Assembly: GCF_024449095.1 (NCBI RefSeq)
Contig: NZ_CP024629.1
Location: 115,816 to 179,815, forward strand
Length of the DNA stretch: 64,000 bases
Reading direction: 5' to 3'
Origin: Vibrio coralliilyticus
GTDB lineage: Bacteria > Pseudomonadota > Gammaproteobacteria > Enterobacterales > Vibrionaceae
A program made the translations under genes and the position numbers. The notes under the pieces are model-generated. The model was not told the origin of the DNA and made no database searches. It saw nothing but the letters and a program-made list of their open reading frames with translations. This document shows, piece after piece, positions 1 to 64,000 of the stretch; positions within the stretch are counted from its first letter, which is position 1; each line of letters starts with the position of its first letter.

Positions 1-82
1 CATGAAGCTCCTTCAGTTTATTGAAAACACATTGTTGTAGGCGGTTAGTTATAATACCGAACAGTTTCGTAAGTAGTTTCAT
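1..82 (-). CDS. Partial small protein, tandem paralogue of the next gene
   Basis: The 5' end of a minus-strand gene runs off the left edge. Its first residues (MKLLTKLFGIITNRLQQCVF) match residues 8-23 of the complete 104-aa protein encoded at 137-451 almost exactly, so this is a second copy of the same unknown gene. Its ATG at 82 is preceded by a GAGG ribosome-binding sequence and the stem-loop at 105-126. The function is unknown. Confidence 0.6.
   Translation of the reverse strand, partial: MKLLTKLFGIITNRLQQCVFNKLKELH
11..73. repeat. Direct repeat, copy 1
   Basis: These 63 bases recur at 371-433 with three differences that I can see, an offset of 360 bp. Each copy encodes the N-terminal part of a paralogous small protein, so the repeat records a gene duplication. 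Confidence 0.85.
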
Positions 83-104
83 AATGTCCTCGTTTAATTG
101 TTTA

Positions 105-126
105 GCGCCCTAGGTCGCAGTGGGCG
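105..126 (-). promoter_or_regulatory. 5'-leader stem-loop, copy 1 (GCGCCC/GGGCG)
   Basis: The plus strand reads CGCCC, an 11-base loop TAGGTCGCAGT, then GGGCG. The stem ends about 23 bases before the ATG at 82, and a GAGG ribosome-binding sequence lies between. Copies 2 (1216-1236) and 3 (3147-3169) keep the loop and spacing while the stem changes in a base-paired way (CGCTC/GAGCG). It is probably a regulatory or stabilising leader element. Confidence 0.6.
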
Positions 127-136
127 AATGACAGGA

Positions 137-451
137 TTAGCTTACTTTGTGGTACTTACACTGCATGTCTGTTGCTGTGTAAACCATCGTCATGATCGTC
201 TCGATATCGATGGTGGTTACGCATGAAGATATGCAGACACCAAATTGTTGCTCTGCTCGCAAAAGGACTTCATAGGAATCCGAACCTTCACTGATATAAG
301 CACTTAGTTCACTTGGACACCAAACGACATAGGTATCAGCCACTTTGGAGTCTAGCAAGGCGTGCAGTTGCTTCAGCTTATTAAAAACACATTGTTGTAG
401 GCGGTTAGTTATAATGCCGAACAGTTTCGTAAGATGCTGGTTAATGTTCAT
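137..451 (-). CDS. Small hypothetical protein (104 aa)
   Basis: I do not recognise this protein. It has an N-terminal amphipathic stretch and four cysteines in the C-terminal two thirds (around residues 45, 73, 77 and 98), and no signal peptide or membrane segment. AGGAGG overlaps the stop codon of the upstream gene (461-1192), with the ATG 9 bases downstream, which indicates an operon with coupled translation. A truncated paralogue lies at 1-82. Alternative roles cannot be judged from sequence alone. Confidence 0.7.
   Translation of the reverse strand: MNINQHLTKLFGIITNRLQQCVFNKLKQLHALLDSKVADTYVVWCPSELSAYISEGSDSYEVLLRAEQQFGVCISSCVTTIDIETIMTMVYTATDMQCKYHKVS
371..433. repeat. Direct repeat, copy 2
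   Basis: Second copy of the 63-bp repeat at 11-73. It lies within the 5' half of the gene at 137-451. Confidence 0.85.
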
Positions 452-460
452 GATCGCCTC

Positions 461-1192
461 CTAATGAGCTGGGTAGGTTTGTATGATGAAATTCCGTTCA
501 GTGTTGCTCATTGGAATTGCTCGTATGCAGCCTTTTCCATCTCCTACATAAGTAACATAGAATGAGTTATGTAACTCTGGAATGCGCGACACCGCTTCTT
601 TTTCCCTTTCTATAAAGAGCTTGTATTCATCATGAGGAACAACCACCGGAAGTGCCTGCCTTCCCATGGTTTTAATATAACGTCGATGCTCACGACCTCG
701 TGAATCTACCGAGAAGGTGTTATCTCCAACTTTATAGTGAAGTCCAATAACATAGAGCTCTGTGCGCGTAGAACCGTCTGAATTCTCCGAAATATTTTTG
801 CGTAGTATTCCATAAGCGGCAGCTGCTTTTAGTGCTTGCTGGTGATCTATCACTTTAGTGTAGAAATACGGCCAAGATAGGTACTTGGCAAGATACTTGA
901 TGTCCTTGTTTTTTATCAGGCTACGCTTGTTGTACTTTGAAAGAGCTATGCCATAAACCGACTCCAGTTCCCAAACACGATCATTTAGAGGGTGTTTTGT
1001 TTTACTGGTATAACACGACAAGGCGCATAGGAATTCCTTCACCTTTAACTGAGATAGGTATTCGTTTTCATTCTGGACTACTGGCGAGTCTGACAACTCA
1101 TCAATCTTCTCAAGTGCAAGTGTATAGCGTTTGTCAATCTCCAAAGCTGCGCTGTTGTCGGTATGATATTGAATGGCTTCCGTAATGTTCAT
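461..1192 (-). CDS. Hypothetical protein (243 aa)
   Basis: Soluble, mixed-charge protein without signal peptide or membrane segment; I recognise no domain. The ATG at 1192 follows a GCGAGA ribosome-binding sequence and the conserved stem-loop at 1216-1236. It is the first gene of a short operon with the 104-aa gene. Its stop codon TAG is part of the AGGAGG of that next gene. The genes here share the leader stem-loop with the methyltransferase at 3123, which suggests common control. Confidence 0.75.
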   Translation of the reverse strand: MNITEAIQYHTDNSAALEIDKRYTLALEKIDELSDSPVVQNENEYLSQLKVKEFLCALSCYTSKTKHPLNDRVWELESVYGIALSKYNKRSLIKNKDIKYLAKYLSWPYFYTKVIDHQQALKAAAAYGILRKNISENSDGSTRTELYVIGLHYKVGDNTFSVDSRGREHRRYIKTMGRQALPVVVPHDEYKLFIEREKEAVSRIPELHNSFYVTYVGDGKGCIRAIPMSNTERNFIIQTYPAH

Positions 1193-1215
1193 GATATGTA
1201 TCTCGCTTAATTGTT

Positions 1216-1236
1216 CGCTCTAAGTCGCAGTGAGCG
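1216..1236 (-). promoter_or_regulatory. 5'-leader stem-loop, copy 2 (CGCTC/GAGCG)
   Basis: Five-base-pair stem with loop TAAGTCGCAGT, ending 24 bases before the ATG at 1192. It is the same element as at 105-126 and 3147-3169, with a compensated stem change relative to copy 1. Confidence 0.6.
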
Positions 1237-1344
1237 TATGCATCGAACGGTCATTGTTACTGTATATAATGACAGTGTAAATGTTAATATGTATATATTT
1301 ATCAGTCGCTTAACTTTACAATCGTCCGACCCTCTGAATGGCAG

Positions 1345-1444
1345 TTTTGATTTATAAATAAGACGTTTTTTTCTAAAACGTGGTTTTTGGGGTGCTTGAA
1401 AGCATAAAAAAGCCCCCAAGATTTGGAGGGCTTAAAGCTGGTGG
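1345..1444. repeat. Intergenic repeat element with Chi octamer
   Basis: Contains AATAAGACG, TTTCTAAAACG, GTGGTTTTTGGGG and GCTGGTGG (1437-1444). Related blocks lie at 7935-8003, 13500-13555 and 14751-14836. The rest of the 1193-1452 gap holds the leader stem-loop and AT-rich DNA, and I see no convincing gene there. Confidence 0.45.
1405..1433 (-). terminator. Rho-independent terminator of the methyltransferase gene
   Basis: On the minus strand AAGCCCTCC, a short AAAT loop and GGGGGCT are followed by a run of Ts. It starts about 20 bases after the stop codon of the gene at 1453-3123. Confidence 0.75.
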
Positions 1445-1452
1445 TCTTGATG

Positions 1453-3123
1453 TTATGCGGCTAGTAGTAAAGGAACGCTATTATTAGTTAGCTGCAAGTT
1501 AGCCTTAAAGCAGGTCGCGGCCTGTTCTGGTGTGATGTTTAATTCATTGCATGCCTGTTCGGTATTCTTCACCCAGCCACGCAAGCGGCCAAACTCAACA
1601 TTCAGTCGCATGATGAAATCTTGATTAAATTTGACGTGCGCATTGCCATTTTTAAACGCCTTGGCTTCAAATAGCACTACCTCGCGGCCTAGTGTGTGGT
1701 TGTAGTATTTAAATTCTTGCTTCTTGTTGCTTTGCCACTCCCGAGCCTTTGCGGCATCGGTTATGCTCGTATCAAAGCCCAAGTTAGCGGCTACGGTTAA
1801 AAGATCGCTAAAGAAGTTAGCGCACGATGCTGTTAAATTATGGTCAGTGCGTTCATGTGCCCACTCTGTAACCTGAATCCCTCCCGTTCGTGTGACAACA
1901 ACGCGATAATCCAGCTTATAACGATCAAGGCCGTCAGGTTTGCGACAGTAGCGCCACTGTTCATCACCAAATGTATTTGCATTCGATTTGTATAATTGAA
2001 CATTTGCTTTTTCTGTCATGTACTCCACCAGCTCAACCAACTGAGAATCAAAGTATTCATTGGCATTCTTAATGCTCCAAATGACAATGGCGTGCGCGTT
2101 CTCTGCGTTAAAATCAACGTGAGTGTGTTTGGTTAATGTTTCAAGCATACGTTCGCGGCTTTTGGTTGCCAGCTTATCGGTGATGACCCCAAGGTTATTG
2201 AATAGTTCTTTCCAATAGAAATCCTTAAGTGAATTGATTTTCAGCTCTAATGCACCCTGTACGGATTCAATACTCACATCCAGTTCGTTAAGCAGATCGG
2301 CGTCTAACTCGTTCAGCTTTAGATATGTATTCATGAGCTCCTCCATATCCCGAAAATACAGGGTTTCAAGTGTCTTTACTAAGCCCTCATCTTTGATTAA
2401 CTGCTGAGAGTTGCTCACGTTCTGCTGTGCATTAGCTAAGTCTTGCTTTTGTTTTTGCCATTCTGAACGCTTTGACTTGTTGGCGGATACTTTGAAGTGC
2501 TTGCTGAACCATAAAGAAAAGGGCTCCACCTTCAGAGTGGGTGAATAATGTGTGCTGCGGCGTTTGTATGCCAAATCAACTTTAACGATATCGATGAAAG
2601 CTCGTGCCTGGCGATCAGCATTTAAGAAGTTACCCGAATAGATAACGGTCGTTTGGGCTTGTCGGCTTTCTAGTGCTAGCGAAATGCTTTCGTTGTTTAC
2701 CCAGCGTTGAGGGATGACCAAATAGATCACCTCTGCGTTAGCCTCAGTTATGATTTTCTCACACCACTGCGCATATGTACTATATGGCGGATTGCTAAAT
2801 ACTACATCGACTTTCTTATCTATCAGCGTGTTTTGGGTAAAATCAGTCCCAACAACAAATACATCCTTATGCATCGCATTAAGAAGCGGTTTAGATTTTT
2901 CAATCGCGTATTTTTTCCCCTTGGTCAGCGTGGCCAGTGCAGAGCCGTCACCCGCCCCACAGTCCAATACTGAGCATGACAAATAGTCATCTTCGCGATT
3001 GTATGGGCAATGAATTTTCCACAGATCATCTCGTATCGCTTGGAGCATTTCCGGTGTAGTTGGGTAGTACTCAAAATCGGCCTGCTCGCTCTTCAGAAGC
3101 TTAACCATTGCATTAGTAGACAT
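1453..3123 (-). CDS. N6-adenine DNA methyltransferase with DUF4942-type C-terminus
   Basis: Soluble 556-aa protein. The SAM-binding motif I (LDCGAGDGS) is at residues 53-61 and the amino-methyltransferase catalytic motif NPPY at 111-114, both within the first 180 residues. This defines a class I adenine-N6 methyltransferase. The C-terminal half (from about residue 290) resembles the DUF4942 region that accompanies such enzymes on plasmids and prophages. No restriction-endonuclease partner is next to it, so it is probably an orphan enzyme that could protect incoming DNA from restriction or modify host DNA. The ATG at 3123 follows GAGG and the conserved leader stem-loop. A terminator follows. 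Target sequence unknown. Confidence 0.85.
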   Translation of the reverse strand: MSTNAMVKLLKSEQADFEYYPTTPEMLQAIRDDLWKIHCPYNREDDYLSCSVLDCGAGDGSALATLTKGKKYAIEKSKPLLNAMHKDVFVVGTDFTQNTLIDKKVDVVFSNPPYSTYAQWCEKIITEANAEVIYLVIPQRWVNNESISLALESRQAQTTVIYSGNFLNADRQARAFIDIVKVDLAYKRRSTHYSPTLKVEPFSLWFSKHFKVSANKSKRSEWQKQKQDLANAQQNVSNSQQLIKDEGLVKTLETLYFRDMEELMNTYLKLNELDADLLNELDVSIESVQGALELKINSLKDFYWKELFNNLGVITDKLATKSRERMLETLTKHTHVDFNAENAHAIVIWSIKNANEYFDSQLVELVEYMTEKANVQLYKSNANTFGDEQWRYCRKPDGLDRYKLDYRVVVTRTGGIQVTEWAHERTDHNLTASCANFFSDLLTVAANLGFDTSITDAAKAREWQSNKKQEFKYYNHTLGREVVLFEAKAFKNGNAHVKFNQDFIMRLNVEFGRLRGWVKNTEQACNELNITPEQAATCFKANLQLTNNSVPLLLAA

Positions 3124-3146
3124 AATATTACCTCGTTTGATTGTTG

Positions 3147-3169
3147 GCGCTCTAGGTCGCAGTGAGCGC
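3147..3169 (-). promoter_or_regulatory. 5'-leader stem-loop, copy 3 (GCGCTC/GAGCGC)
   Basis: Six-base-pair stem around the loop TAGGTCGCAGT, 24 bases before the ATG at 3123. It is the strongest of the three copies. The 3124-3461 gap otherwise holds AT-rich DNA and the promoter module at 3371-3415. Confidence 0.65.
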
Positions 3170-3370
3170 GTTATTTAACGGGGTCTAGTCTGTCCTTTTT
3201 AGGGTGGTAATTGCAATTGATATATTTGTTAACTTATTGATTATATTGGTTTATTTTTGGGTTTGGCTGTGATTGAACTTTCGCGTTTTAAATCTTTTTT
3301 ATAAGAAGACGTTGAGGTTTTAAAGAGTGACATTCAGTCCTGGCAAGTCAATCCTAATCTCTCTTGTTTT

Positions 3371-3415
3371 TGTAATTGTTTTATATACATGTGGCGTGTA
3401 ATTGTTATAATTACA
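3371..3415 (+). promoter_or_regulatory. Promoter with tandem TGTAATT operators, module 1
   Basis: Box 1 (3371-3389, TGTAATTGTTTTATATACA) ends in the -35 hexamer TATACA (3384-3389). Box 2 (3397-3415, TGTAATTGTTATAATTACA) is a perfect inverted repeat with arms TGTAATT/AATTACA and contains the -10 hexamer TATAAT (3406-3411). The spacer is 16 bases and the boxes start 26 bases apart. The same geometry recurs at 5347-5391 and 8686-8730. A dimeric repressor binding both boxes would block the polymerase. Confidence 0.75.
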
Positions 3416-3461
3416 CAATCAACTTAATCGAAAGCTAACGGAAACAACAAAGGAGAGCACC

Positions 3462-3683
3462 ATGGCAACATTTTCAAGCATCACTAAAGTAGTTAACGAT
3501 GAGTGTCTTGTTAAGCCTAGCATCACCCTAGAATGTCGTCGTTTTATGCCAAAAGACAAACGTTGGACAGTCACTTGCCGAAGCGGCTGGCCTATGGACA
3601 ATCCAATTTCAGTTGATCGCCATGTGTCTAGGAGCCGCGCTAGGGAGCTAGCTCAAACATTTTTACGTGAAATGACTATTTAG
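3462..3683 (+). CDS. Small basic hypothetical protein (73 aa)
   Basis: First gene after promoter module 1. AAAGGAG lies 7 bases before the ATG, and the ACGGAAAC leader is at 3438-3445. The protein is rich in Arg/Lys with two cysteines and a C-terminal helix (SRARELAQTFLREM). I recognise no family. It is followed by the Chi-loop hairpin at 3696-3725. Confidence 0.7.
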   Translation: MATFSSITKVVNDECLVKPSITLECRRFMPKDKRWTVTCRSGWPMDNPISVDRHVSRSRARELAQTFLREMTI

Positions 3684-3695
3684 AGTTGGTCTAAG

Positions 3696-3725
3696 CGCTG
3701 CGCTCGCTGGTGGTTGAGCGCAGCG
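3696..3725 (+). other. Perfect 10-bp hairpin with Chi octamer as loop
   Basis: CGCTGCGCTC (3696-3705) pairs perfectly with GAGCGCAGCG (3716-3725). The 10-base loop is GCTGGTGGTT, so the octamer GCTGGTGG begins exactly at the loop. There is no T-run, so it is not a classical terminator. A related hairpin without the Chi loop lies at 10717-10742. Confidence 0.8.
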
Positions 3726-3762
3726 GTTACGCCAATTACAAAGGAAATAGAGAGGCAGAAAT

Positions 3763-4029
3763 ATGACAGCTCAATCTAAGACAATTGATGCAAATGAAGC
3801 ACCAACAGGCTTTTATGCAGTACTTAAAAGCGAGCTTACTAATCCAACGGGAGATTACCCAAATATCTGTACACATTGCGATTGGCGTAAACAATGTTGT
3901 GACCCGAAAACAGATTTACGCTTGAACATTCACCGATGCATGAGCGACCCACTGATTACGGAAAGTGGAGATAAAGTAGAGCGCAATGATGGGTGTTCAG
4001 TTGTCTTTAAACGAATTGAACTCAGCTAA
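3763..4029 (+). CDS. Small Cys-rich hypothetical protein (88 aa), possible zinc binder
   Basis: A GAGAGG ribosome-binding sequence precedes the ATG. The middle contains CTHCDWRKQCC and a later HRCM, a Cys/His arrangement that could bind zinc or an Fe-S cluster. No signal peptide. It stands in the small-gene array, one gene per hairpin-bounded unit. Function unknown. Confidence 0.7.
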   Translation: MTAQSKTIDANEAPTGFYAVLKSELTNPTGDYPNICTHCDWRKQCCDPKTDLRLNIHRCMSDPLITESGDKVERNDGCSVVFKRIELS

Positions 4030-4071
4030 CTTATTATCAACTAACATCCCACCGAAATACGAGGTAAACAA

Positions 4072-4335
4072 ATGAATAGTTCAGTATGGGGCAAAGACCA
4101 ATTAGGTTTCTTTCTAAATGGAGATACCACGGAACGTGTGGCTGAGGGAGGAGTTAGCGGTATTGTTAACACCTCTACTCAACCAAGTAGCATTTATGTA
4201 TTTGGCTACGAAGGTCAGCACAAAGCGGTTAAAAATCTTATTGGTAAGGCTGGGGTCACTAGAGATTCGGTAGTGATTGACAATAGTTCCCAAAAGAAAC
4301 TTGGTAACGCTGCCTCATTCTCGGAATTAAATTGA
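4072..4335 (+). CDS. Hypothetical protein (87 aa)
   Basis: Starts with ATG after GAGGTAAAC, 42 bases past the preceding gene, probably in the same transcript. The protein is polar and Gly/Ser-rich with no membrane segment or recognised motif. The hairpin element at 4350-4400 follows. Confidence 0.65.
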   Translation: MNSSVWGKDQLGFFLNGDTTERVAEGGVSGIVNTSTQPSSIYVFGYEGQHKAVKNLIGKAGVTRDSVVIDNSSQKKLGNAASFSELN

Positions 4336-4349
4336 GAGCTAACTTACTC

Positions 4350-4400
4350 GATGCGCCACCAGTCGATTGAGGCGCATCTGGTACGTTTTGCAAAAAAACG
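4350..4400 (+). repeat. Hairpin element of the array (GATGCGCC type)
   Basis: GATGCGCC (4350-4357) and GGCGCATC (4371-4378) form a perfect 8-bp stem with loop ACCAGTCGATTGA. A second inverted pair follows, CGTTTT (4384-4389) and AAAACG (4395-4400). The element recurs almost identically at 8985-9034 and in weaker form at 4613-4652 and 11157-11201. Confidence 0.75.
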
Positions 4401-4426
4401 AACAACTACTAAGGCAATTAAGACTT

Positions 4427-4609
4427 ATGACTAGACAGCTAAAGGTAACTGCTTACAAAACCGAATCAGATTATGCGAATGGCATTGCAGAGTATGTATA
4501 TGAAAGCGAGGTTAACGAGAAGTTAGCGATCAATGCTCATAATGACTTTGAAGAGTCTGGGTACTGGCTTGTAACAACAACCAATGAAGAAGGTAAGTTG
4601 ATTCACTAA
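4427..4609 (+). CDS. Small acidic hypothetical protein (60 aa)
   Basis: I chose the ATG at 4427 (MTRQLKVTAYKTE) because upstream in-frame codons would place the start inside the hairpin element. AAGG lies 12 bases before it. The protein is soluble, with a likely helix-strand arrangement, and I recognise no family. Confidence 0.55.
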   Translation: MTRQLKVTAYKTESDYANGIAEYVYESEVNEKLAINAHNDFEESGYWLVTTTNEEGKLIH

Positions 4610-4612
4610 ACG

Positions 4613-4652
4613 CCACCAGCGCGGATATCTAGCTGGTTTTCTTGAAAAACTG
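4613..4652 (+). repeat. Array element, degenerate copy with reverse Chi
   Basis: CCACCAGC (4613-4620, the Chi complement) lies just after the stop codon. It is followed by AGCTGGTTTT and AAAAACTG, an inverted pair like the second hairpin of the 4350-4400 element. Confidence 0.5.
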
Positions 4653-4764
4653 AATTATCTAACATTGGAGTGAAAGCTAGTTTAGTGATTCGTTTACCCA
4701 ACGATAGGATTTCATGCTCCATACTGAAATCTAAACACCCCCTCACTTCTGCCCATCACATAGT

Positions 4765-4797
4765 AAAAGACCGCCATATATCTTATAGCGGTCTTTT
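4765..4797. terminator. Bidirectional terminator
   Basis: AAAAGACCGC and GCGGTCTTTT flank a 13-base loop. It separates the plus-strand small genes from the convergent gene at 4812-5264. Confidence 0.75.
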
Positions 4798-4811
4798 CGT
4801 TGTTAGGCTGC

Positions 4812-5264
4812 CTAAAACATTGATGCTTCAAATCCGGCCATTAACTTCCTTTGGTGAATTTGGTTTTGGGTTGAGCGCACTTCACTTTCAGTATCAAGAG
4901 CGCTTTTTACCAGCGCTAATATATTCAAGTCACCAATATGATGCTCATCCAGATAGAGATCATACGTGTACTCACCGTCAAACGTTACACGGATGCGGTC
5001 ATCAAACATCTCATATTGAAATAGTTGGTTGCTTGCTGCGTAAATGAGCTGCTCGGGTTCAGCTTGTCGAACTACTCGGGGCTCGCCATATTCGACACCT
5101 CCAGAGATATACACAATTGATTGTGTCATGGTTAGGACGCTTTTAAGAGCATCGCAGGAAAGGTTTGGTAAATCCATATTCACCAACAGTTGGGAAACAG
5201 TTTGTTCTGCCTGCTTTTCGATGCGCTTTGCATTCAAGTCAAAGATTTGAGCTGTGTTCTGCAT
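4812..5264 (-). CDS. Hypothetical protein (150 aa), divergent to the array
   Basis: The only minus-strand gene inside the small-gene array. AGGA lies 10 bases before the ATG, and it has its own promoter at 5283-5305. Residues 1-70 look helical, then an acidic strand-rich part follows (EYTYDLYLDEHHIGDLNILALV). No signal peptide or membrane segment. A plus-strand frame over the same DNA (4670-5047) lacks comparable signals. Function unknown. Confidence 0.7.
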   Translation of the reverse strand: MQNTAQIFDLNAKRIEKQAEQTVSQLLVNMDLPNLSCDALKSVLTMTQSIVYISGGVEYGEPRVVRQAEPEQLIYAASNQLFQYEMFDDRIRVTFDGEYTYDLYLDEHHIGDLNILALVKSALDTESEVRSTQNQIHQRKLMAGFEASMF

Positions 5265-5282
5265 AGATGTATTCCTGATTAA

Positions 5283-5305
5283 TGTTAACTGACCGAATTA
5301 TTGTA
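5283..5305 (-). promoter_or_regulatory. Promoter with GGTCAGTTAACA element (minus strand)
   Basis: On the minus strand the -10 TACAAT (5300-5305) is followed by five bases and GGTCAGTTAACA (5283-5294). The same order and spacing occur at 11335, 13603 and 14858. The element falls on the first transcribed bases and may be an operator or an initially transcribed signal. Confidence 0.65.
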
Positions 5306-5346
5306 CCGCATTTAAAGTTATTGTTAAGCAAAAATACTCAATTTAA

Positions 5347-5391
5347 TGTAATTATTTTATTGACATCGCTAGTGTCATTATTACAATTACA
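5347..5391 (+). promoter_or_regulatory. Promoter with tandem TGTAATT operators, module 2
   Basis: Box 1 (5347-5365, TGTAATTATTTTATTGACA) ends in a consensus -35 TTGACA. Box 2 (5373-5391, TGTCATTATTACAATTACA) carries the -10 TACAAT (5382-5387). The spacer is 16 bases and the box offset 26, as in modules 1 and 3. Box 2 has one changed base in the left arm. Confidence 0.75.
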
Positions 5392-5418
5392 TTTATTAAG
5401 TCGAAAAGGAGGGGAACC

Positions 5419-5475
5419 ATGAAATCAAAGCACGTATTTTCACTAGGACTTCTAAAGGCGGTCAGCCATGTCTAA
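5419..5475 (+). CDS. Possible 18-aa leader peptide
   Basis: AAAGGAGGGG precedes an ATG that opens the frame MKSKHVFSLGLLKAVSHV. Its stop codon lies 5 bases inside the next gene (start 5468), an 8-base overlap. The strong ribosome-binding sequence belongs to this frame, and the next gene has none of its own as good. Translation of the peptide probably brings ribosomes to the downstream start. Confidence 0.5.
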   Translation: MKSKHVFSLGLLKAVSHV

Positions 5476-5722
5476 TTTGCTTAAGTCATTAGCCATTCAA
5501 TCAGACAACAATAGCACCTACATTGCTCTTCCTAATGGTGAAGTGATTGAATTCACGGAACTCGATAACGCGTTATACGTTGACCACCGAGAGCAACTTG
5601 GGGGAGATAGTCTTGGGGCTGTATGTATAAACATGAGCGCTAATGATTGTCGCGCTGCTAGGAACGAACACAGGGAGGCCACCAGCTCAATGGCCACTCA
5701 AATATTTAATCAAGACATCTAA
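5468..5722 (+). CDS. Hypothetical protein (84 aa)
   Basis: Start ATG overlaps the 18-aa leader frame. The protein is acidic, soluble and strand-rich (YIALPNGEVIEFTELDNALY). CCACCAGC at 5679-5686 lies in the coding sequence. No known family recognised. Confidence 0.65.
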   Translation: MSNLLKSLAIQSDNNSTYIALPNGEVIEFTELDNALYVDHREQLGGDSLGAVCINMSANDCRAARNEHREATSSMATQIFNQDI

Positions 5723-5732
5723 GGGAATAGCA

Positions 5733-5909
5733 ATGGAAAAACTACACATCAAATGCACTTGCGGTCGCGATGAAAAGCTTACAGAGCAGCAAGCTGATTG
5801 TTTGCATTGGCAAGAGTCTGAAACTGTAACGTGCGGTTGCGGCAAGTCACTGCCATACAAAGGCCATGATGAGGTTAGAGGTTATGGAGTGGCATGGGTG
5901 CAGGAATAA
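5733..5909 (+). CDS. Small zinc-ribbon-like protein (58 aa)
   Basis: AAGGGAATAG lies just before the ATG. CTC near the N-terminus, C33 and CGC further on form a Cys set (CTCGRDE...TVTCGCGKS) typical of short zinc ribbons. One of at least four tiny Cys-rich proteins in the array. Role unknown; nucleic-acid binding is possible. Confidence 0.65.
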   Translation: MEKLHIKCTCGRDEKLTEQQADCLHWQESETVTCGCGKSLPYKGHDEVRGYGVAWVQE

Positions 5910-5975
5910 GGATAGAGATTGGTAGCCCCCGCTGGTGGAGCATTCAACAAAACCATGAACGTACGGAAAGGAATT

Positions 5976-6290
5976 ATGGACAAAGAACTCACTTTTTCAC
6001 TCACCATTGCTTACGAAACTGACACAGAAGACCAGATCATTTGTGAATCCTCATTGAAAGAGAACTTAGCGACCGCTATTGAAAACCAGCGTGTGAATGG
6101 TGCGCTAACACCTGATGACATTTCAGCCACGAAGGTAGTCATTGAAATGGTGGAAGATGATAAACGTTGTCATGAATGCGGGTTGAAGTTTGAGATTGAT
6201 TCAGGGGGCATCGCCAAGCACTTTGATGATTATGGCGATCATGACTGGGTAGCAGATGGCGACCATGTCCCATATGCAATTGAATCGTGA
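5976..6290 (+). CDS. Hypothetical protein with C-terminal Cys/His motif (104 aa)
   Basis: I chose the ATG at 5976 because the shared ACGGAAAGGA leader (5963-5972) is its ribosome-binding sequence. The C-terminal third contains CHEC and then histidines at HFDDYGDHD, which suggests zinc binding. The N-terminal part is acidic. The Chi octamer at 5931-5938 lies in the gap before it. Confidence 0.65.
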   Translation: MDKELTFSLTIAYETDTEDQIICESSLKENLATAIENQRVNGALTPDDISATKVVIEMVEDDKRCHECGLKFEIDSGGIAKHFDDYGDHDWVADGDHVPYAIES

Positions 6291-6349
6291 ACCCCCAATA
6301 ACTCTAAGAGCGTAAATAACTGAGCCTTAGATAAGGGGGATGACATGTT

Positions 6350-6652
6350 ATGAATACTGTAGAAACAGAAGTGTTATACAAATACGTAAGCAACCTTGAT
6401 GAGAGAGGAGCCAACCTATTTGTTTCATCAGAATGCACTAATATGTGCTTTTTCAAGAAACTGGCTGATAACGTGTATTTTCAGTTTGGCTTTACTCCTG
6501 AAAATTACCCTGCAATAGAGTCGGGAATAATTGAAATTACAGATAAGCAGTTGATTGAGCACATTCACACAAATTGTGGAGGGTGGTTCGCTCGTAAATG
6601 CTCTTTAGATGTCGATCTAGATAACTCCGGTTTCGTTGTCGAACTCGACTAG
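6350..6652 (+). CDS. Hypothetical protein (100 aa)
   Basis: AAGGGGGATG precedes the ATG with usable spacing. The protein is soluble and acidic, has four cysteines, and ends in alternating hydrophobic residues (SLDVDLDNSGFVVELD). I recognise no family. Confidence 0.6.
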   Translation: MNTVETEVLYKYVSNLDERGANLFVSSECTNMCFFKKLADNVYFQFGFTPENYPAIESGIIEITDKQLIEHIHTNCGGWFARKCSLDVDLDNSGFVVELD

Positions 6653-6657
6653 CGGCC

Positions 6658-6695
6658 TTATTCGACGCTCCCGTAGGGTGTATCCGACAACGCTA
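6658..6695 (+). repeat. Array element, TTATTCGA-type hairpin
   Basis: TTATTCGACGCTCCC, a short loop and GGGTGTATCCGA form an imperfect hairpin. It begins like the element at 9999-10034 (TTATTCGATGC...GCATCCGA), so the two belong to one family. Confidence 0.5.
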
Positions 6696-6716
6696 CTTTT
6701 TACAAGGAAAGGACTA

Positions 6717-7100
6717 ATGACAATTTTTAACGCAACACTTCAAGATGTATTGGATTTCCATGGGCGAACCACAGAATGGGAAGAGGCTTGTTCTGCTGGG
6801 AAGTTCTTTACAGTGGCAACACGCTTACTTGGTGGTGGATATGCCATTGGCTCAACAGGTGAAGACCACAAACCCCTTCCAGATCTTTATCCGACATTAG
6901 CTGATGCCAATAGAGAGAACCAAGAACTCATTAATTCATACCTTGATGACATCAGGAATGGTGATCGTGAAGAAGGGGATGAGTGGGATGGTGAAGTCCT
7001 TGAACTTAACTGGAGTGGTAGCACTCAAGTTGTAGAGCTTGCTATTGATGGTGACGTGTTACATGAAGGGGATTGGCGAGAAATGGCAGGCATTCTTTAA
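6717..7100 (+). CDS. Acidic hypothetical protein (127 aa)
   Basis: Start ATG follows ACAAGGAAAGGACTA, close to the shared leader. The protein is acidic (about a quarter Asp/Glu), soluble, with an N-terminal helix and a C-terminal strand-rich end. High acidity is common among small DNA-mimic proteins, but no family is recognisable here. Confidence 0.65.
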   Translation: MTIFNATLQDVLDFHGRTTEWEEACSAGKFFTVATRLLGGGYAIGSTGEDHKPLPDLYPTLADANRENQELINSYLDDIRNGDREEGDEWDGEVLELNWSGSTQVVELAIDGDVLHEGDWREMAGIL

Positions 7101-7131
7101 CTGCCCCCTAGCAAATGGAAAGTAGACCATA

Positions 7132-7398
7132 ATGCAAAGAGTTACTAACAAACTATTATCTGAATTACAGCGCACCCATATCACCCCAGTTCATCAAAAC
7201 ATTATTGAGCTGGTGGAAAGGGGATTTCACGTAATGTTTGACACAACGACTTGTGAAGGAGTTGCTACCAAATCCGATCTCAAAATCACTTTTCTAATTG
7301 GAGGTGAGAACGTCTATTTTGATTACAGCGCTTACACCAAATGTGGTGTTGGCAGCTTTATAGACCAACTCACCGAACTCCACAAAGGCTTGGATTAA
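7132..7398 (+). CDS. Hypothetical protein (88 aa)
   Basis: AAATGGAAAGTAGACCATA precedes the ATG. Soluble mixed alpha/beta protein. A Chi octamer (7209-7216) lies in the coding region. Same strand and spacing as its neighbours. Not recognised. Confidence 0.6.
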   Translation: MQRVTNKLLSELQRTHITPVHQNIIELVERGFHVMFDTTTCEGVATKSDLKITFLIGGENVYFDYSAYTKCGVGSFIDQLTELHKGLD

Positions 7399-7453
7399 TC
7401 GATTGCACTGCTAATACCAATACGACAACAGATAGAAGCGGGACACCAACACA

Positions 7454-7708
7454 ATGAAAACATTAGAGCTGCATGTGTATGGAATCATCATTTCATACAA
7501 CTCGGAGGATGATAAAAAAGGATGCGCTATCAGCACTGATTTAAAAGAACTACCAGAAACAGAGGAGAACGCGGAGTTCAATTGTGCGGTCGATGGGATT
7601 GAGTCGATGATACTCGGTCATTTCGCCGCAGGTATTGACGTTAAATGTGAAGCTTACTTGGAGGGGCTTGAAACGGCATACAACGCAGTTAGTGCTCAAT
7701 TTAGCTAG
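7454..7708 (+). CDS. Hypothetical protein (84 aa)
   Basis: Acidic, soluble, three cysteines. It starts 55 bases after the preceding gene behind AGAAGCGGGA. Last complete gene before a 1-kb stretch with damaged genes. Not recognised. Confidence 0.6.
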   Translation: MKTLELHVYGIIISYNSEDDKKGCAISTDLKELPETEENAEFNCAVDGIESMILGHFAAGIDVKCEAYLEGLETAYNAVSAQFS

Positions 7709-7821
7709 TTTTGCCGCTGCTTAACCCCAGACAGAGCTCATTACTAAACGAACTAACAAAGCAACTTAAAGACTGGAGTGTGTGGCGCATCCATAGATAT
7801 GAAGGATAGCGATGCCGCCAC

Positions 7822-7950
7822 ATGATGGACACAAGACCTTTAGCACTCAATATCCATTCCAAACACGCCATTAGTGATATCAAACCAGGTACAGCACTAT
7901 TCATTTATGAATCCCACCAGGATGAAAATGTTCAGGACATGATTTTCTAA
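7822..7950 (+). CDS. Possible very small protein (42 aa)
   Basis: ATGATG opens a frame reading MMDTRPLALNIHSKHAISD and ending at TAA 7948-7950. The ribosome-binding sequence is weak (GGATAG), so this may be a gene remnant. No family recognised. Confidence 0.3.
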   Translation: MMDTRPLALNIHSKHAISDIKPGTALFIYESHQDENVQDMIF

Positions 7951-8003
7951 AACATGCTAATTAGGGCTTAAATATACGCTGGTGGTTTTGCAAAAAAACT
8001 TTA
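7935..8003 (+). repeat. Intergenic repeat element with Chi octamer
   Basis: GACATGATTTTCTAAAA, then GCTGGTGG (7978-7985), running into GTTTTGCAAAAAAAC, an inverted pair. It resembles the elements at 13500-13555 and 14751-14836 in order of parts. Confidence 0.55.
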
Positions 8004-8163
8004 TCAAATTAGGTCGATTCGGGATTAAAGTGTGTATTGCACTAACTGACACAATCCGAATTCAGCTTTCCGTGAAAGTCTGCCCCTGCATGGACTACAC
8101 TAAGTAGGCAGGGCGTTAATTGCCATTGTCTGTATTTCCCCAATAACACGGAGATTACTGACA
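8004..8163. other. Non-coding stretch with a hairpin
   Basis: No gene seen. GCCCCTGC (8082-8089) can pair with GCAGGGC (8108-8114). ACGGAGA at 8148 resembles the array leader and would serve the recombinase remnant that follows. Confidence 0.4.
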
Positions 8164-8462
8164 ATGAGCAAAGCCAGTTCACTTCAACCTAACCAAATTA
8201 ATCGCGTTCTACGTTCCTGTAAAGCAATCCAACATGGACAAGCCAAAGCCTGTTCAATCGCTTTAAGTCATGCAGCACTGCGCGTTACCGAAATAGCACT
8301 TCTCGATGTGAAAACAGTCTTGTTACCAATTCAGTGATATCTGGGGTCAGTTTAGAACAAATGGCAAGAGTGCTCGGACATAGTGACGCAAGCACTACAA
8401 TTTTCTACGTCTGCATTCAACAAGCACGCATCCGAGAAATAAACTCTCTGCATTGGCTGTGA
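8164..8462 (+). pseudogene. Broken tyrosine recombinase (phage-type integrase) gene
   Basis: From ATG 8164 the frame reads MSKASSLQPNQINRVL and later ALRVTEIALLDVKTVLLP, then stops at 8335-8337. A second frame (from about 8331) reads VSLEQMARVLGHSDASTTIF and ends at 8460-8462. LGHS with following ST..Y is the C-terminal His/Tyr region of tyrosine recombinases, and ALRVTEIA is the region around the first catalytic Arg (compare LR.sEi). The middle of the catalytic domain is missing and the frames differ, so this is a decayed gene. It shows past integrase-mediated events in the array. Confidence 0.75.
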
Positions 8463-8474
8463 ACCTTATCAGCA

Positions 8475-8672
8475 CTATTCATCAATTACTGGCTTGAAAC
8501 CAACTCTTGAAAGCAGTTCTGTCATTATCGTCTGAGGAAGTCGGACTTGTGACGCATTTCTGAACTGTCTAATTTGCTGCCGTTCAACACCCAAATGAAT
8601 TGCGAGTTGATTGTCATTTTCTAATCCATAAAGAGCCAGATGTGTATCTGCTATTTCGTTGTTATTTAATAT
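8475..8672 (-). pseudogene. Helix-turn-helix protein remnant or small repressor
   Basis: A minus-strand frame reads LNNNEIADTHLALYGLENDN, then QLAIHLGVERQQIRQFRNAS, and ends in GFKPVIDE. The middle part fits a helix-turn-helix (QLAIHLGVERQQIRQ). No ATG, GTG or TTG lies at the expected start, so it is truncated or uses an unusual codon. It is divergent to the operator pair at 8686-8730, the position expected for an autoregulating repressor. Confidence 0.45.
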
Positions 8673-8685
8673 CTTTTTTATTTGA

Positions 8686-8730
8686 TGTAATTATAATATT
8701 GACATAAAGGATGTAATTATTATAATTACA
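8686..8730 (+). promoter_or_regulatory. Promoter with tandem TGTAATT operators, module 3
   Basis: Box 1 (8686-8704, TGTAATTATAATATTGACA) ends in the consensus -35 TTGACA (8699-8704). Box 2 (8712-8730, TGTAATTATTATAATTACA) is a perfect inverted repeat holding the -10 TATAAT (8721-8726). The 16-base spacer and 26-base box offset equal modules 1 and 2. The bases after it (TATCAACTTAATC, then ACGGAAAC) also match module 1. Confidence 0.8.
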
Positions 8731-8770
8731 CTATCAACTTAATCAAGAACAAACGGAAACACAGGAGTGC

Positions 8771-8977
8771 ATGAGAATGCTTTCAGATAACCAAGTAAAA
8801 CAGATTCAGCCAGCAATGGCGGCGTTTTCTTCTTATGTAACATCGCCAAATGATGAGCAAAAGTCTCTCATTGAACAGGCACATAAAGAGGGTTTAGTTA
8901 ACGTTCGAGCAAAATACTTAGTGAGCTGGACTGACAAAGGTGTGGCTCGTTTTAGAAATGCCAATGGTTTTAGCTGA
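8771..8977 (+). CDS. Small hypothetical protein (66-68 aa)
   Basis: First gene after promoter module 3. AGGAG (8763-8767) is 3 bases from the ATG at 8771 and 9 from an in-frame ATG at 8777; the latter has the better spacing. The protein is soluble and helical. Its end (KYLVSWTDKGVARFRNANGF) looks like a small beta sheet. Not recognised. Confidence 0.65.
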   Translation: MRMLSDNQVKQIQPAMAAFSSYVTSPNDEQKSLIEQAHKEGLVNVRAKYLVSWTDKGVARFRNANGFS

Positions 8978-8984
8978 TTTACTC

Positions 8985-9034
8985 GATGCGCCACCAGCCG
9001 AGTGAGGCGCATCTGGTAAGTTTTCTAGCAAAAC
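8985..9034 (+). repeat. Hairpin element of the array with reverse Chi
   Basis: GATGCGCC (8985-8992) and GGCGCATC (9006-9013) form a perfect stem. CCACCAGC (8991-8998) overlaps the left arm. GTTTT and AAAAC (9020-9034) follow as the second inverted pair. Near-identical to 4350-4400. Confidence 0.75.
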
Positions 9035-9057
9035 CACCAACGTAACGGAAAGACATC

Positions 9058-9339
9058 ATGAAAGTACTAGGTATTGAGATTAAGCGACCACATTCAGTCC
9101 AAGTGCTGTTGGTACTAAGCTTGGTTGTTTTATCAGCCGTTTTTAGAGAGCAATTGGCATTAATGACGAACACCAACCCGTTAGACCTTTGGGGTTACTC
9201 TGTAGCTGCGGCGACAGGAATACTTCTCCACGCATGTGGGTTAAATATTAAGTTCACATACCACCTAATTGTAATTGCAGTCCTTTGTGGAGTGATGGCG
9301 CTGGTGGCGAGAAATCTAAGCGGATTTATTTTTTCTTAA
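9058..9339 (+). CDS. Small membrane protein (93 aa)
   Basis: Three hydrophobic segments (about residues 14-33, 45-60 and 68-90) predict an inner-membrane protein. The ACGGAAAGAC leader (9045-9054) precedes the ATG. A Chi octamer (9300-9307) lies in its 3' part. Function unknown. Confidence 0.7.
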   Translation: MKVLGIEIKRPHSVQVLLVLSLVVLSAVFREQLALMTNTNPLDLWGYSVAAATGILLHACGLNIKFTYHLIVIAVLCGVMALVARNLSGFIFS

Positions 9340-9357
9340 TCAGGACGGAAAGACACT

Positions 9358-9663
9358 ATGAAATTTACATCAATCATAACAGCACTCACGCTTTGTCTAC
9401 TCACCTCAGTTGCGAATGCTTCATGCAAATTCGGTGATGTAGAGATAGAGCCGCATTTGCAAGTGTCCTATTTCAGCCCAGATTTGGCGCATGAAATTGC
9501 TGAAAGAAAAGTCAAAATGGGACAGTCCGAAACTTACGAACAAGCAATGGAATACATAAATCAAAAACCTACGATAGCTCACATCATTTTGTATTGCGAA
9601 ATCAGCTATGAAGTCAAAGATGGTGAAGTGACTGCTTCAGGCTATGCGCTAGTTCGCGGATAA
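9358..9663 (+). CDS. Exported small protein (101 aa)
   Basis: Residues 1-21 are a Sec signal peptide with a cleavage site after ANA. The mature part has two cysteines that could form a disulfide. The ACGGAAAGAC leader is at 9345-9354. It probably acts in the periplasm. No family recognised. Confidence 0.7.
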   Translation: MKFTSIITALTLCLLTSVANASCKFGDVEIEPHLQVSYFSPDLAHEIAERKVKMGQSETYEQAMEYINQKPTIAHIILYCEISYEVKDGEVTASGYALVRG

Positions 9664-9704
9664 GTATATAAACGCAATCTATAACGGAAAGACAGGAGCC
9701 AGTT

Positions 9705-9995
9705 ATGAGCGCATCATCAACGAAGAAAATTTTCTTAGTCACAGTAACTATTCGCTTCGGAGGATATGAAAAATCGGTTGAATCGTTCAGAGAGGCCGCT
9801 AGTGAAGCTGACGCTGAATATGATGCATTGTGCGGTGAGACACACAATGAACCGCTAACTAGGGAGCTATATGAACAAGGTGATGATTGGTGGGATGACG
9901 ACATGATTTATGAAGCTTCTTCTTTGGAAGTCCCTGAAGAGCTAGCTTGTGCTCTCAAAAAGTTCAATGAATACCCATTTAGATTAATCCAGTAG
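9705..9995 (+). CDS. Very acidic hypothetical protein (96 aa)
   Basis: Strongly acidic with a DDWWDDDM run near residue 65. The ACGGAAAGAC leader is at 9684-9693, and a further AGGAG lies close to the ATG. Size and charge resemble small anti-restriction or DNA-mimic proteins, but I see no motif that assigns it. Confidence 0.65.
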   Translation: MSASSTKKIFLVTVTIRFGGYEKSVESFREAASEADAEYDALCGETHNEPLTRELYEQGDDWWDDDMIYEASSLEVPEELACALKKFNEYPFRLIQ

Positions 9996-10001
9996 TCTTA
10001 T

Positions 10002-10034
10002 TCGATGCTCTCTCTTTGCTGGTGGGGCATCCGA
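10002..10034 (+). repeat. Array hairpin with Chi octamer in loop
   Basis: TCGATGC (10002-10008) pairs with GCATCCGA (10027-10034) with one bulged base. The loop contains GCTGGTGG (10018-10025). It is the second hairpin in the array with this octamer in the loop. Confidence 0.65.
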
Positions 10035-10071
10035 TAAACCTACTACCACAAACATCACGGAAAGACTATCT

Positions 10072-10575
10072 ATGAATATGCCGCAGCCAATAATCCATAC
10101 GCGACTAATGCAGTCAGATATTGAAGAAGTTTTACGAACCGCAGGATATGACCAGAAGGACTACCCGTGGGCTGTTCGATTTGTAGGACGCTTCCCTGTA
10201 CCTAAATGGCAGCGTGATCTTTGTTGGAGCAGAGAACAAAAAATCAAACTTATTGAATCCATTTGGTTGGGCTTTGATATCGGTTCATACATCGTAAATG
10301 AGTGGGATATGGAAGGTAATGTGCTGGTGGAAAACTCAGACATCGTAATTGATGGTCAGCAACGTATTGAAGCCATTTGTGCATACGCTCTAAATGATGA
10401 ATTCTCAGTATTTGGAAAACGCTATTCGGAGCTGAATAAGCGAGAACAAGCACGTTTTAAAAAGACTAGCTTCCCTAAACGTATCACTCACACATTCAAC
10501 GAGGATGCTTTAAAAGAAACATACAACCGACTCAATTTTGGTGGTACACAACACAAGCCAGAACAACGGGCATAA
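10072..10575 (+). CDS. Stand-alone DUF262 (GmrSD/ParB-like) domain protein
   Basis: 167 aa. Residues 45-75 (WQRDLCWSREQKIKLIES) and IDGQQR at 93-98 are the hallmarks of the DUF262 N-terminal domain, which shares the ParB/sulfiredoxin fold. In GmrS-type restriction proteins this domain hydrolyses nucleotides. The C-terminal DUF1524 HNH nuclease domain is absent, so this is a single-domain form. It could be an orphan regulator, or a decoy of a type IV restriction system. The ACGGAAAGAC leader is at 10057-10066. A Chi octamer lies at 10323-10330 in the coding region. Confidence 0.8.
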   Translation: MNMPQPIIHTRLMQSDIEEVLRTAGYDQKDYPWAVRFVGRFPVPKWQRDLCWSREQKIKLIESIWLGFDIGSYIVNEWDMEGNVLVENSDIVIDGQQRIEAICAYALNDEFSVFGKRYSELNKREQARFKKTSFPKRITHTFNEDALKETYNRLNFGGTQHKPEQRA

Positions 10576-10600
10576 CTAGGACGGAAAGAAGGAGAAAGCC

Positions 10601-10708
10601 ATGATAGATGCTAACGGTGTTTGTAAAGAGTGCGGCCGCGAGTTTGACGATTTGCCCGAGTATTCGGCATGTCCAGACGAAGACTGTCCAAGTAACGAAG
10701 AGGAGTAG
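10601..10708 (+). CDS. Tiny zinc-ribbon protein (35 aa)
   Basis: ACGGAAAGAAGGAG provides both the shared leader and a strong ribosome-binding sequence. The protein contains CKEC near the N-terminus and CPDEDC further on, a four-Cys zinc ribbon, and an acidic tail (SNEEE). It is too short to classify. Confidence 0.6.
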   Translation: MIDANGVCKECGREFDDLPEYSACPDEDCPSNEEE

Positions 10709-10716
10709 TTTTAGCC

Positions 10717-10742
10717 GCTGCGCTTGAGCTATCGAGCGCAGC
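10717..10742 (+). repeat. Array hairpin (GCTGCGCT/AGCGCAGC)
   Basis: Eight-base-pair stem with a 10-base loop. The stem is the same as in the hairpin at 3696-3725, but the loop lacks the Chi octamer. Confidence 0.65.
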
Positions 10743-10788
10743 ACTAAGACTATTCACAGCAAACAACGGAAAGACGAGGGAACGAGCT

Positions 10789-11139
10789 ATGACAATGATT
10801 ACTGCATCTATTGAAGTCGACACTAACGCTTTTAAACCAAATGAAGCGCCTAAACCTCAGTTAAATCTCGGTTGGTTTTGCCGCGCGGGGAAGAATAACG
10901 TAAACGAGAGTATTTCGTTAAATGGTGGAAGAGTGGCATCTATTTCAGTTGAGCAAGGGGAAGGGAGAACTTGCAAAAACCTTACTATCCATAATTGTCA
11001 CCTTTCATTTGTGTCTTTTGAAGATGCTAAGAAAGCATTTGAAGTTCCGGTGTATAAGGTGACACGCGGAGTCACGCTTCATCTAAGCGGTATGGATGAC
11101 GTTCTACCTAGTTCGTATCGAGCACTTGAAGAAGGTTAA
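10789..11139 (+). CDS. Hypothetical protein (116 aa)
   Basis: The ACGGAAAGAC leader (10766-10775) and GAGGGAACGAGC precede the ATG. Soluble, beta-rich protein with three cysteines. Not recognised. The array hairpin at 11157-11201 follows. Confidence 0.65.
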   Translation: MTMITASIEVDTNAFKPNEAPKPQLNLGWFCRAGKNNVNESISLNGGRVASISVEQGEGRTCKNLTIHNCHLSFVSFEDAKKAFEVPVYKVTRGVTLHLSGMDDVLPSSYRALEEG

Positions 11140-11156
11140 TAAGGCCACTTGTTTGG

Positions 11157-11201
11157 TACGCCACCAGCTTTAGGCGTATCTGGTAGGTTTTATTACAAAA
11201 C
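11157..11201 (+). repeat. Array hairpin element with reverse Chi
   Basis: TACGCC (11157-11162) pairs with GGCGTA (11173-11178). CCACCAGC (11161-11168) starts in the stem, and GTTTT...AAAAC follows. Same layout as 8985-9034. Confidence 0.6.
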
Positions 11202-11235
11202 TATTTATCAACAACATCACAGTATGACACTGAGG

Positions 11236-11264
11236 CAGGTATTAACGAATCTAATGCCTGATTT
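11236..11264 (+). terminator. Probable terminator of the upstream gene block
   Basis: CAGGTATTA and TAATGCCTG form a nine-pair stem with one G-T pair, followed by ATTTT. It lies before the next promoter at 11335. The rest of 11140-11377 holds the hairpin element and that promoter. Confidence 0.45.
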
Positions 11265-11334
11265 TACCGACCCACACATCAATATTAATACCCCAAATTA
11301 GCTTACATTTATTTGCTCATCATTCGTTTTGTGC

Positions 11335-11357
11335 TATATTTATATGGTCAGTTAACA
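11335..11357 (+). promoter_or_regulatory. Promoter with GGTCAGTTAACA element
   Basis: TGTGC precedes the -10 TATATT (11335-11340). Five bases later comes GGTCAGTTAACA (11346-11357). It drives the gene at 11378 and probably the following genes. Confidence 0.65.
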
Positions 11358-11377
11358 AAACAAACACGGAGAGCACT

Positions 11378-11545
11378 ATGGAAATCAAGCAACTCACTCA
11401 CATGACCATCCAGTCAATCGAAAACATTCAGGAAATGGCAGTCTTGGACTTTAACGCAAACAGCGTTTGCCCGTTCGAACCAAACAGCAATGAAGAGGCC
11501 ATCTGGCTAGATAAGCTCGAAGAGCTAAATACCCCACTTCATTAA
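11378..11545 (+). CDS. Small acidic hypothetical protein (55 aa)
   Basis: ACGGAGAGC lies before the ATG. The frame reads MEIKQLTHMTIQSIENIQEM and ends at TAA 11543-11545. Helical and acidic. Position directly behind a strong promoter suggests high expression. Function unknown. Confidence 0.6.
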   Translation: MEIKQLTHMTIQSIENIQEMAVLDFNANSVCPFEPNSNEEAIWLDKLEELNTPLH

Positions 11546-11571
11546 CCGCTAACTCGCCCGAGGGATTCATT

Positions 11572-11871
11572 ATGCCTTGCAAGAATTGTATCGATGACAT
11601 TTGTAGCCGCCGCTGTGTAGCGACAAAACCACAAGCCAGTATTAGCCCATTCTACTTAGGTGAGGCTAAGGACGGCAGGGAACACGACTTGTTGCAAGGC
11701 AATGAACACGAACCACTGTTAATTGGGGGTGAGACGTATGAAGCTCCACTCACAGGATGGACACATACGTTAATGCACGCCTACTGCGTTGCTTATGCGA
11801 GAGCTTACGGTGCAGATACCCAGTGGGATGTTTATTTAGGTAGTCAGCAGGTAGGCGGCACAGACCTATAG
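11572..11871 (+). CDS. Hypothetical protein with N-terminal Cys cluster (99 aa)
   Basis: Starts 26 bases after the preceding stop. MPCKNCIDDICSRRC gives four cysteines in the first 15 residues, a likely metal site. The C-terminal half has aromatic residues and looks globular. Not recognised. Confidence 0.6.
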   Translation: MPCKNCIDDICSRRCVATKPQASISPFYLGEAKDGREHDLLQGNEHEPLLIGGETYEAPLTGWTHTLMHAYCVAYARAYGADTQWDVYLGSQQVGGTDL

Positions 11872-11909
11872 CAATTTACTTGCTACTACTTACGTCATTG
11901 GATGGAATC

Positions 11910-12242
11910 ATGAAAAAACTAATCATATTTTTTACAGCACTACTTGGCTTTATTGCCTTTGTTGCTGCTAGCCACACTTATGCAACCAATAAGCCTAAAA
12001 CGGGGTTTGAATCTCCAGCGTACAAACATGCTTATGTAGAGCTAAAACATCATTTCCCACGATTGGCAGATCTGCAATTCTGCCGAAGTGGGGCGGCGTT
12101 TGTAATAGCGGGTTTGCCAGAGTATGCGGAACAATACCAGGCTGACCATGGCCATTGCATCAAAGTGTTCGTTCGCCTGTATAAAGGTCGCACCCCTAGC
12201 TTAATCAATCCCACTTATGCAGCAAATGAGGTGACGTTATGA
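11910..12242 (+). CDS. Exported or membrane-anchored protein (110 aa)
   Basis: Residues 1-25 form a hydrophobic signal or anchor (MKKLIIFFTALLGFIAFVAA). The mature part has two cysteines. I chose ATG 11910 because it gives a proper signal sequence. The stop codon overlaps the next start (ATGA), so the two genes are translationally coupled. Function unknown. Confidence 0.6.
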   Translation: MKKLIIFFTALLGFIAFVAASHTYATNKPKTGFESPAYKHAYVELKHHFPRLADLQFCRSGAAFVIAGLPEYAEQYQADHGHCIKVFVRLYKGRTPSLINPTYAANEVTL

Positions 12243-12616
12243 TCTCATTCCTTCGTACTAACCTCTTAATATTGGCTGTAGCGCTAATGTCTGCGGTTTA
12301 TTTGGCGTGGTCGTTTGGTACACAGTTTGGCTTACTGTCTGCATTGGCTGTCGTATTGTTTTACTGTTTACCCGCTTGGTTGTCGATCAGGACTAATGAC
12401 CTATATGTATCAGTTGGATTTAATGCCTGTCTATTGGTTTCACTGGAGCTCACAAAGCTAAGTATTAATAGCACTAATTTACAGCTAGCGATATGTGGTG
12501 TGTATGTCGTATTTATCACTACCGCACTTGCAGTCTACTGCTACTTAACGCAGCGCCCCCTTTCTATATTTGCCCGTAATAGGTCAGCAACTAAACCAAC
12601 CACCAGCGAGGAATAA
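12239..12616 (+). CDS. Membrane protein with about four segments (125 aa)
   Basis: Hydrophobic segments at about residues 9-26, 30-47, 55-75 and 83-103, with a short charged tail. Coupled to the preceding exported protein through a 4-base overlap, so they may act together in the envelope. Not recognised. Confidence 0.65.
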   Translation: MISFLRTNLLILAVALMSAVYLAWSFGTQFGLLSALAVVLFYCLPAWLSIRTNDLYVSVGFNACLLVSLELTKLSINSTNLQLAICGVYVVFITTALAVYCYLTQRPLSIFARNRSATKPTTSEE

Positions 12617-12621
12617 CCGGT

Positions 12622-13008
12622 ATGAAATCACGTGCAACATTAGAACAAGGATATTACCGTGCTGTGCTGGTGGATATTCCTACGAACGATGCCATAATCG
12701 TCTATTCAGATGGAAGTCATTACTACCTTTTTGATAGAACAATACCTATTCACAGACTGGATCCGGATGCGCTTATTCTCGATACAGCACCATTACCACT
12801 AGCGGATGTGACGTGCACCTCTATTCCATTTCTTACGGGTGAGAGCCTGTCGATACCTAATAGCTGCATTGCTGAGCCTCAACAACCTAATACTGAGAGC
12901 TTGGGATTATTAAGCCGATTTACACACTGGTGGTTAGCCAAAGTTTACTTGCCGCTGTCATCCCGCTATTGCCGTGGCGATTCAATGGAGAGTGTCAATC
13001 ATGGGTAA
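12622..13008 (+). CDS. Hypothetical protein (128 aa)
   Basis: Starts 5 bases after the upstream stop, with GAGGAATAACCGGT just before the ATG. Soluble, beta-rich N-terminal part (YYRAVLVDIPTNDAIIVYSD). The end overlaps the next gene. A Chi octamer lies at 12666-12673. Not recognised. Confidence 0.6.
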   Translation: MKSRATLEQGYYRAVLVDIPTNDAIIVYSDGSHYYLFDRTIPIHRLDPDALILDTAPLPLADVTCTSIPFLTGESLSIPNSCIAEPQQPNTESLGLLSRFTHWWLAKVYLPLSSRYCRGDSMESVNHG

Positions 13009-13390
13009 CTGTAAACACCGCAAGTGTAATAACACCACAGAAGGGCGAAAACATTATTGTTCAGAACGGTGTAAATACTGGGAAGGACAACTGCGCAAAG
13101 ATGAGAATAGACATTTACCGCCCTTACATCAGAGAAACGACGAGCACTTTTATGCGATTATTTCTGTTTGCTGTCTTAGTGGTCAGGGGCGCAGAGCTGG
13201 TGGAACAGTCAAAGGAGGAATGTCAGCAAGCATATTGCCAACCTTCGCTATTCAAAAAGTTACGGATGATAACCTACGTAAACATTTCTCTTTTAGTGGT
13301 GTACGAGCGGCGTCATTGTGTGGGGGTGGTACTATTACCAGAGAGGCGTTCTATGCAGCCAAGCAACCTTATTTTAATTCACCCACATAG
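13001..13390 (+). CDS. Zinc-finger-like small protein (129 aa)
   Basis: ATG 13001 overlaps the preceding gene by 8 bases. The first 30 residues contain CKHRKC and YCSERC, an FCS-type or C4 zinc-finger pattern. After about residue 50 the sequence is less distinctive. A second open frame (13101-13412) covers most of the same DNA, so the true extent is uncertain. Confidence 0.5.
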   Translation: MGNCKHRKCNNTTEGRKHYCSERCKYWEGQLRKDENRHLPPLHQRNDEHFYAIISVCCLSGQGRRAGGTVKGGMSASILPTFAIQKVTDDNLRKHFSFSGVRAASLCGGGTITREAFYAAKQPYFNSPT

Positions 13391-13412
13391 GGATGATATG
13401 ACAGTTCAATAA
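13101..13412 (+). CDS. Alternative overlapping frame with hydrophobic N-terminus (103 aa)
   Basis: ATG 13101 lies 16 bases after GAAGGAC. The frame reads MRIDIYRPYIRETTSTFMRL, then a hydrophobic stretch LFLFAVLVV, and stops at 13412. It shares about 290 bases with the frame at 13001-13390. Either one is a shadow, both are made, or a frameshift joins them. I regard the other as somewhat more likely because of its zinc-finger pattern. Confidence 0.25.
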   Translation: MRIDIYRPYIRETTSTFMRLFLFAVLVVRGAELVEQSKEECQQAYCQPSLFKKLRMITYVNISLLVVYERRHCVGVVLLPERRSMQPSNLILIHPHRDDMTVQ

Positions 13413-13416
13413 CATT

Positions 13417-13437
13417 ACGCCGCTTGATAGCGGCGTA
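13417..13437 (+). terminator. Hairpin at the end of the array
   Basis: TACGCCGC and GCGGCGTA form an 8-bp stem with a short loop just after the last small gene. There is no T-run, so any termination would be weak or factor-dependent. Confidence 0.45.
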
Positions 13438-13499
13438 CTTAATTGCATTAACGCAAACTCAATCCGTGCATCCAATCTCATTCGTATCCCCTTCAAAAG

Positions 13500-13555
13500 A
13501 TGTTCTAAGAAGACACTGATTCTCTAAAATATGCTGGTGGGGGCAGGTTTTTGGT
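13500..13555 (+). repeat. Intergenic repeat element with Chi octamer
   Basis: TTCTAAGAAGAC, CTCTAAAA, GCTGGTGG (13533-13540), then GGGCAGGTTTTGG. The order of parts is the same as at 14751-14836. Confidence 0.6.
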
Positions 13556-13602
13556 GAAGTAAACAACGCGAATAAATTCGAGAATACTAATGTATTTTGC
13601 GC

Positions 13603-13625
13603 TATAATATTTGTGTCAGTTAACA
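13603..13625 (+). promoter_or_regulatory. Promoter with TGTCAGTTAACA element
   Basis: -10 TATAAT (13603-13608), five bases, then TGTCAGTTAACA (13614-13625). It serves the DUF932 gene. Confidence 0.7.
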
Positions 13626-13649
13626 AATGTTATATTAAAGGAGGTCGCC

Positions 13650-14588
13650 ATGGGCGCACTTAATGTTATTACCCCTGTATTAACACCAGAAACAGCACAT
13701 ATGAATTTTAATAACTTCGCCAATGAGAGTAACTGGCGCAATCTATGCGTTGATAATCGTACCAACTCCAACATATTTTTTGATGTAGAACTTCGCCCCC
13801 TTTGTTCTTTTCTTAAAGACGGCATTATTGATAATGGTGAGCAGTGTGTCTTTGATATTGCTGAATCTCGTATTATTAAAGTTCATGGAAGTAAGTACGC
13901 GTTATTAAAAAACAGTATCGCTTATGACATGGTTAATGAGGCTATCAACGAACTCGGTAGGAAAGGGATTCTTGATGTTGATGGTATGCATATTACAGAT
14001 AGCTGTGTCGCTAAGGGCGGAAAAACAATTCGTCAATACGTCTTTCCAAATCACAGTGTTAATGTCGATGGTTCTGATGTACTAATGCGCATTGTTGTCA
14101 TTAATAGCTATGACGGGAGTGCTAACTTTTCACTTCAAGTGGGTGGCTTTCGAATCGTGTGCTTGAATGGAATGGTGTCAGGTTCTAAGTTTTTAAACCT
14201 TAATCAAAGACATTCTGGGAATATTCAGCTGGGCAACATTCAAAACAGACTTACCACTAGTGTTAAGTCTTTTGAGCAGCTTGGTGAATACTGGAAAAAG
14301 ATGATTTCCACACCACTAACACAAAAGGTATCTGACAATATACTCGCGCAGTACACGCTTGAAAACGGACGCATGAACATTAAAAAGTTTTCCATGATGT
14401 GCGATCTATATGAAAACCACGTTAAGGATTTAGGCCGTAATTACTGGGCAATGTATAATGCATTGACAGCACATGCCACACATTACAAAGTTCAGGAACG
14501 CAACATACACAATCGCGCTGACGTCATTCTGGGACGTGAAAATCATGTCTCAAGCCTAATAAACAATAAGAAAGTGTGGCAGGTTTAA
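13650..14588 (+). CDS. DUF932-family plasmid protein (312 aa)
   Basis: The central part (about residues 60-230, including GGFRIVCLNGMVSG) matches my knowledge of the DUF932 family, common on plasmids and phages and often in leading regions. Biochemical role not established. AAGGAGG (13638-13644) lies 5 bases before the chosen ATG. The gene has its own promoter and terminator, so it is a single-gene unit. Soluble, no signal peptide. Confidence 0.8.
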   Translation: MGALNVITPVLTPETAHMNFNNFANESNWRNLCVDNRTNSNIFFDVELRPLCSFLKDGIIDNGEQCVFDIAESRIIKVHGSKYALLKNSIAYDMVNEAINELGRKGILDVDGMHITDSCVAKGGKTIRQYVFPNHSVNVDGSDVLMRIVVINSYDGSANFSLQVGGFRIVCLNGMVSGSKFLNLNQRHSGNIQLGNIQNRLTTSVKSFEQLGEYWKKMISTPLTQKVSDNILAQYTLENGRMNIKKFSMMCDLYENHVKDLGRNYWAMYNALTAHATHYKVQERNIHNRADVILGRENHVSSLINNKKVWQV

Positions 14589-14608
14589 CTTAGCGATACC
14601 CAAGTGAA

Positions 14609-14636
14609 AAGGTCAGCAATAGTGCTGGCCTTTTTT
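14609..14636 (+). terminator. Rho-independent terminator after the DUF932 gene
   Basis: AAGGTCAGC and GCTGGCCTT form a stem around AATAGT, followed by six Ts. The remaining 14637-14909 gap holds a repeat element and a promoter. Confidence 0.8.
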
Positions 14637-14750
14637 GTTTCTTACTAAAACGTCCCTCCCGTATCTTAAATCTACTTCAAAAACAATCGCGCAATCTAAT
14701 ACTCTCAAACATTCCATTGACGTTTGTGTGTCTCGCTTTCCAATCCTTTA

Positions 14751-14836
14751 TTTCTAATAAGACGTGATTTTCAAAAAAGCGCTTCTAGGGGGCATTCTAG
14801 TTTGGGCTGGTGGGGCAGGTTTTGCAGAAAAACCTT
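14751..14836 (+). repeat. Intergenic repeat element with Chi octamer
   Basis: TTTCTAATAAGACGTGATTT, later GCTGGTGGGGCAGGTTTTGC (octamer at 14806-14813), then AAAAACC, an inverted pair with GGTTTT. The first block recurs at 16057-16071. Confidence 0.6.
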
Positions 14837-14857
14837 TGTGCAAATATACAGGTGTGC

Positions 14858-14880
14858 TATATTAATAAGGTCAGTTAACA
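14858..14880 (+). promoter_or_regulatory. Promoter with GGTCAGTTAACA element
   Basis: TGTGC precedes the -10 TATATT (14858-14863), then five bases and GGTCAGTTAACA (14869-14880). It serves the ParB-like gene. Confidence 0.7.
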
Positions 14881-14909
14881 ATAACATTCTATATAGTTAA
14901 GGAGGCCAC

Positions 14910-15974
14910 ATGGCTAACACCAATCCAGTTATCACTAAAGCAACTTCAATCTCTGCTTTCCCTAAGGAATTACAGCTAAAGGCTGGCCAACAATTGAAAA
15001 AGGCCACTGGTGAATTTATAGGTAACATTGCCAGTATTCACTACACACCTGAATGGAATATCCGCGATATTTGTCCTGACAATGTAGCTGAAATTAAGCG
15101 TGTAATTGCTGGTGGTGGTCCTGTTGACCCAATTGAAGTTGAGCCTATTTTTGTTGATGGTGTTCCTATGCTTTCTACAATTGATGGTCATCATACCTAC
15201 CTTGCGATTAAAGAGCTGGTGGATGAAGGGAAACATGATGGCCTCCATCGAATGAGCTTATTTAAGGGAACAGAAAAACAAAAACTGGTAAGAGCATTTA
15301 ACTCTTCACAGAATTTGAAGCTGAAGCCAATTCAAGCGGCGCGTACATTTCAACGCATGCTTGATGAGGGGATGTCACGTTCTGACATTTCCCGCGAAAC
15401 AGGCAAACCCCTTTCATACATCAGCAATGCATTGCACTTACTTCTTGCGCCAGAGAAGGCGCTTAAGTTGATCGATGAAGGTAAAATTTCTTCATCTCGC
15501 GTTGGTCGTATTATGCGCGAACATGGAGCTGATAAAGGTATGGGTTATATCTTAATTGAAGCTCAAGAGGTTTCTATTCCTGCGCATAACAATACAAATG
15601 TTCCAGCATCGGAATCCGTTACAGTTGAAAATAACGCTCTGCACGAACATCAACTATCAATCCCAGATTCAGAATCACAGGATTCTAATATTTCTACGCG
15701 GAATGACGCTGCTGTTAATTCGTCTGAGAAAGGTGAGACAACAAAACGAGCTGCAAAGCAATCGACTAAATTACGCACTCCATCTAAGTCTCAGGTTGAT
15801 AGTAGTGTCGAATTGATAATGGCGTTAGGCTCTCGTATTGATGATGAAAATCAAACGTCGATAGAGCTAAATCCTCTTATCCTAAAACAGATTAAAGAGC
15901 TAGCTTCAAAGTTTAGTGATATTAAGTCTCATAACAAGTCAATTACAGATGCCGTAAATGCACTCTCCAGCTAG
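14910..15974 (+). CDS. ParB-like protein (ParB/Srx domain plus HTH)
   Basis: 354 aa. Residues 40-120 form a ParB/sulfiredoxin-type domain with IDGHH at 91-95. Residues 150-180 (GMSRSDISRETGKPLSYISN) form the helix-turn-helix that follows it in ParB/RepB proteins. The C-terminal part is Ser/Thr-rich and then helical. There is no ParA neighbour and no centromere-like repeat, so it may be one of the ParB-like proteins of plasmid leading regions rather than a partition protein. Strong AAGGAGG before the ATG. Single-gene unit with its own promoter and terminator. Two Chi octamers (15108, 15215) lie in the coding region. Confidence 0.8.
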   Translation: MANTNPVITKATSISAFPKELQLKAGQQLKKATGEFIGNIASIHYTPEWNIRDICPDNVAEIKRVIAGGGPVDPIEVEPIFVDGVPMLSTIDGHHTYLAIKELVDEGKHDGLHRMSLFKGTEKQKLVRAFNSSQNLKLKPIQAARTFQRMLDEGMSRSDISRETGKPLSYISNALHLLLAPEKALKLIDEGKISSSRVGRIMREHGADKGMGYILIEAQEVSIPAHNNTNVPASESVTVENNALHEHQLSIPDSESQDSNISTRNDAAVNSSEKGETTKRAAKQSTKLRTPSKSQVDSSVELIMALGSRIDDENQTSIELNPLILKQIKELASKFSDIKSHNKSITDAVNALSS

Positions 15975-15994
15975 TGCTTAATTGTTTTATTACA

Positions 15995-16028
15995 AAAGTA
16001 GCACCAAATTAGGTGCTACTTTTTTTTG
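15995..16028 (+). terminator. Rho-independent terminator after the ParB-like gene
   Basis: AGTAGCACC and GGTGCTACT form a nine-pair stem with an AAATTA loop, followed by eight Ts. Confidence 0.85.
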
Positions 16029-16056
16029 CTTTCAATTCTGTTCTCAGGTGACTTTT

Positions 16057-16419
16057 TTTCTAATAAGACGTTTTCCTTATAACACTATTGGCCGTTTCAC
16101 CCATACTTATAACTTTTAGTTTGCATGTTAGTCATTTTTATGATAAATTACCATTTATAAATACTATCTAATAGATATTTATAAATTATTTAATAAATAT
16201 TTAATAATATATATTTTTAAATGTACGAGTTTTTTTGCCCATTTTCTTTTATTAAATAATCCAAGGAAAATATATTAATAATCGTACCTTATTTTATTTT
16301 TATTAGTTTCTTATTCAGATAAATGTGTTTGCCTTATATAGCATTTGTAGTGAGATTTAATTTATGACTTACATGTGCTATAATTCGTAGTAGTTATCTA
16401 GTGGCTGAAATATTTATTT
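16057..16419 (+). promoter_or_regulatory. AT-rich leader region with palindrome and extended -10 promoter
   Basis: The stretch holds no gene. It opens with TTTCTAATAAGACGT (shared with 14751). A near-palindrome at 16153-16186 has arms ATTTATAAAT around ACTATCTAATAGATA. About 150 bases of almost pure A/T follow. TGCTATAAT (16376-16384) is an extended -10 for the next gene. Such DNA can bind nucleoid silencers or serve as a melting region, but there is no clear iteron array or DnaA box set. Confidence 0.5.
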
Positions 16420-18495
16420 ATGCTTAATATTTACAATAAAAACGCAGTAGGATTTTTGGTAGCATCTGCTATTGATACTGACTTTGTAAACGAAAGTGAT
16501 TATAAGCGAGTTAAATATGATATTAATGACAAGCTACGTTTTGATATTTATTTAACGCTTTCTTATTTGGGTTTTTTCTCCTCCGAGCAACATAGTTATC
16601 AAAGTGTTCTCGAATCAATACCAAAAGAGTTTTTACCTTGTGATGTGGAGCAAAGTGAAACTTTTCATATAACATCAGCATCGATTTCTAGAATAGTCAC
16701 GCAGTTCTCTCCTTTCATTAAAAATAATCTTAGTGCACCATTTTCGGATATTGATGTCTTGAAAGACATTCAATCTCGACTACCAATGACGCTAAATGAA
16801 ATCAATCAGGTTCTCATTAAGGAAGGGGTGGTTCTTCATCCTATTTCGCAAAGGGCGGTGGAATTTTTATTCGACTGTTTTATTGAGCCTGGTGTTGTGT
16901 CCTCATTGCTGATTTCTAAATCTAACAGAGATAAAGACGCTAATGGTGAGCGTTATGAGCGTAATAGCCGACCATCTATTAAGTCTGTATGCGTGAACGA
17001 TAGAGTTAAGGATTTTAAAAATCTTTCTGATTCCATTGTGCGTTATTGTGAAACACTTGGTCGCCTCATTGGTATTGTAGACTTTCAGCTTGTTTTCGAT
17101 TTGGTATTGCATCTTAATGGCGAACTCATTAAGGATTTAAAACTCGATAAAAGCAGTCTTCATGATTACGTGAGCTCAATCTGTATTGAAAAATACGGCG
17201 TTGGTCGTCATGTGAATTACGGTATTCATGAATCTATTTCAGAAAGTTCAGCTTACGAGTTTATGTACAAATATCTCTCGGTAGTGGGTCAGTGTAGCTA
17301 CGATGATGTACCAGAGTTTTTAATTCGAATCTTACGATTTAAATCAATTAGAAAAACGAAGGAAACTAATCGTGTAATTTCTAGTTCTGTGATTTTGGAG
17401 TATCTATCGTTTGATTCATTGTCTTCGGAGAGAACCAAGCAACTGGTTTCTTCCTTCGATTTTGTTCAAGAGAGTGATGGCTTTTTCACTCTCTCTGACA
17501 AAGTGTTTGTTGATATAGAGCGTGAGTATAGTATCGCGCCTTCTGTGCTTCTGGAATACATAAGTTCCGAGGGTGGTTTTAACAGCCAGCTTAGTATTGA
17601 AGAGAGAACGCAGGTTTTACTTGAAAAGTATGCTTTCGTTATGAAAAGCAAACTTAATGAAGCCTTGAATAATCCAGATGGTTTTTTTGAAAAAACGGAA
17701 CAAGGTTACTCTGTATCTGAGACTAATTCCGAGAAGAAGCAAAATTATAGTGGGTCGTATATCCGGCCTGACTATGACCACATAACTGATGAGTTATATA
17801 ACGAAAATGTGGTTCATACGGAAGATGATGGAGAACTTAAGTCTCGTTTTAAAATTCTATTTTCAGCGTTCAAGAAAAAGTGGAGTAAGGTTAATAATCT
17901 ATCCGACCTTCTAGTCGATGAATCATTAAGAGATCATGACGAGTACATTTCAGATAGGCGTGAGCTTTTGACCACAACCCACTTTAGAAGTTGTGAGAAT
18001 TGGTTGAAATCTGAGTTGAAGAGGGCTAAGTTTCAAATCGCGTCAAACGTTGCTTATATTAACTATCTTCAGTCTCAGGGTGAAAAACAGAACTCTGTAT
18101 CAGTAGAACACTTAAATGATCGAATAGAAAAATGGCATGATGTATTAGACGTTCTAGAGTTGGAGTTGAAGCTAGTTTACGCAAGTAGTCCTTACACAGA
18201 GTACGAAACGCACTCTAGCGAAGTTTCGAGGCTATTAGAAGAGAGAGCTAGGTTAGCCATTAAACCAGGTCAATATCGAGCTCATATCGCTATATACGAT
18301 TACTTGAGTACCTTTAAGGTAGGTGTCATCGTGACGCATGATGAAATGATTAGATTTGTGGATTCTTACTGCGCTTCATTGATTGGTGATTTTTCATTAT
18401 CAAATGATAAAAGGCTAGTATCTGGCTACCACAACTTACGGCGTTTATTCAAAGAGTGTGTAGAGCATCACCCTTTCTCTATCGTTAAAAGGTAA
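16420..18495 (+). CDS. Large hypothetical protein (691 aa)
   Basis: Soluble, helix-rich, no signal peptide or membrane segment; I recognise no domain. A Lys/Glu-rich, probably coiled-coil part lies around residues 485-600. The ribosome-binding sequence is poor. It follows the AT-rich palindromic region and ends at a bidirectional terminator, so it is a single-gene unit between the leading-type region and the transfer genes. A role in replication or recipient establishment is possible but unsupported by motifs. Confidence 0.65.
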   Translation: MLNIYNKNAVGFLVASAIDTDFVNESDYKRVKYDINDKLRFDIYLTLSYLGFFSSEQHSYQSVLESIPKEFLPCDVEQSETFHITSASISRIVTQFSPFIKNNLSAPFSDIDVLKDIQSRLPMTLNEINQVLIKEGVVLHPISQRAVEFLFDCFIEPGVVSSLLISKSNRDKDANGERYERNSRPSIKSVCVNDRVKDFKNLSDSIVRYCETLGRLIGIVDFQLVFDLVLHLNGELIKDLKLDKSSLHDYVSSICIEKYGVGRHVNYGIHESISESSAYEFMYKYLSVVGQCSYDDVPEFLIRILRFKSIRKTKETNRVISSSVILEYLSFDSLSSERTKQLVSSFDFVQESDGFFTLSDKVFVDIEREYSIAPSVLLEYISSEGGFNSQLSIEERTQVLLEKYAFVMKSKLNEALNNPDGFFEKTEQGYSVSETNSEKKQNYSGSYIRPDYDHITDELYNENVVHTEDDGELKSRFKILFSAFKKKWSKVNNLSDLLVDESLRDHDEYISDRRELLTTTHFRSCENWLKSELKRAKFQIASNVAYINYLQSQGEKQNSVSVEHLNDRIEKWHDVLDVLELELKLVYASSPYTEYETHSSEVSRLLEERARLAIKPGQYRAHIAIYDYLSTFKVGVIVTHDEMIRFVDSYCASLIGDFSLSNDKRLVSGYHNLRRLFKECVEHHPFSIVKR

Positions 18496-18505
18496 CTCTG
18501 AGATG

Positions 18506-18536
18506 AAAAAAAAGCCTCCAAGTCGGAGGCTTTTTT
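18506..18536. terminator. Bidirectional terminator
   Basis: AAAAGCCTCC, AAGTC, GGAGGCTTTTTT. It ends the convergent genes at 16420-18495 and 18537-22982. Confidence 0.9.
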
Positions 18537-21500
18537 CTAGATAGTAGGTTGATTTTCGTAATCGGGTATTGGAGGAGACTGATGGTTCTGCGTTTGATGA
18601 TACTCTTGCATGGATCGCTCAGTGTGCTCCTTATATTCTTCGCCCATTCTGAATTCAAATTGATTTCCTAGAATCGCCTTACACTCTTCAAAGTAGGTGT
18701 CAGTTGTTTTTTCACCAGAAATCAATTCCTTTGCAATTCTGCCTATAGGGTCTTCGTAGTTGCCGGTAAATTCAGCAAATACATATGCGCTAACTGCACT
18801 ATTAGGAATTGATTCGCTAACGCCGTTTCTCATCACAGAGCTAATCGCAGCTGATATATGTAGTCCTCTCGGGCGCGTTCCATTATTACCCAATATGTCT
18901 TTAAGTACTGAATTGATCGCATTGACCTGTTTAGTCGGGCTTTCCGTTATAGAGTCCAAGGTTACATTAGTTTTCTCACTGATAGCCTGATGCAGGAGTG
19001 CCTTAATGTCGTTGCCTATTTCAGAGAACTGAGTAGTGCGTAATGCATTTTGGTGCTGCTTCATCTGTTCTACAAGATGCTCATAGTTATTTTTAGAAAC
19101 TGGTTCACCTGTCTGTATGTTTGGCGTTTCCATGCCGTTCTTGCCTACTACATTTTTCAATTGAGACGGCGCTACAGGTTTACTCGTGGCCTCTGTAATT
19201 TTATTCCGGATGCGCTCGTTAATTTCTGCCTGGTCACGCGTTTCTTTTCGAATTTCCATGATTTCATTGATCAAGCTTTCTTTGTTCTGCTGTGGTTCTA
19301 CTTCGTTCTTAACCTCAGTTTCCGTTGATGGTTGGCTGTTGAAATTAACTGCCACTTTCTCAGTGAGCCTTGAAACTTGCTCTGTCAGTTCCGTAATATG
19401 CAGTTGCATTAAAGCTTGCTGCTCTAACACTTGTTTGGTTATATCCGTAACGGTAGAAAGCGTCTTCTGGTGCGACTCATTCATTTGGTTCAACACGCGC
19501 TCAAACAAGGACACAAGTTGATCGGGACTAATCTTTGAAAGATTATGCTCAACCCTATCTTTCGTAGCCAGGTCGTCACTGGAGGGCTTTTTATCCATTA
19601 ATTGCTCGACACTAATTGGATTAGATGCGGCTGATTGAAGGTCACTTACTCCGCGAAGGAGTTGCTCTCTAATGGCTCTAAACTCATCTTGCTTTGGATT
19701 GGTCGCAGTGACACGGATAGGGGAAATTTGCCCGTTGACCAGTAGTGTATTCAAGGTTATCTCACGAGCGGGTTTCCAAGCGTCCCATAAGCCATGGTTT
19801 ACAAGTTTATAGGTAGAGCCTTCAAATGTATTAGACGCAGACACTAGAGGTGGCTGGGTGCTGTATTTCGAAACCTCTTCGTTCTTATTAACTAAGGGGG
19901 GGAATTTCTCTAGAGAATCCACGTAGTCATTTACGTTATCTAATGGCTTCCACTTAAACCATTTCGAACTACTTGGGTCGACTAAACTTCCCACTTCGTT
20001 AACAGCCGTATGGGGCTCTATTTCTTCAGCGCTTGGTTGTCCCTCGCTTTGATGGAAATCAGACATCTCTTCTTCTAAATACTCTTGATAAGCTGGGTCA
20101 ACCTCGTGTTCATTGTTAAATTGCTCTGCATCGATAATGATGTCATCTGTCCAACTTCCATCCGCAGAAATACCATCTTGCTCAATTGCGGATGTTTTAA
20201 TATTGTCCTCGTCATCATATGTTTGGTTAAAAACACTGTTCAATATTGATTTGGTTGGCTCGTCTGAAGGGCTGCTTATTTCGGCGTCTTCAATACTTTC
20301 GAATACTAGATCTTCATTTGGGATTTCTTTTTGGAATGAGCCACTTAATGGATCGCTAGGTGCGGTAATAGCTCTATCGTAATAATCGCTAACAGACCTT
20401 ACTTCATCAACATGCCCTGCACTGACACCAAACAACCGATTCCGTTCGTCGGTAAGTTTGGATAGCTCCGCATTGTTTTTGGCCAGGCGCTCTTCGAAGT
20501 TTGCAGCAGGGTATTTTTCTGCGTTCTTTGTGAGATTGTCTATTTTCCTGGTAACGACCGCAATTTTTTTCTCTATCAGTAACTTATCTTCTTCAATAAC
20601 AGGTGATAGTAAATGCTCAATACCTTCATCAAGCTCGGTCATTGGTTCAGTTTCAATTGGATTGGCATTAACTTCGACCAGTCCCTTTTCAGCATTTTCC
20701 ATTGAAGCATCTATAGCCGCTGAATAGTCTTTTACTTCTTGAGATTCGCCTTCAGCAATTTGTACCTCCCCTGGAACGGACCAACTGTCAGTGTGTACCA
20801 TTGATTGATAGACCTCATAGTGCAACCCAAACTTTTCTTGGAAAACCTCGTGGGCTGCCGCAATAGGACTGCGCATATGGTAGTAGTTTGGTAACTTCTG
20901 CTGCTCCAAATTGTCTAGAGACGGGCACCAGCCATATTTGTGCTGGTTCTCAATGGTCCAATGCCGACTTACGGAATGTTTAAGTGTAGTTGTGATTTTT
21001 TCTGCAACTAACGCTTCAAGGGTTTCCCAAGCTACTTGTTTGGGGTTCTCTATCTTCTGCTCCATAAGATGAGATGCATAACCATTTAGCAGATCATCGA
21101 TATCGGAACCTTTATTGTTTTGCTGATAACCTTCTAGATTTACGCCCTCGATATCGGTGGAAAAGTTGTACGTCACATAAGGAAGGTTGATTGCTTGGTG
21201 AATTTCGATAGCTTTATCGATGCCAATGTTTAAAGTCTTACCGGTTACTTCCTTACCTTGAGCTTCCAATTCGTGCCTTAAAAAACGCTTCTCTTGATTG
21301 CTATTGAACAGATCGTTATCCGCAAAATTAACTATCGGTTTGGTGGGATGCTCTTCAACAATTTTCTTTATTGAGGATGTAATGTTACCTACGTCTAAGC
21401 TACAGACCATAGCAAGGTCAATGCCTCTTCTTTGAGCCATCTCATACTGAATAAGTCCATTTGCAACACCTTCACTAATCCCAATTACTGAAGCTGTTTG

Positions 21501-22982
21501 GGGGTTCCCCAGCGTTACCGAGCATTTCTCTTTGTATCCATCGCCCAGCCCTTCGAAAAGCTTGTTTGTTTCACTCCACGACGGCTTTTCTCTTAGTAAA
21601 TTCTGAAATGCCTCGATGTTCTCTACAGAGAGATTTTGCTCTATAACATTACCTAGTGGTAGCCACACATCACCGTCACCCGATACTCGTAACCCCTTTA
21701 TGTGCTTTACCGCGAGCTCAGCTAACCCTTTCTTGCCGAAATAACCTGGAATCAATTGTTCAGCTGAAGTAACCGGAGAGAGTGTATTGTATGTTTCTAA
21801 CGCCTGCGCTCGTTTTTCAGCATTCTCTGCACGTACTTGTTCGGCGAACTTAGCTCTTCGTTCTTCGTTGGCCTTTTCATTTTCAACAAATTGGCTGTAG
21901 CGCTCTGGTGTAAAGTAGGTTCGAGCTTCTTCCTTGCCTTTGAGGTATTCGACCAGTTCGTTTTTAGAGTGACCATCGCTTGGGTCTTCCATATGTGAGT
22001 AGAGAATGACACTGTTTGTATAGTGGTCACTTCCGTCATGCTTGGTGACAGCGACAGTTAGGTGGTAAACGCCGTATTGTCCAAATTCGTTGTCTCGGTG
22101 CAGATAGGCGGCAACTTTCCCTCTTACTGGTTTCTTGCTATCGATTCGAGCTTTTCGGTACCTTGCGCTTGGTATATTGTTTGCGTCAGATGGTGGTTCA
22201 TTTTCCTCCCTAAATGGAATGTCGCTGGCCAACTGTGACAAGTCTACGTTTATGTCATCGCAGTATGGTTGAATTACGCCAGCTTGTTCTTGTAGCAGCA
22301 TGCGTAAATAGTGGTTTGTATTACTACTACCAAACCTTTTTGATAGAAACTCTTGAACTCGTTCTGCACTATTACTGAACAGCTCTGATATATCGTTGGC
22401 TTTAGTAAGAGGTGTGTTTTTGCTATGAATTAAGTTATCACTGAATGAATCGAGAAACAGGCTAGCCGACTCAGATGCTTTGTTGGCAGTGATGTTTCCA
22501 GCTTCTAGCTCTCCATCAGCCTTCATTTCAATAATTGCGCGATCTAGCAGTTCTTTTGCTTCAGAGGTGATCGCTTTCGCTCTGTCTTTGTCTTGGAACA
22601 CAACCTTCCAAACACTATTTACCTCATTTTCCAGCGCAGTACTGAATCGTTTGTGCTCACCTTTCCCATTAAAAAAATTGTTAATAGATGTATTTAACCG
22701 TTGTGATAACTCGTGCTTTGAACCTAGATTCTGGAATGTGGAGTAGGTAATGGCAGCACGGCTTAGGTTTTGCAATTGTGCACGAACAGGGTTGACGCTC
22801 AACTTTCCTGTATTCAGCAAAGCATTAAAATCTGTGCTGTACAATAGGATAGTATTGTTATTTTTACTACGGATTAATTGAGGAATTCGAACGCTAGACT
22901 GGCCGTCCATGCTCCCAAATATACGGTTTGATTTATCTGCTAGGACGTTTTCTAAAAATTGTTTCATGCTTAAGGAAGACAT
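18537..22982 (-). CDS. Very large Toprim protein, candidate plasmid primase (Sog/TraC type)
   Basis: 1481 aa. Residues 495-600 carry a Toprim domain: ISEGVANG (Glu504) and FADND (Asp555, Asp557), the order seen in TraC/DnaG-like plasmid primases. Residues 405-455 precede it as a primase core-like region. The C-terminal half is acidic and then coiled coil (about 1110-1250). IncI plasmids make a similarly large primase, Sog, that is sent to the recipient with the DNA, and this position at the end of a transfer operon fits. I cannot see an N-terminal zinc-binding motif or a helicase motif, so activity is an inference. AAGGAG precedes the ATG. Confidence 0.6.
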   Translation of the reverse strand: MSSLSMKQFLENVLADKSNRIFGSMDGQSSVRIPQLIRSKNNNTILLYSTDFNALLNTGKLSVNPVRAQLQNLSRAAITYSTFQNLGSKHELSQRLNTSINNFFNGKGEHKRFSTALENEVNSVWKVVFQDKDRAKAITSEAKELLDRAIIEMKADGELEAGNITANKASESASLFLDSFSDNLIHSKNTPLTKANDISELFSNSAERVQEFLSKRFGSSNTNHYLRMLLQEQAGVIQPYCDDINVDLSQLASDIPFREENEPPSDANNIPSARYRKARIDSKKPVRGKVAAYLHRDNEFGQYGVYHLTVAVTKHDGSDHYTNSVILYSHMEDPSDGHSKNELVEYLKGKEEARTYFTPERYSQFVENEKANEERRAKFAEQVRAENAEKRAQALETYNTLSPVTSAEQLIPGYFGKKGLAELAVKHIKGLRVSGDGDVWLPLGNVIEQNLSVENIEAFQNLLREKPSWSETNKLFEGLGDGYKEKCSVTLGNPQTASVIGISEGVANGLIQYEMAQRRGIDLAMVCSLDVGNITSSIKKIVEEHPTKPIVNFADNDLFNSNQEKRFLRHELEAQGKEVTGKTLNIGIDKAIEIHQAINLPYVTYNFSTDIEGVNLEGYQQNNKGSDIDDLLNGYASHLMEQKIENPKQVAWETLEALVAEKITTTLKHSVSRHWTIENQHKYGWCPSLDNLEQQKLPNYYHMRSPIAAAHEVFQEKFGLHYEVYQSMVHTDSWSVPGEVQIAEGESQEVKDYSAAIDASMENAEKGLVEVNANPIETEPMTELDEGIEHLLSPVIEEDKLLIEKKIAVVTRKIDNLTKNAEKYPAANFEERLAKNNAELSKLTDERNRLFGVSAGHVDEVRSVSDYYDRAITAPSDPLSGSFQKEIPNEDLVFESIEDAEISSPSDEPTKSILNSVFNQTYDDEDNIKTSAIEQDGISADGSWTDDIIIDAEQFNNEHEVDPAYQEYLEEEMSDFHQSEGQPSAEEIEPHTAVNEVGSLVDPSSSKWFKWKPLDNVNDYVDSLEKFPPLVNKNEEVSKYSTQPPLVSASNTFEGSTYKLVNHGLWDAWKPAREITLNTLLVNGQISPIRVTATNPKQDEFRAIREQLLRGVSDLQSAASNPISVEQLMDKKPSSDDLATKDRVEHNLSKISPDQLVSLFERVLNQMNESHQKTLSTVTDITKQVLEQQALMQLHITELTEQVSRLTEKVAVNFNSQPSTETEVKNEVEPQQNKESLINEIMEIRKETRDQAEINERIRNKITEATSKPVAPSQLKNVVGKNGMETPNIQTGEPVSKNNYEHLVEQMKQHQNALRTTQFSEIGNDIKALLHQAISEKTNVTLDSITESPTKQVNAINSVLKDILGNNGTRPRGLHISAAISSVMRNGVSESIPNSAVSAYVFAEFTGNYEDPIGRIAKELISGEKTTDTYFEECKAILGNQFEFRMGEEYKEHTERSMQEYHQTQNHQSPPIPDYENQPTI

Positions 22983-22994
22983 GTGGACTCCTTG

Positions 22995-24317
22995 TTATTG
23001 GGGGGTCGTTACGTAGGGTCGAAGTGAGTGAGGTAGCTGTTCTAATGGTATTTTGGTGAAGGCGATGATCTGCACCATATTCGATATGCATTGCTCTATG
23101 ACCGCAACATCAGTTTTGCTTGTTATCTCACCAAAGAAGGTGGGGGTGCTGGGAAGACAGCCACTTAAGCAATCAAGTGAAGACATTTTAGTCGCGATTA
23201 GTTTGTCTCCTGAATACGCAAACTGGCATGAGTTTATTAAGGCAAGAGGTATATCGTCTTGATGTATCATGTGCGTTATAGCCGCATACATTGCCCTAGC
23301 CATATTATTGTTTTTGGCTAATTGGAGAACTATCGGTTTATTTCTGTTGCAGGCATCGCCAATCAAACGAAGATGCGCAGAGATATTGTCGTTAGCCGAA
23401 GATACGTCTTTCTGATATGTATCACCCAACACTGGGCGCAGGGTAAATTCGTGTAGAGAGGCGATAGTTGTGTTGATAGTTGAGCACGAATAGGCAAACT
23501 TCTTAGTCCCTTCAAATTCCGACTTCACATATACATATGCATCACCACTTTGCTGGGCATGGTCTGCTGTTGCCGCCATCATGCCTAAGATGTAGAGCGA
23601 ATTACTACTACTCAACACTTCCGTCAATTTTGTAGTAATTTCTGGGTGTGCTGCATTAACTCTGACGAGTTTTCCTGTGTCTTTTGTGACTACTATTTGA
23701 AACTGATAGCATGATGAATCAATCGCACTTTCAAACGCTCGTTGCAATTCTGCACTTCCAGTCAAATTGTACGTAGCTTCGAGTTTCACCTGATTGATCT
23801 GTAACTTTAACTTTTCTATGTGTTCAGGCTGTCCAGAGAACAAATGCTTTTTTCTATTGTGAACCTTAAAGTAGTTGTTGATAGGGCAGTATTGGTTGGT
23901 GTCATTTTCATTCAGATATTGAAGCGCAGAAGGAGAACCAGCAATAATGCAAGGCTCGTTTTCAACTATCGCAATGGACGCATGTATCTTGTTTAACGTA
24001 TCTTTTAGTACCGGGTTGGATGCAACCTGACGGCATACGTTTATGTCGCTAAGATCATATAAATACGGGTAACCACTTGATATTGAATAGGCAAGGAGTT
24101 GCTTTCCTGGTGGTATATGATTAGAAATGAGAAGTTTATCTAACGTAGGGGAATCACCTAGCTCTATGTGTTGGTGTGCGAGGATTTCCTCTAAGCTCTT
24201 TCCCTTTAACTCATCAAAAAAACGCATGGAAATAGAGTGTTTCTGTTGCGTTCTTAGTACGGAATATAAGTCGGTATTTGGGAGGCGGTCGACTAATGAT
24301 ATTGCTGCTTCACTCAT
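22995..24317 (-). CDS. Hypothetical transfer-operon protein (440 aa)
   Basis: Soluble, no signal peptide, no recognised domain. It lies 3 bases after the upstream gene and 12 before the Toprim gene, so the three are co-transcribed. Several Cys/Tyr-rich segments are spread through the protein. It could be a partner of the primase or an effector, but no motif shows this. Confidence 0.65.
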   Translation of the reverse strand: MSEAAISLVDRLPNTDLYSVLRTQQKHSISMRFFDELKGKSLEEILAHQHIELGDSPTLDKLLISNHIPPGKQLLAYSISSGYPYLYDLSDINVCRQVASNPVLKDTLNKIHASIAIVENEPCIIAGSPSALQYLNENDTNQYCPINNYFKVHNRKKHLFSGQPEHIEKLKLQINQVKLEATYNLTGSAELQRAFESAIDSSCYQFQIVVTKDTGKLVRVNAAHPEITTKLTEVLSSSNSLYILGMMAATADHAQQSGDAYVYVKSEFEGTKKFAYSCSTINTTIASLHEFTLRPVLGDTYQKDVSSANDNISAHLRLIGDACNRNKPIVLQLAKNNNMARAMYAAITHMIHQDDIPLALINSCQFAYSGDKLIATKMSSLDCLSGCLPSTPTFFGEITSKTDVAVIEQCISNMVQIIAFTKIPLEQLPHSLRPYVTTPQ

Positions 24318-24320
24318 ATA

Positions 24321-25124
24321 CTAAGCTCCCACTTTCATGCCAATACTTGACGGCGAAAGCTTGTCTATAAGCTGTTTAAGACCAGATCTGAAACTATCGG
24401 CAACACCTTGCAACTGCTCACCAACAGCATGAAAATTCAGCTTTTTGCCATCCGGCATCATAGCATTACGAATTTCCAAGTTTACGGCGTCGCTAGCTAT
24501 TGACTTTCCGAGCCCTGCGACTTTCTTTAGCTGACGTTCTAGTGCCTTGTGACCTTTATCAAATTCCTTTTTGTCCTTAAAGGCTAGTCCTTTAAACTGC
24601 GCCTCAATGGCTTGGTCGATGTGCTTTACATTTTTCCCTATTGCCGTCATAGCCTGCATGATATCGCTATCAGAAGCGGTGTTGGACTTTAAGGTGGTTA
24701 TATGGCTTTTAGTGCTTTCAATAAGTTGGTCAAGTTGACTTCCTTTCTGAGGGGTTGATAGTGCCTTCTCAATCTGTTGATTATTGCTTTCAACAGAAGC
24801 GACATTAGGTTTAGCCGATGGTTTTTTCCTCTTTAAGTATCTAGAGAGTGCCACAGCAGCCACGCTTGAGTTAACGGTTTTTTCTTGATTAGGTTGACTC
24901 TTATTTTGATTCTGGACTGGTTCAGGTGCCTGCTTGACGTCAAGAATTGCTTCCATGTCAACTCTTTGCCTTTTATCAACCAACCCCTGGTACTGCTTCA
25001 TGAGCTCATGTTGCTGTTCTTGCTCTTGCTTTAACTCTTCTTCAGCTGTTTTTTTCTCTTTTTTGAGTTCTTCTTCAGACATATTTGATAAGTCTTCAGG
25101 TTTGCTGTTATCACTGCTAGTCAT
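24321..25124 (-). CDS. Coiled-coil protein (267 aa)
   Basis: Residues 1-55 are a highly charged helix (EEELKKEKKTAEEELKQEQE). Helices continue to the C-terminus with a Lys/Ser/Gln-rich linker around 70-140. No signal peptide or membrane segment. GAGGTGAC precedes the ATG, and the gene sits between the exported protein and the 440-aa protein. Possibly a scaffold. Not recognised. Confidence 0.65.
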   Translation of the reverse strand: MTSSDNSKPEDLSNMSEEELKKEKKTAEEELKQEQEQQHELMKQYQGLVDKRQRVDMEAILDVKQAPEPVQNQNKSQPNQEKTVNSSVAAVALSRYLKRKKPSAKPNVASVESNNQQIEKALSTPQKGSQLDQLIESTKSHITTLKSNTASDSDIMQAMTAIGKNVKHIDQAIEAQFKGLAFKDKKEFDKGHKALERQLKKVAGLGKSIASDAVNLEIRNAMMPDGKKLNFHAVGEQLQGVADSFRSGLKQLIDKLSPSSIGMKVGA

Positions 25125-25132
25125 ACGTCACC

Positions 25133-26152
25133 TCATTTAAATTGTTTGATCCGGAGACTTGCTTCACTTTGCTTACGCAATGCCAATTCGAGCCTCTTAA
25201 AGTTATGGGATAATTTTTTTGATATGTTCAATGCCAACAATCTCTGAGCGTCAGCTGCATGATCTGCATTGGCAGCATCTGTGACTCTTTCCACCATCCT
25301 TTGGTCACGATGTACTTCAATGATCGGAGTATCTTTGGCATACAAACCGTCCACGGATACTCTGTCGCGAAGGTTTCTGTCTATAAAAGCCTTGTAGGTA
25401 TTGCTAAAAAACTGTTTGTTGAATTTTGTAGCTACGTTTTCTGGAAAAACCTCTTGTCCAATGTTTTTGGGGTGGGGAAGTACAACTCCTTGGTTGAATA
25501 CAAGATCTGATATTCTCTGAGCTCTAGCCAATTGCTCTTCGTTAAGTAGTGTGTGCTCTGTAAGAGTTTTAGAGTAAAACTGTATATCTTCGGCAATGGC
25601 TGAGATTATTTCCTTATCATTGGGAGTCCCCAGTTCGCTAACAACCTCTTTGTAATACGCGCCATCTGCATAGATTCCTTGCGTAAAACGATCTGACATA
25701 CGTTTAGCGGATAGACTGTCTTTCGCTCTCGAAAAATAACAGGCTGACATGCGTGACGTATCGTTTTTTGGGTTGTTTAGTAAGTTGTTATAGGTATTAA
25801 TCGAGGCGCAAACAGCGCCTGTTGTTGTGGGGGTATAGTGTTCTTCTGAGATTGGGTTAGAAGTGGACGAAATGGCTGTTGTTGTCGCAATTATTTTCGC
25901 GCTTGAGTTGGCTTGAGCTTGCTGCACTACCATTAGTGTTTGCAACCTATCGGAAACCATTCTATCTAACTCGGCTAAACGCCGTTCGGCTGCAATAAAG
26001 TAAGCCTTGACCTCTTTCAAGTACCAGTTCATATCCCTAGTAGGGTCAACAATTGTATAGGTAAGACTTCCACCAAAAAATGCCAGACTATTTGGTGGGA
26101 GACATAGGGCCGCTAACAACACTATTTTCTTATAACAGCGGTTCGATCTCAT
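25133..26152 (-). CDS. Exported transfer-system protein, paralogue of 31482-32588
   Basis: I chose ATG 26152, behind GGAGGTGCGTG, because it opens a good signal peptide (IVLLAALCLPPNSLAFF). The mature protein has a helical N-terminal part and the block ATTTAISST at about residue 90. The same block follows the helical region in the protein at 31482. Both then have EE(H/R)Y and a cysteine. The C-terminal tail is helical and basic. The two therefore form a family of periplasmic proteins tied to this secretion system. Similarity to VirB5-like or minor pilus components is possible but not shown. The start overlaps the upstream gene by 23 bases. Confidence 0.7.
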   Translation of the reverse strand: MRSNRCYKKIVLLAALCLPPNSLAFFGGSLTYTIVDPTRDMNWYLKEVKAYFIAAERRLAELDRMVSDRLQTLMVVQQAQANSSAKIIATTTAISSTSNPISEEHYTPTTTGAVCASINTYNNLLNNPKNDTSRMSACYFSRAKDSLSAKRMSDRFTQGIYADGAYYKEVVSELGTPNDKEIISAIAEDIQFYSKTLTEHTLLNEEQLARAQRISDLVFNQGVVLPHPKNIGQEVFPENVATKFNKQFFSNTYKAFIDRNLRDRVSVDGLYAKDTPIIEVHRDQRMVERVTDAANADHAADAQRLLALNISKKLSHNFKRLELALRKQSEASLRIKQFK

Positions 26153-26702
26153 CACGCACCTCCGTTTGCAACTCATGGGCTGCTATTTCAAAACTCTTGT
26201 CAATATCAAGTTGGGAGGCGAGGCCGTTCCTATTTGGGGCGCATACCTTTGCATATTGAGTTTTGGTTACGCTCAAGCACATAACCCCTTGTTCTACTTC
26301 TACAAGCCTGTCTCTCATTTCTACAGGGGTAACCACAAGTGCATCTCCGTTCACGAACATCGCCATGATTGCTGATGCGAGAAAAAGCTCTTCTTGTTTT
26401 TCGGTGACTGGTGTTAATCCATAAGACTCGTAATACTCGCGGTTTGCCGTCATCTGGTCTTCAGTCAACGCTGTTTCGTTGTATACATAGAGGGCATTTT
26501 CCTTTCGAAGCAACACGGCAGACTCGATATAGTGGCCATAACTAAAGGTAAGCCAGTTCATGAGCAGCAAAACATCCATTTCAAGAGCAGGATTGCCATA
26601 ATCTGAATCTATTGGGTGCTTCTTATAGATAAGTCCGTTGATATTGAATCCCTTTAAATTAGCCACCTTCTTTAGCTGGGCAATCATTCGTTCCTGTAGC
26701 AT
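26130..26702 (-). CDS. Hypothetical protein (190 aa), first gene of the primase operon
   Basis: Soluble with a hydrophobic part (LLLMNWLTFSYGHYIESAVLL) and a second at about 110-125. No signal peptide. GAGAAATT is the only weak ribosome-binding sequence. It lies behind the divergent promoter at 26736-26743. Not recognised. Confidence 0.6.
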   Translation of the reverse strand: MLQERMIAQLKKVANLKGFNINGLIYKKHPIDSDYGNPALEMDVLLLMNWLTFSYGHYIESAVLLRKENALYVYNETALTEDQMTANREYYESYGLTPVTEKQEELFLASAIMAMFVNGDALVVTPVEMRDRLVEVEQGVMCLSVTKTQYAKVCAPNRNGLASQLDIDKSFEIAAHELQTEVRDEIEPLL

Positions 26703-26735
26703 CGCAATTTCTCGTGACTTGATGTATATTTGTTC

Positions 26736-26743
26736 ATTATAGT
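26736..26743. promoter_or_regulatory. Overlapping divergent -10 elements
   Basis: On the minus strand TATAAT (26736-26741) faces the 26702 gene. On the plus strand TATAGT (26738-26743) faces the gene at 26765. Transcription in one direction should exclude the other at a given moment. Confidence 0.45.
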
Positions 26744-26764
26744 TATTTTGCTTTTATATCTCAA

Positions 26765-27271
26765 ATGACATCACGTACACGAAAAACGCCGCTGTATAAG
26801 CCTGCCGTCTATGCCAAATTGCTAAATAGGCCGGATGTAACTCTATACGTTTTACTACAAAACGAGCTGGAATTATCGAACCGATCTCTTACAGCATCAT
26901 CATACTTGGCTTGTCATTTTGGTTTTTTTACTGAAGGCATGAATGTGCATATCGGCATACCGAGCATGCTATGGAATGGTTTCGTAAGAATTGAATGGCA
27001 GTCTTACAATGTTGATTCTGACAAAATGTATTTATGCCTGAACTATGATGTTCAGGTTGAAGAAACCACAAGCAAGAAAACCAGTTACGGCACAACAACA
27101 TCTGTTAATCAAGCTGTTGAGCGACTCTCCTTTCGGATTCCATGTTGCCCAACATTAATTGACGCTCTAGATAATAGCTCCTTTGTACATATCCGAGAAA
27201 TGGACGCGAACAATGAAGTGACACGAGCGCCTTCCATCCCTATCACCAAAATTGCTTACAATAAAGGTTGA
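26765..27271 (+). CDS. Hypothetical protein (168 aa)
   Basis: Soluble, beta-rich, no signal peptide. No ribosome-binding sequence is visible before the ATG, and the predicted -10 is only about 20 bases upstream, so the message may be nearly leaderless. The stop codon is 2 bases before the DsbC-like gene, so they are co-transcribed. Not recognised. Confidence 0.6.
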   Translation: MTSRTRKTPLYKPAVYAKLLNRPDVTLYVLLQNELELSNRSLTASSYLACHFGFFTEGMNVHIGIPSMLWNGFVRIEWQSYNVDSDKMYLCLNYDVQVEETTSKKTSYGTTTSVNQAVERLSFRIPCCPTLIDALDNSSFVHIREMDANNEVTRAPSIPITKIAYNKG

Positions 27272-27273
27272 AT

Positions 27274-28437
27274 ATGCTTAAAAAGTTCACAATGGCTAGT
27301 GGCATTTTACTGGCTTCAATATCGAGTGTGATGGCCGCATCTAATGACTCTGGCTTATCGTTAGCACAAGCGCTTGAAAGTAAATTAAACCGGACGGTTT
27401 TTGTGCAGCAAATAGAAGGTACCCAGCTATTCTATGTAGCCTATGAAGATAATGTTTATTTTACGGATAGTGCAGGGAGTGTTCTGATTTCTGGAGATGT
27501 AATAACACTGTCGGATAATGTTCTCATCAGCAATGTTATAAAAGAGGAGATTAAAGCTATTTATAATAAGCAAAAAATGATCGATAACTCCCGACTGGAA
27601 TCGGTTGAATCATTTCTGAATGGAAGCGGTAAACCTTCCGCGTTACCCACTAAAACACACGAAAATACTAACACAATGCGTGCGATGCGATTGCCAACAC
27701 AGAACGTCGATCAATTGCCTCCACAGACTCCAATATCACCTAGCGATATACAGCAGCAAATTAACAAAGCGCAATCTGAAAAGAAATCGATATCAAAGCA
27801 ACAAGAATGCCTCGCGCTACTCAAAAAGCCAAATAGTCTTAACGAGCTTCGTCAGGCTTTTTACACAATGTCTGAGGATGACAGAAAGCAATGTGGGAAG
27901 TTCTTTGCAGGGGTAAAGGTGCCATATCAAGATGATGCTAAGTATATTGTTTACCGTGCTGAAAACGAAAAAGATGTAATTACAATGTTTTCTGATTACA
28001 CCTGTGCGTACTGCCAACGCGATCATGAGAATATCAGTCAGTTAAATGATGCGGGAATTACTGTACGTGTAGCTCCATACGGTCGCGCTCACTACAAGCC
28101 AGTTGTCACGAAATTTGATGGTTCAAAAGCGTTTGGAGAAGGTTTGTCGATCATTGGGCAAAACTATAATGCTGTTTACTGCGGAGCTAACAGCCCTGAG
28201 CATCGCAAGCAACTATTTGAAAAATTAATGTCAGGTCACCGCATGTACCAGGTAAAGGCTCTTGAAGAGGCAGCAAACGTACCTCAAGACGGAGTTTGTA
28301 CGAACAACTTGATGCGAGATAAGTACGAAATTGACCTGTACACCACTATAGGAACTCCATTTTACGTAATGTCCGATGGTTCGGCGCATAGGTCGGCTTT
28401 GACCGTTGATGAGATATTGCAGAGACTTCCGAAATAG
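27274..28437 (+). CDS. DsbC-like disulfide isomerase
   Basis: 387 aa with a Sec signal peptide (residues 1-21, cleavage after VMA). The C-terminal half is a thioredoxin fold with CAYC at 244-247 and a cis-Pro loop (GTPFYV near 360), as in DsbC/TrbB-type isomerases. The N-terminal part (25-95) resembles the DsbC dimerisation domain, and a Gln/Pro/Ser-rich linker lies between. ATG 27274 is behind AAAGG. It would correct disulfides in Cys-rich exported parts, such as the protein at 29726-30694. A bidirectional terminator follows. Confidence 0.85.
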   Translation: MLKKFTMASGILLASISSVMAASNDSGLSLAQALESKLNRTVFVQQIEGTQLFYVAYEDNVYFTDSAGSVLISGDVITLSDNVLISNVIKEEIKAIYNKQKMIDNSRLESVESFLNGSGKPSALPTKTHENTNTMRAMRLPTQNVDQLPPQTPISPSDIQQQINKAQSEKKSISKQQECLALLKKPNSLNELRQAFYTMSEDDRKQCGKFFAGVKVPYQDDAKYIVYRAENEKDVITMFSDYTCAYCQRDHENISQLNDAGITVRVAPYGRAHYKPVVTKFDGSKAFGEGLSIIGQNYNAVYCGANSPEHRKQLFEKLMSGHRMYQVKALEEAANVPQDGVCTNNLMRDKYEIDLYTTIGTPFYVMSDGSAHRSALTVDEILQRLPK

Positions 28438-28458
28438 CTAATATTTGGAACTTTAACG

Positions 28459-28490
28459 CAAAAGCCTCGGTCTTCAGCCGAGGCTTTTTT
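28459..28490. terminator. Bidirectional terminator
   Basis: AAAAGCCTCGG, TCTTCAG, CCGAGGCTTTTTT. It serves the convergent DsbC-like and topoisomerase genes. Confidence 0.9.
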
Positions 28491-29736
28491 ACATGAAGTG
28501 GCTTAAGTCAGAGTTGGGGCTAAAAGATATGCTAGGGGAGCGATCAAAATTCGTTCTATGTACGACATCTTCTTGTTCTAACACGTGAAGCTCAGAAATT
28601 GGGTTGGTATGCTTAATTACATGCTTCAATCCGTGGTTAACTATTTCAGGAACATGCTTGCTGCCTTCGTAGTATATTGAATTGACAGTTCGTGGTTTAA
28701 ATGAGCCATTTTTATAAAACATGGGTTCGTATGTATGCGAAGCCCTTCCAATCGTTGAAGCGTATGAGTTCTCATCAAGAGACAGGTGCAACATTAGCTC
28801 TGCTGTTGGTTTTAGTGGTTCCGTGGTTAAACGCTCATTGATAGCAAGCATAGAGCCGATACTAGTTCGTAACTCAATGACCGAAGTGTCGGTTGACTTG
28901 GCTGAGTTGTTTATTTTGAACACATATCTCTCGATATCAGAGTGGTATGGCGCCAAGTTGTGTATGGCATAATGCGCTTCAGAGAGCACTTCGTTAGAAG
29001 TATGATGTTGATATACAGCATTAACATTCGGAAGAATTCGTGAATCTGTCCTGATGTAAGACAACTTTCTAGATTCGTAGAGGGATTGCATTGAGTTGTG
29101 TGTATTGATTATGTTTTGAACGGCACACAGCTGCGTAATGTTTCTTGTGATAGCTGGCTCTGGTAGTAATGTGTGCTCAATACTGCCGCCAAGCTTTTCT
29201 GGGAAGCGCACATGGAACTCCTCACCAGCAACTCTTAGGGTATAGTTGTCTAGCTCATTCAATCGACCTCTTGAAATAAAGCTGTCAGCCAGTGTTATGC
29301 TGGTGGTGGTTAATGTCCCTCTCGGTTCAATTTTTGATAGCTTTAAGTTTAATAATCTTAGGTATGCCCCTTCGTTAGCGAGGGCGTTGTTAATCTCTAG
29401 TGGTCGATTGATTGCAAACTCAATTCCTTCCTTCGATAAATCGTTAATGTGCACCCGATCATGCTTAGCTGTGGGAGTTAGCGCTTTGATATGCTGAGCG
29501 ATTAGTTCACCTTGGGCATCGTTGTCAGTGGCAATAATAACGCGCTGTTCGGGTGAGTTTAAGTGCTGTAGGCGCTCTAACAAGCTCGGGTTTTTGGCTA
29601 CTAACACGAGCTTTGAGTTAATGTAGTCATAATCAAACACGTGGCCGTAAGTAGCAAGTGCATCGCGGCCACTGATTGCTATTATGGCGTTGGCCGTAAT
29701 AGAACTTTCAGTAATTATGATTTCTTTACCAATCAT
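28489..29736 (-). CDS. Compact type IA topoisomerase-like protein
   Basis: 415 aa from ATG 29736. Residues 5-85 form a Toprim domain: IIITES (Glu10), GHVFD at 31-35, and ATDNDAQGE with Asp71, Asp73 and Glu77. This matches the type IA pattern (ATDxDxEGE), with Ala-Gln where Arg-Glu or similar is usual. LYESRKLSYIRTDS at 219-232 is the catalytic tyrosine motif, Tyr227 being the presumed nucleophile. At 415 aa it is much shorter than TopA or TopB (600-870) and lacks zinc fingers. It could decatenate or relax transferred plasmid DNA, as TraE of IncP does. The start overlaps the preceding gene by 11 bases. Confidence 0.8.
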   Translation of the reverse strand: MIGKEIIITESSITANAIIAISGRDALATYGHVFDYDYINSKLVLVAKNPSLLERLQHLNSPEQRVIIATDNDAQGELIAQHIKALTPTAKHDRVHINDLSKEGIEFAINRPLEINNALANEGAYLRLLNLKLSKIEPRGTLTTTSITLADSFISRGRLNELDNYTLRVAGEEFHVRFPEKLGGSIEHTLLPEPAITRNITQLCAVQNIINTHNSMQSLYESRKLSYIRTDSRILPNVNAVYQHHTSNEVLSEAHYAIHNLAPYHSDIERYVFKINNSAKSTDTSVIELRTSIGSMLAINERLTTEPLKPTAELMLHLSLDENSYASTIGRASHTYEPMFYKNGSFKPRTVNSIYYEGSKHVPEIVNHGLKHVIKHTNPISELHVLEQEDVVHRTNFDRSPSISFSPNSDLSHFM

Positions 29737-30694
29737 AGTTGCTATAGGGATCTTTGTTTGAAAAGTACTGGTCATGAAACTGCAAGCATGAAGCTGCTTG
29801 GAATGAACCATTGAGGTGACCATAACATGACTTTTCTATTGTAGAACAAGCAACGGTCGTGGATGAGTCAGAGCTATTACTGTATGTAGAACAGAGTCGT
29901 TCATTCTGTGTAAGATTTTCAGCTGCGCCAAAGTGAGTACAGTAATTAGTTTCGCCATTAACTGAACAGGCTTCCGCGTTTGATGTTCTCAACTGTGAAT
30001 TGCAACCATCTAGGATTGGAACATTTTGGCCAGTCGATCTATCTGTTCTCCAACCAACGATGCAGAGCTCTTTTTCCTTATTAAATCTAGAGCATTCCAA
30101 AGGTTGAAATGGATTGCTATGGCTGGTGGTTTTCACATAGCAGTTATTAAGACTAGTGGGATTACTCGCGATGTCACATGGAACGGTGATTGTGCTGCCT
30201 TTAGTATCAGTGGTATAGCAGATGTCTGTACCAACACTGGGCTGCGCAACGTCATTGTTACGCCAATCTTGGTTGCTACCAGCATTAGAATTATTGAGCT
30301 GATCGTTAAGGTTGAGATCAGCAGTTATGTCGTCAGTAATGCTATCAGGAATTTGTTCGTTGATTTGATCGATAAGCTCATCCACAGTTTGAGACTTAAC
30401 CTCTTGTATTTCTTGACATACTGCACCAGCTAGTCCAGCCGCAATATCTCCCAAAGAGGGTAGGCCAATCATGTCAAAACTTAGTTCACATGTTTCGTAG
30501 GGGTTAAACCACTTTGACGGGTTTCCACTGCGGCTATCAAGGTCGCATGACATATCAAGAGCTGGCAATGGAAGACTTACGGTGACGCTGTCACATATAT
30601 TGTCCACTTCTAATGACCACTTTTCTTCCATGGCTGAAGCGGGTGAATTAATTAGTGAAAGAAATAGGAGCGCAGAGCTAGCGGGACGAATCAT
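29726..30694 (-). CDS. Exported Cys-rich protein (322 aa)
   Basis: Sec signal peptide (cleavage after ASA, residue 21) and about 20 cysteines spread over the mature part, with repeated short CxxC-like and SNCYV segments. Asn/Ser/Thr-rich. So many cysteines in a periplasmic or surface protein predict several disulfides, and a DsbC-like enzyme is encoded nearby. The gene overlaps the upstream one by 4 bases (ATGA). Possibly a surface or mating-contact protein. Not recognised. Confidence 0.7.
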   Translation of the reverse strand: MIRPASSALLFLSLINSPASAMEEKWSLEVDNICDSVTVSLPLPALDMSCDLDSRSGNPSKWFNPYETCELSFDMIGLPSLGDIAAGLAGAVCQEIQEVKSQTVDELIDQINEQIPDSITDDITADLNLNDQLNNSNAGSNQDWRNNDVAQPSVGTDICYTTDTKGSTITVPCDIASNPTSLNNCYVKTTSHSNPFQPLECSRFNKEKELCIVGWRTDRSTGQNVPILDGCNSQLRTSNAEACSVNGETNYCTHFGAAENLTQNERLCSTYSNSSDSSTTVACSTIEKSCYGHLNGSFQAASCLQFHDQYFSNKDPYSNYDW

Positions 30695-31131
30695 AGCTTC
30701 CTTCCTTGTATAGTTTGAATTATGGCTACGCGTTGTACAACGGAAACGCGTTCAACAATAGTTTTTGAACTAGAGCATGGTGGGGTAAACATAGATGCCT
30801 CATATGCCATCTCATAAATTGCATGGCCATACTGATCGTTTTCGACTCCAAGGTAAGCGAGTGCGGTAATCCCATCTACAAACGGTAAATATGCGAGCAA
30901 CCTGATAAGGTAGGTTATTAAAGCAGCGTCATGCTCATTAAAGGGCTTTTTGCACACTACAGGTAGGCGGGAAAATGTGTGCAGTAGTTCTTCTATCTCT
31001 ACTTTTACAGACCAGTCCTCTCGGCCTTCTAGGGTTCGAAAGTAGTTTAGTGCGTGCGAACCGTACTGCCCAATGTACTTGTCTTTGAAATCCACGTAAT
31101 CAATATAGCTTTTACTTTTTTGCTCCAACAT
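30691..31131 (-). CDS. Hypothetical protein (146 aa)
   Basis: First gene of the minus-strand operon with the Cys-rich protein and the topoisomerase. A hydrophobic stretch lies around residues 62-88 (ALITYLIRLLAYLPFVDGIT). No signal peptide. It is divergent to the dotA operon across a 60-base promoter region. Not recognised. Confidence 0.6.
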   Translation of the reverse strand: MLEQKSKSYIDYVDFKDKYIGQYGSHALNYFRTLEGREDWSVKVEIEELLHTFSRLPVVCKKPFNEHDAALITYLIRLLAYLPFVDGITALAYLGVENDQYGHAIYEMAYEASMFTPPCSSSKTIVERVSVVQRVAIIQTIQGRKL

Positions 31132-31145
31132 GACTTATTGTCTTG

Positions 31146-31158
31146 TGTAATATATAAT
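31146..31158 (+). promoter_or_regulatory. Transfer-type promoter (TGTAATATATAAT)
   Basis: The 13-base block contains the -10 TATAAT (31153-31158). The same block occurs in minus orientation at 47760 and 63967 and with one change at 50788. It serves the dotA operon. The divergent gene at 31131 shares this 60-base region. Confidence 0.6.
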
Positions 31159-31191
31159 CGTAATAACGATATTAGCACGGATGAGGTACGA

Positions 31192-31485
31192 ATGAAATTT
31201 AATGACTCATTGGGTTCGAGAGGGGTTATTTCAGGATGTATGGAGCAACTAGTGATTAACTCTTCTGCCTCTGCTAACCCTGAGAGTGTTATGAATATTG
31301 ACGATTTTTTTTCGTCCCTAAGTCAGTTTCACAACTACTCAATAGATACGACGATACAAGAACTCGTTCATAACTTTGGTCAGCCAGTTTATGACTTCGA
31401 AGAATTGAAGGTACGCACCCTCAAAGAAGCTGAACTTGATGAGATTGCAGCACAAATTCAACTGGATAACGGAATCGACATATGA
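31192..31485 (+). CDS. Small hypothetical protein (97 aa)
   Basis: I chose ATG 31192 because it follows GAGG and lies after the promoter. Soluble and acidic, helical. Overlaps the next gene by 4 bases (ATGA). Not recognised. Confidence 0.65.
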   Translation: MKFNDSLGSRGVISGCMEQLVINSSASANPESVMNIDDFFSSLSQFHNYSIDTTIQELVHNFGQPVYDFEELKVRTLKEAELDEIAAQIQLDNGIDI

Positions 31486-32588
31486 AACGCACCACGTTAG
31501 CGCTCTTAGTAGGAAGTGTTAGTTTTTGTTCACCGGCACTTGCCGTTGTATGTACGGACCCAAGTGGCAATGCACTTCATATACAGGAGATGATTAAAGA
31601 TGCTGCTATCTGGGCAGAGGAAAAAGGCGTGATGTTATCTGGAATGGCCCAGGATAAAGCACTAAGCATATGGGAAGCTGCGCAAGCCGAGTACAATGCT
31701 AGTGCAACTATATCTGCGACCACCACGGCCATTAGTTCCACTGCAAATGCTGCCGCTGAAGAACGTTATGCTACATCTCCCACCGCTTGCGAAGCGGTAA
31801 CTCGCGTGAAAGCCTTTGCTAACTCATTTCAAACTGTATGTGACAATCCTGCGACCGAGTTTGTTCTAGAAAACAATCAATCACAAATCGTTGATTGTTC
31901 AGAAAATGGAGGGTCTGGACTGAACTGTGGTCGTGTCGCTAACCAACGAAAACACATAACTCAATCTATTGTGTCGGCAGTGAATGCAAAAGATGGCCAG
32001 TCATTGATTCAGATGCTTGACGGTGGTCAGGTACTTGGGCTGAGCGATCTCCCTATGACACCTGAAAATATGGCAAATCATGATATTGCCTATTCATTGC
32101 TACTAGGTGTTGAGGAACCAAATGATATACCTCGCATTGCAAATGGTGAACTTCCCTCCCCAAACGACAAGCATGGTGCATTGGCAGTTAGTAGGTGGGC
32201 TGAGCGTCATGTATATCGCTCCGTAGCCAATGCTGCTATAGCAGAGGTCAAACGCTTATATGACCCAACCGAAAATGGCCGCGCATCGATAATGGATCAA
32301 ATTGAAGAGAGGGTTAACTACTACAACAGTGAAGAGTTCTACAAGCTACTTACCAACACGAATGATAAAAGTAATGTACCGTCGAACTGGGATACGTTAA
32401 CGCCGGAGCAGAAGCACGATTGGAATCTAAATGCCCCTTCTTCTGAAAAAATGACTTCAAGTGAGCAAGTAATTCGTATGATTGGTGAAATGACAGCTTT
32501 CTCTCTTCAGTTGGAGTCAATGACTCTGAAATCAACATTAACGAGCACTGGGCTCGACGCCTTGAACCTCAAGTTAAATGCCAGATAA
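31482..32588 (+). CDS. Exported transfer-system protein, paralogue of 25133-26152
   Basis: 368 aa with a Sec signal peptide (cleavage after ALA, residue 21). Block ATTTAISST at about residue 80, followed by EERY and a cysteine, as in the paralogue. The mature part contains five or six cysteines and a helical C-terminal end (TAFSLQLESMTLKSTL). It is encoded just before the small membrane protein and DotA, the place that traW/traX occupy in IncI plasmids, so it may correspond to one of these. Not recognised at the family level. Confidence 0.7.
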   Translation: MKRTTLALLVGSVSFCSPALAVVCTDPSGNALHIQEMIKDAAIWAEEKGVMLSGMAQDKALSIWEAAQAEYNASATISATTTAISSTANAAAEERYATSPTACEAVTRVKAFANSFQTVCDNPATEFVLENNQSQIVDCSENGGSGLNCGRVANQRKHITQSIVSAVNAKDGQSLIQMLDGGQVLGLSDLPMTPENMANHDIAYSLLLGVEEPNDIPRIANGELPSPNDKHGALAVSRWAERHVYRSVANAAIAEVKRLYDPTENGRASIMDQIEERVNYYNSEEFYKLLTNTNDKSNVPSNWDTLTPEQKHDWNLNAPSSEKMTSSEQVIRMIGEMTAFSLQLESMTLKSTLTSTGLDALNLKLNAR

Positions 32589-32600
32589 TCAAGCCGCTCT

Positions 32601-33236
32601 ATGAACGAAAACGAAATACCACCATCAGACTTAGAGCGCATCCTTGAGGTGCTCTTACGGCAAGATATTCCTGCTCTATATTACCTTTTTGAGCGTTTGG
32701 CTATTTTGCTTTCAGCGGTTTATTTTGCTTCGATGCTTTTTACTGTTCTTCGTGTGCGTGCGTTAACTGGAAATCACTCTGCTGCCGCAATGCAAATGTC
32801 TGACGCTTCGCCTTTGTCTCTCCTGGCTAAGTTCTTCGCGAGCGTATTTCTAGGCAGCTTTGGCTTCGGCCAAGCAGTTATAAGTAACACTCTATTCTTG
32901 GGTAACTATGAGCCCTACTCAGTTGAGGTTTTACAATCTATCAGCTGCTCCATAAATGATATGTCTGGTTGTGCACACTATGAATTAGGGTTATTTGCTG
33001 ATGGCAGCTGGAGCAAGGCGACGATAAATGAAACCTTATATGAGTTTTCTATCGGGGTTATCGCTATTTTCGGTACGATTTGCTACTTCATTGGTTGGAC
33101 TAACTTTGCGAAATTGGGTGGCCAGCAAATTAAACGAACATTCTGGCAGTGTATGGGGCAGATAGGTATAGGCGCTGCCTTAATGCGCCCAGTCGAAACT
33201 TGGCAAGCATTTACGGGAGGATTCTTCAGTGTTTGA
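32601..33236 (+). CDS. Membrane protein next to dotA (211 aa)
   Basis: Four hydrophobic segments at about 28-46, 75-95, 143-163 and 180-200. Size and topology recall DotE/DotV-type (IcmC) inner-membrane components of Dot/Icm systems, but sequence identity is not obvious. No good ribosome-binding sequence, so translation may be coupled. The last 8 bases overlap dotA. Confidence 0.55.
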   Translation: MNENEIPPSDLERILEVLLRQDIPALYYLFERLAILLSAVYFASMLFTVLRVRALTGNHSAAAMQMSDASPLSLLAKFFASVFLGSFGFGQAVISNTLFLGNYEPYSVEVLQSISCSINDMSGCAHYELGLFADGSWSKATINETLYEFSIGVIAIFGTICYFIGWTNFAKLGGQQIKRTFWQCMGQIGIGAALMRPVETWQAFTGGFFSV

Positions 33237-35880
33237 GCAAACTCTTTTCGATGCAATGCTTAACCCTTCAATATTGCATTGGCTGGCTGTTATGTTTGGT
33301 GAGTGGGTTTATTCCCTCACAGATAGTACGTCCGTCATTGACCATCCTGTTTCGCCGCTAATGGTGGTGCTGGCCTCGATCAGTATTTGTGCGATCATTG
33401 GATTCGTCATCATGGTGACAATGCTTGGTGGCAGGGCCATACTTTCGACTGGAGCTACAGGTTCGATTGTGTCTCAAACTTCCCCGTACTGGCATTTTAG
33501 GGTTATCGCGGGGCTATTCCTTATAATGCCGACTAGTTATGGGATCAGCGAGTTGAATGAGTACAATGTGTCTGTGTCTCATGGGCAAGTTGCCGTTATC
33601 CAAGGTGGGTTGTGGGGGGGCGGTGTTGCTGACGTAATGTATCAAGTAGGTGCAGAATCTCTTCTCAAATACAACATTTCAGGCAGCCCAGGCATTGATA
33701 ACACGGTTCAGAAATCCAATGAGCTTGCGAAAGCATTCGTATGTAATGAGTTCTACTACAGGAATGTAGGTGCATCGCTAGGGCAAAGCCTAATTCACTA
33801 TGTAATAGTTTCAATGGACGCCAACATAGCCACCAGTTCTATGGTAGGTGTGGAGTCGATATCCGATATATCCATTGCGGACGTAACAACTCTACCCGCA
33901 CAAGCGCAAATTCACGTTTTGCTCGGTGGACCGAAAGCCTATTGTGGTGACTTCTCTGTTTCTCTTGATGCGATAAGAACAGAGGATAGCAAATCATTCA
34001 TCGCCATGCTAAGCCGCTCACTGTATGCAGGTCTTCAGCATGTTCGTGATGTTTCAGCTAACAACTCGCAAATCCAATTTGTAAAATCCCTCGATGTGTA
34101 TGAGTTGTTCGCTTCGCGTTATTACGAGATGTTTTCGGGTACCAACGCTAATGCTATTGCTGAAACTGCAATTGCAGAAACTGGAGATAACAGTATTGAT
34201 GTAAACAAGGTTGTTAACGCTGGTGGCTTACAGAACGTGGGCATGGAAACTATTGAGGATAAGATTGCATCCACAACCGATGCACTCAACTATTTGGCTA
34301 TATATCTTAGTTATAGACAAAGAGATATAGCTAAGGAGTCATCAAAAGTAATCTATTCAGAGTTTACGGGTGTTAACGACGACTCCGGTAGCTTAGACGG
34401 TTTTTCAGAAAAACTATTCAAGGACCATATGTCTGACTATATCTCAGCTGGTATGTTTTGGTCGGTATTCCATAACCTTTCTGATGTGATGTACGAGGGC
34501 GGGAGGGCTCTAAATGCTTTCTCGCTTGCAAATACAGACATTGAGCAAGCTCGTCTATGTCAGAATTCAAATATTCTTCAGCAGGGTTGGAATGCTGTCT
34601 CTAGCGTGTTTGGAGACGACCGTTATCTATGCCAGTCCTCGCAGCACGTTATAGAGGGTTTTAATGTCCTAGTGTCACATGCGACGACAAAAGCAAAGAC
34701 TATTGTTCCCGAGTCGATCACTCTTGGAAGTGGCTCTACCGCAGTGGACCAAGATGTGTGGAGAAGTTTCTTTGCAGTCTCAAGTCAAGGTAATGCCGTT
34801 GATAATGCTGAGATAGATTTCATGATGCGCATGCTAATTGGGCTAATTGAAAAAGTTTGGTCCATGAGCTTGTGGTTTGGTGACGACAATGCAGTGGTGG
34901 GTGGTGGTATCTCTATGGAACGTTCTCTGCTTAGTGGCAATGATGCAATCATGTTGGATTTGAATGGAACCACTTCACCGTTCTCCTTGCTCACCCAGCT
35001 AGGGCAGGAGACGCGTGATTTAGCATTCCTGGCGAAGTCCATTCATGTTTTCATAAAATCATTTGTTGAAGCAGTAAGATTGACTAACACGGCTGCAACT
35101 CATGCGATGATTGATAGCCCGTTAGGACTAGCTGCCGGATTTACCTCTTTCTTTATTACACTGGGTGTTACGTTGTTTAGCAACGCTGTCGCTGAAATAT
35201 TAGGGGTTGTGACCACTCTTTATGGAGTGCTTATTACGTCAAGTCTAGCGATAACCTATGGCATTCCATTGATTCCCGTAACAGGTTGGGTTTTCGTTAT
35301 CATTGGCGTTCTGTTCGCAATCGGTGCTGCCGCTGCCGCGATCAATTTCGCGGCAATCTTGATGATTCTGCCGAAAGGTGACGGCGTGTTCGCTCCCGAT
35401 ACAGAGCGTATCGTTAGCTTAGTTTTCGGTATTTTTATTCGACAAGGGCTAATTGTGGTCGGGTTTATCTTCCATTTGACCTTAGCGTTTGTTGGCTTGT
35501 CGATACTGAATTTAATTTGGGTCGGCTTCTTCATCAATAAGTTCGACAACTTATCCTTGATCGACGGTATCTTTTGGGTTTTCGTCTTCTTCGTAGGTTA
35601 CGTTGTTATGGCTTTCTTTATCTGTTTGTATGCCTTCAAGGTTATCGGACAGCTCGTGGATACAGTTGGGGTGTGGATATCAACTTATTTAGTAGGTGGA
35701 GCATTCGGTAGCAATGCCGATGATATTCAATCTGCTACGCATGGGTTTAGGGATTTGTCTTCCAAGCTAGATGACCTTGCTAAAAGTGTTACTAGGCCAC
35801 CTTCGCCGTCATCAGGAGGAAAGCAACAAAACAAAAGCGATGCGCCTAAGCAAAATCCATTTAATGAGGTGAATGCATAA
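33229..35880 (+). CDS. dotA: DotA/TraY-type inner-membrane protein
   Basis: 883 aa from GTG 33229, with GGGAGG 8 bases upstream. A hydrophobic segment lies at about 42-70, then a long periplasmic-type part (about 100-620), then a cluster of membrane segments (about 635-820), including the Ala/Ile-rich hairpin LFAIGAAAAAINFAAILMIL. This layout and length fit DotA of Legionella (1048 aa) and TraY of R64 (745 aa). The protein is an essential inner-membrane part of the type IVB transporter. A charged tail ends the protein. The start overlaps the preceding gene by 8 bases and the stop overlaps the next start by one. Confidence 0.9.
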   Translation: MFEQTLFDAMLNPSILHWLAVMFGEWVYSLTDSTSVIDHPVSPLMVVLASISICAIIGFVIMVTMLGGRAILSTGATGSIVSQTSPYWHFRVIAGLFLIMPTSYGISELNEYNVSVSHGQVAVIQGGLWGGGVADVMYQVGAESLLKYNISGSPGIDNTVQKSNELAKAFVCNEFYYRNVGASLGQSLIHYVIVSMDANIATSSMVGVESISDISIADVTTLPAQAQIHVLLGGPKAYCGDFSVSLDAIRTEDSKSFIAMLSRSLYAGLQHVRDVSANNSQIQFVKSLDVYELFASRYYEMFSGTNANAIAETAIAETGDNSIDVNKVVNAGGLQNVGMETIEDKIASTTDALNYLAIYLSYRQRDIAKESSKVIYSEFTGVNDDSGSLDGFSEKLFKDHMSDYISAGMFWSVFHNLSDVMYEGGRALNAFSLANTDIEQARLCQNSNILQQGWNAVSSVFGDDRYLCQSSQHVIEGFNVLVSHATTKAKTIVPESITLGSGSTAVDQDVWRSFFAVSSQGNAVDNAEIDFMMRMLIGLIEKVWSMSLWFGDDNAVVGGGISMERSLLSGNDAIMLDLNGTTSPFSLLTQLGQETRDLAFLAKSIHVFIKSFVEAVRLTNTAATHAMIDSPLGLAAGFTSFFITLGVTLFSNAVAEILGVVTTLYGVLITSSLAITYGIPLIPVTGWVFVIIGVLFAIGAAAAAINFAAILMILPKGDGVFAPDTERIVSLVFGIFIRQGLIVVGFIFHLTLAFVGLSILNLIWVGFFINKFDNLSLIDGIFWVFVFFVGYVVMAFFICLYAFKVIGQLVDTVGVWISTYLVGGAFGSNADDIQSATHGFRDLSSKLDDLAKSVTRPPSPSSGGKQQNKSDAPKQNPFNEVNA

Positions 35881-36704
35881 TGAGTATGGATGATAGAGAT
35901 GATAAGCCTTTAGTGAAAGGGGAGGCCATTGATAGTGCTCTCGATACTTTAAATATATCGGTAGACCGTAGCCATCATGATGTGGTCGCTTCTGAAACAA
36001 ATCATCTCCAGAAGGCTGGGGAGTCACACAATGTGGGGGCTACGTATGTACAACAGAATCTAACTGTAAATGTTACTCAACATGAAGCTCCCAAGGCTAT
36101 CGAGGGCTTAGATAAGGTATCGCAAGTTCAGAGCCCAATAGAGGTAAATGTAACTGTAAGTAACCACGGCGTTATCTATAAAGTGGGGAAATGGGGGTGG
36201 ACTCAGATAGATCGTTGCACCTTAATCCACCTCAGAAGTAATCAGCCGCTCTACCATAACTTTATAGGAACGATTAAGTCTGATCTTGTACTTCTCTATA
36301 AGGGCCATGAGTCCATTGAGAAACTTGACTGGCTCGGTCATCAAAGTATGCCGATACGAGAAACGTTGGCAGCGGCGTACAGAGATGAATCGATTATTCA
36401 TACGATAGAAGGGAACTTTACGAGAATTAGAATTGTGCTCATCGCTTTGCTGGCCACCTTGATCTATCTATTTATGGGGTTGTCCCTTGATCTACTTACA
36501 GCGTTCAGTGATGGTGTCGATTTCAACGGAGCTTTACGAATACTGTATGGGTTGGCCACTCTGACTCTAATCGCTTATTTTTACTATGCTTATGCGTATC
36601 ATGGATATGCTGTATCTCATGACCAGTTTTTCTCGAAACAGGAATTCCATCGAGCACTATTAAAATTGCGAAGGGATGCTTGGTTCCCGTTCTTCAGGGA
36701 GTAA
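35880..36704 (+). CDS. Membrane protein downstream of dotA, candidate entry exclusion
   Basis: 274 aa. The N-terminal 90 residues are hydrophilic and possibly disordered. Two membrane segments lie at about 187-206 and 220-240, with a cytoplasmic tail. In IncI plasmids the gene right after traY encodes the entry-exclusion protein ExcA, which blocks uptake from cells with the same plasmid. Position and topology fit, but I cannot show sequence similarity. It overlaps dotA by one base and ends at a terminator. Confidence 0.5.
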   Translation: MSMDDRDDKPLVKGEAIDSALDTLNISVDRSHHDVVASETNHLQKAGESHNVGATYVQQNLTVNVTQHEAPKAIEGLDKVSQVQSPIEVNVTVSNHGVIYKVGKWGWTQIDRCTLIHLRSNQPLYHNFIGTIKSDLVLLYKGHESIEKLDWLGHQSMPIRETLAAAYRDESIIHTIEGNFTRIRIVLIALLATLIYLFMGLSLDLLTAFSDGVDFNGALRILYGLATLTLIAYFYYAYAYHGYAVSHDQFFSKQEFHRALLKLRRDAWFPFFRE

Positions 36705-36732
36705 AAAAGCAGCCATATGGCTGCTTTTTTTA
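36704..36732. terminator. Bidirectional terminator
   Basis: AAAAAAGCAGCC, ATAT, GGCTGCTTTTTTT between the dotA operon and the end of the pilus operon. Confidence 0.9.
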
Positions 36733-37170
36733 TTTCAATCTAATATCAATTAACCTTGCTAATGCAATGCTTAAAGCAAACAACAGCAACCCTAGAGCAA
36801 CATGTTCAGAGGGAACCCTCAGTCCGAGAGTGATCGCAGTACCTCCAAATTCAAACTGGCTCATAGTTAATCCTGAGAGCGACTCAATGTGGTCTTGGCC
36901 TTTTTGCCACAGCGCACCAATCTCATTGATATACATCAGGTATGTTGAATAAGCATGACCAACGAAATGGTTACCAAGACCGAGAACAAGAAGCACCGAG
37001 CAAACTGCAACTCTGGTTACAAAACTTCTAAAACCTCCAGAAGTAAATGCCCCCATCAACTTGAAAAATGTAATAGGTATAAAGTAAAAGAATCGCCGGA
37101 TTAATGATGTGTAGAGAAGGCTGCACATAACAACCGGCACGCCGATTAAATAGTACAATAATCTTGCCAT
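36730..37170 (-). CDS. Membrane protein at the end of the pilus operon (146 aa)
   Basis: I chose ATG 37170 behind AAAGGA; a GTG at 37209 is the alternative. Hydrophobic segments at about 5-25, 50-70 and 125-143. Last gene of the operon before the terminator. Not recognised. It could be an accessory of the pilus or the transporter. Confidence 0.55.
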   Translation of the reverse strand: MARLLYYLIGVPVVMCSLLYTSLIRRFFYFIPITFFKLMGAFTSGGFRSFVTRVAVCSVLLVLGLGNHFVGHAYSTYLMYINEIGALWQKGQDHIESLSGLTMSQFEFGGTAITLGLRVPSEHVALGLLLFALSIALARLIDIRLK

Positions 37171-37213
37171 AGGCTTTTCCTTTGATTCCGAATGTTCATA
37201 ATCAGACACACAC

Positions 37214-37555
37214 TTACTTTAAAGGCTGATATTCTTCAGCGTCATTAATTGTAATGTCAATTAATCGCTGTTGTTTATTGAAAACAAAATCAACGCCTTG
37301 TCGGCTCGTGACTGAGTTGTCCTTGTATACGTAGCGGTAACGATAAATTGTCCTGTTATCTGGGTACTCAACACTTTGAGGGTAGCCAAACGTCTCCTTG
37401 ACGGTTTCCATTGTAGATAAGCCTACGGATAAACGTTCTAGCTTAGCAAAATTTATGGGGCTGCCTGATTCATAAGGCGCGGCACAACCAACCAATATGG
37501 CAGAGATACCTAAAGTAGCCAGCACGCTCTTACAGCGCATAGACATATGTTTCAT
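37214..37555 (-). CDS. Outer-membrane lipoprotein, BamE/SmpA-like
   Basis: 113 aa with lipobox LVGC (Cys24). The mature part (SVGLSTMETVKETFGYPQSV...YRYRYVYKD) has the fold pattern of the BamE/SmpA domain. Plasmid-borne copies of this type may assist outer-membrane insertion of the secretin or stabilise the pilus base. AAAGGA lies 7 bases before the ATG. Confidence 0.65.
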   Translation of the reverse strand: MKHMSMRCKSVLATLGISAILVGCAAPYESGSPINFAKLERLSVGLSTMETVKETFGYPQSVEYPDNRTIYRYRYVYKDNSVTSRQGVDFVFNKQQRLIDITINDAEEYQPLK

Positions 37556-37594
37556 CGTGTAGTCCTTTTGAATGACCTTGTTAATTTAGCACAG

Positions 37595-39019
37595 TTACGG
37601 GAAGTAGCAATATATATTTGCCAGAGCTGAAGCATTTGGGTCGTCAATGTATGCTCTATCGGATGGGCGATACGTTTTCATTCGCGCAGTCCAGGTAATG
37701 CCAGCATCATCAGCGTAGAATTCATTCAGGTTGTTGTTTATCGTAATGTTACCAGAGTCCAAGAAGTAGGTTGTCCACTTAAGTGGAACCATAATCATAC
37801 GGCCATCACCGTTAGCGCCACATTCGGGCTTTGGCACTGAATCGTTAGCAACGATAACCACGGCACCTTTTTGAACAAAGTTAGGTAACCTTTCCGATAG
37901 TAGTGCTTCGTTAAGAGCACCAATTGCGATGTCTTGGAAGCGACTGGTTCCATCTAAATCGATTAAAAAGTTAGGATCGTTAGCATCATATATGTTACCA
38001 GTTGTGGCAATGTTACCACCTCCAATAGTCGTATGATTGGTATTATCCCCAATTTTTAGCTCGCCTGATATCAAGCTTTGAATCGTTGGATCAAGTTGTT
38101 CAATGTAGGAGGTTTGTATCCTATCAAGGTATGCATCTTGAGCTATCAGTGCTTGTGTAGAAACCGTGTTTGCAGCGTTCAAACTTTCAATTTCGCTGGT
38201 GCCAGAAGGCTCTATGTACCTTGTTGTTGAAACTGTGGTGGACGCTCTGTCGTACGCAGAAAACCTTTCCGCGCTGATAGTTTGCGCTCCTTCAATGTCT
38301 CCAGGGGTATCAAATATAATTCCAGCATTGTTCGCGAAATGTTCTGTGCCTGTTATTGGAGTTCTACCATCCGTTCTCTGGTACGGAGTATTAGCAATAT
38401 TTAGCCCTATTTGAATCGAGATGATTGCACTATTGCGGTCTACATTGAAGAATGAGTTTGTAGCTCCAGCCGATGAGAATGTAACTTGTCCTTCTGCCCT
38501 GGTTGAAATGGCAACCGCTGTCTCGGTCGATGTTTGGCCAAGAACGACTACGCCTCTTGTTACATCGTTACTATCAACATACTGGAAGTTGACCGAGAGG
38601 TTTGTTCCATCATTACTGACTGTGAAGCGGTATTGCTGATTATCACCAACAATAGGGCGCTCAGAGTACTCGCATGGTAGATACTCTGAAGGTGCGCTTC
38701 CTCCAGTGCATGAATTTGCTTTAAGCCAGTTTAGACCAACATGCACTGTACCATTATTAAATGGCTGACCCGCAACATTTGATTGTTCGTGAGGTGCAAG
38801 CAACCCAGAGGCTGGGTCGCCTGCGCTTGAAATATAGCGAACTACACTATTAGCTATTTCGCCCAACCTTTTAGCTTGAGTTTCATAGCTTTGTATTTTT
38901 TGGTTTTCTAAAATTCGCTCTTGCCACGCTACCGCTGCAATACTTATCAACACTGAAACAAGAGCGAATTCAACTAGAGTCATACCAGCGTTCTTTTTTT
39001 TGATAGATATAGCTCGCAT
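37595..39019 (-). CDS. pilV: PilV-type minor pilin/adhesin of the thin pilus
   Basis: 474 aa. The N-terminus is a type IV prepilin signal: basic leader, then AG before MTLVEFALVSVLIS with Glu at position 5 of the mature protein. The rest is a long Ser/Thr/Asn-rich region that ends in a Cys-containing tip, as in R64 PilV. In R64 the 3' end is switched by a shufflon; here I see no inverted sfx-like repeats and no rci recombinase, so it has a fixed tip. PilV decides which recipients are recognised. It stands just after pilS. Confidence 0.85.
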   Translation of the reverse strand: MRAISIKKKNAGMTLVEFALVSVLISIAAVAWQERILENQKIQSYETQAKRLGEIANSVVRYISSAGDPASGLLAPHEQSNVAGQPFNNGTVHVGLNWLKANSCTGGSAPSEYLPCEYSERPIVGDNQQYRFTVSNDGTNLSVNFQYVDSNDVTRGVVVLGQTSTETAVAISTRAEGQVTFSSAGATNSFFNVDRNSAIISIQIGLNIANTPYQRTDGRTPITGTEHFANNAGIIFDTPGDIEGAQTISAERFSAYDRASTTVSTTRYIEPSGTSEIESLNAANTVSTQALIAQDAYLDRIQTSYIEQLDPTIQSLISGELKIGDNTNHTTIGGGNIATTGNIYDANDPNFLIDLDGTSRFQDIAIGALNEALLSERLPNFVQKGAVVIVANDSVPKPECGANGDGRMIMVPLKWTTYFLDSGNITINNNLNEFYADDAGITWTARMKTYRPSDRAYIDDPNASALANIYCYFP

Positions 39020-39028
39020 TCGATAACC

Positions 39029-39589
39029 TTAACTGTTTGTTAGAGTAATATCAGTTGTGCCAGCAACAGCCGCGCAAGTAGTATCCATAGCTGCTTTGCT
39101 AACGATTCTCGTGGCGCCAACTTGAACTTGTATAACCTTATCAATGTAGTTTCGAACTTCATCCAAACAACGGCCTGCTGGGACGTCCTCGATGATGACA
39201 GAAATGAATCCATTGGCGATATTGGTTGTTTGGCCACTGCGATCAGTAACTGTGGATGCAACACCAAAAGTGAGTCCATTCTGTGAGTACGGCGTAATAA
39301 ATTGGTCGGTTACTGTTGATTTCATTGTTGCCGGTAGGTAGCTATCGCTTCGCCATACGGATGTGTTTGAAAAGCCATTGTAGTCCCCCCATTGCTGCTT
39401 TTCCTGAGTAACTCTAGCGAAAAATGTTACAATCGCATCTTTCATCTGGCCTGATGCCTGACTAGTAGCGTTAGACTTGTATGTCCCATAAGCCGCTATG
39501 GTCGCAGTGGCTATTAACAATGTGCCTAAGACCACTTCTATGAGCGATAAACCTTTTTGACGTGATTTATTGGATGATAAGCGTTTCAT
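39029..39589 (-). CDS. pilS: PilS-type major prepilin
   Basis: 186 aa. Class III signal with a basic leader and G before LSLIEVVLGTLLIATA, Glu at +5. C-terminal cysteines (RCLDEVRN and DTTCAA) fit a disulfide loop of type IVb pilins. AAAGGA is 7 bases before the ATG. It would form the shaft of the conjugative thin pilus. Confidence 0.85.
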   Translation of the reverse strand: MKRLSSNKSRQKGLSLIEVVLGTLLIATATIAAYGTYKSNATSQASGQMKDAIVTFFARVTQEKQQWGDYNGFSNTSVWRSDSYLPATMKSTVTDQFITPYSQNGLTFGVASTVTDRSGQTTNIANGFISVIIEDVPAGRCLDEVRNYIDKVIQVQVGATRIVSKAAMDTTCAAVAGTTDITLTNS

Positions 39590-39622
39590 TTTGTTTTCCT
39601 TTTTTAAATATTCAGACGTTGT

Positions 39623-40786
39623 TTAAGCCTGACTCATTGAGAAGTTCGCAAGAACAAATAAAAGTATGTAACAGGCAAAAGTTACCTTACCCATGAAGTT
39701 CACTCTGTTTGCAAACGACATTATTTTTTGCTCGATGTCTTCTAGAATTGATTTGGCGACTATGTTCATGTTTGTACTTGGGTCGCTAAGTTCGAAAAAA
39801 ACACTAAGCCGATACTGGGTTTCACGGTCAAACAAGTCATTTCTAAATGCTTCAATGTCCGAACCATTAAGCCTGTATGATTTTGTCATCTCGCTGACTT
39901 TCGACTTAATGAAACTGTTGGAATTAGAACTCATTACCTTAAATGCTTGGCTTGTATTGATGCCAGAGGTGTAAAGCAGAGATATTGACTGTAGAAACAG
40001 ACCTGATTGAATTAGCCGAGAGTATTTTAATGGCACGCCAAAGAGTGGAGCTCTTTCTATTGTTGTTCGAGCCTTTCCACCCATATTGTCAGCGCACCAG
40101 CTATATGCTGAGTAGATTACAATTAGACTAATGAAGCCAGAAAACAAATTACCTAGTATGAACTCATTTACATTGCTAAACATAACCACGCGAGCTGGTG
40201 GCTCTTTATCCATCCGAATCAGTACCGACTCTAAGGCAGATATATACTCGGCCTGACTGAAAGCAGCGAATGCAATAATTATTAGGAGGTACATTACTGG
40301 AGCCCTAAGTGCTGCCCTGACAGATTTCATTAAATTCGCCTTGGCATCACCTTGTTTTATAATTACGTTCAAAGCAGCTATAGGGTCTTTTGAAGCACTC
40401 ATAATCATTTTGTCCGTGCTATTTAAAAAAGGCTCAAGACTGTGTTTAACTTCAGGTTTTGCAGAGTTGGAGCGATCTTTCACCGTTTTACTTAGGTACT
40501 TTTCAGGTATCTTCTTCCAGCGTTCGGGGTACGTTTCAATCAATTTATTATATTGCTTGTCAGTTACGCTCAAAAATGGAGAGCCAACTATGCCGCCTTC
40601 ATCACTGCCAGAAAGAAGAGCTGTAAATCTCATGTACTGCACTACTTTTTCACGGAATATAGTTCTAAATGACAGCTCAATAATAGATGCTCTGACATTT
40701 GTTAGAGTATTTCGTAATGGGGTACTACGGAGCCGATAATAGCTATTTTTCCAATGGTAAAGCGTGTCATATATAGTGGGTTTCAT
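39623..40786 (-). CDS. pilR: PilR, GspF-family inner-membrane pilus assembly protein
   Basis: 387 aa with membrane segments at about 165-185, 210-230 and 365-385, the arrangement of GspF/TcpE/PilC proteins. It anchors the assembly ATPase to the pilus base. The start overlaps pilQ by 4 bases. Confidence 0.85.
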   Translation of the reverse strand: MKPTIYDTLYHWKNSYYRLRSTPLRNTLTNVRASIIELSFRTIFREKVVQYMRFTALLSGSDEGGIVGSPFLSVTDKQYNKLIETYPERWKKIPEKYLSKTVKDRSNSAKPEVKHSLEPFLNSTDKMIMSASKDPIAALNVIIKQGDAKANLMKSVRAALRAPVMYLLIIIAFAAFSQAEYISALESVLIRMDKEPPARVVMFSNVNEFILGNLFSGFISLIVIYSAYSWCADNMGGKARTTIERAPLFGVPLKYSRLIQSGLFLQSISLLYTSGINTSQAFKVMSSNSNSFIKSKVSEMTKSYRLNGSDIEAFRNDLFDRETQYRLSVFFELSDPSTNMNIVAKSILEDIEQKIMSFANRVNFMGKVTFACYILLFVLANFSMSQA

Positions 40787-42546
40787 TGATAAACTACCTT
40801 TGGTTTTTCAATTCCATTAATGGTTCGAAACTTAAACGTGTCTTTTAATGAATCAAACTGTTCTATTACATCAGTTGGATCGATAACACCTTCAAAAACG
40901 TATGTGAGAGCAATTTCTTGTCTGGAAAAATGCTCACCTTTCAGCCACTCAATTTTTGCTTTGTCCTTTTCTCCTGAACTAACGAGCTCAAGAATGCGCG
41001 AGTTAAACTCGACAACTTCGGCTACCAATTGCCTGCCGGAAATTCCGCGATGACGACATTCAGAACAGCCACTAGTAGACCTAAACCGGATATCACTTAT
41101 TCTGTGTGCGAGTCCCATCTCAGCCAATTGTTCAATGACTGTCAGTTGCAATGGATTGAAATCTCTGATGTCGTCAGCTCTTAAAGAGCAATGAGGGCAA
41201 AGTTTCTTGAATAGTTTTTGTGCAACAGCGGACTTCAAAACCTCGCCTGTTTTTAACAGCACTGAGTTAGCTCCGAAGCCTTGAAGTCGTTCAAAAATGT
41301 CAAATGGGCTATCACAGTGAAGTGTCGCAAGCACATTGTGGCCACTTAACGAAGATTGAATAGCGGCCTCACATGTTTGAGAATTATTAATCTCCCCAAT
41401 GGCGATATCGTCAGAGTCACTCCTCACCACGTAACTCAATAATTCTTGAATCGCGATGGTTGCTTCAGATGGGTCCGTTACACCTGATTTAATCAGCGTG
41501 TGTTGCACTACGCCTTTTATATTTCGTTCGATTGGATTTTCAATGGATATGATTTTTTTTGTACCATGATGACTATCCCCGATGTACATAAGCATGTTTT
41601 CTTGGGTTACGGACTTACCGGAGTTAGTTTCGCCGATTAATAGTGTTATGCCTTTTCCAAACATTGCCGTTTTAATTACTTCTGCCTGGTTAAATCTAAA
41701 ACCAAGTAATTCAAACGGGATACGTTCCGCAGTTGCATTTTGGTCACCTGTGCAACGCAGTACCATTGAGAAATTTTTGTCTTTTTTAGTCGTAGAATGA
41801 CTCGCAATCCGCGCACCTAACGTCTTGCCGTTAATTTCTCGAAACAAGCTGCCATCTAATTTATCGTGTTCATTGAATCCAATACCAGCGATATTACCGC
41901 TTAAGCCAGCAACAGAAGCGTATAAAACAGATGCGAACGTATGTAGTGTGTTTTTGTTCCGTTCTTTTCCGTATAGTTCAAGCTCCCCATCTCTTCTAAA
42001 AAAGATACTGTTTTCATGGTCACCACATATAATGTGAATATCTGACGTATTAGTCTCATAAGCATTGAGAAGCATTGCGTCAATGGCTTTCTCAGTGTCA
42101 TTGCGCTCTTCTGAATCGCTTTTCTCAACCTTCATCTCCAAAGCGTTGAGGATAAGGTCTTCGGTAACTTTTAATACGACTACATGGTGGTCTGCTAACT
42201 CAGCTTTAATCTTGATGGCTTGTTGAGCGTTCTTTATTATTTCGCGGTATTCATTGCGTTCGAGAGCATCTTCAATGTGTTCTGCAATCAATAGAAAGCC
42301 AACTTTTTTTTCAGTTGCGGCATGAGTGGTACGTTGATCTTCATTTGAACCATTGTCTTGAGTTTGGACCTGTGGGTAGCCAATTGGGTACTTAGTAAAT
42401 TCAGCAGAGACAACGAATACAATTTTGCGCTGCATGTCTGCTCCCAATGACAGCTCTTCAGCCCCATGTACGGAGGAAATTTCACCTAAATCCTTTATCG
42501 ATACAATTACTTTTGGCAAGCAATTCTGCCCAAACTCTCTTTTCAT
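40783..42546 (-). CDS. pilQ: PilQ, assembly ATPase of the GspE family
   Basis: 587 aa. Walker A GETNSGKS at 305-312 and a following Walker B region (DDIAIGEINN). A tetra-Cys zinc motif (CPHC and CSEC, about 470-505) is typical of extension ATPases. The N-terminal domain is longer than in GspE and matches the R64 PilQ layout. It drives pilin polymerisation in the cytoplasm. Confidence 0.9.
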   Translation of the reverse strand: MKREFGQNCLPKVIVSIKDLGEISSVHGAEELSLGADMQRKIVFVVSAEFTKYPIGYPQVQTQDNGSNEDQRTTHAATEKKVGFLLIAEHIEDALERNEYREIIKNAQQAIKIKAELADHHVVVLKVTEDLILNALEMKVEKSDSEERNDTEKAIDAMLLNAYETNTSDIHIICGDHENSIFFRRDGELELYGKERNKNTLHTFASVLYASVAGLSGNIAGIGFNEHDKLDGSLFREINGKTLGARIASHSTTKKDKNFSMVLRCTGDQNATAERIPFELLGFRFNQAEVIKTAMFGKGITLLIGETNSGKSVTQENMLMYIGDSHHGTKKIISIENPIERNIKGVVQHTLIKSGVTDPSEATIAIQELLSYVVRSDSDDIAIGEINNSQTCEAAIQSSLSGHNVLATLHCDSPFDIFERLQGFGANSVLLKTGEVLKSAVAQKLFKKLCPHCSLRADDIRDFNPLQLTVIEQLAEMGLAHRISDIRFRSTSGCSECRHRGISGRQLVAEVVEFNSRILELVSSGEKDKAKIEWLKGEHFSRQEIALTYVFEGVIDPTDVIEQFDSLKDTFKFRTINGIEKPKVVYQ

Positions 42547-42549
42547 TCT

Positions 42550-43272
42550 TTACTCGCCTTTCATCGTGTCGTAGTTTACGGGTACTGGCGAACGGGATTG
42601 AGTTTGATAGGATACCTGTACTGGGGTGTTAGCTGATTCTGTAAATGATTTCAGTTCAGCATCTAACTTGCCCAGTGTGTATTTTTCCTGATACTGCTCT
42701 CGCAGTTTGTTATTGTGCTCAACTTGCTTGATTATCTGCTCCGCACTAACCACTCGACGAACAAGAGTTTGGTTAGTTTCTTTGTTCTTAAATGCAATGC
42801 TAGATGCTGTATAATCAACGATTATGAAAGAGCCAAATGCTTCTCCATTTTCTTTAGCTGTAAACAGATCTACGTTAGGTATGCGCTCGCCATCCACATA
42901 CAGCTCAGCGGTAAAGTCGTCACCAATGCCGAATAATTCAGAAACGAACACCGTATTTAAATTCCATCCTTTGGGAAGTTCATATTTGACAATGTTTACT
43001 GAGTTAGCCTGCTGAGGTGGGGCTTCTGTTGCTGTCGGTCTATTTTGGTTACCATATAGTAACTCTTGTAATTTAATGGATTCTTTCGCAAGCGTATGAA
43101 GTGCTTTTATTGCCTTTATCTTTTCGTCGTTGTTTCTGTCTGATTCCATTATTCTGATACGTTCAGATTCAACCTCTTCAACCGTCATGGTCGCTGCGTA
43201 GGCTGAAAAAGCACATAATGTTAAGCTGACAAACAACGACAGCTTCAATGACAATCTATTGTTTTGCGTCAT
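42550..43272 (-). CDS. pilP: PilP-type pilus assembly protein
   Basis: 240 aa with a Sec signal peptide (cleavage after AYA, residue 26), a helical segment (residues 28-70), then a PilP-like beta domain that includes NLNTVFVSELFGIGD and a helical C-terminus. In type IVb pilus systems it connects the inner-membrane platform with the secretin. The start overlaps pilO by 17 bases. Confidence 0.75.
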   Translation of the reverse strand: MTQNNRLSLKLSLFVSLTLCAFSAYAATMTVEEVESERIRIMESDRNNDEKIKAIKALHTLAKESIKLQELLYGNQNRPTATEAPPQQANSVNIVKYELPKGWNLNTVFVSELFGIGDDFTAELYVDGERIPNVDLFTAKENGEAFGSFIIVDYTASSIAFKNKETNQTLVRRVVSAEQIIKQVEHNNKLREQYQEKYTLGKLDAELKSFTESANTPVQVSYQTQSRSPVPVNYDTMKGE

Positions 43273-44896
43273 AGATGGAAATCTCCGTTACAAGTTGAGA
43301 GTTAGAGTGTGAGTAAACGAGCTTTACCAATACTGCGTTTTGGTAAGTTGACACGATTTCTTCGATTGGACCCAATGACTGGAGATGTTTAGATGTGATC
43401 ACCAGTTTGTATTCACGTATATCTGATATGTAGTCGTTTTCGGTTAGCGTGTTTGACCTCATATATCGCTGAATGGATCGCAGTGCTTCTGTTGAGAGTG
43501 GAATGGGACGCTTTTCTAAAATCGCGCTGGTTAACGTCCAGTTGTCGATCAATCCGTTGTACTTAAAACTTTGAAGCGTTGATATGAGGTTTTCTGGAAC
43601 GAAATGAGCAAACACAGCGTCGAACGGCTTATCGAGTTTGCTATCAGGTAATGTATGAACAACGTTTGCTTTTTCACCATCTAAAAATGATTGCACATAG
43701 TCAAACTGTGTTGTGAAGCTTACAAGGAGAGCGCTTTCGTCTTCTCGTATGTATTCAGAGTTTATCACTTCAGTCGGAGAGGGACTGCCAAGCTTACTTT
43801 TCCTCACAAACATTACTTTGTTAAGGGCGTAACCAGCAGTAGACGCAGGAAGAGAACCAATTGTTGATTTAAGAATCGTAGTTGACTTATGACCAGATGA
43901 TCGTACATATGATTCGACCCATTCCATCTCCTGACTTATGGCGTCCTTAAAAAGCATGGCGTCCGAATCAGATGTATCAGCGTTCTTCTCTTCGTTATTG
44001 AGATTGGTATTTTTTGTAACAGCTGTTTGCACTACTGGTACATTAGAAAATAGCGCGTCATCTTCGGTTGAATCGATACCACTATCTCGATTACTCATCC
44101 AAAGTGCTACCGAAGAAGCCAGAATAAGTGCGCCAACAACCGCTTTTGGTTTAATCCCTGATCTTCTATTAGTAAATCTTCTTACGTTTGATAGGTAAAC
44201 CTGTTTTGGGATATTCCCTTGATGAAGAAGGTTACTGAATACCCCCGTTTGTGAGGACGTGCTATTTAACGCTAAAGCGTATCCGTCATGGACAAGACTA
44301 GTGATTGCGCCTTCAAACACATTGATGAACTTTGACTCTTCTATATCCCAAAGGGTAACGTCAGCAATGTATTGCTCGCTTGTGTCTAGAAACAGATCAC
44401 TAAGTATGTTTGCTAGCTTGGCAATGATATCCGACAATGATTGTTTAGACTCAAGCGCCTCGGTAATTGAGTGTGCATCTTTGGATTCTAAGCCAGAAAT
44501 TGTTGTATCTAGAACAATTCTATTGTCCTGGTATGCCGCTAGGTACCATGTGTCATTCTGGATAGAAACAATGTGCAAATCTACATGGTGAGCATGCTCT
44601 GTCTCAATATTTACGTCATGTACTTTACTGGTGGTGAGGTTGTGCTCTCTGAGCAGCAATGCCAATGAAACGCTCTTTGAGATATCACTCACTAAATGTT
44701 CATTTTTTTGCACGACCCCAAGCGTGATTATATCTTCGCTTTGGGCCCTGACACCAAACTCGGTGTATGTAGTAAAATGAGACGTAGATTTGGCAGCATA
44801 AGACGCTTGGTTAGTAACATCAGCGAGATGTTTCCAAGCTAAATCTGTCACAAGGTACTCAAACCCAGGGCCGCTTTTTCTAAAAAATGTTGTCAT
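43256..44896 (-). CDS. pilO: PilO, inner-membrane pilus assembly protein
   Basis: 546 aa, no signal peptide. Residues 1-230 are cytoplasmic and PilM-like in character, one membrane segment is near 250-268 (VVGALILASSVALW), and the rest is periplasmic. This is the architecture of R64 PilO. It lies between the secretin and PilP as in the R64 operon. Confidence 0.8.
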   Translation of the reverse strand: MTTFFRKSGPGFEYLVTDLAWKHLADVTNQASYAAKSTSHFTTYTEFGVRAQSEDIITLGVVQKNEHLVSDISKSVSLALLLREHNLTTSKVHDVNIETEHAHHVDLHIVSIQNDTWYLAAYQDNRIVLDTTISGLESKDAHSITEALESKQSLSDIIAKLANILSDLFLDTSEQYIADVTLWDIEESKFINVFEGAITSLVHDGYALALNSTSSQTGVFSNLLHQGNIPKQVYLSNVRRFTNRRSGIKPKAVVGALILASSVALWMSNRDSGIDSTEDDALFSNVPVVQTAVTKNTNLNNEEKNADTSDSDAMLFKDAISQEMEWVESYVRSSGHKSTTILKSTIGSLPASTAGYALNKVMFVRKSKLGSPSPTEVINSEYIREDESALLVSFTTQFDYVQSFLDGEKANVVHTLPDSKLDKPFDAVFAHFVPENLISTLQSFKYNGLIDNWTLTSAILEKRPIPLSTEALRSIQRYMRSNTLTENDYISDIREYKLVITSKHLQSLGPIEEIVSTYQNAVLVKLVYSHSNSQLVTEISIYDAKQ

Positions 44897-44898
44897 AG

Positions 44899-46536
44899 CT
44901 AGCGCTCCAAAATTACTGGCTTAACAACAACAATTAGATTTGCCTTATATCTCTTAGCGCCAGTATTACCACCAGCCCACCAAGGGAAACGCTCGTTCAA
45001 GCTTTGTACGTCAGACGATGATAGGCTTCGTTCATAAGCGCTGACTATGGTAGTAGCACCATCGCGCATAATAACGTTTGCATTATTATTTTGACGTCGC
45101 GTTTCTTCCAGTTGAATCTCTTCGGTTTCCGACCCAACTTTCTCGACGTCCTGAATTACTTTAGTATTTACTGTGACATCGAGGTCGATTCTTCCCATCG
45201 ACGTGATTCGTGGTGTAGCAGTAATACTGAAGCCTTCATCAATAAGCTTTGTTTCGGTTGACTGCTGTGAGAAGCCATCGCTCGTTACTGTTACACTTCT
45301 GCCAGATACGATGCCTTGATCTTCGATACTGCTTATAATTGTTGGAACAGCGTTCTTTGTTTTACCTGTCTTTCTGATGTGGCTGTACAGAGATGCGTTT
45401 TTGTGGACCATCTGTATGGCCGCTTGTAAGTTCCAGTTTCCTGTAATGACATTGGCAGTCATATTGCCAAGGCTAGCGTCAGGCACAAACGAAGGTGACC
45501 CAATAGAAACCTTTCCAGAACCTGCCGTTTCAAATGCAGTCTCCCAGTCAATTCCTTGATTCTGGGTGATCTCAGTAATGATCTCGAATACATCGACTGT
45601 AACGCCATAAGAAGTGGTTGCACGATAGTTGTAGTCCTTCAGAAATTTCTTCACCTTTTTGATGCTAGGAGGTGTGTCTTTTACCGTTACACTGTGATCG
45701 TGTTCGTTCACGTAAACCTCACCACTGCTAGTCAGCATTAGATTTAGCTGTGAGCTAATCTCTGAGAGTGCATTTTTGGTTTCATCTACAGCTTTAAACG
45801 TTGAACCGCTACTAGTTTCACTGCCGTCTGCGGAGGCTGCTTGATTAAAGTTTTTCGTGTATGTTTTTCCGTTTGCATCGACTAAAAAGGTAACAGGCTC
45901 AGTTCGATATATCGTTGCGCGGTCGTTTTCGTACTTCCACCAGGTGTTAGTATTTGCCGTAATTAGGTTTAAAGCATGCCTTAAACTTAGACCCTGCACA
46001 TTTAGCTCCATGTTAAATCCGCTAGTACGGGAAGCGCTTTCGAGTGCATTAGAATCTAACGTAACAATATCAATGAGCTGTTGAGTTCCTGTGCTGTCAT
46101 CATTTGATGAAACACTAGATTGAGCGCTATCAGATTCGCTGGAGAACGTCTCATCAATGTATTTTCGAGCATCATCGGAAACATTTACTACGATTCCGTA
46201 TTTTTGATAGCGAGCATTAATCGTATTGATGATTGTGCCTAAATCCATATCATCACCACGACCGAAGTTCAAGACTTGATCAAAAGCAGGAGGAAGAGGT
46301 TGTTCATCAGCAACTTCAAACGCTCCTCCTAATACATCTAATTCATCAGAGTAGACATAAGGAGCCTGCGCCAAATCTTGTGTGTTGAGGTTGTATTCAC
46401 CCTCTACACGCTGCCAAAGCGCTTGTTGGTCTTGGTTAATAGTCTCGCTGTTGGCTATTTCGTCTGTACTTGCACACCCTCCGATGACAGCGCTTGCAAC
46501 GAATAGAGCTAAAGGTTTATTTGAAAAAGTGTTCAT
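44899..46536 (-). CDS. pilN: PilN, lipoprotein secretin of the thin pilus
   Basis: 545 aa. Lipobox IGGC (Cys21), an N-domain region (residues 90-230) and a C-terminal secretin domain from about 300 (VDVFEIITEITQNQGIDW, later RITSMGRIDLDVTVN). This is the type IVb PilN/BfpB secretin family. It forms the outer-membrane pore of the thin pilus. Confidence 0.9.
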   Translation of the reverse strand: MNTFSNKPLALFVASAVIGGCASTDEIANSETINQDQQALWQRVEGEYNLNTQDLAQAPYVYSDELDVLGGAFEVADEQPLPPAFDQVLNFGRGDDMDLGTIINTINARYQKYGIVVNVSDDARKYIDETFSSESDSAQSSVSSNDDSTGTQQLIDIVTLDSNALESASRTSGFNMELNVQGLSLRHALNLITANTNTWWKYENDRATIYRTEPVTFLVDANGKTYTKNFNQAASADGSETSSGSTFKAVDETKNALSEISSQLNLMLTSSGEVYVNEHDHSVTVKDTPPSIKKVKKFLKDYNYRATTSYGVTVDVFEIITEITQNQGIDWETAFETAGSGKVSIGSPSFVPDASLGNMTANVITGNWNLQAAIQMVHKNASLYSHIRKTGKTKNAVPTIISSIEDQGIVSGRSVTVTSDGFSQQSTETKLIDEGFSITATPRITSMGRIDLDVTVNTKVIQDVEKVGSETEEIQLEETRRQNNNANVIMRDGATTIVSAYERSLSSSDVQSLNERFPWWAGGNTGAKRYKANLIVVVKPVILER

Positions 46537-46548
46537 CTATCAGTTCCC

Positions 46549-47724
46549 TTATTTTCGTTGTGAGCCACGGCGGATAATTCGAACCACGTTGTGACCTTGC
46601 CATTTGGCCATTAATGGGAAGTCGCGTTGTTGAGTGCTAATCATCAACTGATTGAGAACCCCGTTTTTCCCCGCAAAGTCTCCTGTTAAGACTGCATTTG
46701 CCAGAATCGGGTAATCTACGTTTTGCGTGTCCCATATAACTTGCCAATTGACCTGTTGTGCAAAATCTTCAATGGTAGTTCGCAGAGATTTTGAGCGCGT
46801 GATTTCCCACGTACGAACCGGATCGGGCGTCTTTGAGGAAGAACCATGTTTGCTCGTTATAACTAGGTGCTTTTTGGGGATATCGAAAACAATCTGTAGG
46901 TAGGGATGTTGTACCCCGATAGTGTTTATGATTGATTTCCAGTCGCGGCCTTGCACCAGTGAGATTTGCTTACTGGAAGTGCCAGCGGGAGGAAAATATG
47001 TCCAATTTGTCGGTATAATACTTCTAATGAACTGATTCATGTTCACTAGTTGGTCAACGGTGGTGCTCGGATGCATATCATCAAGCATGCTTTCACTTCC
47101 AGCCGCAACTTTTGCGGTTACGTTTCTAGCATTATTTGATGACATAACAATCACGTTCGATGGCGCATTGTGTTCGAGTTGCTTTGCTAAAAGCTCGTCA
47201 TGAGAGTGCTTTAATTGTTTCTGCATGGCTAACGACTGTGCAGCAAAATCCGAACGTTCTTTTTGAAACAATTCATCACGCTTGCGTTGTTCTGCCATCA
47301 ATTGCTCTTCTTTTTTAAGGCTGTCAGAGATTAGCTGGCCATGTTTTTGCTGATAGCTTTCTTCCATCTGGAAACGCTCTTTAGCAAGCTGGTTACGTTC
47401 AGAAGCCAGTAGACGCCGATCATCATTTATTGCGACCCAGTCACGAGCGAGTTGTTTTTGTTCTTCGTAGACTTTTTCACTCTTTGCATCTGCGCGTAGC
47501 TGTTGTTCATACTGAAGTTCAGCAAGTTTACCTACTATGAACTCTGTAGATTGAGAGCTGCGCTCAATGGCGGCTGTTGCTGCCCGAGTATGTTCAATCT
47601 GAGCTTGTACTAGATCAAATTGAGACGAAGGTTGCATATCGTCTACGGTAACGTAGACACCTGCATGGGTAGGGTAGGCCACCGCTACAGCGAGTAGCGA
47701 TGCAAGGCATTTAGGGGTCTTCAT
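46549..47724 (-). CDS. PilL/TcpQ-type exported protein, first gene of the pilus operon
   Basis: 391 aa from ATG 47724, chosen because AAAGGA is 9 bases upstream and a clean Sec signal follows (cleavage after THA). A long coiled coil (about 25-185) is followed by a TcpQ-type C-terminal domain (TWEITRSKSLRTTIEDFAQQ and NWQVIWDT). R64 PilL is a lipoprotein with the same end domain. It probably stabilises the secretin. The coiled coil is longer than I know from PilL. Confidence 0.75.
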   Translation of the reverse strand: MKTPKCLASLLAVAVAYPTHAGVYVTVDDMQPSSQFDLVQAQIEHTRAATAAIERSSQSTEFIVGKLAELQYEQQLRADAKSEKVYEEQKQLARDWVAINDDRRLLASERNQLAKERFQMEESYQQKHGQLISDSLKKEEQLMAEQRKRDELFQKERSDFAAQSLAMQKQLKHSHDELLAKQLEHNAPSNVIVMSSNNARNVTAKVAAGSESMLDDMHPSTTVDQLVNMNQFIRSIIPTNWTYFPPAGTSSKQISLVQGRDWKSIINTIGVQHPYLQIVFDIPKKHLVITSKHGSSSKTPDPVRTWEITRSKSLRTTIEDFAQQVNWQVIWDTQNVDYPILANAVLTGDFAGKNGVLNQLMISTQQRDFPLMAKWQGHNVVRIIRRGSQRK

Positions 47725-47759
47725 ATTGTCCATTCCTTTATCCATATACCTGTAATTGT

Positions 47760-47772
47760 ATTATATATTACA
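47760..47772 (-). promoter_or_regulatory. Promoter of the pilus operon (TGTAATATATAAT)
   Basis: Minus-strand block with -10 TATAAT (47760-47765). Extended by ACAATTACA it forms an inverted repeat with TGTAAT, so a regulator site may overlap. Confidence 0.6.
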
Positions 47773-47791
47773 TGACAATCAATCATTAATT

Positions 47792-48049
47792 CTAACGGTT
47801 GTTTTTTAATCTCGCATGACATGTTTTACTTCGCCTTGACCAAACTATCTTGCATATGTCCAAGAGATTGATATCACGCATACCTAAGATCAGTGCGATC
47901 ACCCAATACGCGATACAGCCATGGATTACATAATCAACATGCCACCATATCCCAATAACCGGAAGAGGAACCAAGGCTGTCGAATCCATAATTCCAAGTC
48001 TTAAGCGATGGTTTTCTTGGTGTGTATTGTTACTACCTGACTCGTCCAT
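47792..48049 (-). CDS. icmT: IcmT/TraK-type small membrane protein
   Basis: 85 aa from ATG 48049 inside the end of dotB (17-base overlap). The order HENHRLRLGIMDSTALVPLP, a Trp-rich membrane stretch and a basic tail agrees with IcmT (86 aa) and R64 TraK. It is an inner-membrane component of the type IVB system. A longer frame upstream would read through dotB and is unlikely. Confidence 0.7.
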   Translation of the reverse strand: MDESGSNNTHQENHRLRLGIMDSTALVPLPVIGIWWHVDYVIHGCIAYWVIALILGMRDINLLDICKIVWSRRSKTCHARLKNNR

Positions 48050-49241
48050 ACATTTCCTCAATTTCTTCCAGTGATTCTTTACTGATAACGCCTTGGTTAA
48101 ACTTAGAAACAGCATCCTGGTAAAAGCTAGTGCCTTGCTCCCAAATGCAAGCTTTTACTTCATTTCTAAGAGATGCTAGAGGATTTGGTGAGCTAAGTGC
48201 CTCCTTAAGCCGTGATTCCACTTCGAACGTATGGTCCAAAATTTCTCTAATTGCAACGAGTCCCTCTCTATCTTTTCTAGGATATAAGCGCTGAGCAATG
48301 AACATCCGCGCTTCGGAAATCAAACTATCCAGAAGAGCTTCACGCTGCCCTTGTGGAAACTTCATGTAGATACGAGAGTAGGCGGAACTTATAGAGTTGC
48401 CGTGAGTTGAGCTTGATACCAAATGACCGGTATTACTGAATTCAATTGCGGCCTCAAATGATTCCGCATCGGTCATTTCACCAATCGCTATCCAATCACC
48501 AGCTTGGCGCATAGCGGTACTTATTGCTTCAGAGTAAGAAATCATATCTCCACTAACACCATCTTCACTGACGTTATGCGGTACATGTTGATTAGATGGG
48601 TGCTTTTTTACCGACTGCCACAAAAATTCTACTGGCCGAGAAAATTCAAGAACTCGCTTGAATGGGACTTTCTCCAATACATAACGCATGATAGCTGCAA
48701 TTGTGGACGTTTTACCCTCACCAGTCGCACCAATAAGTAGAACTAACCCTTGCTTCATTTTACCGACTTTTTGTGCGATCTCTTCGGGCAGTTCGACATA
48801 TTCAATCGTAGGGACATCAACCGGAAGGGGGCGAATGGCGCAATTGTAGCCCTTCTCACCGCCATCGGTGAACTTAGTGATTGAAATACGGAAGTTTTGC
48901 TTAACATTCGCATTTTCTACACTTCGTATAGCGAAGGATGGGTTCGTTCCTCGACCCGAATCGGCTAGGTCGAGTGACGGAAAATGAGGGCGCAGGATTG
49001 CATCTACTTGGGCGTGAGTTAGCGGCTGATTTCCCATAAGTAAACGCCGCTCATACTGTCGGCATCGCAGATAATCGCCACTTTTGATGTAAACGTCACG
49101 CAGATTCAACTCAACTGCAAACTGAAGGATCTCTTCGAATGTGTCGTAGTTGATGTTTCGAACTATATACACTTTCGATGTGGTGAATCCCACTGGATCA
49201 ACACTAAAATCATTGTTGTTATAATCTGTTGTATCGCTCAT
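48033..49241 (-). CDS. dotB: DotB/TraJ ATPase
   Basis: 402 aa. Walker A GATGEGKT at 171-178, then a Walker B region (DWIAIGEMTD) and THG motif. This is the PilT/VirB11-like hexameric ATPase of type IVB systems, about the usual length (R64 TraJ 382, DotB 377). GGAGG lies 8 bases before the ATG. The start overlaps dotC by 23 bases. Confidence 0.92.
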   Translation of the reverse strand: MSDTTDYNNNDFSVDPVGFTTSKVYIVRNINYDTFEEILQFAVELNLRDVYIKSGDYLRCRQYERRLLMGNQPLTHAQVDAILRPHFPSLDLADSGRGTNPSFAIRSVENANVKQNFRISITKFTDGGEKGYNCAIRPLPVDVPTIEYVELPEEIAQKVGKMKQGLVLLIGATGEGKTSTIAAIMRYVLEKVPFKRVLEFSRPVEFLWQSVKKHPSNQHVPHNVSEDGVSGDMISYSEAISTAMRQAGDWIAIGEMTDAESFEAAIEFSNTGHLVSSSTHGNSISSAYSRIYMKFPQGQREALLDSLISEARMFIAQRLYPRKDREGLVAIREILDHTFEVESRLKEALSSPNPLASLRNEVKACIWEQGTSFYQDAVSKFNQGVISKESLEEIEEMYGRVR

Positions 49242-50217
49242 TCTTCAGTGCCTCCATAGTTTGCTGGTGCTCTGGTGTAAAAATAGTAATATCTCTATTG
49301 GTAAGCTCTTCTAATAGGAGGTCACCTTCGATGACAGCATCTCGTATGGTGTTGGTCGCACTGGTATTTGGTCGTTGGTTGCTGCTCGCAGACCATTCTT
49401 GAGGTTTTACAACAAAAGTTGATTGCTCAGTAATTTCCACGCTGGTTGGATTCAGAATTAACTCTTCACCATCGTCTGACTTGCTATAAGACATTCGATG
49501 ATTGGTAGCGAGAACCTGAACTTCTTTAATTACACCCGTCTCCACTAATCGCCAGTACCGCACCATACCAATCAAGTCAGCAAAGAGAAGTGTGTAGTTT
49601 TTTCGATATTCATCTTGTGCAACTCTGACTCCATTTTTCCATCCGGCATCAATTGACTTCTTCCAAATATCACGTTCGATATCGTTTTTTGGAAGAATCG
49701 ATTGACTTGGAGTTGTTAGTTTTCTTTGCATGTCTGGAAATAGGTAATCTAACCAGTGAGGGGGAGAAATCCGTAAAGATGGGTATCGTCGAATTATGTA
49801 TTTTTTTCCCTCAAGTAGAATAAGATCTTTGTTTACGGTTTTTATGGAGCTATCTACTTCATCTACAACGCCCCCAATAAGAAACATTCCCTTTGCTGGT
49901 CCACTGCTTAAGAGATTGCTATATCGTGAAAAGCTTAACGCATTGTTCCAAAATGATTTCTCAGAAAGCATCTTTTGCTTAATGAAATTCATTTCAGTTT
50001 GAAAACCATGTTCATACCCGATGGTATTTGCAATTCTCTTTAACTCTGAATAATACTCTTTCAGCTCTTTTGCATCATTCAGGTACAATTCGTTTGCTTG
50101 ATCGAGTTCAGAAAGCACGTCTTTATCCATCGGAGCATCCAATGTTTTAGCCATGCATTGGATGCTTATAAGTACCAAGCACGTAATTGCGAACAACATT
50201 CGAAGCGATTGGTTCAT
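49219..50217 (-). CDS. dotC: DotC/TraI outer-membrane core protein
   Basis: 332 aa with a signal peptide (residues 1-23, cleavage after CMA). The middle (KYIIRRYPSLRISPPHWLDYL) and WKNGVRVAQDEYRKN match the DotC family. DotC with DotD and DotH forms the outer-membrane ring. No lipobox Cys at the cleavage site: Cys21 precedes Met-Ala-Lys, so lipidation is doubtful. Overlaps dotD by 4 bases. Confidence 0.88.
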   Translation of the reverse strand: MNQSLRMLFAITCLVLISIQCMAKTLDAPMDKDVLSELDQANELYLNDAKELKEYYSELKRIANTIGYEHGFQTEMNFIKQKMLSEKSFWNNALSFSRYSNLLSSGPAKGMFLIGGVVDEVDSSIKTVNKDLILLEGKKYIIRRYPSLRISPPHWLDYLFPDMQRKLTTPSQSILPKNDIERDIWKKSIDAGWKNGVRVAQDEYRKNYTLLFADLIGMVRYWRLVETGVIKEVQVLATNHRMSYSKSDDGEELILNPTSVEITEQSTFVVKPQEWSASSNQRPNTSATNTIRDAVIEGDLLLEELTNRDITIFTPEHQQTMEALKNERYNRL

Positions 50218-50744
50218 TGATGTGCCTCTCTTGGTGCGTCGAGTGCTTGATAGGTAATAAGAATGGACTTGAAATTTGGGTCTATTCTAATATCTACAAA
50301 ATGACCGACTTGTACTTCCAGTTGTTCAAGTGCAAGTGAAATTGGCTCTTGACGTAACTTTATTTCAACAGGTACACCCATGGCAGGTTTGTGGCCAACT
50401 TCATATACTCGGTTTGCATCCCAGCCCAAGTTGACAGCAAGCGCTTGCATATTTACTTTAAGGTCACAACTACAGTCGAAGTTAATCCGCTTATCGAGTC
50501 CCGAAAATCCCGCACTTATTTTGTCTTGCGATGTTTGTGATTTACCTTTTGCTTTTGCCTGCCTAATAAGCGCCAAAGCTCGAACTTCTTCAAGAAGCTC
50601 TTGAGTTTTTGAGCGAAGTTCCTGGTCAATGATATGGGGCTTTTCATCTGGAGGTGGGGCAGTGTGATTCACTTTTGAAGTGCTTGAACATGCACTTAAT
50701 ATCATACAAGAAACAATAACTGCACCATATTTATAAATCTGCAT
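50214..50744 (-). CDS. dotD: DotD/TraH lipoprotein
   Basis: 176 aa from ATG 50744. Lipobox LSAC, then a DotD-type secretin-N-like domain (residues 85-170, ISLALEQLEVQVG, DIRIDPNFKSILITY). First gene of the dotD-dotC-dotB-icmT operon. It is the lipoprotein of the outer-membrane core. Confidence 0.85.
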   Translation of the reverse strand: MQIYKYGAVIVSCMILSACSSTSKVNHTAPPPDEKPHIIDQELRSKTQELLEEVRALALIRQAKAKGKSQTSQDKISAGFSGLDKRINFDCSCDLKVNMQALAVNLGWDANRVYEVGHKPAMGVPVEIKLRQEPISLALEQLEVQVGHFVDIRIDPNFKSILITYQALDAPREAHQ

Positions 50745-50787
50745 TATTTCCACACCTAATTGGTTGTTTGTGTATACCTGTTCTATT

Positions 50788-50800
50788 ATTATACATTACA
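50788..50800 (-). promoter_or_regulatory. Promoter of the dotD operon (TGTAATGTATAAT)
   Basis: -10 TATAAT (50788-50793) on the minus strand. One base differs from the block at 47760 and 63967. TTAACA, 18 bases upstream, could be the -35. Confidence 0.6.
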
Positions 50801-50923
50801 CGCCGAGGCTATGTTAACAAATTTTGCTTCTTCGGTGTACAGTGATTCGATTAGCGAATAAGCTACATTCAAATCTATTATGTGTGTGGTATTTTATAAA
50901 ATGTATGTATAAAACGAGTTGTA

Positions 50924-50929
50924 TATAAT
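50924..50929 (+). promoter_or_regulatory. -10 element of the regulator gene
   Basis: TATAAT in GTTGTATATAATCG, about 30 bases before the ATG at 50961. No good -35 is visible, so activation by a regulator is likely. Confidence 0.45.
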
Positions 50930-50960
50930 CGTATATGTTGTATGTAAGGATTTTAGGTTT

Positions 50961-51602
50961 ATGTCTAGATATTCGTCAGTTGAATCCGATCTGCATATCA
51001 CCATTTCAGAACAATTATTAGACAATGCAGATCTTGATAACTTAATTTGTAAGGAGTTACCCAACCAATTTAGTAGGCTTAAAGACAAACGTTGTTCAAT
51101 TAACGAATTGATTGAATTGCAAAAGTTTATCGATTTAAATCAGAACATACTAAAAAACAATATCTCAATCGCAATCAGATTGTGTGGTGGTTTATCTGCT
51201 TTTGCCAAGTCTTCAAATATGTCGGCTATTGATGTTCAAACTTCACTTGAAAAAGCTGAATACGAAATCCTAATAGCTGCTCTGTGTTCGCACGTAGGGA
51301 AGACTAGCGAGTGGTTTAGAACAGGGCGCGTTTATTATAGTGAACGCCAAATGTCAGCCATTCGTAAAAAGAACATAGCCGTTATTGTGTCATGCCTATC
51401 TGGGTATCCAAAATTTGTGTCCGCTGTATCAGAACAGCTTGGGCCAATAAAAGCTCACTATGTTAAAGTCCTTGAAGGCTCAAAGACACCTCATGGTGCG
51501 AGAATTTGTCGACTAATAGAGAATATTCTCGGACTACCACTTGGGACTCTTGACTTAAGTCAGGCCAAGTTTGAAAGAGTGGTGGGAGAACTTTTTAATT
51601 AA
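50961..51602 (+). CDS. Putative transcription regulator (213 aa)
   Basis: I chose ATG 50961 because upstream codons would begin inside the promoter. The C-terminal part (residues 155-205, with RICRLIENILGLPLGTLDLS) is the end of an XRE/Cro-type helix-turn-helix, where 'lglP.g.LDL' is a familiar pattern. Residues 75-130 look like a second, similar unit (CGGLSAFAKSSNMSAIDVQT, then EWFRTG). It stands alone, divergent to the dotD operon, at the centre of the transfer genes. It is a candidate controller of the TGTAATATATAAT promoters. Confidence 0.6.
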   Translation: MSRYSSVESDLHITISEQLLDNADLDNLICKELPNQFSRLKDKRCSINELIELQKFIDLNQNILKNNISIAIRLCGGLSAFAKSSNMSAIDVQTSLEKAEYEILIAALCSHVGKTSEWFRTGRVYYSERQMSAIRKKNIAVIVSCLSGYPKFVSAVSEQLGPIKAHYVKVLEGSKTPHGARICRLIENILGLPLGTLDLSQAKFERVVGELFN

Positions 51603-51635
51603 GCGTAGTGATTTAGAATTCCAGTTTGGAAAAGA

Positions 51636-51668
51636 GCGCCGTTACCCAATAAGTAACGGCGTTTTTTT
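51636..51668. terminator. Bidirectional terminator
   Basis: CGCCGTTAC and GTAACGGCG form a nine-pair stem with a seven-base loop followed by seven Ts. It ends the regulator gene and dotO. Confidence 0.9.
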
Positions 51669-54666
51669 ATGCTGCGTATTCAAGTGACTCAAGGATAAGA
51701 TTGATCGCGTCTTTGGTGGTCAATGGATTGTCTTGGTTGGTAGGGTCGTTGGTTAGCCTAGCGATCTCGTCTAAACACGTCCCGTTTGGATATGCTTTGC
51801 CTAAACGGATGAATGCTGACTTTTCACCAAACTTAAGTCTGGCCATCATTTTGAGGGTTTCATCATGCTCATCAGACGCAAAATTCCATAGGTAGGATGC
51901 GGTGATCTGATTTCTGAGAAGTTGAACAACATAACCTTCATAGTTTGAGAATCGCCCTATGTAACAGATTAGCCGCCCAAAACCGTCACTCTGTTTCAGC
52001 CTGCGACTTAACTCGTGAGAAAGGCTATCTGACAGCTTAAATAGGGACTTAAGTTCTGTAACATCATTGGGGCTTGCACTTAAAACATACACGTTAGTGG
52101 CCAACGACATAAAGCCTTTAGGCACGTGATTCAGTAACTGTGCGGCAATAGTTAAGATCAAGTTATACTTACGCGCAATGATGGTCACATTATCTTGTAA
52201 ATCGTCCATCTCCTCTGATTTGAATTGGGCATATTCGTCCATGAAATCATGCTTCTTAATATTGCGCTCAGCGTCCAATATTCTAGCGTAGTGCTCTCTG
52301 TATATGTCAGGCACATATCTCATGAACGTTTCAGGATCTCGCCAAAAGTTCCTGGTACCCAAGTACTTCGCAAGGATTGCAAACACTTTCTGCATGGGCG
52401 CATCATTAATGTTTTGAAATAAAGGTTTTACATCAACGCCAACAATTTTGGCTTGCGAGACATCAATCTGAGATTTACTCCCTAGGATATTGCCAAAGCG
52501 TGCTAGAACTCCCTGTATCGATGCAATGATATAGTCACCTAGGCTAGTTTCACCAGCGCCTTCGACTGTTAGTGCATCAATGCTTTTTCTGAGTTCAGCA
52601 TTTTCACGAATAACGGCTAAAAATTCGGTCAAATCGTGTGAGCCTTGTCTATGACAAAAACGAGCATGATCGAAAAATTTATGGTCTTCGATTTGAAATA
52701 ATTTGTCGCGTATGGTGAACCATGTTTTTGGTTCAGATGACTCTAGCGCTATTGTTCCATCTCGAAGCATCTGATTTATTGTTCTGTGGTAATTGGCTTC
52801 ATCACCTTTGTAGTTCGCTATAGCTGGCTCGTAAGTGCGGGGATTTTTTTCTGCATGGTCGAAAAACATGTTAAGAAGCCGAGATAGCGTATTACTTAGC
52901 TGTCCAGAAATTGGGGCTGTAGAATCTCCAGTAACCAGCCTTTTTAAGAATTTTACACAGAATTCAGATTCGTATGGCTCAAGACGACTCAAGCCAAACT
53001 GAGGCTCCAATATGTTAAATGCGGAATCTTTGAGAGTGACGCACTCCAATTTATGATGTTGGTTCTTTGGTAGCCAGCTTTTGAGGGCTCTAATGTAGTT
53101 CACAACTCCCGAACCGAAATCCAGGTAGGACATTGGCGGAAGGTCTTCATTTCCTTCAGCTAGAACGATAGCGGTATTTAAGATTGAGCAGAATGCTGTC
53201 TTACCAGATTTCATTGGACCTAAGATGACATTGGCTGCATAGTCCTGCTCTGAACTTACAGGGTTTATGGGGAACATTTTACCATCTTGGGATGACATGC
53301 AAATTCCACCTGATGTCATGGGTGTCGCTGGACGAGTGATTGGCAGTGTGGCTAAATGCTTAGTGTCTAATTGAGTACAGGCCCGAGCACTCTGTTTTTT
53401 TGCAAAACCCGGCAATGTTGAAAAATAGCTACGGTTAAGATTGCTAGGGGTTCTAATGGTAGGGGAACCCCATGATGTTAGCGCCTGCTTTAATTCTCTT
53501 TTGTTTTTTTTCGCTTGCTCTTCTGTTGTTGCCCATGTCGCAATACTCATAGTTCCACTAAGCAAGGTTCGATTGTTATTACGGGCCTCGAAAAGCAGAT
53601 TCTTTATAGCGGTGTCAATGTTTCGCCCGTACTCACTTACTCTGAATAACAGCAAGAATGTTTGTCTAACACCTAGCTCAGTACAAATTTGGTCCGTGCC
53701 TGTATTTAGTTCATAGTAAACACGAAATGGGATATGGCGGTCTATTGACTTAAACAGGCTTTGAAACGTTGAGTAGGGTTGAATATTAAAATACTCACGA
53801 TCCATCGTGGCAACGTGATAGTCACCACTTTGGATTATGCTTGAGTTTCGACTGCTCAGCGCTTTGTCATCAGTAATAGTTTGATAGGCTAAAGGAGGGT
53901 GCGCTACAAAATCGTTTTCGTTATTGCTGATCGCTAGGTCGATATCTGAACCGACACCTTTAGAGCGCCACTTGGTCTTCGATAGAGAAATTAGTTCTTC
54001 TTCTTCCTTAACGTATTTTAAGTATGTTTCACAGTTAAGAGGTACGAGTCCAAGGTATTGGCTAAATCGGCTTTGAAGGTCTTTAACGTAAGCTTGATGC
54101 TCATGAATGATATCAATCGACTCACGTGATGTATCCTGAAGCAATAATGGAATTTCATCGATGGTAATTTCATTGCCAGAAAGTTTTACCGGTTCTTTCG
54201 TGGCTCCACTAAATCCTGTGCGTTTGGTAAACACAATCATCAACGCTCGTTCAAAGGAGCAGTTTGCTTCAAGGTCTTTAATCTGCTCTTCGAAGAAGTG
54301 ATGTGCATCAAGACCTAGTCTATTGATGGTATCAAACGTGGGTTTAAAGATATCTTCTAATTGCGGTTTTGTACGATTAGGATCTCTTACAAACATCATC
54401 CCAATTTTATGATTTGCAGGACGAAGAGTATGCTGTGTGGAGTCTTGAACCGCATCAATATGAGATATCTCTGTTTCCGATGTTAGGTAACGCTGAGTAC
54501 CGATAACTTCAAAGGCTGTAAACACGCTGCCGTCAAGACAAACCATAATGGAGTCATCGACGGTTGATGAACACAACAAATTGCAGTGTGAGTAAGCGCC
54601 TTCTTCAAAGGCATCGCCTATCAGGTTCATACAAGCGGTGAAAGTAGGGATTTTTAATCCGAGCAT
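51667..54666 (-). CDS. dotO: DotO/TraU ATPase (IcmB, VirB4-like)
   Basis: 999 aa from ATG 54666, which has GGGGAG 5 bases upstream; longer in-frame starts would overlap the preceding gene. Walker A GPMKSGKT at 483-490 and Walker B with DEY at 810-812. Length equals R64 TraU (1014) and DotO (1009). It is the large cytoplasmic ATPase that energises transport. Last gene of the long operon. Confidence 0.92.
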   Translation of the reverse strand: MLGLKIPTFTACMNLIGDAFEEGAYSHCNLLCSSTVDDSIMVCLDGSVFTAFEVIGTQRYLTSETEISHIDAVQDSTQHTLRPANHKIGMMFVRDPNRTKPQLEDIFKPTFDTINRLGLDAHHFFEEQIKDLEANCSFERALMIVFTKRTGFSGATKEPVKLSGNEITIDEIPLLLQDTSRESIDIIHEHQAYVKDLQSRFSQYLGLVPLNCETYLKYVKEEEELISLSKTKWRSKGVGSDIDLAISNNENDFVAHPPLAYQTITDDKALSSRNSSIIQSGDYHVATMDREYFNIQPYSTFQSLFKSIDRHIPFRVYYELNTGTDQICTELGVRQTFLLLFRVSEYGRNIDTAIKNLLFEARNNNRTLLSGTMSIATWATTEEQAKKNKRELKQALTSWGSPTIRTPSNLNRSYFSTLPGFAKKQSARACTQLDTKHLATLPITRPATPMTSGGICMSSQDGKMFPINPVSSEQDYAANVILGPMKSGKTAFCSILNTAIVLAEGNEDLPPMSYLDFGSGVVNYIRALKSWLPKNQHHKLECVTLKDSAFNILEPQFGLSRLEPYESEFCVKFLKRLVTGDSTAPISGQLSNTLSRLLNMFFDHAEKNPRTYEPAIANYKGDEANYHRTINQMLRDGTIALESSEPKTWFTIRDKLFQIEDHKFFDHARFCHRQGSHDLTEFLAVIRENAELRKSIDALTVEGAGETSLGDYIIASIQGVLARFGNILGSKSQIDVSQAKIVGVDVKPLFQNINDAPMQKVFAILAKYLGTRNFWRDPETFMRYVPDIYREHYARILDAERNIKKHDFMDEYAQFKSEEMDDLQDNVTIIARKYNLILTIAAQLLNHVPKGFMSLATNVYVLSASPNDVTELKSLFKLSDSLSHELSRRLKQSDGFGRLICYIGRFSNYEGYVVQLLRNQITASYLWNFASDEHDETLKMMARLKFGEKSAFIRLGKAYPNGTCLDEIARLTNDPTNQDNPLTTKDAINLILESLEYAA

Positions 54667-54679
54667 ACATCTCCCCTTG

Positions 54680-54991
54680 TTAGAACAATACTTGAATTGG
54701 TTTTGTGTTTGACTGTTCATCAACTGACATCTGTGTTTTCTGCTGAGCCAATTGTTGACGAGACGCGTTGTACACCTCTTGCCTAGTTTTAAGCTTGTCA
54801 AATAGAGGTACCACTTTTTGCGCTACAAGTTCATCAGATGGCGATGAGCCAAGACTATCAAGAGACAAAATGTCATTGGCATCAACAACGCCACCAATAG
54901 GATGTAACCTAGTGATCTGGTACATTAAATCTTTTTTTATACGCTCTTCGTATAATTGACTATCGCTAATTGCTGTAAACATTTTACCCAC
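54680..54991 (-). CDS. Small hypothetical protein before dotO (103 aa)
   Basis: Soluble, helical, no signal peptide. Close spacing on both sides (2 and 13 bases) places it in the transfer operon. Not recognised; it might be an adaptor of DotO. Confidence 0.6.
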   Translation of the reverse strand: MGKMFTAISDSQLYEERIKKDLMYQITRLHPIGGVVDANDILSLDSLGSSPSDELVAQKVVPLFDKLKTRQEVYNASRQQLAQQKTQMSVDEQSNTKPIQVLF

Positions 54992-54993
54992 CT

Positions 54994-56223
54994 TTAGATG
55001 ATATTGATTTGCGGTATTAAGCCTTCTTCTCTACACATTTGAGTGAAGTTTTCGATTCGATGTTCGTCGAGCTTCATAGCAAATCTAATGGTTCCACTTA
55101 CAAAGCCAGTAAACTTGTAGCCCTTGTTAATAAAGTTGATGGCTTTTTGCCTACAAAGTACGCGGTCGTATGCTCTAACATATGCTGCTATTGGAGATAT
55201 GCTTGTATCTCTTTTGCTGTGGTAGCTCATTGAAAGCCACATAATTTCATTAACTAGCCCATTGGTGTAGCTCACAAATTTGGTGTTGGCTGGTGGTTGT
55301 TCTGGGAAATTTGGGAGCTTTCCAGCATCGGTTATGTAAGCATTGCCCAATTTGAGAGTGCAGTAGTTCAGCATATCTACTGCCTCCACTAGAGTGGCCC
55401 ACATGCGATGCTTGCTATTGCTAACTTCTTTTCCTAGAGGCATGTTGTCATGATGCAGTTTATCTGTGTATGTCGCTTCAAATTCGATAAACCCTGCCTT
55501 TGAGTTAGCAAGATCTACCAATTCAGTTGCTGTTTGACTATCTACTAGTGCGCCGTGCTTACCTGTGCCACACTCTTTGCCTTTTAGAGCATCGTAGGTT
55601 CTGTACTCGGTAGATATTGGATACCTTTGATTGACTAGATGAAGAAAGTAGGGCGTTTTGGGATTCTTAATACTGACTACTTTTTCATGCACCCCTTTTC
55701 GGTGCGTGCCCGCTTGTAGCTTCTGTAACGAGTTGTCGATTGCATGTTCAAGAGATTGACTCGGTGAGCCATCAAGAAAATACACTGAATGCTCATTGGT
55801 CGGAGAAACCTGATCTCTTATTGTCTTAAGGACGGTATGATCTTTATCGGTATCAATTCCAAATTGATGTAACTTTTCCGCTACTTGAGAAAATACTTTG
55901 AGCAGTACTGGCATCTTTTCATTCAGGTCATCCTTCAATCCTAACTCAGCAACTACAGATGATACCCCCACTCCAAAATAGGCCGAATGCACAATGCGGT
56001 ATGCTTGACCTATCTCTTTGTTGTGAGTGAAAAAATGTGAGCGCTTGTTTGATAAATAAAAATATTTTGGATTTAGGTTATCAAGATCGACCCGTTGTAC
56101 TTTTTCGGGATCATCACAGGTGCATACGTTGGCGATGGGCTTATAACCAGGCTTTGTGCCTTCAATTTCATGTATCCAAAGTATTGCTAAGTTCAATTCG
56201 TTATTTGCCATATATTTTTCCAT
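54994..56223 (-). CDS. Hypothetical transfer protein between dotN and dotO (409 aa)
   Basis: Soluble, no signal peptide. Contains VCTCDDPEKVQR near the N-terminus and several Tyr/His-rich parts. ATG 56223 is inside the ribosome-binding region; ATG 56211 (MANNELNLAI) is the alternative start. I do not know an R64 or Legionella counterpart at this place except small R64 traS/traT. It could be the system-specific partner of DotN. Confidence 0.6.
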   Translation of the reverse strand: MEKYMANNELNLAILWIHEIEGTKPGYKPIANVCTCDDPEKVQRVDLDNLNPKYFYLSNKRSHFFTHNKEIGQAYRIVHSAYFGVGVSSVVAELGLKDDLNEKMPVLLKVFSQVAEKLHQFGIDTDKDHTVLKTIRDQVSPTNEHSVYFLDGSPSQSLEHAIDNSLQKLQAGTHRKGVHEKVVSIKNPKTPYFLHLVNQRYPISTEYRTYDALKGKECGTGKHGALVDSQTATELVDLANSKAGFIEFEATYTDKLHHDNMPLGKEVSNSKHRMWATLVEAVDMLNYCTLKLGNAYITDAGKLPNFPEQPPANTKFVSYTNGLVNEIMWLSMSYHSKRDTSISPIAAYVRAYDRVLCRQKAINFINKGYKFTGFVSGTIRFAMKLDEHRIENFTQMCREEGLIPQINII

Positions 56224-56225
56224 AC

Positions 56226-56999
56226 CTACTTTAATTGTTTGGCTTGTGCCACCCACTGAGCCGGATTGTTAGGACTGCTAATATCATTCATACTCAAGCT
56301 GTGCTTAGCGAACATCTCTATCTCACCTTGAAACTGAGTCTTGTCATATAGAAGTCGAATGCCACTGAATGTCCCTACAGCTCTGTTTGCATACTCATCC
56401 TCGCTCATTCGCATAAAAGCATTTGCAAAATGTTCTGGGCTGGTGGTTTTGAAGTCTCGCTGTATAACCGCTTTCATGGCTTCCAGCGATTGAATGAGGG
56501 TGTTGAGTCCATGCGATTGCTGTTTCAGTTTGCTGTAATGGGCTGCTTTCTTAGGTGTGGCATTAATGATGTATTCATGCGCGTAACAGATCGCTTGAAT
56601 TTGGTTAAGTGTTGCTTGAGGAATAGAAGGTGCGTAGATCATTGTTCCAAGTGAATTAGCGCCCACCCAACCCAAATGATATGTGTAGTGGCAAAAAGGG
56701 CAGTTAATTTCGAAGTTATCAGGCTTGTTATTAGTATGGTTTCCATCTTTATGATGAATGTGAAAACCTTCTGCCATTTCCATCGTGCAGTTTTTGCAGG
56801 TGGGTACCTGCTGACCTTCATAATTGCTTGTCAGATCGGTGATAAACGCATCTCTAGCCGCCTGATATTCCGAGTCATCGTGGCTCAAGTTGGGATTGTC
56901 AGCACGTGCTAGTGCATTAGCATCTCGTATTACCCCTACGAATAGCTCAGTATTATGGGGTAACTGACCAAGCTTACCGATATTCGTCATATTCAGCAT
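56226..56999 (-). CDS. dotN: DotN/IcmJ-type zinc protein
   Basis: 257 aa. CKNC (68-71), a His-rich centre (HIHHKDGNH, 80-88) and CPFC (100-103) form the zinc-binding HNH-like fold of DotN (IcmJ). In Legionella DotN binds the DotL coupling protein. R64 TraT has a similar place. The C-terminal half is helical. The start is 7 bases after AGGAGGTC, and the upstream stop lies next to it. Confidence 0.75.
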   Translation of the reverse strand: MLNMTNIGKLGQLPHNTELFVGVIRDANALARADNPNLSHDDSEYQAARDAFITDLTSNYEGQQVPTCKNCTMEMAEGFHIHHKDGNHTNNKPDNFEINCPFCHYTYHLGWVGANSLGTMIYAPSIPQATLNQIQAICYAHEYIINATPKKAAHYSKLKQQSHGLNTLIQSLEAMKAVIQRDFKTTSPEHFANAFMRMSEDEYANRAVGTFSGIRLLYDKTQFQGEIEMFAKHSLSMNDISSPNNPAQWVAQAKQLK

Positions 57000-57000
57000 T

Positions 57001-57390
57001 TCAGTAGACCTCCTGATTCATTGGAGTGCTTTGGTTGCGATTCTCAAAAAATTCAACAGCATCGATATCAGTGTTTTGGAACAACTGTTTGCTCGATGTC
57101 TGTTGACATCCAATAGGAGAGCCGAAACCAAAGGACACCAAAAACAGAATGTAGCTCAACTGTTTTGGCAGTCTTGTTCTTTCTGCCGTTACGTAGACGA
57201 CTATGGCACCTAGAAAAAACGCTATGGCCAAAAACATAAAGGCACCATAGACAGCGCCTGTCCCTGCATCGACCGTAACCGCCAGTCGATAGATAACGGA
57301 ACTTCTTTTATCTTCTTCTTGTGCAAATGCCGCCACAGGAAAGAAGGCGGTTATCACCAGCGCTTTGTAGTATGAGAATATTGGCTTCAT
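57001..57390 (-). CDS. Small exported membrane protein, TraR/IcmD-like (129 aa)
   Basis: Signal peptide (cleavage after AFA, residue 23), then two membrane segments at about 45-66 and 78-94. This recalls DotP/IcmD and R64 TraR, small inner-membrane parts. It pairs with the similar protein at 57444. Assignment is by size, topology and position. Confidence 0.6.
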   Translation of the reverse strand: MKPIFSYYKALVITAFFPVAAFAQEEDKRSSVIYRLAVTVDAGTGAVYGAFMFLAIAFFLGAIVVYVTAERTRLPKQLSYILFLVSFGFGSPIGCQQTSSKQLFQNTDIDAVEFFENRNQSTPMNQEVY

Positions 57391-57419
57391 TTCATGCCTT
57401 TAGTAAGGTTCAGAGAGGA

Positions 57420-57437
57420 GGGCGGCTTCACCCGCCC
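57420..57437 (-). promoter_or_regulatory. Intercistronic hairpin
   Basis: GGGCGG and CCGCCC form a six-pair GC stem with a six-base loop, between two small membrane protein genes. There is no T-run. It may stabilise the upstream message or dampen read-through. Confidence 0.5.
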
Positions 57438-57443
57438 TTACTG

Positions 57444-57857
57444 TTAGTTGTTGCTTAGCGGACCTTGTTTATCTGATAGAAACTGACTCACCTCTGACGT
57501 TCGACCTGTCAGAGACTTTGTACCACTGTCAATCCACAGGCCAATGCTCCCAGCAAATACTGCCGCTAAAAATAGAATACCTGCTGCTTTTTTTGTTTTG
57601 GACGAATCACCACCATTGTTTCGGTTCGAAGCTACGAACGCTATCAAACCCATGAGCGCAAAGGCGATTGCGAAAAGATAGGAGGTGTTATAGCCTGCTT
57701 GAGTCGCCGCTACCTGGGTATTATCGATGTTAGTAATTACACCTACTAGGTCTGGGATGTCATCATTATTCGCCATGGCCAAAGATGGCATGACAATAAA
57801 GACGGATAGGCACGCAACACGCACGGTATTTGCTAGTTTGTTTATTTGATTCTTCAT
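57444..57857 (-). CDS. Small exported membrane protein, TraQ/DotE-like (137 aa)
   Basis: Signal peptide (cleavage after AMA, residue 28) and two hydrophobic segments at about 60-80 and 92-108. Like the neighbouring TraR-like protein, it fits the small inner-membrane family DotE/DotP/IcmD. The separate hairpin after it may adjust its dose. Confidence 0.6.
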   Translation of the reverse strand: MKNQINKLANTVRVACLSVFIVMPSLAMANNDDIPDLVGVITNIDNTQVAATQAGYNTSYLFAIAFALMGLIAFVASNRNNGGDSSKTKKAAGILFLAAVFAGSIGLWIDSGTKSLTGRTSEVSQFLSDKQGPLSNN

Positions 57858-57880
57858 TTTTAATAAGTCCTAGTTTCTAT

Positions 57881-59044
57881 TTATTGAAAACCGCGAATAA
57901 AGTAACGTTCGAATTGAACCTCACCAGTTTTCATATCGAGCTTTCTAACACTGCCAATGTTCTCCACGTATTTATTTTTTGCTAAAGGCATTGGCATATT
58001 TGTCAGTGGGTTATAAACGACAACTTCATTTGTTTCAGGCTTCGTTGAAATCACAGTCCATCCTTTCAGTTCAACCTTTCGGTTGGCTGCGCTTGGCTTG
58101 GGCTGTTCAACGGCCTTGGTTTGTGGTGTTTTGGAAGAAGCTTTCTTAGTGGCCTTCTTTGGTTGTTGTTTCTTGCGAATAGCGGCTAGCTCTTCGTCAG
58201 TGAATTCCTGTCTGATTCCATCTATGAAGAAATTGCCTGAGATTCTAAGCAGAGGTTCACCGGTATTAGTAAACTCAACTGATTCCACTGTATGACTGCC
58301 GTACTTACTTAAAAACGGTTCACCCACCGTGAGAGTGATCGAATTGTCTTTTCCGTTTTTTAGAGGAGCATCAACAACAAATAAGGTGTTATCTTTCAGA
58401 GCTGTAACAATGTTGAACTCCTTTAGCCTGCGAGGTGACGATGTTTTAGTGGGATTCGAAAACTTTGCGCTTTGGACCTCCTTTCGCAAAACAGAAAAGT
58501 CTTGTTCTAAACCCTCCACTCTACTGTTTAATGCAGACATCTCCTCCGGAGCAGAGTGGCTGCCAGTCTTGTTGAGCTCTCCACTACTACGAAGACGATT
58601 AAGCACGGTGTTCACAATCGTCTGAGGTTCCAGTGAATAGCCGTTGGTCTTCATAAATCCCTGTTTGTCGACCCACACCTTTGCGTCATTTAATACGCCA
58701 CTGCGCGCAATGCTTACTTCACCGTCGACATAATTCTTAACTTCGGTTTCTAACTTACCTTTTACAGTGGCTGTTATATCTGCTAACTGCTGCTCGCTAA
58801 CTTGCACTTCTTGAGGCGTTTTTTTTACAGCTTGTTGAATGGATTGCTCTACGGACAGTAATAAAACTTGCTTATCTATGGGTTTAACTATCATTTTTTC
58901 GTATGCGACAAACCCACCGACCCCGCATGAAGCAAGGATGGCGACAACAGGTAGAATTAGGCTTGTATCAAACGAGAAAGATTTGCCAAACTTTGGCGGC
59001 TTTCCTCTTTTATTTTCTAGTGGTGCATCTTGCGCTTCGCTCAT
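57881..59044 (-). CDS. DotF/TraP-like bitopic protein (387 aa)
   Basis: A Pro/Lys-rich cytoplasmic N-terminus, one membrane segment (about 29-48, LILPVVAILASCGVGGFVAY), a coiled coil at 165-190 and a C-terminal periplasmic domain that ends in VQFERYFIRGFQ. DotF (IcmG, 269 aa) has the same order but is shorter; R64 TraP (about 230) is also shorter. It belongs to the core complex next to DotG and DotH. GAGGG precedes the ATG. Confidence 0.65.
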   Translation of the reverse strand: MSEAQDAPLENKRGKPPKFGKSFSFDTSLILPVVAILASCGVGGFVAYEKMIVKPIDKQVLLLSVEQSIQQAVKKTPQEVQVSEQQLADITATVKGKLETEVKNYVDGEVSIARSGVLNDAKVWVDKQGFMKTNGYSLEPQTIVNTVLNRLRSSGELNKTGSHSAPEEMSALNSRVEGLEQDFSVLRKEVQSAKFSNPTKTSSPRRLKEFNIVTALKDNTLFVVDAPLKNGKDNSITLTVGEPFLSKYGSHTVESVEFTNTGEPLLRISGNFFIDGIRQEFTDEELAAIRKKQQPKKATKKASSKTPQTKAVEQPKPSAANRKVELKGWTVISTKPETNEVVVYNPLTNMPMPLAKNKYVENIGSVRKLDMKTGEVQFERYFIRGFQ

Positions 59045-59046
59045 GG

Positions 59047-60426
59047 TTATCCCTCGAAATTAAAGGTTGTGGTCGCCCTTGCTGGTTGCGCTGGTGCAAC
59101 CTCTGCTAAAGACTCACTTGATAGGTACAATGGAGATACCATCACCATGCCTACAACATATTTGTCTGGAATAGTGATAGTTGGTGGTAAATTTGCATTT
59201 GCTCTTAGGTCAGGCAGAAACTCTTTGGCCACCCCTGCAAGACCACCGATCACTTTATCCTTGGTATCGGAAATCGAAGGGGTAGTAATTACTGTATTTC
59301 CATCAGCAATTACAGTCGATGAGTCAATGACATAGTCGACAAATGGCAACATGAAAGCTGCACTTGCTCTCGCTAGTGTTCTTTCAATAAAGTGGCTGTC
59401 ATAATTGTTATTAAAAAGAGGTGATGTGTTGGTTGTTATGTCCATGCCATACGCATTAATTGCTACGCTTTCATCACCAAATTCGAAACGATTACCTTTC
59501 AAAAGAATTCCATTTTTCCTTTGGGTAAATTCGAACGAACCTACAATTACAGCTGGTTGTAGTGGGGGCTCAACAACATCGCAGAACAAAGGAAGTTTGT
59601 AGTCTGAATCGACGGTCCAACGTAATTCACACAATATCATCTCCCCAGAACCAGCCACTTTTACTTTCTGAATGTCATCCGTTTGGATCGGTTTTGAATC
59701 AGTAGTAGTGTTTGTTGGTAGCCTTCTAGTTATTGACGATGAACTATCAAGTGCTTGCTCCGCAGTTAGCTGATTCGGTGCCTCTGAAGCTATCGAAACC
59801 GTGTATTCATTAATATCATCAACCTTCTCTAGCTCTGTATATAAATCAGATATCTTTTTTTCTACCTCGCCCCTTTCCTTATCAAGTAGGTCGATAGGAA
59901 AATATGGCGACACATTCAACAGCATTGCCATATTCGCACGGCGTATTTGGTCAGGAGATGGCTCAGTTTTCTGTGTTTTTTGCGTTTTCTTCTGACTGTT
60001 CCCAGTCTTGGGTTCCTTTTTTTCTTTAGGTTTTGTCGTCACGGTAGGAACTTTTTTACTTTCAGCCGCAGCTTTTTCGGCCAAAGCACTGGTGCTATCA
60101 ATGTGTGTTCCACCAGCCTTTTTTGCTATCGATTTTTGGTTGTCTTCGTGATTCGCAATGACTCGTTTCGCTGGGTTGTTGTCACTTAACGCGATGTCTT
60201 TTTGGCTAGCTTGTTGAGAAGCAGGCTTTCGACTAACTTTTGATTTCACTTCACTCGGGGTCTGAAGTGTTTGTGAGCCCAGCACAACGGACCGCGCATA
60301 ATAAAATACGAATGCAGCGAGAACGAGTAGAATACTGACTGTAAATATGATCCAACGCTTTCGTGTTTCATGTTTCTTGTTTTGTGCGTCAATAGGGTTG
60401 TGCTTTTGCACATTCTCATGATTCAT
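59047..60426 (-). CDS. dotG: DotG/TraO (IcmE) core protein, VirB10-like C-terminus
   Basis: 459 aa from ATG 60426. Short cytoplasmic part, membrane segment at about 25-45, a Lys/Thr-rich linker, then a VirB10-like domain from about 240 (GEMILCELRWTVDSDYKLPL, VIVGSFEFTQRKNGILLKGN). Much shorter than Legionella DotG (1048 aa) because the pentapeptide-like repeats are absent, but close to R64 TraO (429). It spans the envelope channel. Overlaps dotH by 11 bases. Confidence 0.85.
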   Translation of the reverse strand: MNHENVQKHNPIDAQNKKHETRKRWIIFTVSILLVLAAFVFYYARSVVLGSQTLQTPSEVKSKVSRKPASQQASQKDIALSDNNPAKRVIANHEDNQKSIAKKAGGTHIDSTSALAEKAAAESKKVPTVTTKPKEKKEPKTGNSQKKTQKTQKTEPSPDQIRRANMAMLLNVSPYFPIDLLDKERGEVEKKISDLYTELEKVDDINEYTVSIASEAPNQLTAEQALDSSSSITRRLPTNTTTDSKPIQTDDIQKVKVAGSGEMILCELRWTVDSDYKLPLFCDVVEPPLQPAVIVGSFEFTQRKNGILLKGNRFEFGDESVAINAYGMDITTNTSPLFNNNYDSHFIERTLARASAAFMLPFVDYVIDSSTVIADGNTVITTPSISDTKDKVIGGLAGVAKEFLPDLRANANLPPTITIPDKYVVGMVMVSPLYLSSESLAEVAPAQPARATTTFNFEG

Positions 60427-61609
60427 AGACACTGACCTCAGTTTCCACATTGTTCACATAGAAAAAATAGGTAGCGCGAGGCACTGCCTTGAAAGCGTAT
60501 AAATTACCAATGCTGTTGGCGCTATAAACTTCGTACTTCAATATCGCTTCGGTTCTAAAATAAAAATACTCACCAATTCGATAAGCTTGTGAGCCTGGTG
60601 GGAGTCCTATGACCTTCAAAGGTTTTGCATTTGGGGGGATGCGTCCACTAAGTACGGCTGACATGTAAGGGTCATCGTCTTTATTGAGCTTAGTAAATGG
60701 CACCTTCACTGATTCAATTGGCATGTCATTATCTGGCGAAATTGTGGAGAGCATAATGTTGACGGTGACATCAATGTCTTGATTCGCAAATGACGTTATG
60801 TAAAAAGGTACGGGCTGTGTAGCGCCTTTTAAAAATACAAATCCAGACACTTCTTTGTCATTGGCTTTTGAAACAATGAGCAACTGGTTTGAATTAGGCT
60901 TGAGTACATCGAACGACTTGGCCTTAACATCACTCTGATTGGGTATATGGCTTTCAATAGAATAAGGAGCCCCTAATCTGTCAAAGAAACTAATAACAGT
61001 AGGGCGGTTGACTCTATTATTGATCCTAATTTGCTTGATGGAGTTAGGGTCATAAGGTATTGAACGGACGTTAATATTGTTGTTGTACAGGGGTCTGTTT
61101 TTGGCCGCTTCGGTTTTCGAGATGTCCTCACGTCGTTGCTTTATGCGCTCTGGACTATTAATTAACCGATACTCTTCATCTTTTGCTTCGAGAGAATGGA
61201 GCGCTCTAGCAATGTCAGTGTTGCTTTTGAGGTCGCTTATGCGTTGCTCTTGTTCAGTTAATTTCGCGAGCGCCAGCTCTCTTACTACGTTTTGTTCGGC
61301 CAACGACATGCTGTCAGCATACAAAATCATGTTATCAACGGTCTTGAATTGTTTGAATAGTCGCTTCTTTATTGCATCTTTGTCGTAATACGTACCTGAG
61401 TTGCTATCGTAATCGACGTTTTCATTCTCGATCCTGAACTCATTTGGGCTATGCGCATTTACTAATTGTGTCTGGTCATAGGAATCGAGCGTCTCGATTG
61501 AGAGAACGGGGTGTTCTTGCACGATTTGTATCCCAGCAACACTGGGCATGACTGATGAAACAGACATCAGAATCATGAGTGCTCTATAGAGACGAGTGCT
61601 AGAATACAT
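60416..61609 (-). CDS. dotH: DotH/TraN (IcmK) core protein
   Basis: 397 aa from ATG 61609, 8 bases after AAAAGG. Signal peptide (cleavage after VAG). A helical region (about 80-170), then the DotH-type beta region with IRINNRVNRPTVISFFDRLG and APYSI, equivalent to the 'spGyvttl.F.DstGapWPI' region of the family. It forms the outer-membrane ring with DotC and DotD. Confidence 0.82.
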   Translation of the reverse strand: MYSSTRLYRALMILMSVSSVMPSVAGIQIVQEHPVLSIETLDSYDQTQLVNAHSPNEFRIENENVDYDSNSGTYYDKDAIKKRLFKQFKTVDNMILYADSMSLAEQNVVRELALAKLTEQEQRISDLKSNTDIARALHSLEAKDEEYRLINSPERIKQRREDISKTEAAKNRPLYNNNINVRSIPYDPNSIKQIRINNRVNRPTVISFFDRLGAPYSIESHIPNQSDVKAKSFDVLKPNSNQLLIVSKANDKEVSGFVFLKGATQPVPFYITSFANQDIDVTVNIMLSTISPDNDMPIESVKVPFTKLNKDDDPYMSAVLSGRIPPNAKPLKVIGLPPGSQAYRIGEYFYFRTEAILKYEVYSANSIGNLYAFKAVPRATYFFYVNNVETEVSVYES

Positions 61610-61639
61610 GGCCATACCTTTTAATACATATATTGCTAT

Positions 61640-61652
61640 TATAAATTAAATG
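61640..61652 (-). promoter_or_regulatory. Internal promoter before dotH
   Basis: On the minus strand TTTAATTTATAATAG contains the -10 TATAAT (61640-61645). It lies in an 90-base gap between the VirB8-like genes and dotH. It is a weaker match to the transfer-type block. Confidence 0.45.
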
Positions 61653-61699
61653 AAATTGTATGCGATCATTTTTTTAAAAAACCTAAAGCAACCGCATCG

Positions 61700-62407
61700 T
61701 CAGTCTAACGAAAGTACGCTTCTTATTGCTAAACCATGCCAGCGAAATAGTTCAGATGTTCTTTCAACAAGTACTTGATAGCGAATAGGGGCATCAAGTT
61801 TTTGGCCGGACATCTCAATTCGGAATGTATACTCAAACTCGTAGATATATCGCTTGTCTTTGTACGGAATCCACTGTCTAGAGCCATCGCTTGATAGATA
61901 TGTTGCGTCATACTCTCTTACTTCAGCTTGAACCAATCGAGCCTCTTCAATCTTGATTGTCATGGATGTCTTATTAGACATAAGGGTAGGGATAATATTG
62001 GAATCTTTAAGTTGCTTCTGAAAATCTTGTCCGCGAGTTACGAACGAGTAAGGTACATAATTGGTGGAGAAAATCTCGCTATTGCAGTTTGAAGAGATGT
62101 AACCATAACTTTGCCAGTCAAACGTAAGGCAGTACGATAGCTTTTCGGTTACCCAATTCTCGACTTCCTGGTCGTTGAGGTGGCTAGGTTTGTCACGAGC
62201 TATTGGCTCAAGATATCCTCCAGATCTATTTACAGGTATAAATTCTCTATTGACATCCTCTGAGGTTGCGCTGTTATACAGATATACAGTGTAACCAGCC
62301 AATCCAATGGAGAGCCATGCAATGATAAACCATATAACTAACTCCAGTCTTATGTAGTTATTTAAGGAGATAATGGCAACATGAGCGCTGTCATGACTTG
62401 ATTTCAT
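61700..62407 (-). CDS. DotI/TraM (IcmL) VirB8-like protein
   Basis: 235 aa. Membrane segment at about 23-46, then an NTF2-like periplasmic domain. VENWVTEKLSYCLTFDWQSY fits the conserved 'W...+....TFDF..Y' segment of DotI. Of the three neighbouring VirB8-like proteins this is the closest to DotI. It forms an inner-membrane ring. Confidence 0.75.
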   Translation of the reverse strand: MKSSHDSAHVAIISLNNYIRLELVIWFIIAWLSIGLAGYTVYLYNSATSEDVNREFIPVNRSGGYLEPIARDKPSHLNDQEVENWVTEKLSYCLTFDWQSYGYISSNCNSEIFSTNYVPYSFVTRGQDFQKQLKDSNIIPTLMSNKTSMTIKIEEARLVQAEVREYDATYLSSDGSRQWIPYKDKRYIYEFEYTFRIEMSGQKLDAPIRYQVLVERTSELFRWHGLAIRSVLSLD

Positions 62408-62409
62408 GG

Positions 62410-62973
62410 TTATAACCTTATTCCTATTATCTCAAATTGAAATGGGTTGTTTGATTTTTGTAACGGTGTAATCCAAAGCTGTACCAGTCTTGATTCTGGA
62501 ACCCTAGACGTCCTTAGTACATTCGTTAGCTTGATCGGGAATACAAGAACATAATATTGGTAGTTATTCTTTTCCCATGGCGCAACGATGACAGGCTTGC
62601 GTGCTCCAGTTGCGTAGCGAGTGCCTTCATCTTCAGATATTTGTCTTCCGACTATTTCTGCATATTTTCTTTGATACACTAGCCCTGCATTGTAAGAAAA
62701 ATATTGATTCCTACAGAATTCACTCTTTGATACATAGTTCAACGGTGTTAATGAAAAACAAGTGATGATTACTCGTTCGGCAAAATTGATGAGCTTTGCG
62801 TCTGAGAGCGCGGCCACACTGTGAATTTTCAATTTCTTCCATTGGTCGCCCGACTTTATGTAGGCTTCTCTAGTAGGTGGAGTACTAACGCTGGTGGATA
62901 GGTTCGTAACCAGTAAGGCCATCACCAAAATACAAGCAATCACCATTATTGACTGTAAATGCCTAGTAAACAT
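62410..62973 (-). CDS. VirB8/DotI-like protein, second copy
   Basis: 187 aa from ATG 62973, 8 bases after GGGAG. Membrane segment at about 8-27, then a periplasmic domain (INFAERVIITCFSLTPLNYV, CRNQYFSYNAG) that follows the DotI pattern with changes. Legionella has DotI and the partial relative DotJ; this may be the DotJ counterpart. Confidence 0.6.
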   Translation of the reverse strand: MFTRHLQSIMVIACILVMALLVTNLSTSVSTPPTREAYIKSGDQWKKLKIHSVAALSDAKLINFAERVIITCFSLTPLNYVSKSEFCRNQYFSYNAGLVYQRKYAEIVGRQISEDEGTRYATGARKPVIVAPWEKNNYQYYVLVFPIKLTNVLRTSRVPESRLVQLWITPLQKSNNPFQFEIIGIRL

Positions 62974-62975
62974 GC

Positions 62976-63656
62976 CTATGACTCCCACCTGCTCATTGCC
63001 GATAAGACCCAAGTCGATTCATTGACGCCCAGAAGTGTCACTATAAATCTAACTTTATATCTACGGACTTCGCGACCATTACTAATCAAAGACACGTTCG
63101 CGTAGATTTCTAGAACGCTTTCATCCAACACCAAGCTATTAAGAGGTCTTATCCCAGCGTTTTCATAGAGGGTTGCTAGGTCAACACCATTGCTGGAGCC
63201 GTCAATCAGCAGAGGACTATCTATGATTTCGAACTTAACCTTCCTGACCCTATCGCTGGCTTCAATTGCCTCAGTTAGTTTGTAATTGGTAAGATTTATT
63301 AAAGCATCCTGTTCAAATGTGCCTTCCGTATCTGCCAGTCTGTTTTGTAACAGTCCATAGGTTGCACTAGTGAAGTTAAACATGTCAGTTAGGTTTCGGG
63401 CGGTATAGCTTTGAACAAGCGCAACATAATCATCAAATGCATGCTCAGCATCGACTACAGGAAGAGTATTGATTATCCCATTGTTTTGTCCCACAACGTA
63501 CGTCCCACTCGCATCCTCCCATTGAGTAATGGAATACTGATACATGCCAAAGAGAATCGCAGTTGCAAAAAGTGCGAATGACGCCATAGCGGTACCGGAC
63601 CAAGCCATCATTCGATTGATAGCATCTGCTATAGTTTGGTTAGATCGCTTATCCAT
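62976..63656 (-). CDS. VirB8-like protein, third copy
   Basis: 226 aa. Membrane segment at about 20-40 and a periplasmic domain with DDYVALVQSYTARNLTDM and a C-terminal strand region (VRFIVTLLGVNEST). Topology and neighbourhood suggest the VirB8/DotI superfamily, but the sequence is far from DotI. Overlaps the traL-like gene by 28 bases. Confidence 0.55.
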   Translation of the reverse strand: MDKRSNQTIADAINRMMAWSGTAMASFALFATAILFGMYQYSITQWEDASGTYVVGQNNGIINTLPVVDAEHAFDDYVALVQSYTARNLTDMFNFTSATYGLLQNRLADTEGTFEQDALINLTNYKLTEAIEASDRVRKVKFEIIDSPLLIDGSSNGVDLATLYENAGIRPLNSLVLDESVLEIYANVSLISNGREVRRYKVRFIVTLLGVNESTWVLSAMSRWES

Positions 63657-63928
63657 TCTACTTCTCCGAATTCATTGAAGGTGTATAGATCCCATTGCTT
63701 GTTCTTTGAATTGATAGATAGCGTCATCCCTGCAAAAAATATGGTGCAAAGGAACGCAAGGCATACCACCCACTTGAGCGCCCTAGTAGCGGTTAAGACT
63801 TTTCTATCATCTCCCCACCATCTAGGTGCTTTGAATCTAAGAAATCCCACTTTGACCACTTTTTGGACAGTAGGGGGTAACGAATACACCCATTCTGCAT
63901 ATTGCCTTTCTGCTCTGCTGGTTTTCAT
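63629..63928 (-). CDS. TraL-like small membrane protein (99 aa)
   Basis: One membrane segment at about 52-70 (VVCLAFLCTIFFAGMTL). A GTG at 63940 is the alternative start. It is the first gene of the operon as traL is in R64 (115 aa), before the TraM-type genes. Assignment rests on position and topology. Confidence 0.55.
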   Translation of the reverse strand: MKTSRAERQYAEWVYSLPPTVQKVVKVGFLRFKAPRWWGDDRKVLTATRALKWVVCLAFLCTIFFAGMTLSINSKNKQWDLYTFNEFGEVEWISDLTKL

Positions 63929-63966
63929 CTTAATCCACACATGATGACTAACAATATCTGTTTTGT

Positions 63967-63980
63967 TATTATATATTACA
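63967..63980 (-). promoter_or_regulatory. Promoter of the long transfer operon (TGTAATATATAATA)
   Basis: -10 TATAAT at 63968-63973 on the minus strand. Same block as at 47760 and (plus strand) 31146. TTCACA, 15 bases upstream, could be a poor -35. Confidence 0.6.
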
Positions 63981-64000
63981 TGTAAATGTGTGAATAGGGT

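Follow-up and report, generated by a model that had tools for sequence, protein, structure and literature searches.

To our knowledge, integrons are the sole well-described platform on which a tyrosine recombinase gathers genes as cassettes; the 3′ end of each cassette carries the attC, a folded inverted-repeat site with R boxes. The promoter-stem-loop (PeSL) cassettes of T4-type phages consist of a promoter and a stem-loop between genes, and we know of no recombinase that heads such arrays. The R64 shufflon, whose repeat is asymmetric, inverts segments of one gene. In the integron-like elements in rulB of pWW0, three recombinase genes follow one another and the target repeat is 3 bp long; repeat regions that might help them move were not found by the authors (PMC4542609). 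The locus described here, judged from its sequence, fails the tests that define an integron, yet it would work like one.

The window, by which we mean the whole 64-kb stretch of DNA analyzed, belongs to a Vibrio plasmid of ~180 kb and contains 26 small ORFs at 3462–13390, 25 of which lie on the plus strand and one (4812–5264) on the minus strand. The row of small genes described in the first-pass annotation is largely real, and so is its nearly uniform plus-strand orientation. When 25 array proteins were scanned besides the recombinase remnant, g18 only passed the Pfam cut-off. Promoter/operator motifs of classes P1 and P2 occur at seven places between 3371 and 14870; these shared classes, the recombinase remnant, the flanking direct repeats, and an excess of the Chi octamer were all absent from that annotation.

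For the densest part of the array, 8013–11293, an origin as the relic of an integron-like cassette platform seems reasonably probable to us. The features of this part and its surroundings are as follows.

3462..7708, plus strand (one gene, 4812–5264, on minus): neighboring small-gene cluster g01–g12, with ACGGAAA only before 3462 and 5976
4342..4400, plus: family 1 (H) hairpin after g03, found by model search
6656..6706, plus: H hairpin after g09; a hairpin also follows the V. nigripulchritudo g09 homologue
8005..8012, no strand: left direct repeat CAAATTAG flanking the putative inserted platform; coincides with the left border of the V. campbellii 4.38-kb insertion
8013..11293, plus: putative integrated platform, recombinase remnant plus seven cassettes, delimited by ends matching V. 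campbellii and by the direct repeats
8065..8078, plus: GCTTTCCGTGAAAG, conserved site ahead of the recombinase, 97 bp from its start; the reverse complement of the site contains ACGGAAAG
8164..8462, plus: g13, what an internal deletion has left of a tyrosine recombinase of ~222 aa, its N- and C-terminal pieces
8686..8730, plus: sigma70-like promoter with flanking operators (class P1) in the gap between recombinase remnant and first cassette, recognized by operator words; promoter role putative
8753..8759, plus: cassette core ACGGAAA before g14 (this and the following cores by word search)
8771..8977, plus: g14, cassette gene (ORF call)
8977..9035, plus: stop-proximal H hairpin after g14 (model R1, 65.2 bits; member of the model's own training set)
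9045..9052, plus: cassette core ACGGAAAG before g15
9058..9339, plus: g15, small membrane-like protein by our reading of the sequence
9345..9352, plus: cassette core ACGGAAAG before g16
9358..9663, plus: g16, small signal-peptide-like protein by the same reading
9684..9691, plus: cassette core ACGGAAAG before g17
9705..9995, plus: g17, with a homologue in V. parahaemolyticus (L015), 65% identical
9996..10053, plus: stop-proximal H hairpin with Chi, after g17 (R1, 60.9 bits; in the training set)
10057..10064, plus: cassette core ACGGAAAG before g18
10072..10575, plus: g18, GmrSD_N/DUF262 N-terminal domain only (Pfam 5.3e-15; PADLOC NsnA 8.4e-14)
10581..10588, plus: cassette core ACGGAAAG before g19
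10601..10708, plus: g19, protein of 35 aa that weakly resembles a zinc ribbon, scoring under the Pfam cut-off
10709..10750, plus: CGCTGCGCT-type stem-loop after g19, found by folding
10766..10773, plus: cassette core ACGGAAAG before g20
10789..11139, plus: g20, last cassette (ORF call)
11147..11202, plus: stop-proximal H hairpin after g20 (R1, 55.1 bits; in the training set)
11294..11301, no strand: right direct repeat CAAATTAG, 8 bp
11378..13390, plus: small genes g21–g26, right of the platform, without the ACGGAAA core

The ends of this segment match those of a platform in a V. campbellii plasmid, the left at 81.6% over 163 nt and the right, whose limit depends on 32 nt, at 81% over that length (E 0.02); the word CAAATTAG itself has six copies in the 64 kb, on both strands. 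Relative to V. diabolicus, the V. campbellii platform is a 4.38-kb insertion with a 9-bp direct repeat, and an entire platform may be insertable as one block. Against the V. campbellii protein, tblastn recovers two pieces of g13, 1–55 (84%) and 174–222 (78%). Because the recombinase of the window plasmid is broken, its cassettes are probably fixed in their present order, barring action in trans by a related enzyme.

In the mechanism we propose, a small tyrosine recombinase of ~222 aa, comprising the catalytic part only, would recognize a short core, here ACGGAAAG, and recombination of two cores would lead to a cassette being excised, duplicated, inserted, or swapped. The cassette would be made up of the core, an SD, a gene, and sometimes a 3′ stem-loop. 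A site with inverted arms, related to the core, would sit ~97 bp upstream of the recombinase gene, and a promoter between the recombinase and the first cassette would drive the whole row, whose genes have no promoters of their own. We infer, from sequence comparison, that the exchange is the work of this recombinase, in whatever mode two cores synapse.

Two intact relatives of the enzyme match PF00589 in Pfam (1.9e-10 and 1.8e-15), the window copy being broken, and 10 of 11 aligned enzymes retain R, HxxR, H, and Y, which we take to be the catalytic residues of tyrosine recombinases; the small recombinase would presumably be catalytic. In contrast to IntI, the enzyme lies far below the IntI models: four of five enzymes, the fifth being unlisted, score 15.8–22.6 bits against TIGR02249 (cut-off 265) and 12–17 against PRK15417 (435). 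The two-domain architecture of core-binding and catalytic parts was not seen either, since full-length XerC matches start at profile position 105 of 295 in three of the five and the other two match near the C-terminus only, so that the enzyme is without the N-terminal part of Xer-type enzymes.

The position of the core is visible in the DNA itself. The word ACGGAAAGA has six exact copies in the 64 kb, all on the plus strand at 9045–10766, and further ACGGAAA words lie ahead of genes at 3438, 5963, and 8753. ACGGAAA is found ≤60 nt upstream of 9 of the 24 plus-strand array genes and of all seven genes at 8771–10789. The leader that had been proposed to be shared across the array therefore exceeds chance by far, but it is clustered in 8753–10789. 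We read it as the cassette boundary, although a core of 6–8 bp is short and has no second arm. In the 60-nt windows upstream of the genes of 15 arrays, GGAAA stands on the sense strand in 93 of 165 and on the other strand in 4 of 165, the CDS background being 1–14%. An alternative that we consider unlikely, though the others survive less well, is that ACGGAAAG is a translational or post-transcriptional leader (a weak SD or a regulator site) of co-regulated plasmid genes, and that the nearby junctions reflect recombination tolerated at gene borders. The word does lie 13–23 nt ahead of the start codon in the seven window cassettes, its GGA resembles an SD, and GGAAA also stands upstream of 7 of 68 backbone genes; however, CGGAAA precedes none of the 68, a separate SD-like word follows the core in four of the seven window genes, and the base preceding GGAAA tracks the recombinase-side site in most arrays.

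That covariation is seen as follows. The recombinase-side site is kept at −95 to −98 in both the C-type and the CCC-type groups, and C-type sites go with CGGAAA and CCC-type sites with GGGAAA (32:2 versus 2:20 in six and four loci; Fisher 6e-11, in a test that ignores kinship and leaves five arrays outside). One locus within the test, L080, is a tie between core types. Among the five outside it, the second array of P139 agrees, L102 is weak (C2, G1, A1, T1), L089 lacks a site near −97, and two contradict the pattern, namely L104 (TTTCCC site; AGGAAA 7, GGGAAA 4) and L090 (TTTCCG site; C0, G2, A2).

Among 18 plasmid loci inspected directly, linkage of recombinase and array was observed in 13, where a same-orientation row of small genes adjoins the enzyme gene. 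Opposite-strand genes come first in L087, L088, and L103, the array is weak or not clear in ANA-3, and MAO6 has the enzyme with no array seen; core enrichment downstream of the recombinase was absent in 6 of 11 Vibrio genome loci. Among related plasmids, blocks are gained and lost at gene borders, which upholds the modularity suggested by the first-pass annotation. One Shewanella xiamenensis array (L085) has two copies each of two cassettes (336 nt, 99.1%, and 306 nt, 98.7%), with borders at CGGAA(A), and it shares recombinase, HigBA, and one cassette with L079 and L086, the three diverging right after CGGAAATT. Of the 48 block edges in 16 arrays, 24 (by our count about 13 distinct junctions) lie no more than 14 nt from a core in both sequences, while random positions give 8.2% for one sequence and 0.6% for both; the remaining 24 edges are not at a core. 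Most core edges also lie ≤10 nt from a stop codon, as the leader explanation would have it, so that what is preferred may be gene borders as such. Among 20 edges rechecked, left edges coincide with the core or start shortly ahead of it, and right edges extend 6–31 nt beyond the stop codon (31 nt in one case) to just past the core, which argues against that explanation. Of the repeats at which exchange was originally conceived, it is the leader core (CGGAAA/GGGAAA) that borders carry in recombinase-headed arrays; recombination at hairpins is not the general rule. Two block swaps outside recombinase arrays lie at stop codons or near hairpins and not at the core, and fit a gene-plus-hairpin unit better than the core model.

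It is distinctly improbable, in our estimation, that the small recombinase serves to resolve plasmid multimers at an upstream site of its own, next to an unrelated hotspot whose arrays are shuffled RecA-dependently via Chi and repeated hairpin or leader sequences. The enzyme does average roughly one place per plasmid record (243 in 235), Chi exceeds expectation more than any other 8-mer of the plasmid (63 copies; 6–10 expected at Markov orders 3–4 and 18 at order 5), and hairpin-plus-leader blocks are common to different plasmids without their neighboring genes. Against this, swaps in Shewanella arrays take place without evident border hairpins, core specificity tracks the recombinase type, and cores of 6–9 bp are too short a homology for RecA.

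A stem folds at all six places where gene-end hairpins had been listed, but these belong to at least two families: family 1 (H), TTAYTCGATGC..GCATCYGRTAA, at 4343, 6656 (a new one), 8978, 9996, and 11147, and family 2, of the CGCTGCGCT type, at 3690 and 10714. Among the cassettes g14–g20, a terminal hairpin is present in g14, g17, g19, and g20 and absent in g15, g16, and g18. The GTTTT–AAAAC pair said to follow many of them does so at three of the six (4350, 8985, and 11157) but not at the other three; further copies lie at 4636, 7985, and 14819. The hairpins are passengers at the 3′ end of some cassettes and not the general crossover site, because they occur in four of seven window cassettes only and Shewanella cassettes are exchanged without evident ones.

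No relaxase was found by Pfam in 10 or by NCBIfam in 8 window proteins, and among 80 ORFs searched with a loose HUH pattern five matched, none convincingly to us; no oriT was identified by these scans. The supposed store of anti-defense genes is not borne out, as PADLOC/PHROGs matched 1 of 25 array proteins scanned (g18, a DUF262 fragment), with libraries not made to hold anti-defense proteins. The original model, in which gene-plus-hairpin units are multiplied and exchanged at hairpins as an anti-defense store in a conjugative leading region, appears very improbable: of 14 hairpin hits tested, 13 begin between −6 and +8 nt relative to a stop codon (9 of the 14 having been used in model building), homologues of g09 (E 4e-4) and g17 (E 0.44) keep the hairpin elsewhere, and a single-gene unit that V. 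parahaemolyticus has and V. campbellii lacks is bordered by stop codons, but three of seven window cassettes have no hairpin, the Shewanella exchanges do without an evident one, the scans yielded no relaxase or oriT, and DUF262 in g18 is the sole defense-type family among the array proteins scanned.

Like an integron (IntI, attI, attC), the proposed cassette platform has a tyrosine recombinase at the head of a row of small genes, promoterless and all on one strand, a likely promoter ahead of the first cassette, and cassettes duplicated or swapped with a recurring border site (24 of 48 edges, stop codons being near most). Its borders are, however, short linear cores in place of folded attC hairpins, and its conserved site lies upstream of the recombinase with the cassettes downstream. 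No attC was recognized: most short Shewanella junctions fold weakly or not at all, a 3′ hairpin ends four of seven window cassettes, and R boxes were checked by eye only. PeSL arrays likewise have small unrelated early genes and repeated short separators that may allow modular shuffling, but the border repeat here is without a promoter, P1/P2 motifs being at the seven places given above, and three of seven cassettes are without a stem-loop. The pWW0 rulB elements resemble our loci in that variable genes come after site-specific recombinases, close to rulAB on Pseudomonas plasmids (PMC4542609), and the pA506 recombinase also adjoins rulAB. With R64 and Rci the platform shares a plasmid tyrosine recombinase and several copies of a short repeat (PMC8138268), whereas here whole same-orientation genes are gained, lost, or duplicated. 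The anti-defense islands of leading regions (PMC11541004) are alike in their dense small genes on conjugative-type plasmids and in the ArdC or toxin-antitoxin genes in or just behind some of our arrays, but the cargo here is mostly unmatched and the arrays are known from sequence alone.

With somewhat less assurance than for the window itself, we lean toward a second, integron-independent cassette capture system on gamma- and betaproteobacterial plasmids, in which a catalytic-domain-only tyrosine recombinase, using a short linear core (CGGAAA, GGGAAA, or AGGAAA) with a specificity matched to the enzyme-upstream site, would build rows of small genes that may serve plasmid establishment or defense conflicts. 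If true, this would explain the long rows of tiny unannotated genes on many plasmids, which could then be delimited and cataloged by their cores, with cassette limits for tests of cargo function, and it would offer a tractable case of a recombinase using very short, asymmetric sites.

Over the array, the sequence has 100% identity with a Vibrio sp. SCSIO 43139 plasmid, NZ_CP071847.1 (179,777 bp; subtracting 85279 from a record position gives the window position), whose annotation includes an RctB-type replication protein along with Dot/Icm-like transfer proteins. The 26 small ORFs of the array (g01–g26), one of them on the minus strand, are bounded by genes for a DUF4942 protein (1453–3123, minus) and a DUF932/ParB protein (13650–15974). 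Among these ORFs only g18 passed the Pfam cut-off (GmrSD_N/DUF262, 5.3e-15), g19 gave a weak zinc ribbon match, and Rfam over 3000–14000 gave no match at gathering score; GC skew was uninformative as a guide to oriV. A DUF932 pattern search of genome contigs yielded 37 matches, 0 of them confirmed. The related contig G004:C3 retains both the DUF932/ParB and the DUF4942 anchors, between which just one small gene matches the window array (tblastn, E 0.01).

The middle of the array carries the trace of a recombinase. The ORF g13 and the adjoining downstream sequence (8164–8462) correspond to the N- and C-terminal parts of a 222-aa tyrosine recombinase that has lost its central portion, and an intact homolog exists in a V. 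campbellii plasmid (L013:12539–13207). There, the enzyme and its small genes occupy a 4.38 kb block that V. diabolicus (L045) lacks; the block has inverted ends and is accompanied by a 9-bp direct repeat. The left end of the window platform matches the V. campbellii insertion end at 81.6% over 163 nt, and the right end does so weakly (81% over 32 nt, E 0.02). The 8-bp word CAAATTAG stands at 8005 and again at 11294. From these ends and the repeat we infer that 8013–11293, comprising the remnant and seven cassettes (g14–g20), is one former insertion.

This platform contains all six copies of ACGGAAAGA present in the 64 kb, every one on the plus strand (9045–10766), and ACGGAAA additionally precedes genes at 3438, 5963, and 8753. 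The leader that the first-pass annotation had seen before eight or more starts precedes 7/7 genes at 8771–10789, in four of which a separate SD-like word lies 3′ of this core, and 9/24 plus-strand genes of the array as a whole. CGGAAA was found upstream of none of 68 backbone genes.

Relatives of the enzyme (E 1e-5) occur at 243 places in 235 of 72,556 plasmid records, mainly, among the 60 matches listed, in Burkholderia, Pseudomonas, Vibrio, Aeromonas, and Shewanella; Burkholderia is the top genus (64/235 records), with no locus among the 18 viewed. A search of 369 class-level genomes (Shewanella query, E 1e-15) gave 0 matches and, being without a positive control, is uninformative. A run of small genes follows the enzyme directly on the same strand at 13 of the 18 plasmid loci viewed; opposite-strand genes come between enzyme and run at three (L087, L088, and L103), a single small gene is present in ANA-3 (L081), and MAO6 (L014) is without a clear array. 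In Vibrio and Shewanella, a site of either GCTTTCCGTGAAAG (C type) or GTTTTCCCCCAAAG-like sequence (G type) lies 95–98 bp before the enzyme start.

The type of this site mostly goes together with the core of the array behind it. In 15 arrays, tabulated from annotated genes hand-picked as array members (leaving out L086, L087, L015, and 11 Vibrio genome loci), GGAAA occurs in the upstream windows on the sense strand of 93/165 genes and on the opposite strand of 4/165, with a CDS background of 1–14%. C-type arrays (n = 6) have CGGAAA over GGGAAA by 32 to 2, and G-type arrays (n = 4) have GGGAAA over CGGAAA by 20 to 2 (Fisher 6e-11, ignoring kinship; one array within the test, L080, ties at C1, G1). 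Five arrays stood outside this test: L104 and L090 are misfits, the signal in L102 is weak, L089 lacks a site around −97, and the present plasmid's second array fits. The last (NZ_CP071847.1 record 6970–12649) has TTTCCT upstream of the enzyme and AGGAAA in the array (A5, T2, C1, G1), and at its head stands a divergent 240-aa relative (6970–7692) from which HxxR, GH, and Tyr, most of the catalytic residues, are missing. Of the 11 Vibrio genome loci, GGGAAA is clearly enriched in four (8/21, 6/19, 5/18, and 11/22), weakly in one (2/16), and not in six; the upstream site differs in the 6/19 locus and was not seen in the 11/22 locus.

Genes appear to have been exchanged at such cores in three Shewanella xiamenensis plasmids (L079, L085, and L086), in which the recombinase, HigBA, and one cassette are identical and divergence begins immediately after CGGAAATT. 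In L085 the common cassette recurs 4 kb away (336 nt, 99.1%) and another cassette is also duplicated (306 nt, 98.7%), both with borders at CGGAA(A). In 16 arrays, excluding the window and L013, a core (CGGAA, GGGAA, or CGGGA) lies within 14 nt in both sequences at 24 of 48 similarity edges, the other 24 not being at a core in both; random positions are that near a core in 8.2% of cases for one sequence and 0.6% for both. Several edges repeat one event, and by our own count there are about 13 distinct junctions. When 20 edges were rechecked, most also proved to be no more than 10 nt from a stop codon, since core and stop are often adjacent, and right edges terminate just past the core, 6–31 nt 3′ of the stop. 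The edge data alone thus cannot separate core from gene border, and the weight of that distinction is carried by the core-site covariation and the backbone control. Two further differences have borders away from the core. The Aliivibrio plasmid pAWOD_2 and Vibrionaceae contig G237:C150, 98–99.9% identical over about 32 kb, differ, besides small gaps and a repeat tract, by one block of 712 versus 2,020 bp, which runs from a stop codon to about 50 nt short of a hairpin. V. parahaemolyticus has a g17 homolog that V. campbellii lacks, with borders at stop codons and about 17 nt of other sequence.

The proximity of most core edges to stop codons also favors an alternative, in which the ACGGAAAGA-type leader is a translational or post-transcriptional signal of co-regulated genes and junctions come to lie near it because gene borders tolerate them. 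That proximity raised our estimate of this alternative, which we still consider unlikely, and lowered our confidence both in the core and in a separate capture system.

The hairpins, a TTAYTCGATGC stem-loop family, were candidate recombination sites, given the likeness of their arms, TTATTCGATGC/GCATCCGATAA, to the V. campbellii insertion ends, TATTCGGATTA/TAATCCGAATA. As general sites they were rejected: the Shewanella arrays swap cassettes without evident border hairpins (judged by folding in L079 and by eye in L085 and L086), and loop lengths vary. The earlier proposal that each gene with its hairpin is an exchangeable unit survives only in part: the two blocks away from the core have borders at stop codons or near a hairpin. 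At E 0.001 the hairpin model finds six copies on its own plasmid and no further ones in that genome, and it has matches in 5/227 Vibrio genomes, its own included. The start lies −6 to +8 nt from a stop codon in 13 of 14 matches tested, 9 of the 14 being the model's training sequences; the other 3 of the 17 matches are counted hairpins read on the opposite strand. The 13 include hairpins behind a homolog of g09 (E 4e-4) and one of g17 (E 0.44). Four more in other Vibrio genomes (L035–L038), examined only roughly, lie 53 and 36 nt from the nearest upstream ORF end in two cases, with no such end found in the third and the fourth not settled. An exact search of viral contigs with one hairpin pattern gave 0 matches. 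Both sides changed in 4/13 pairs in some sequence, and the covariation term is small (−0.31); the presence of G-U pairs and an orientation matching that of the gene suggest that the hairpin is an RNA-level 3′ element carried in some cassettes.

Other repeated elements in and beside the array are as follows.

Promoter-like and palindromic elements (window coordinates)
3371–3415, 5341–5391, 8680–8730: P1 promoter/operator palindromes, TGTAATTAT, at three array places
5293 (minus), 11347, 13615, 14870: P2 promoter-like class, TATAAT-like, then GTCAGTTAA just after the −10 box
4385, 4636, 7985, 9020, 11187, 14819: short intergenic palindromes, GTTTT-N(3-5)-AAAAC

On the plasmid, 14 P1 palindromes are spread over 9 places, one of which lies directly between the recombinase remnant and the first cassette, and none was found in four other Vibrio plasmid stretches. 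The P2 class is common to the window, G004:C3, pAWOD_2, and G237:C150; GTCAGTTAA has 14, 16, 9, and 10 matches in four DUF932-bearing plasmids, promoter-like only in part. Variants of the GTTTT/AAAAC palindromes occur in related plasmids (TTTTGCAAAA in G004, TTTTTCTGAAAA in pAWOD_2 and G237); as UP elements the pairs were rejected, since only 14819 fits.

For 23 Vibrio species, PMC8022716 names a candidate Chi, GCTGGTGG. The 180 kb plasmid has 63 copies (Markov expectation 6–10 at orders 3–4, 18 at order 5), which in the window span 1437–62890, and the 10 kb array (3371–13412) has 14 (expectation 0.4–1.4, orders 2–4). The word outnumbers its reverse by 495 to 158 in the whole 5.02 Mb genome and by 67/8, 35/4, 65/5, and 41/3 in four other large Vibrio plasmids, and pAWOD_2 is without enrichment (2 versus 3). 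Overlapping tandem copies occur in V. campbellii (L024:23265–23286) and V. parahaemolyticus (L015:15884–15898). On NZ_CP071847.1, in stretches picked post hoc, Chi is one-sided, with 10 minus/0 plus at 0–60 kb and 7 plus/0 minus at 100–130 kb. Given the polarity of RecBCD, Chi of both stretches would presumably spare the region around the array.

As for a leading region, no convincing relaxase was recognized. Neither Pfam nor NCBIfam gave a match for the large neighboring genes at 16420–22982 (691 and 1481 aa), and in pAWOD_2 genes of like size and order flank DUF932/ParB, so an unrecognized relaxase could be among them. Among 25 array proteins g18 alone has a PADLOC or PHROGs match. It consists of the N-terminal DUF262/GmrSD domain alone (10072–10575), has a 49% homolog near the recombinase of G004:C3, and could act as a decoy for GmrSD-type defense.

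The reading we favor for the array's unit is a cassette with a recombinase-specific core at its borders, and the window platform is probably the relic of an integron-like system in which a small tyrosine recombinase, its catalysis presumed from sequence, would recombine short cores. The system would work like an integron but does not qualify as one, the enzymes scoring far below the IntI models and a general attC being absent. Among the matches listed, excerpts of open-licence papers on cassettes and shuffling, leading regions, and Chi describe no such cassette system. On balance, we lean slightly toward the view that gamma- and betaproteobacterial plasmids possess a second, integron-independent system of cassette capture, which would be composed of a catalytic-domain-only tyrosine recombinase and a short linear core.
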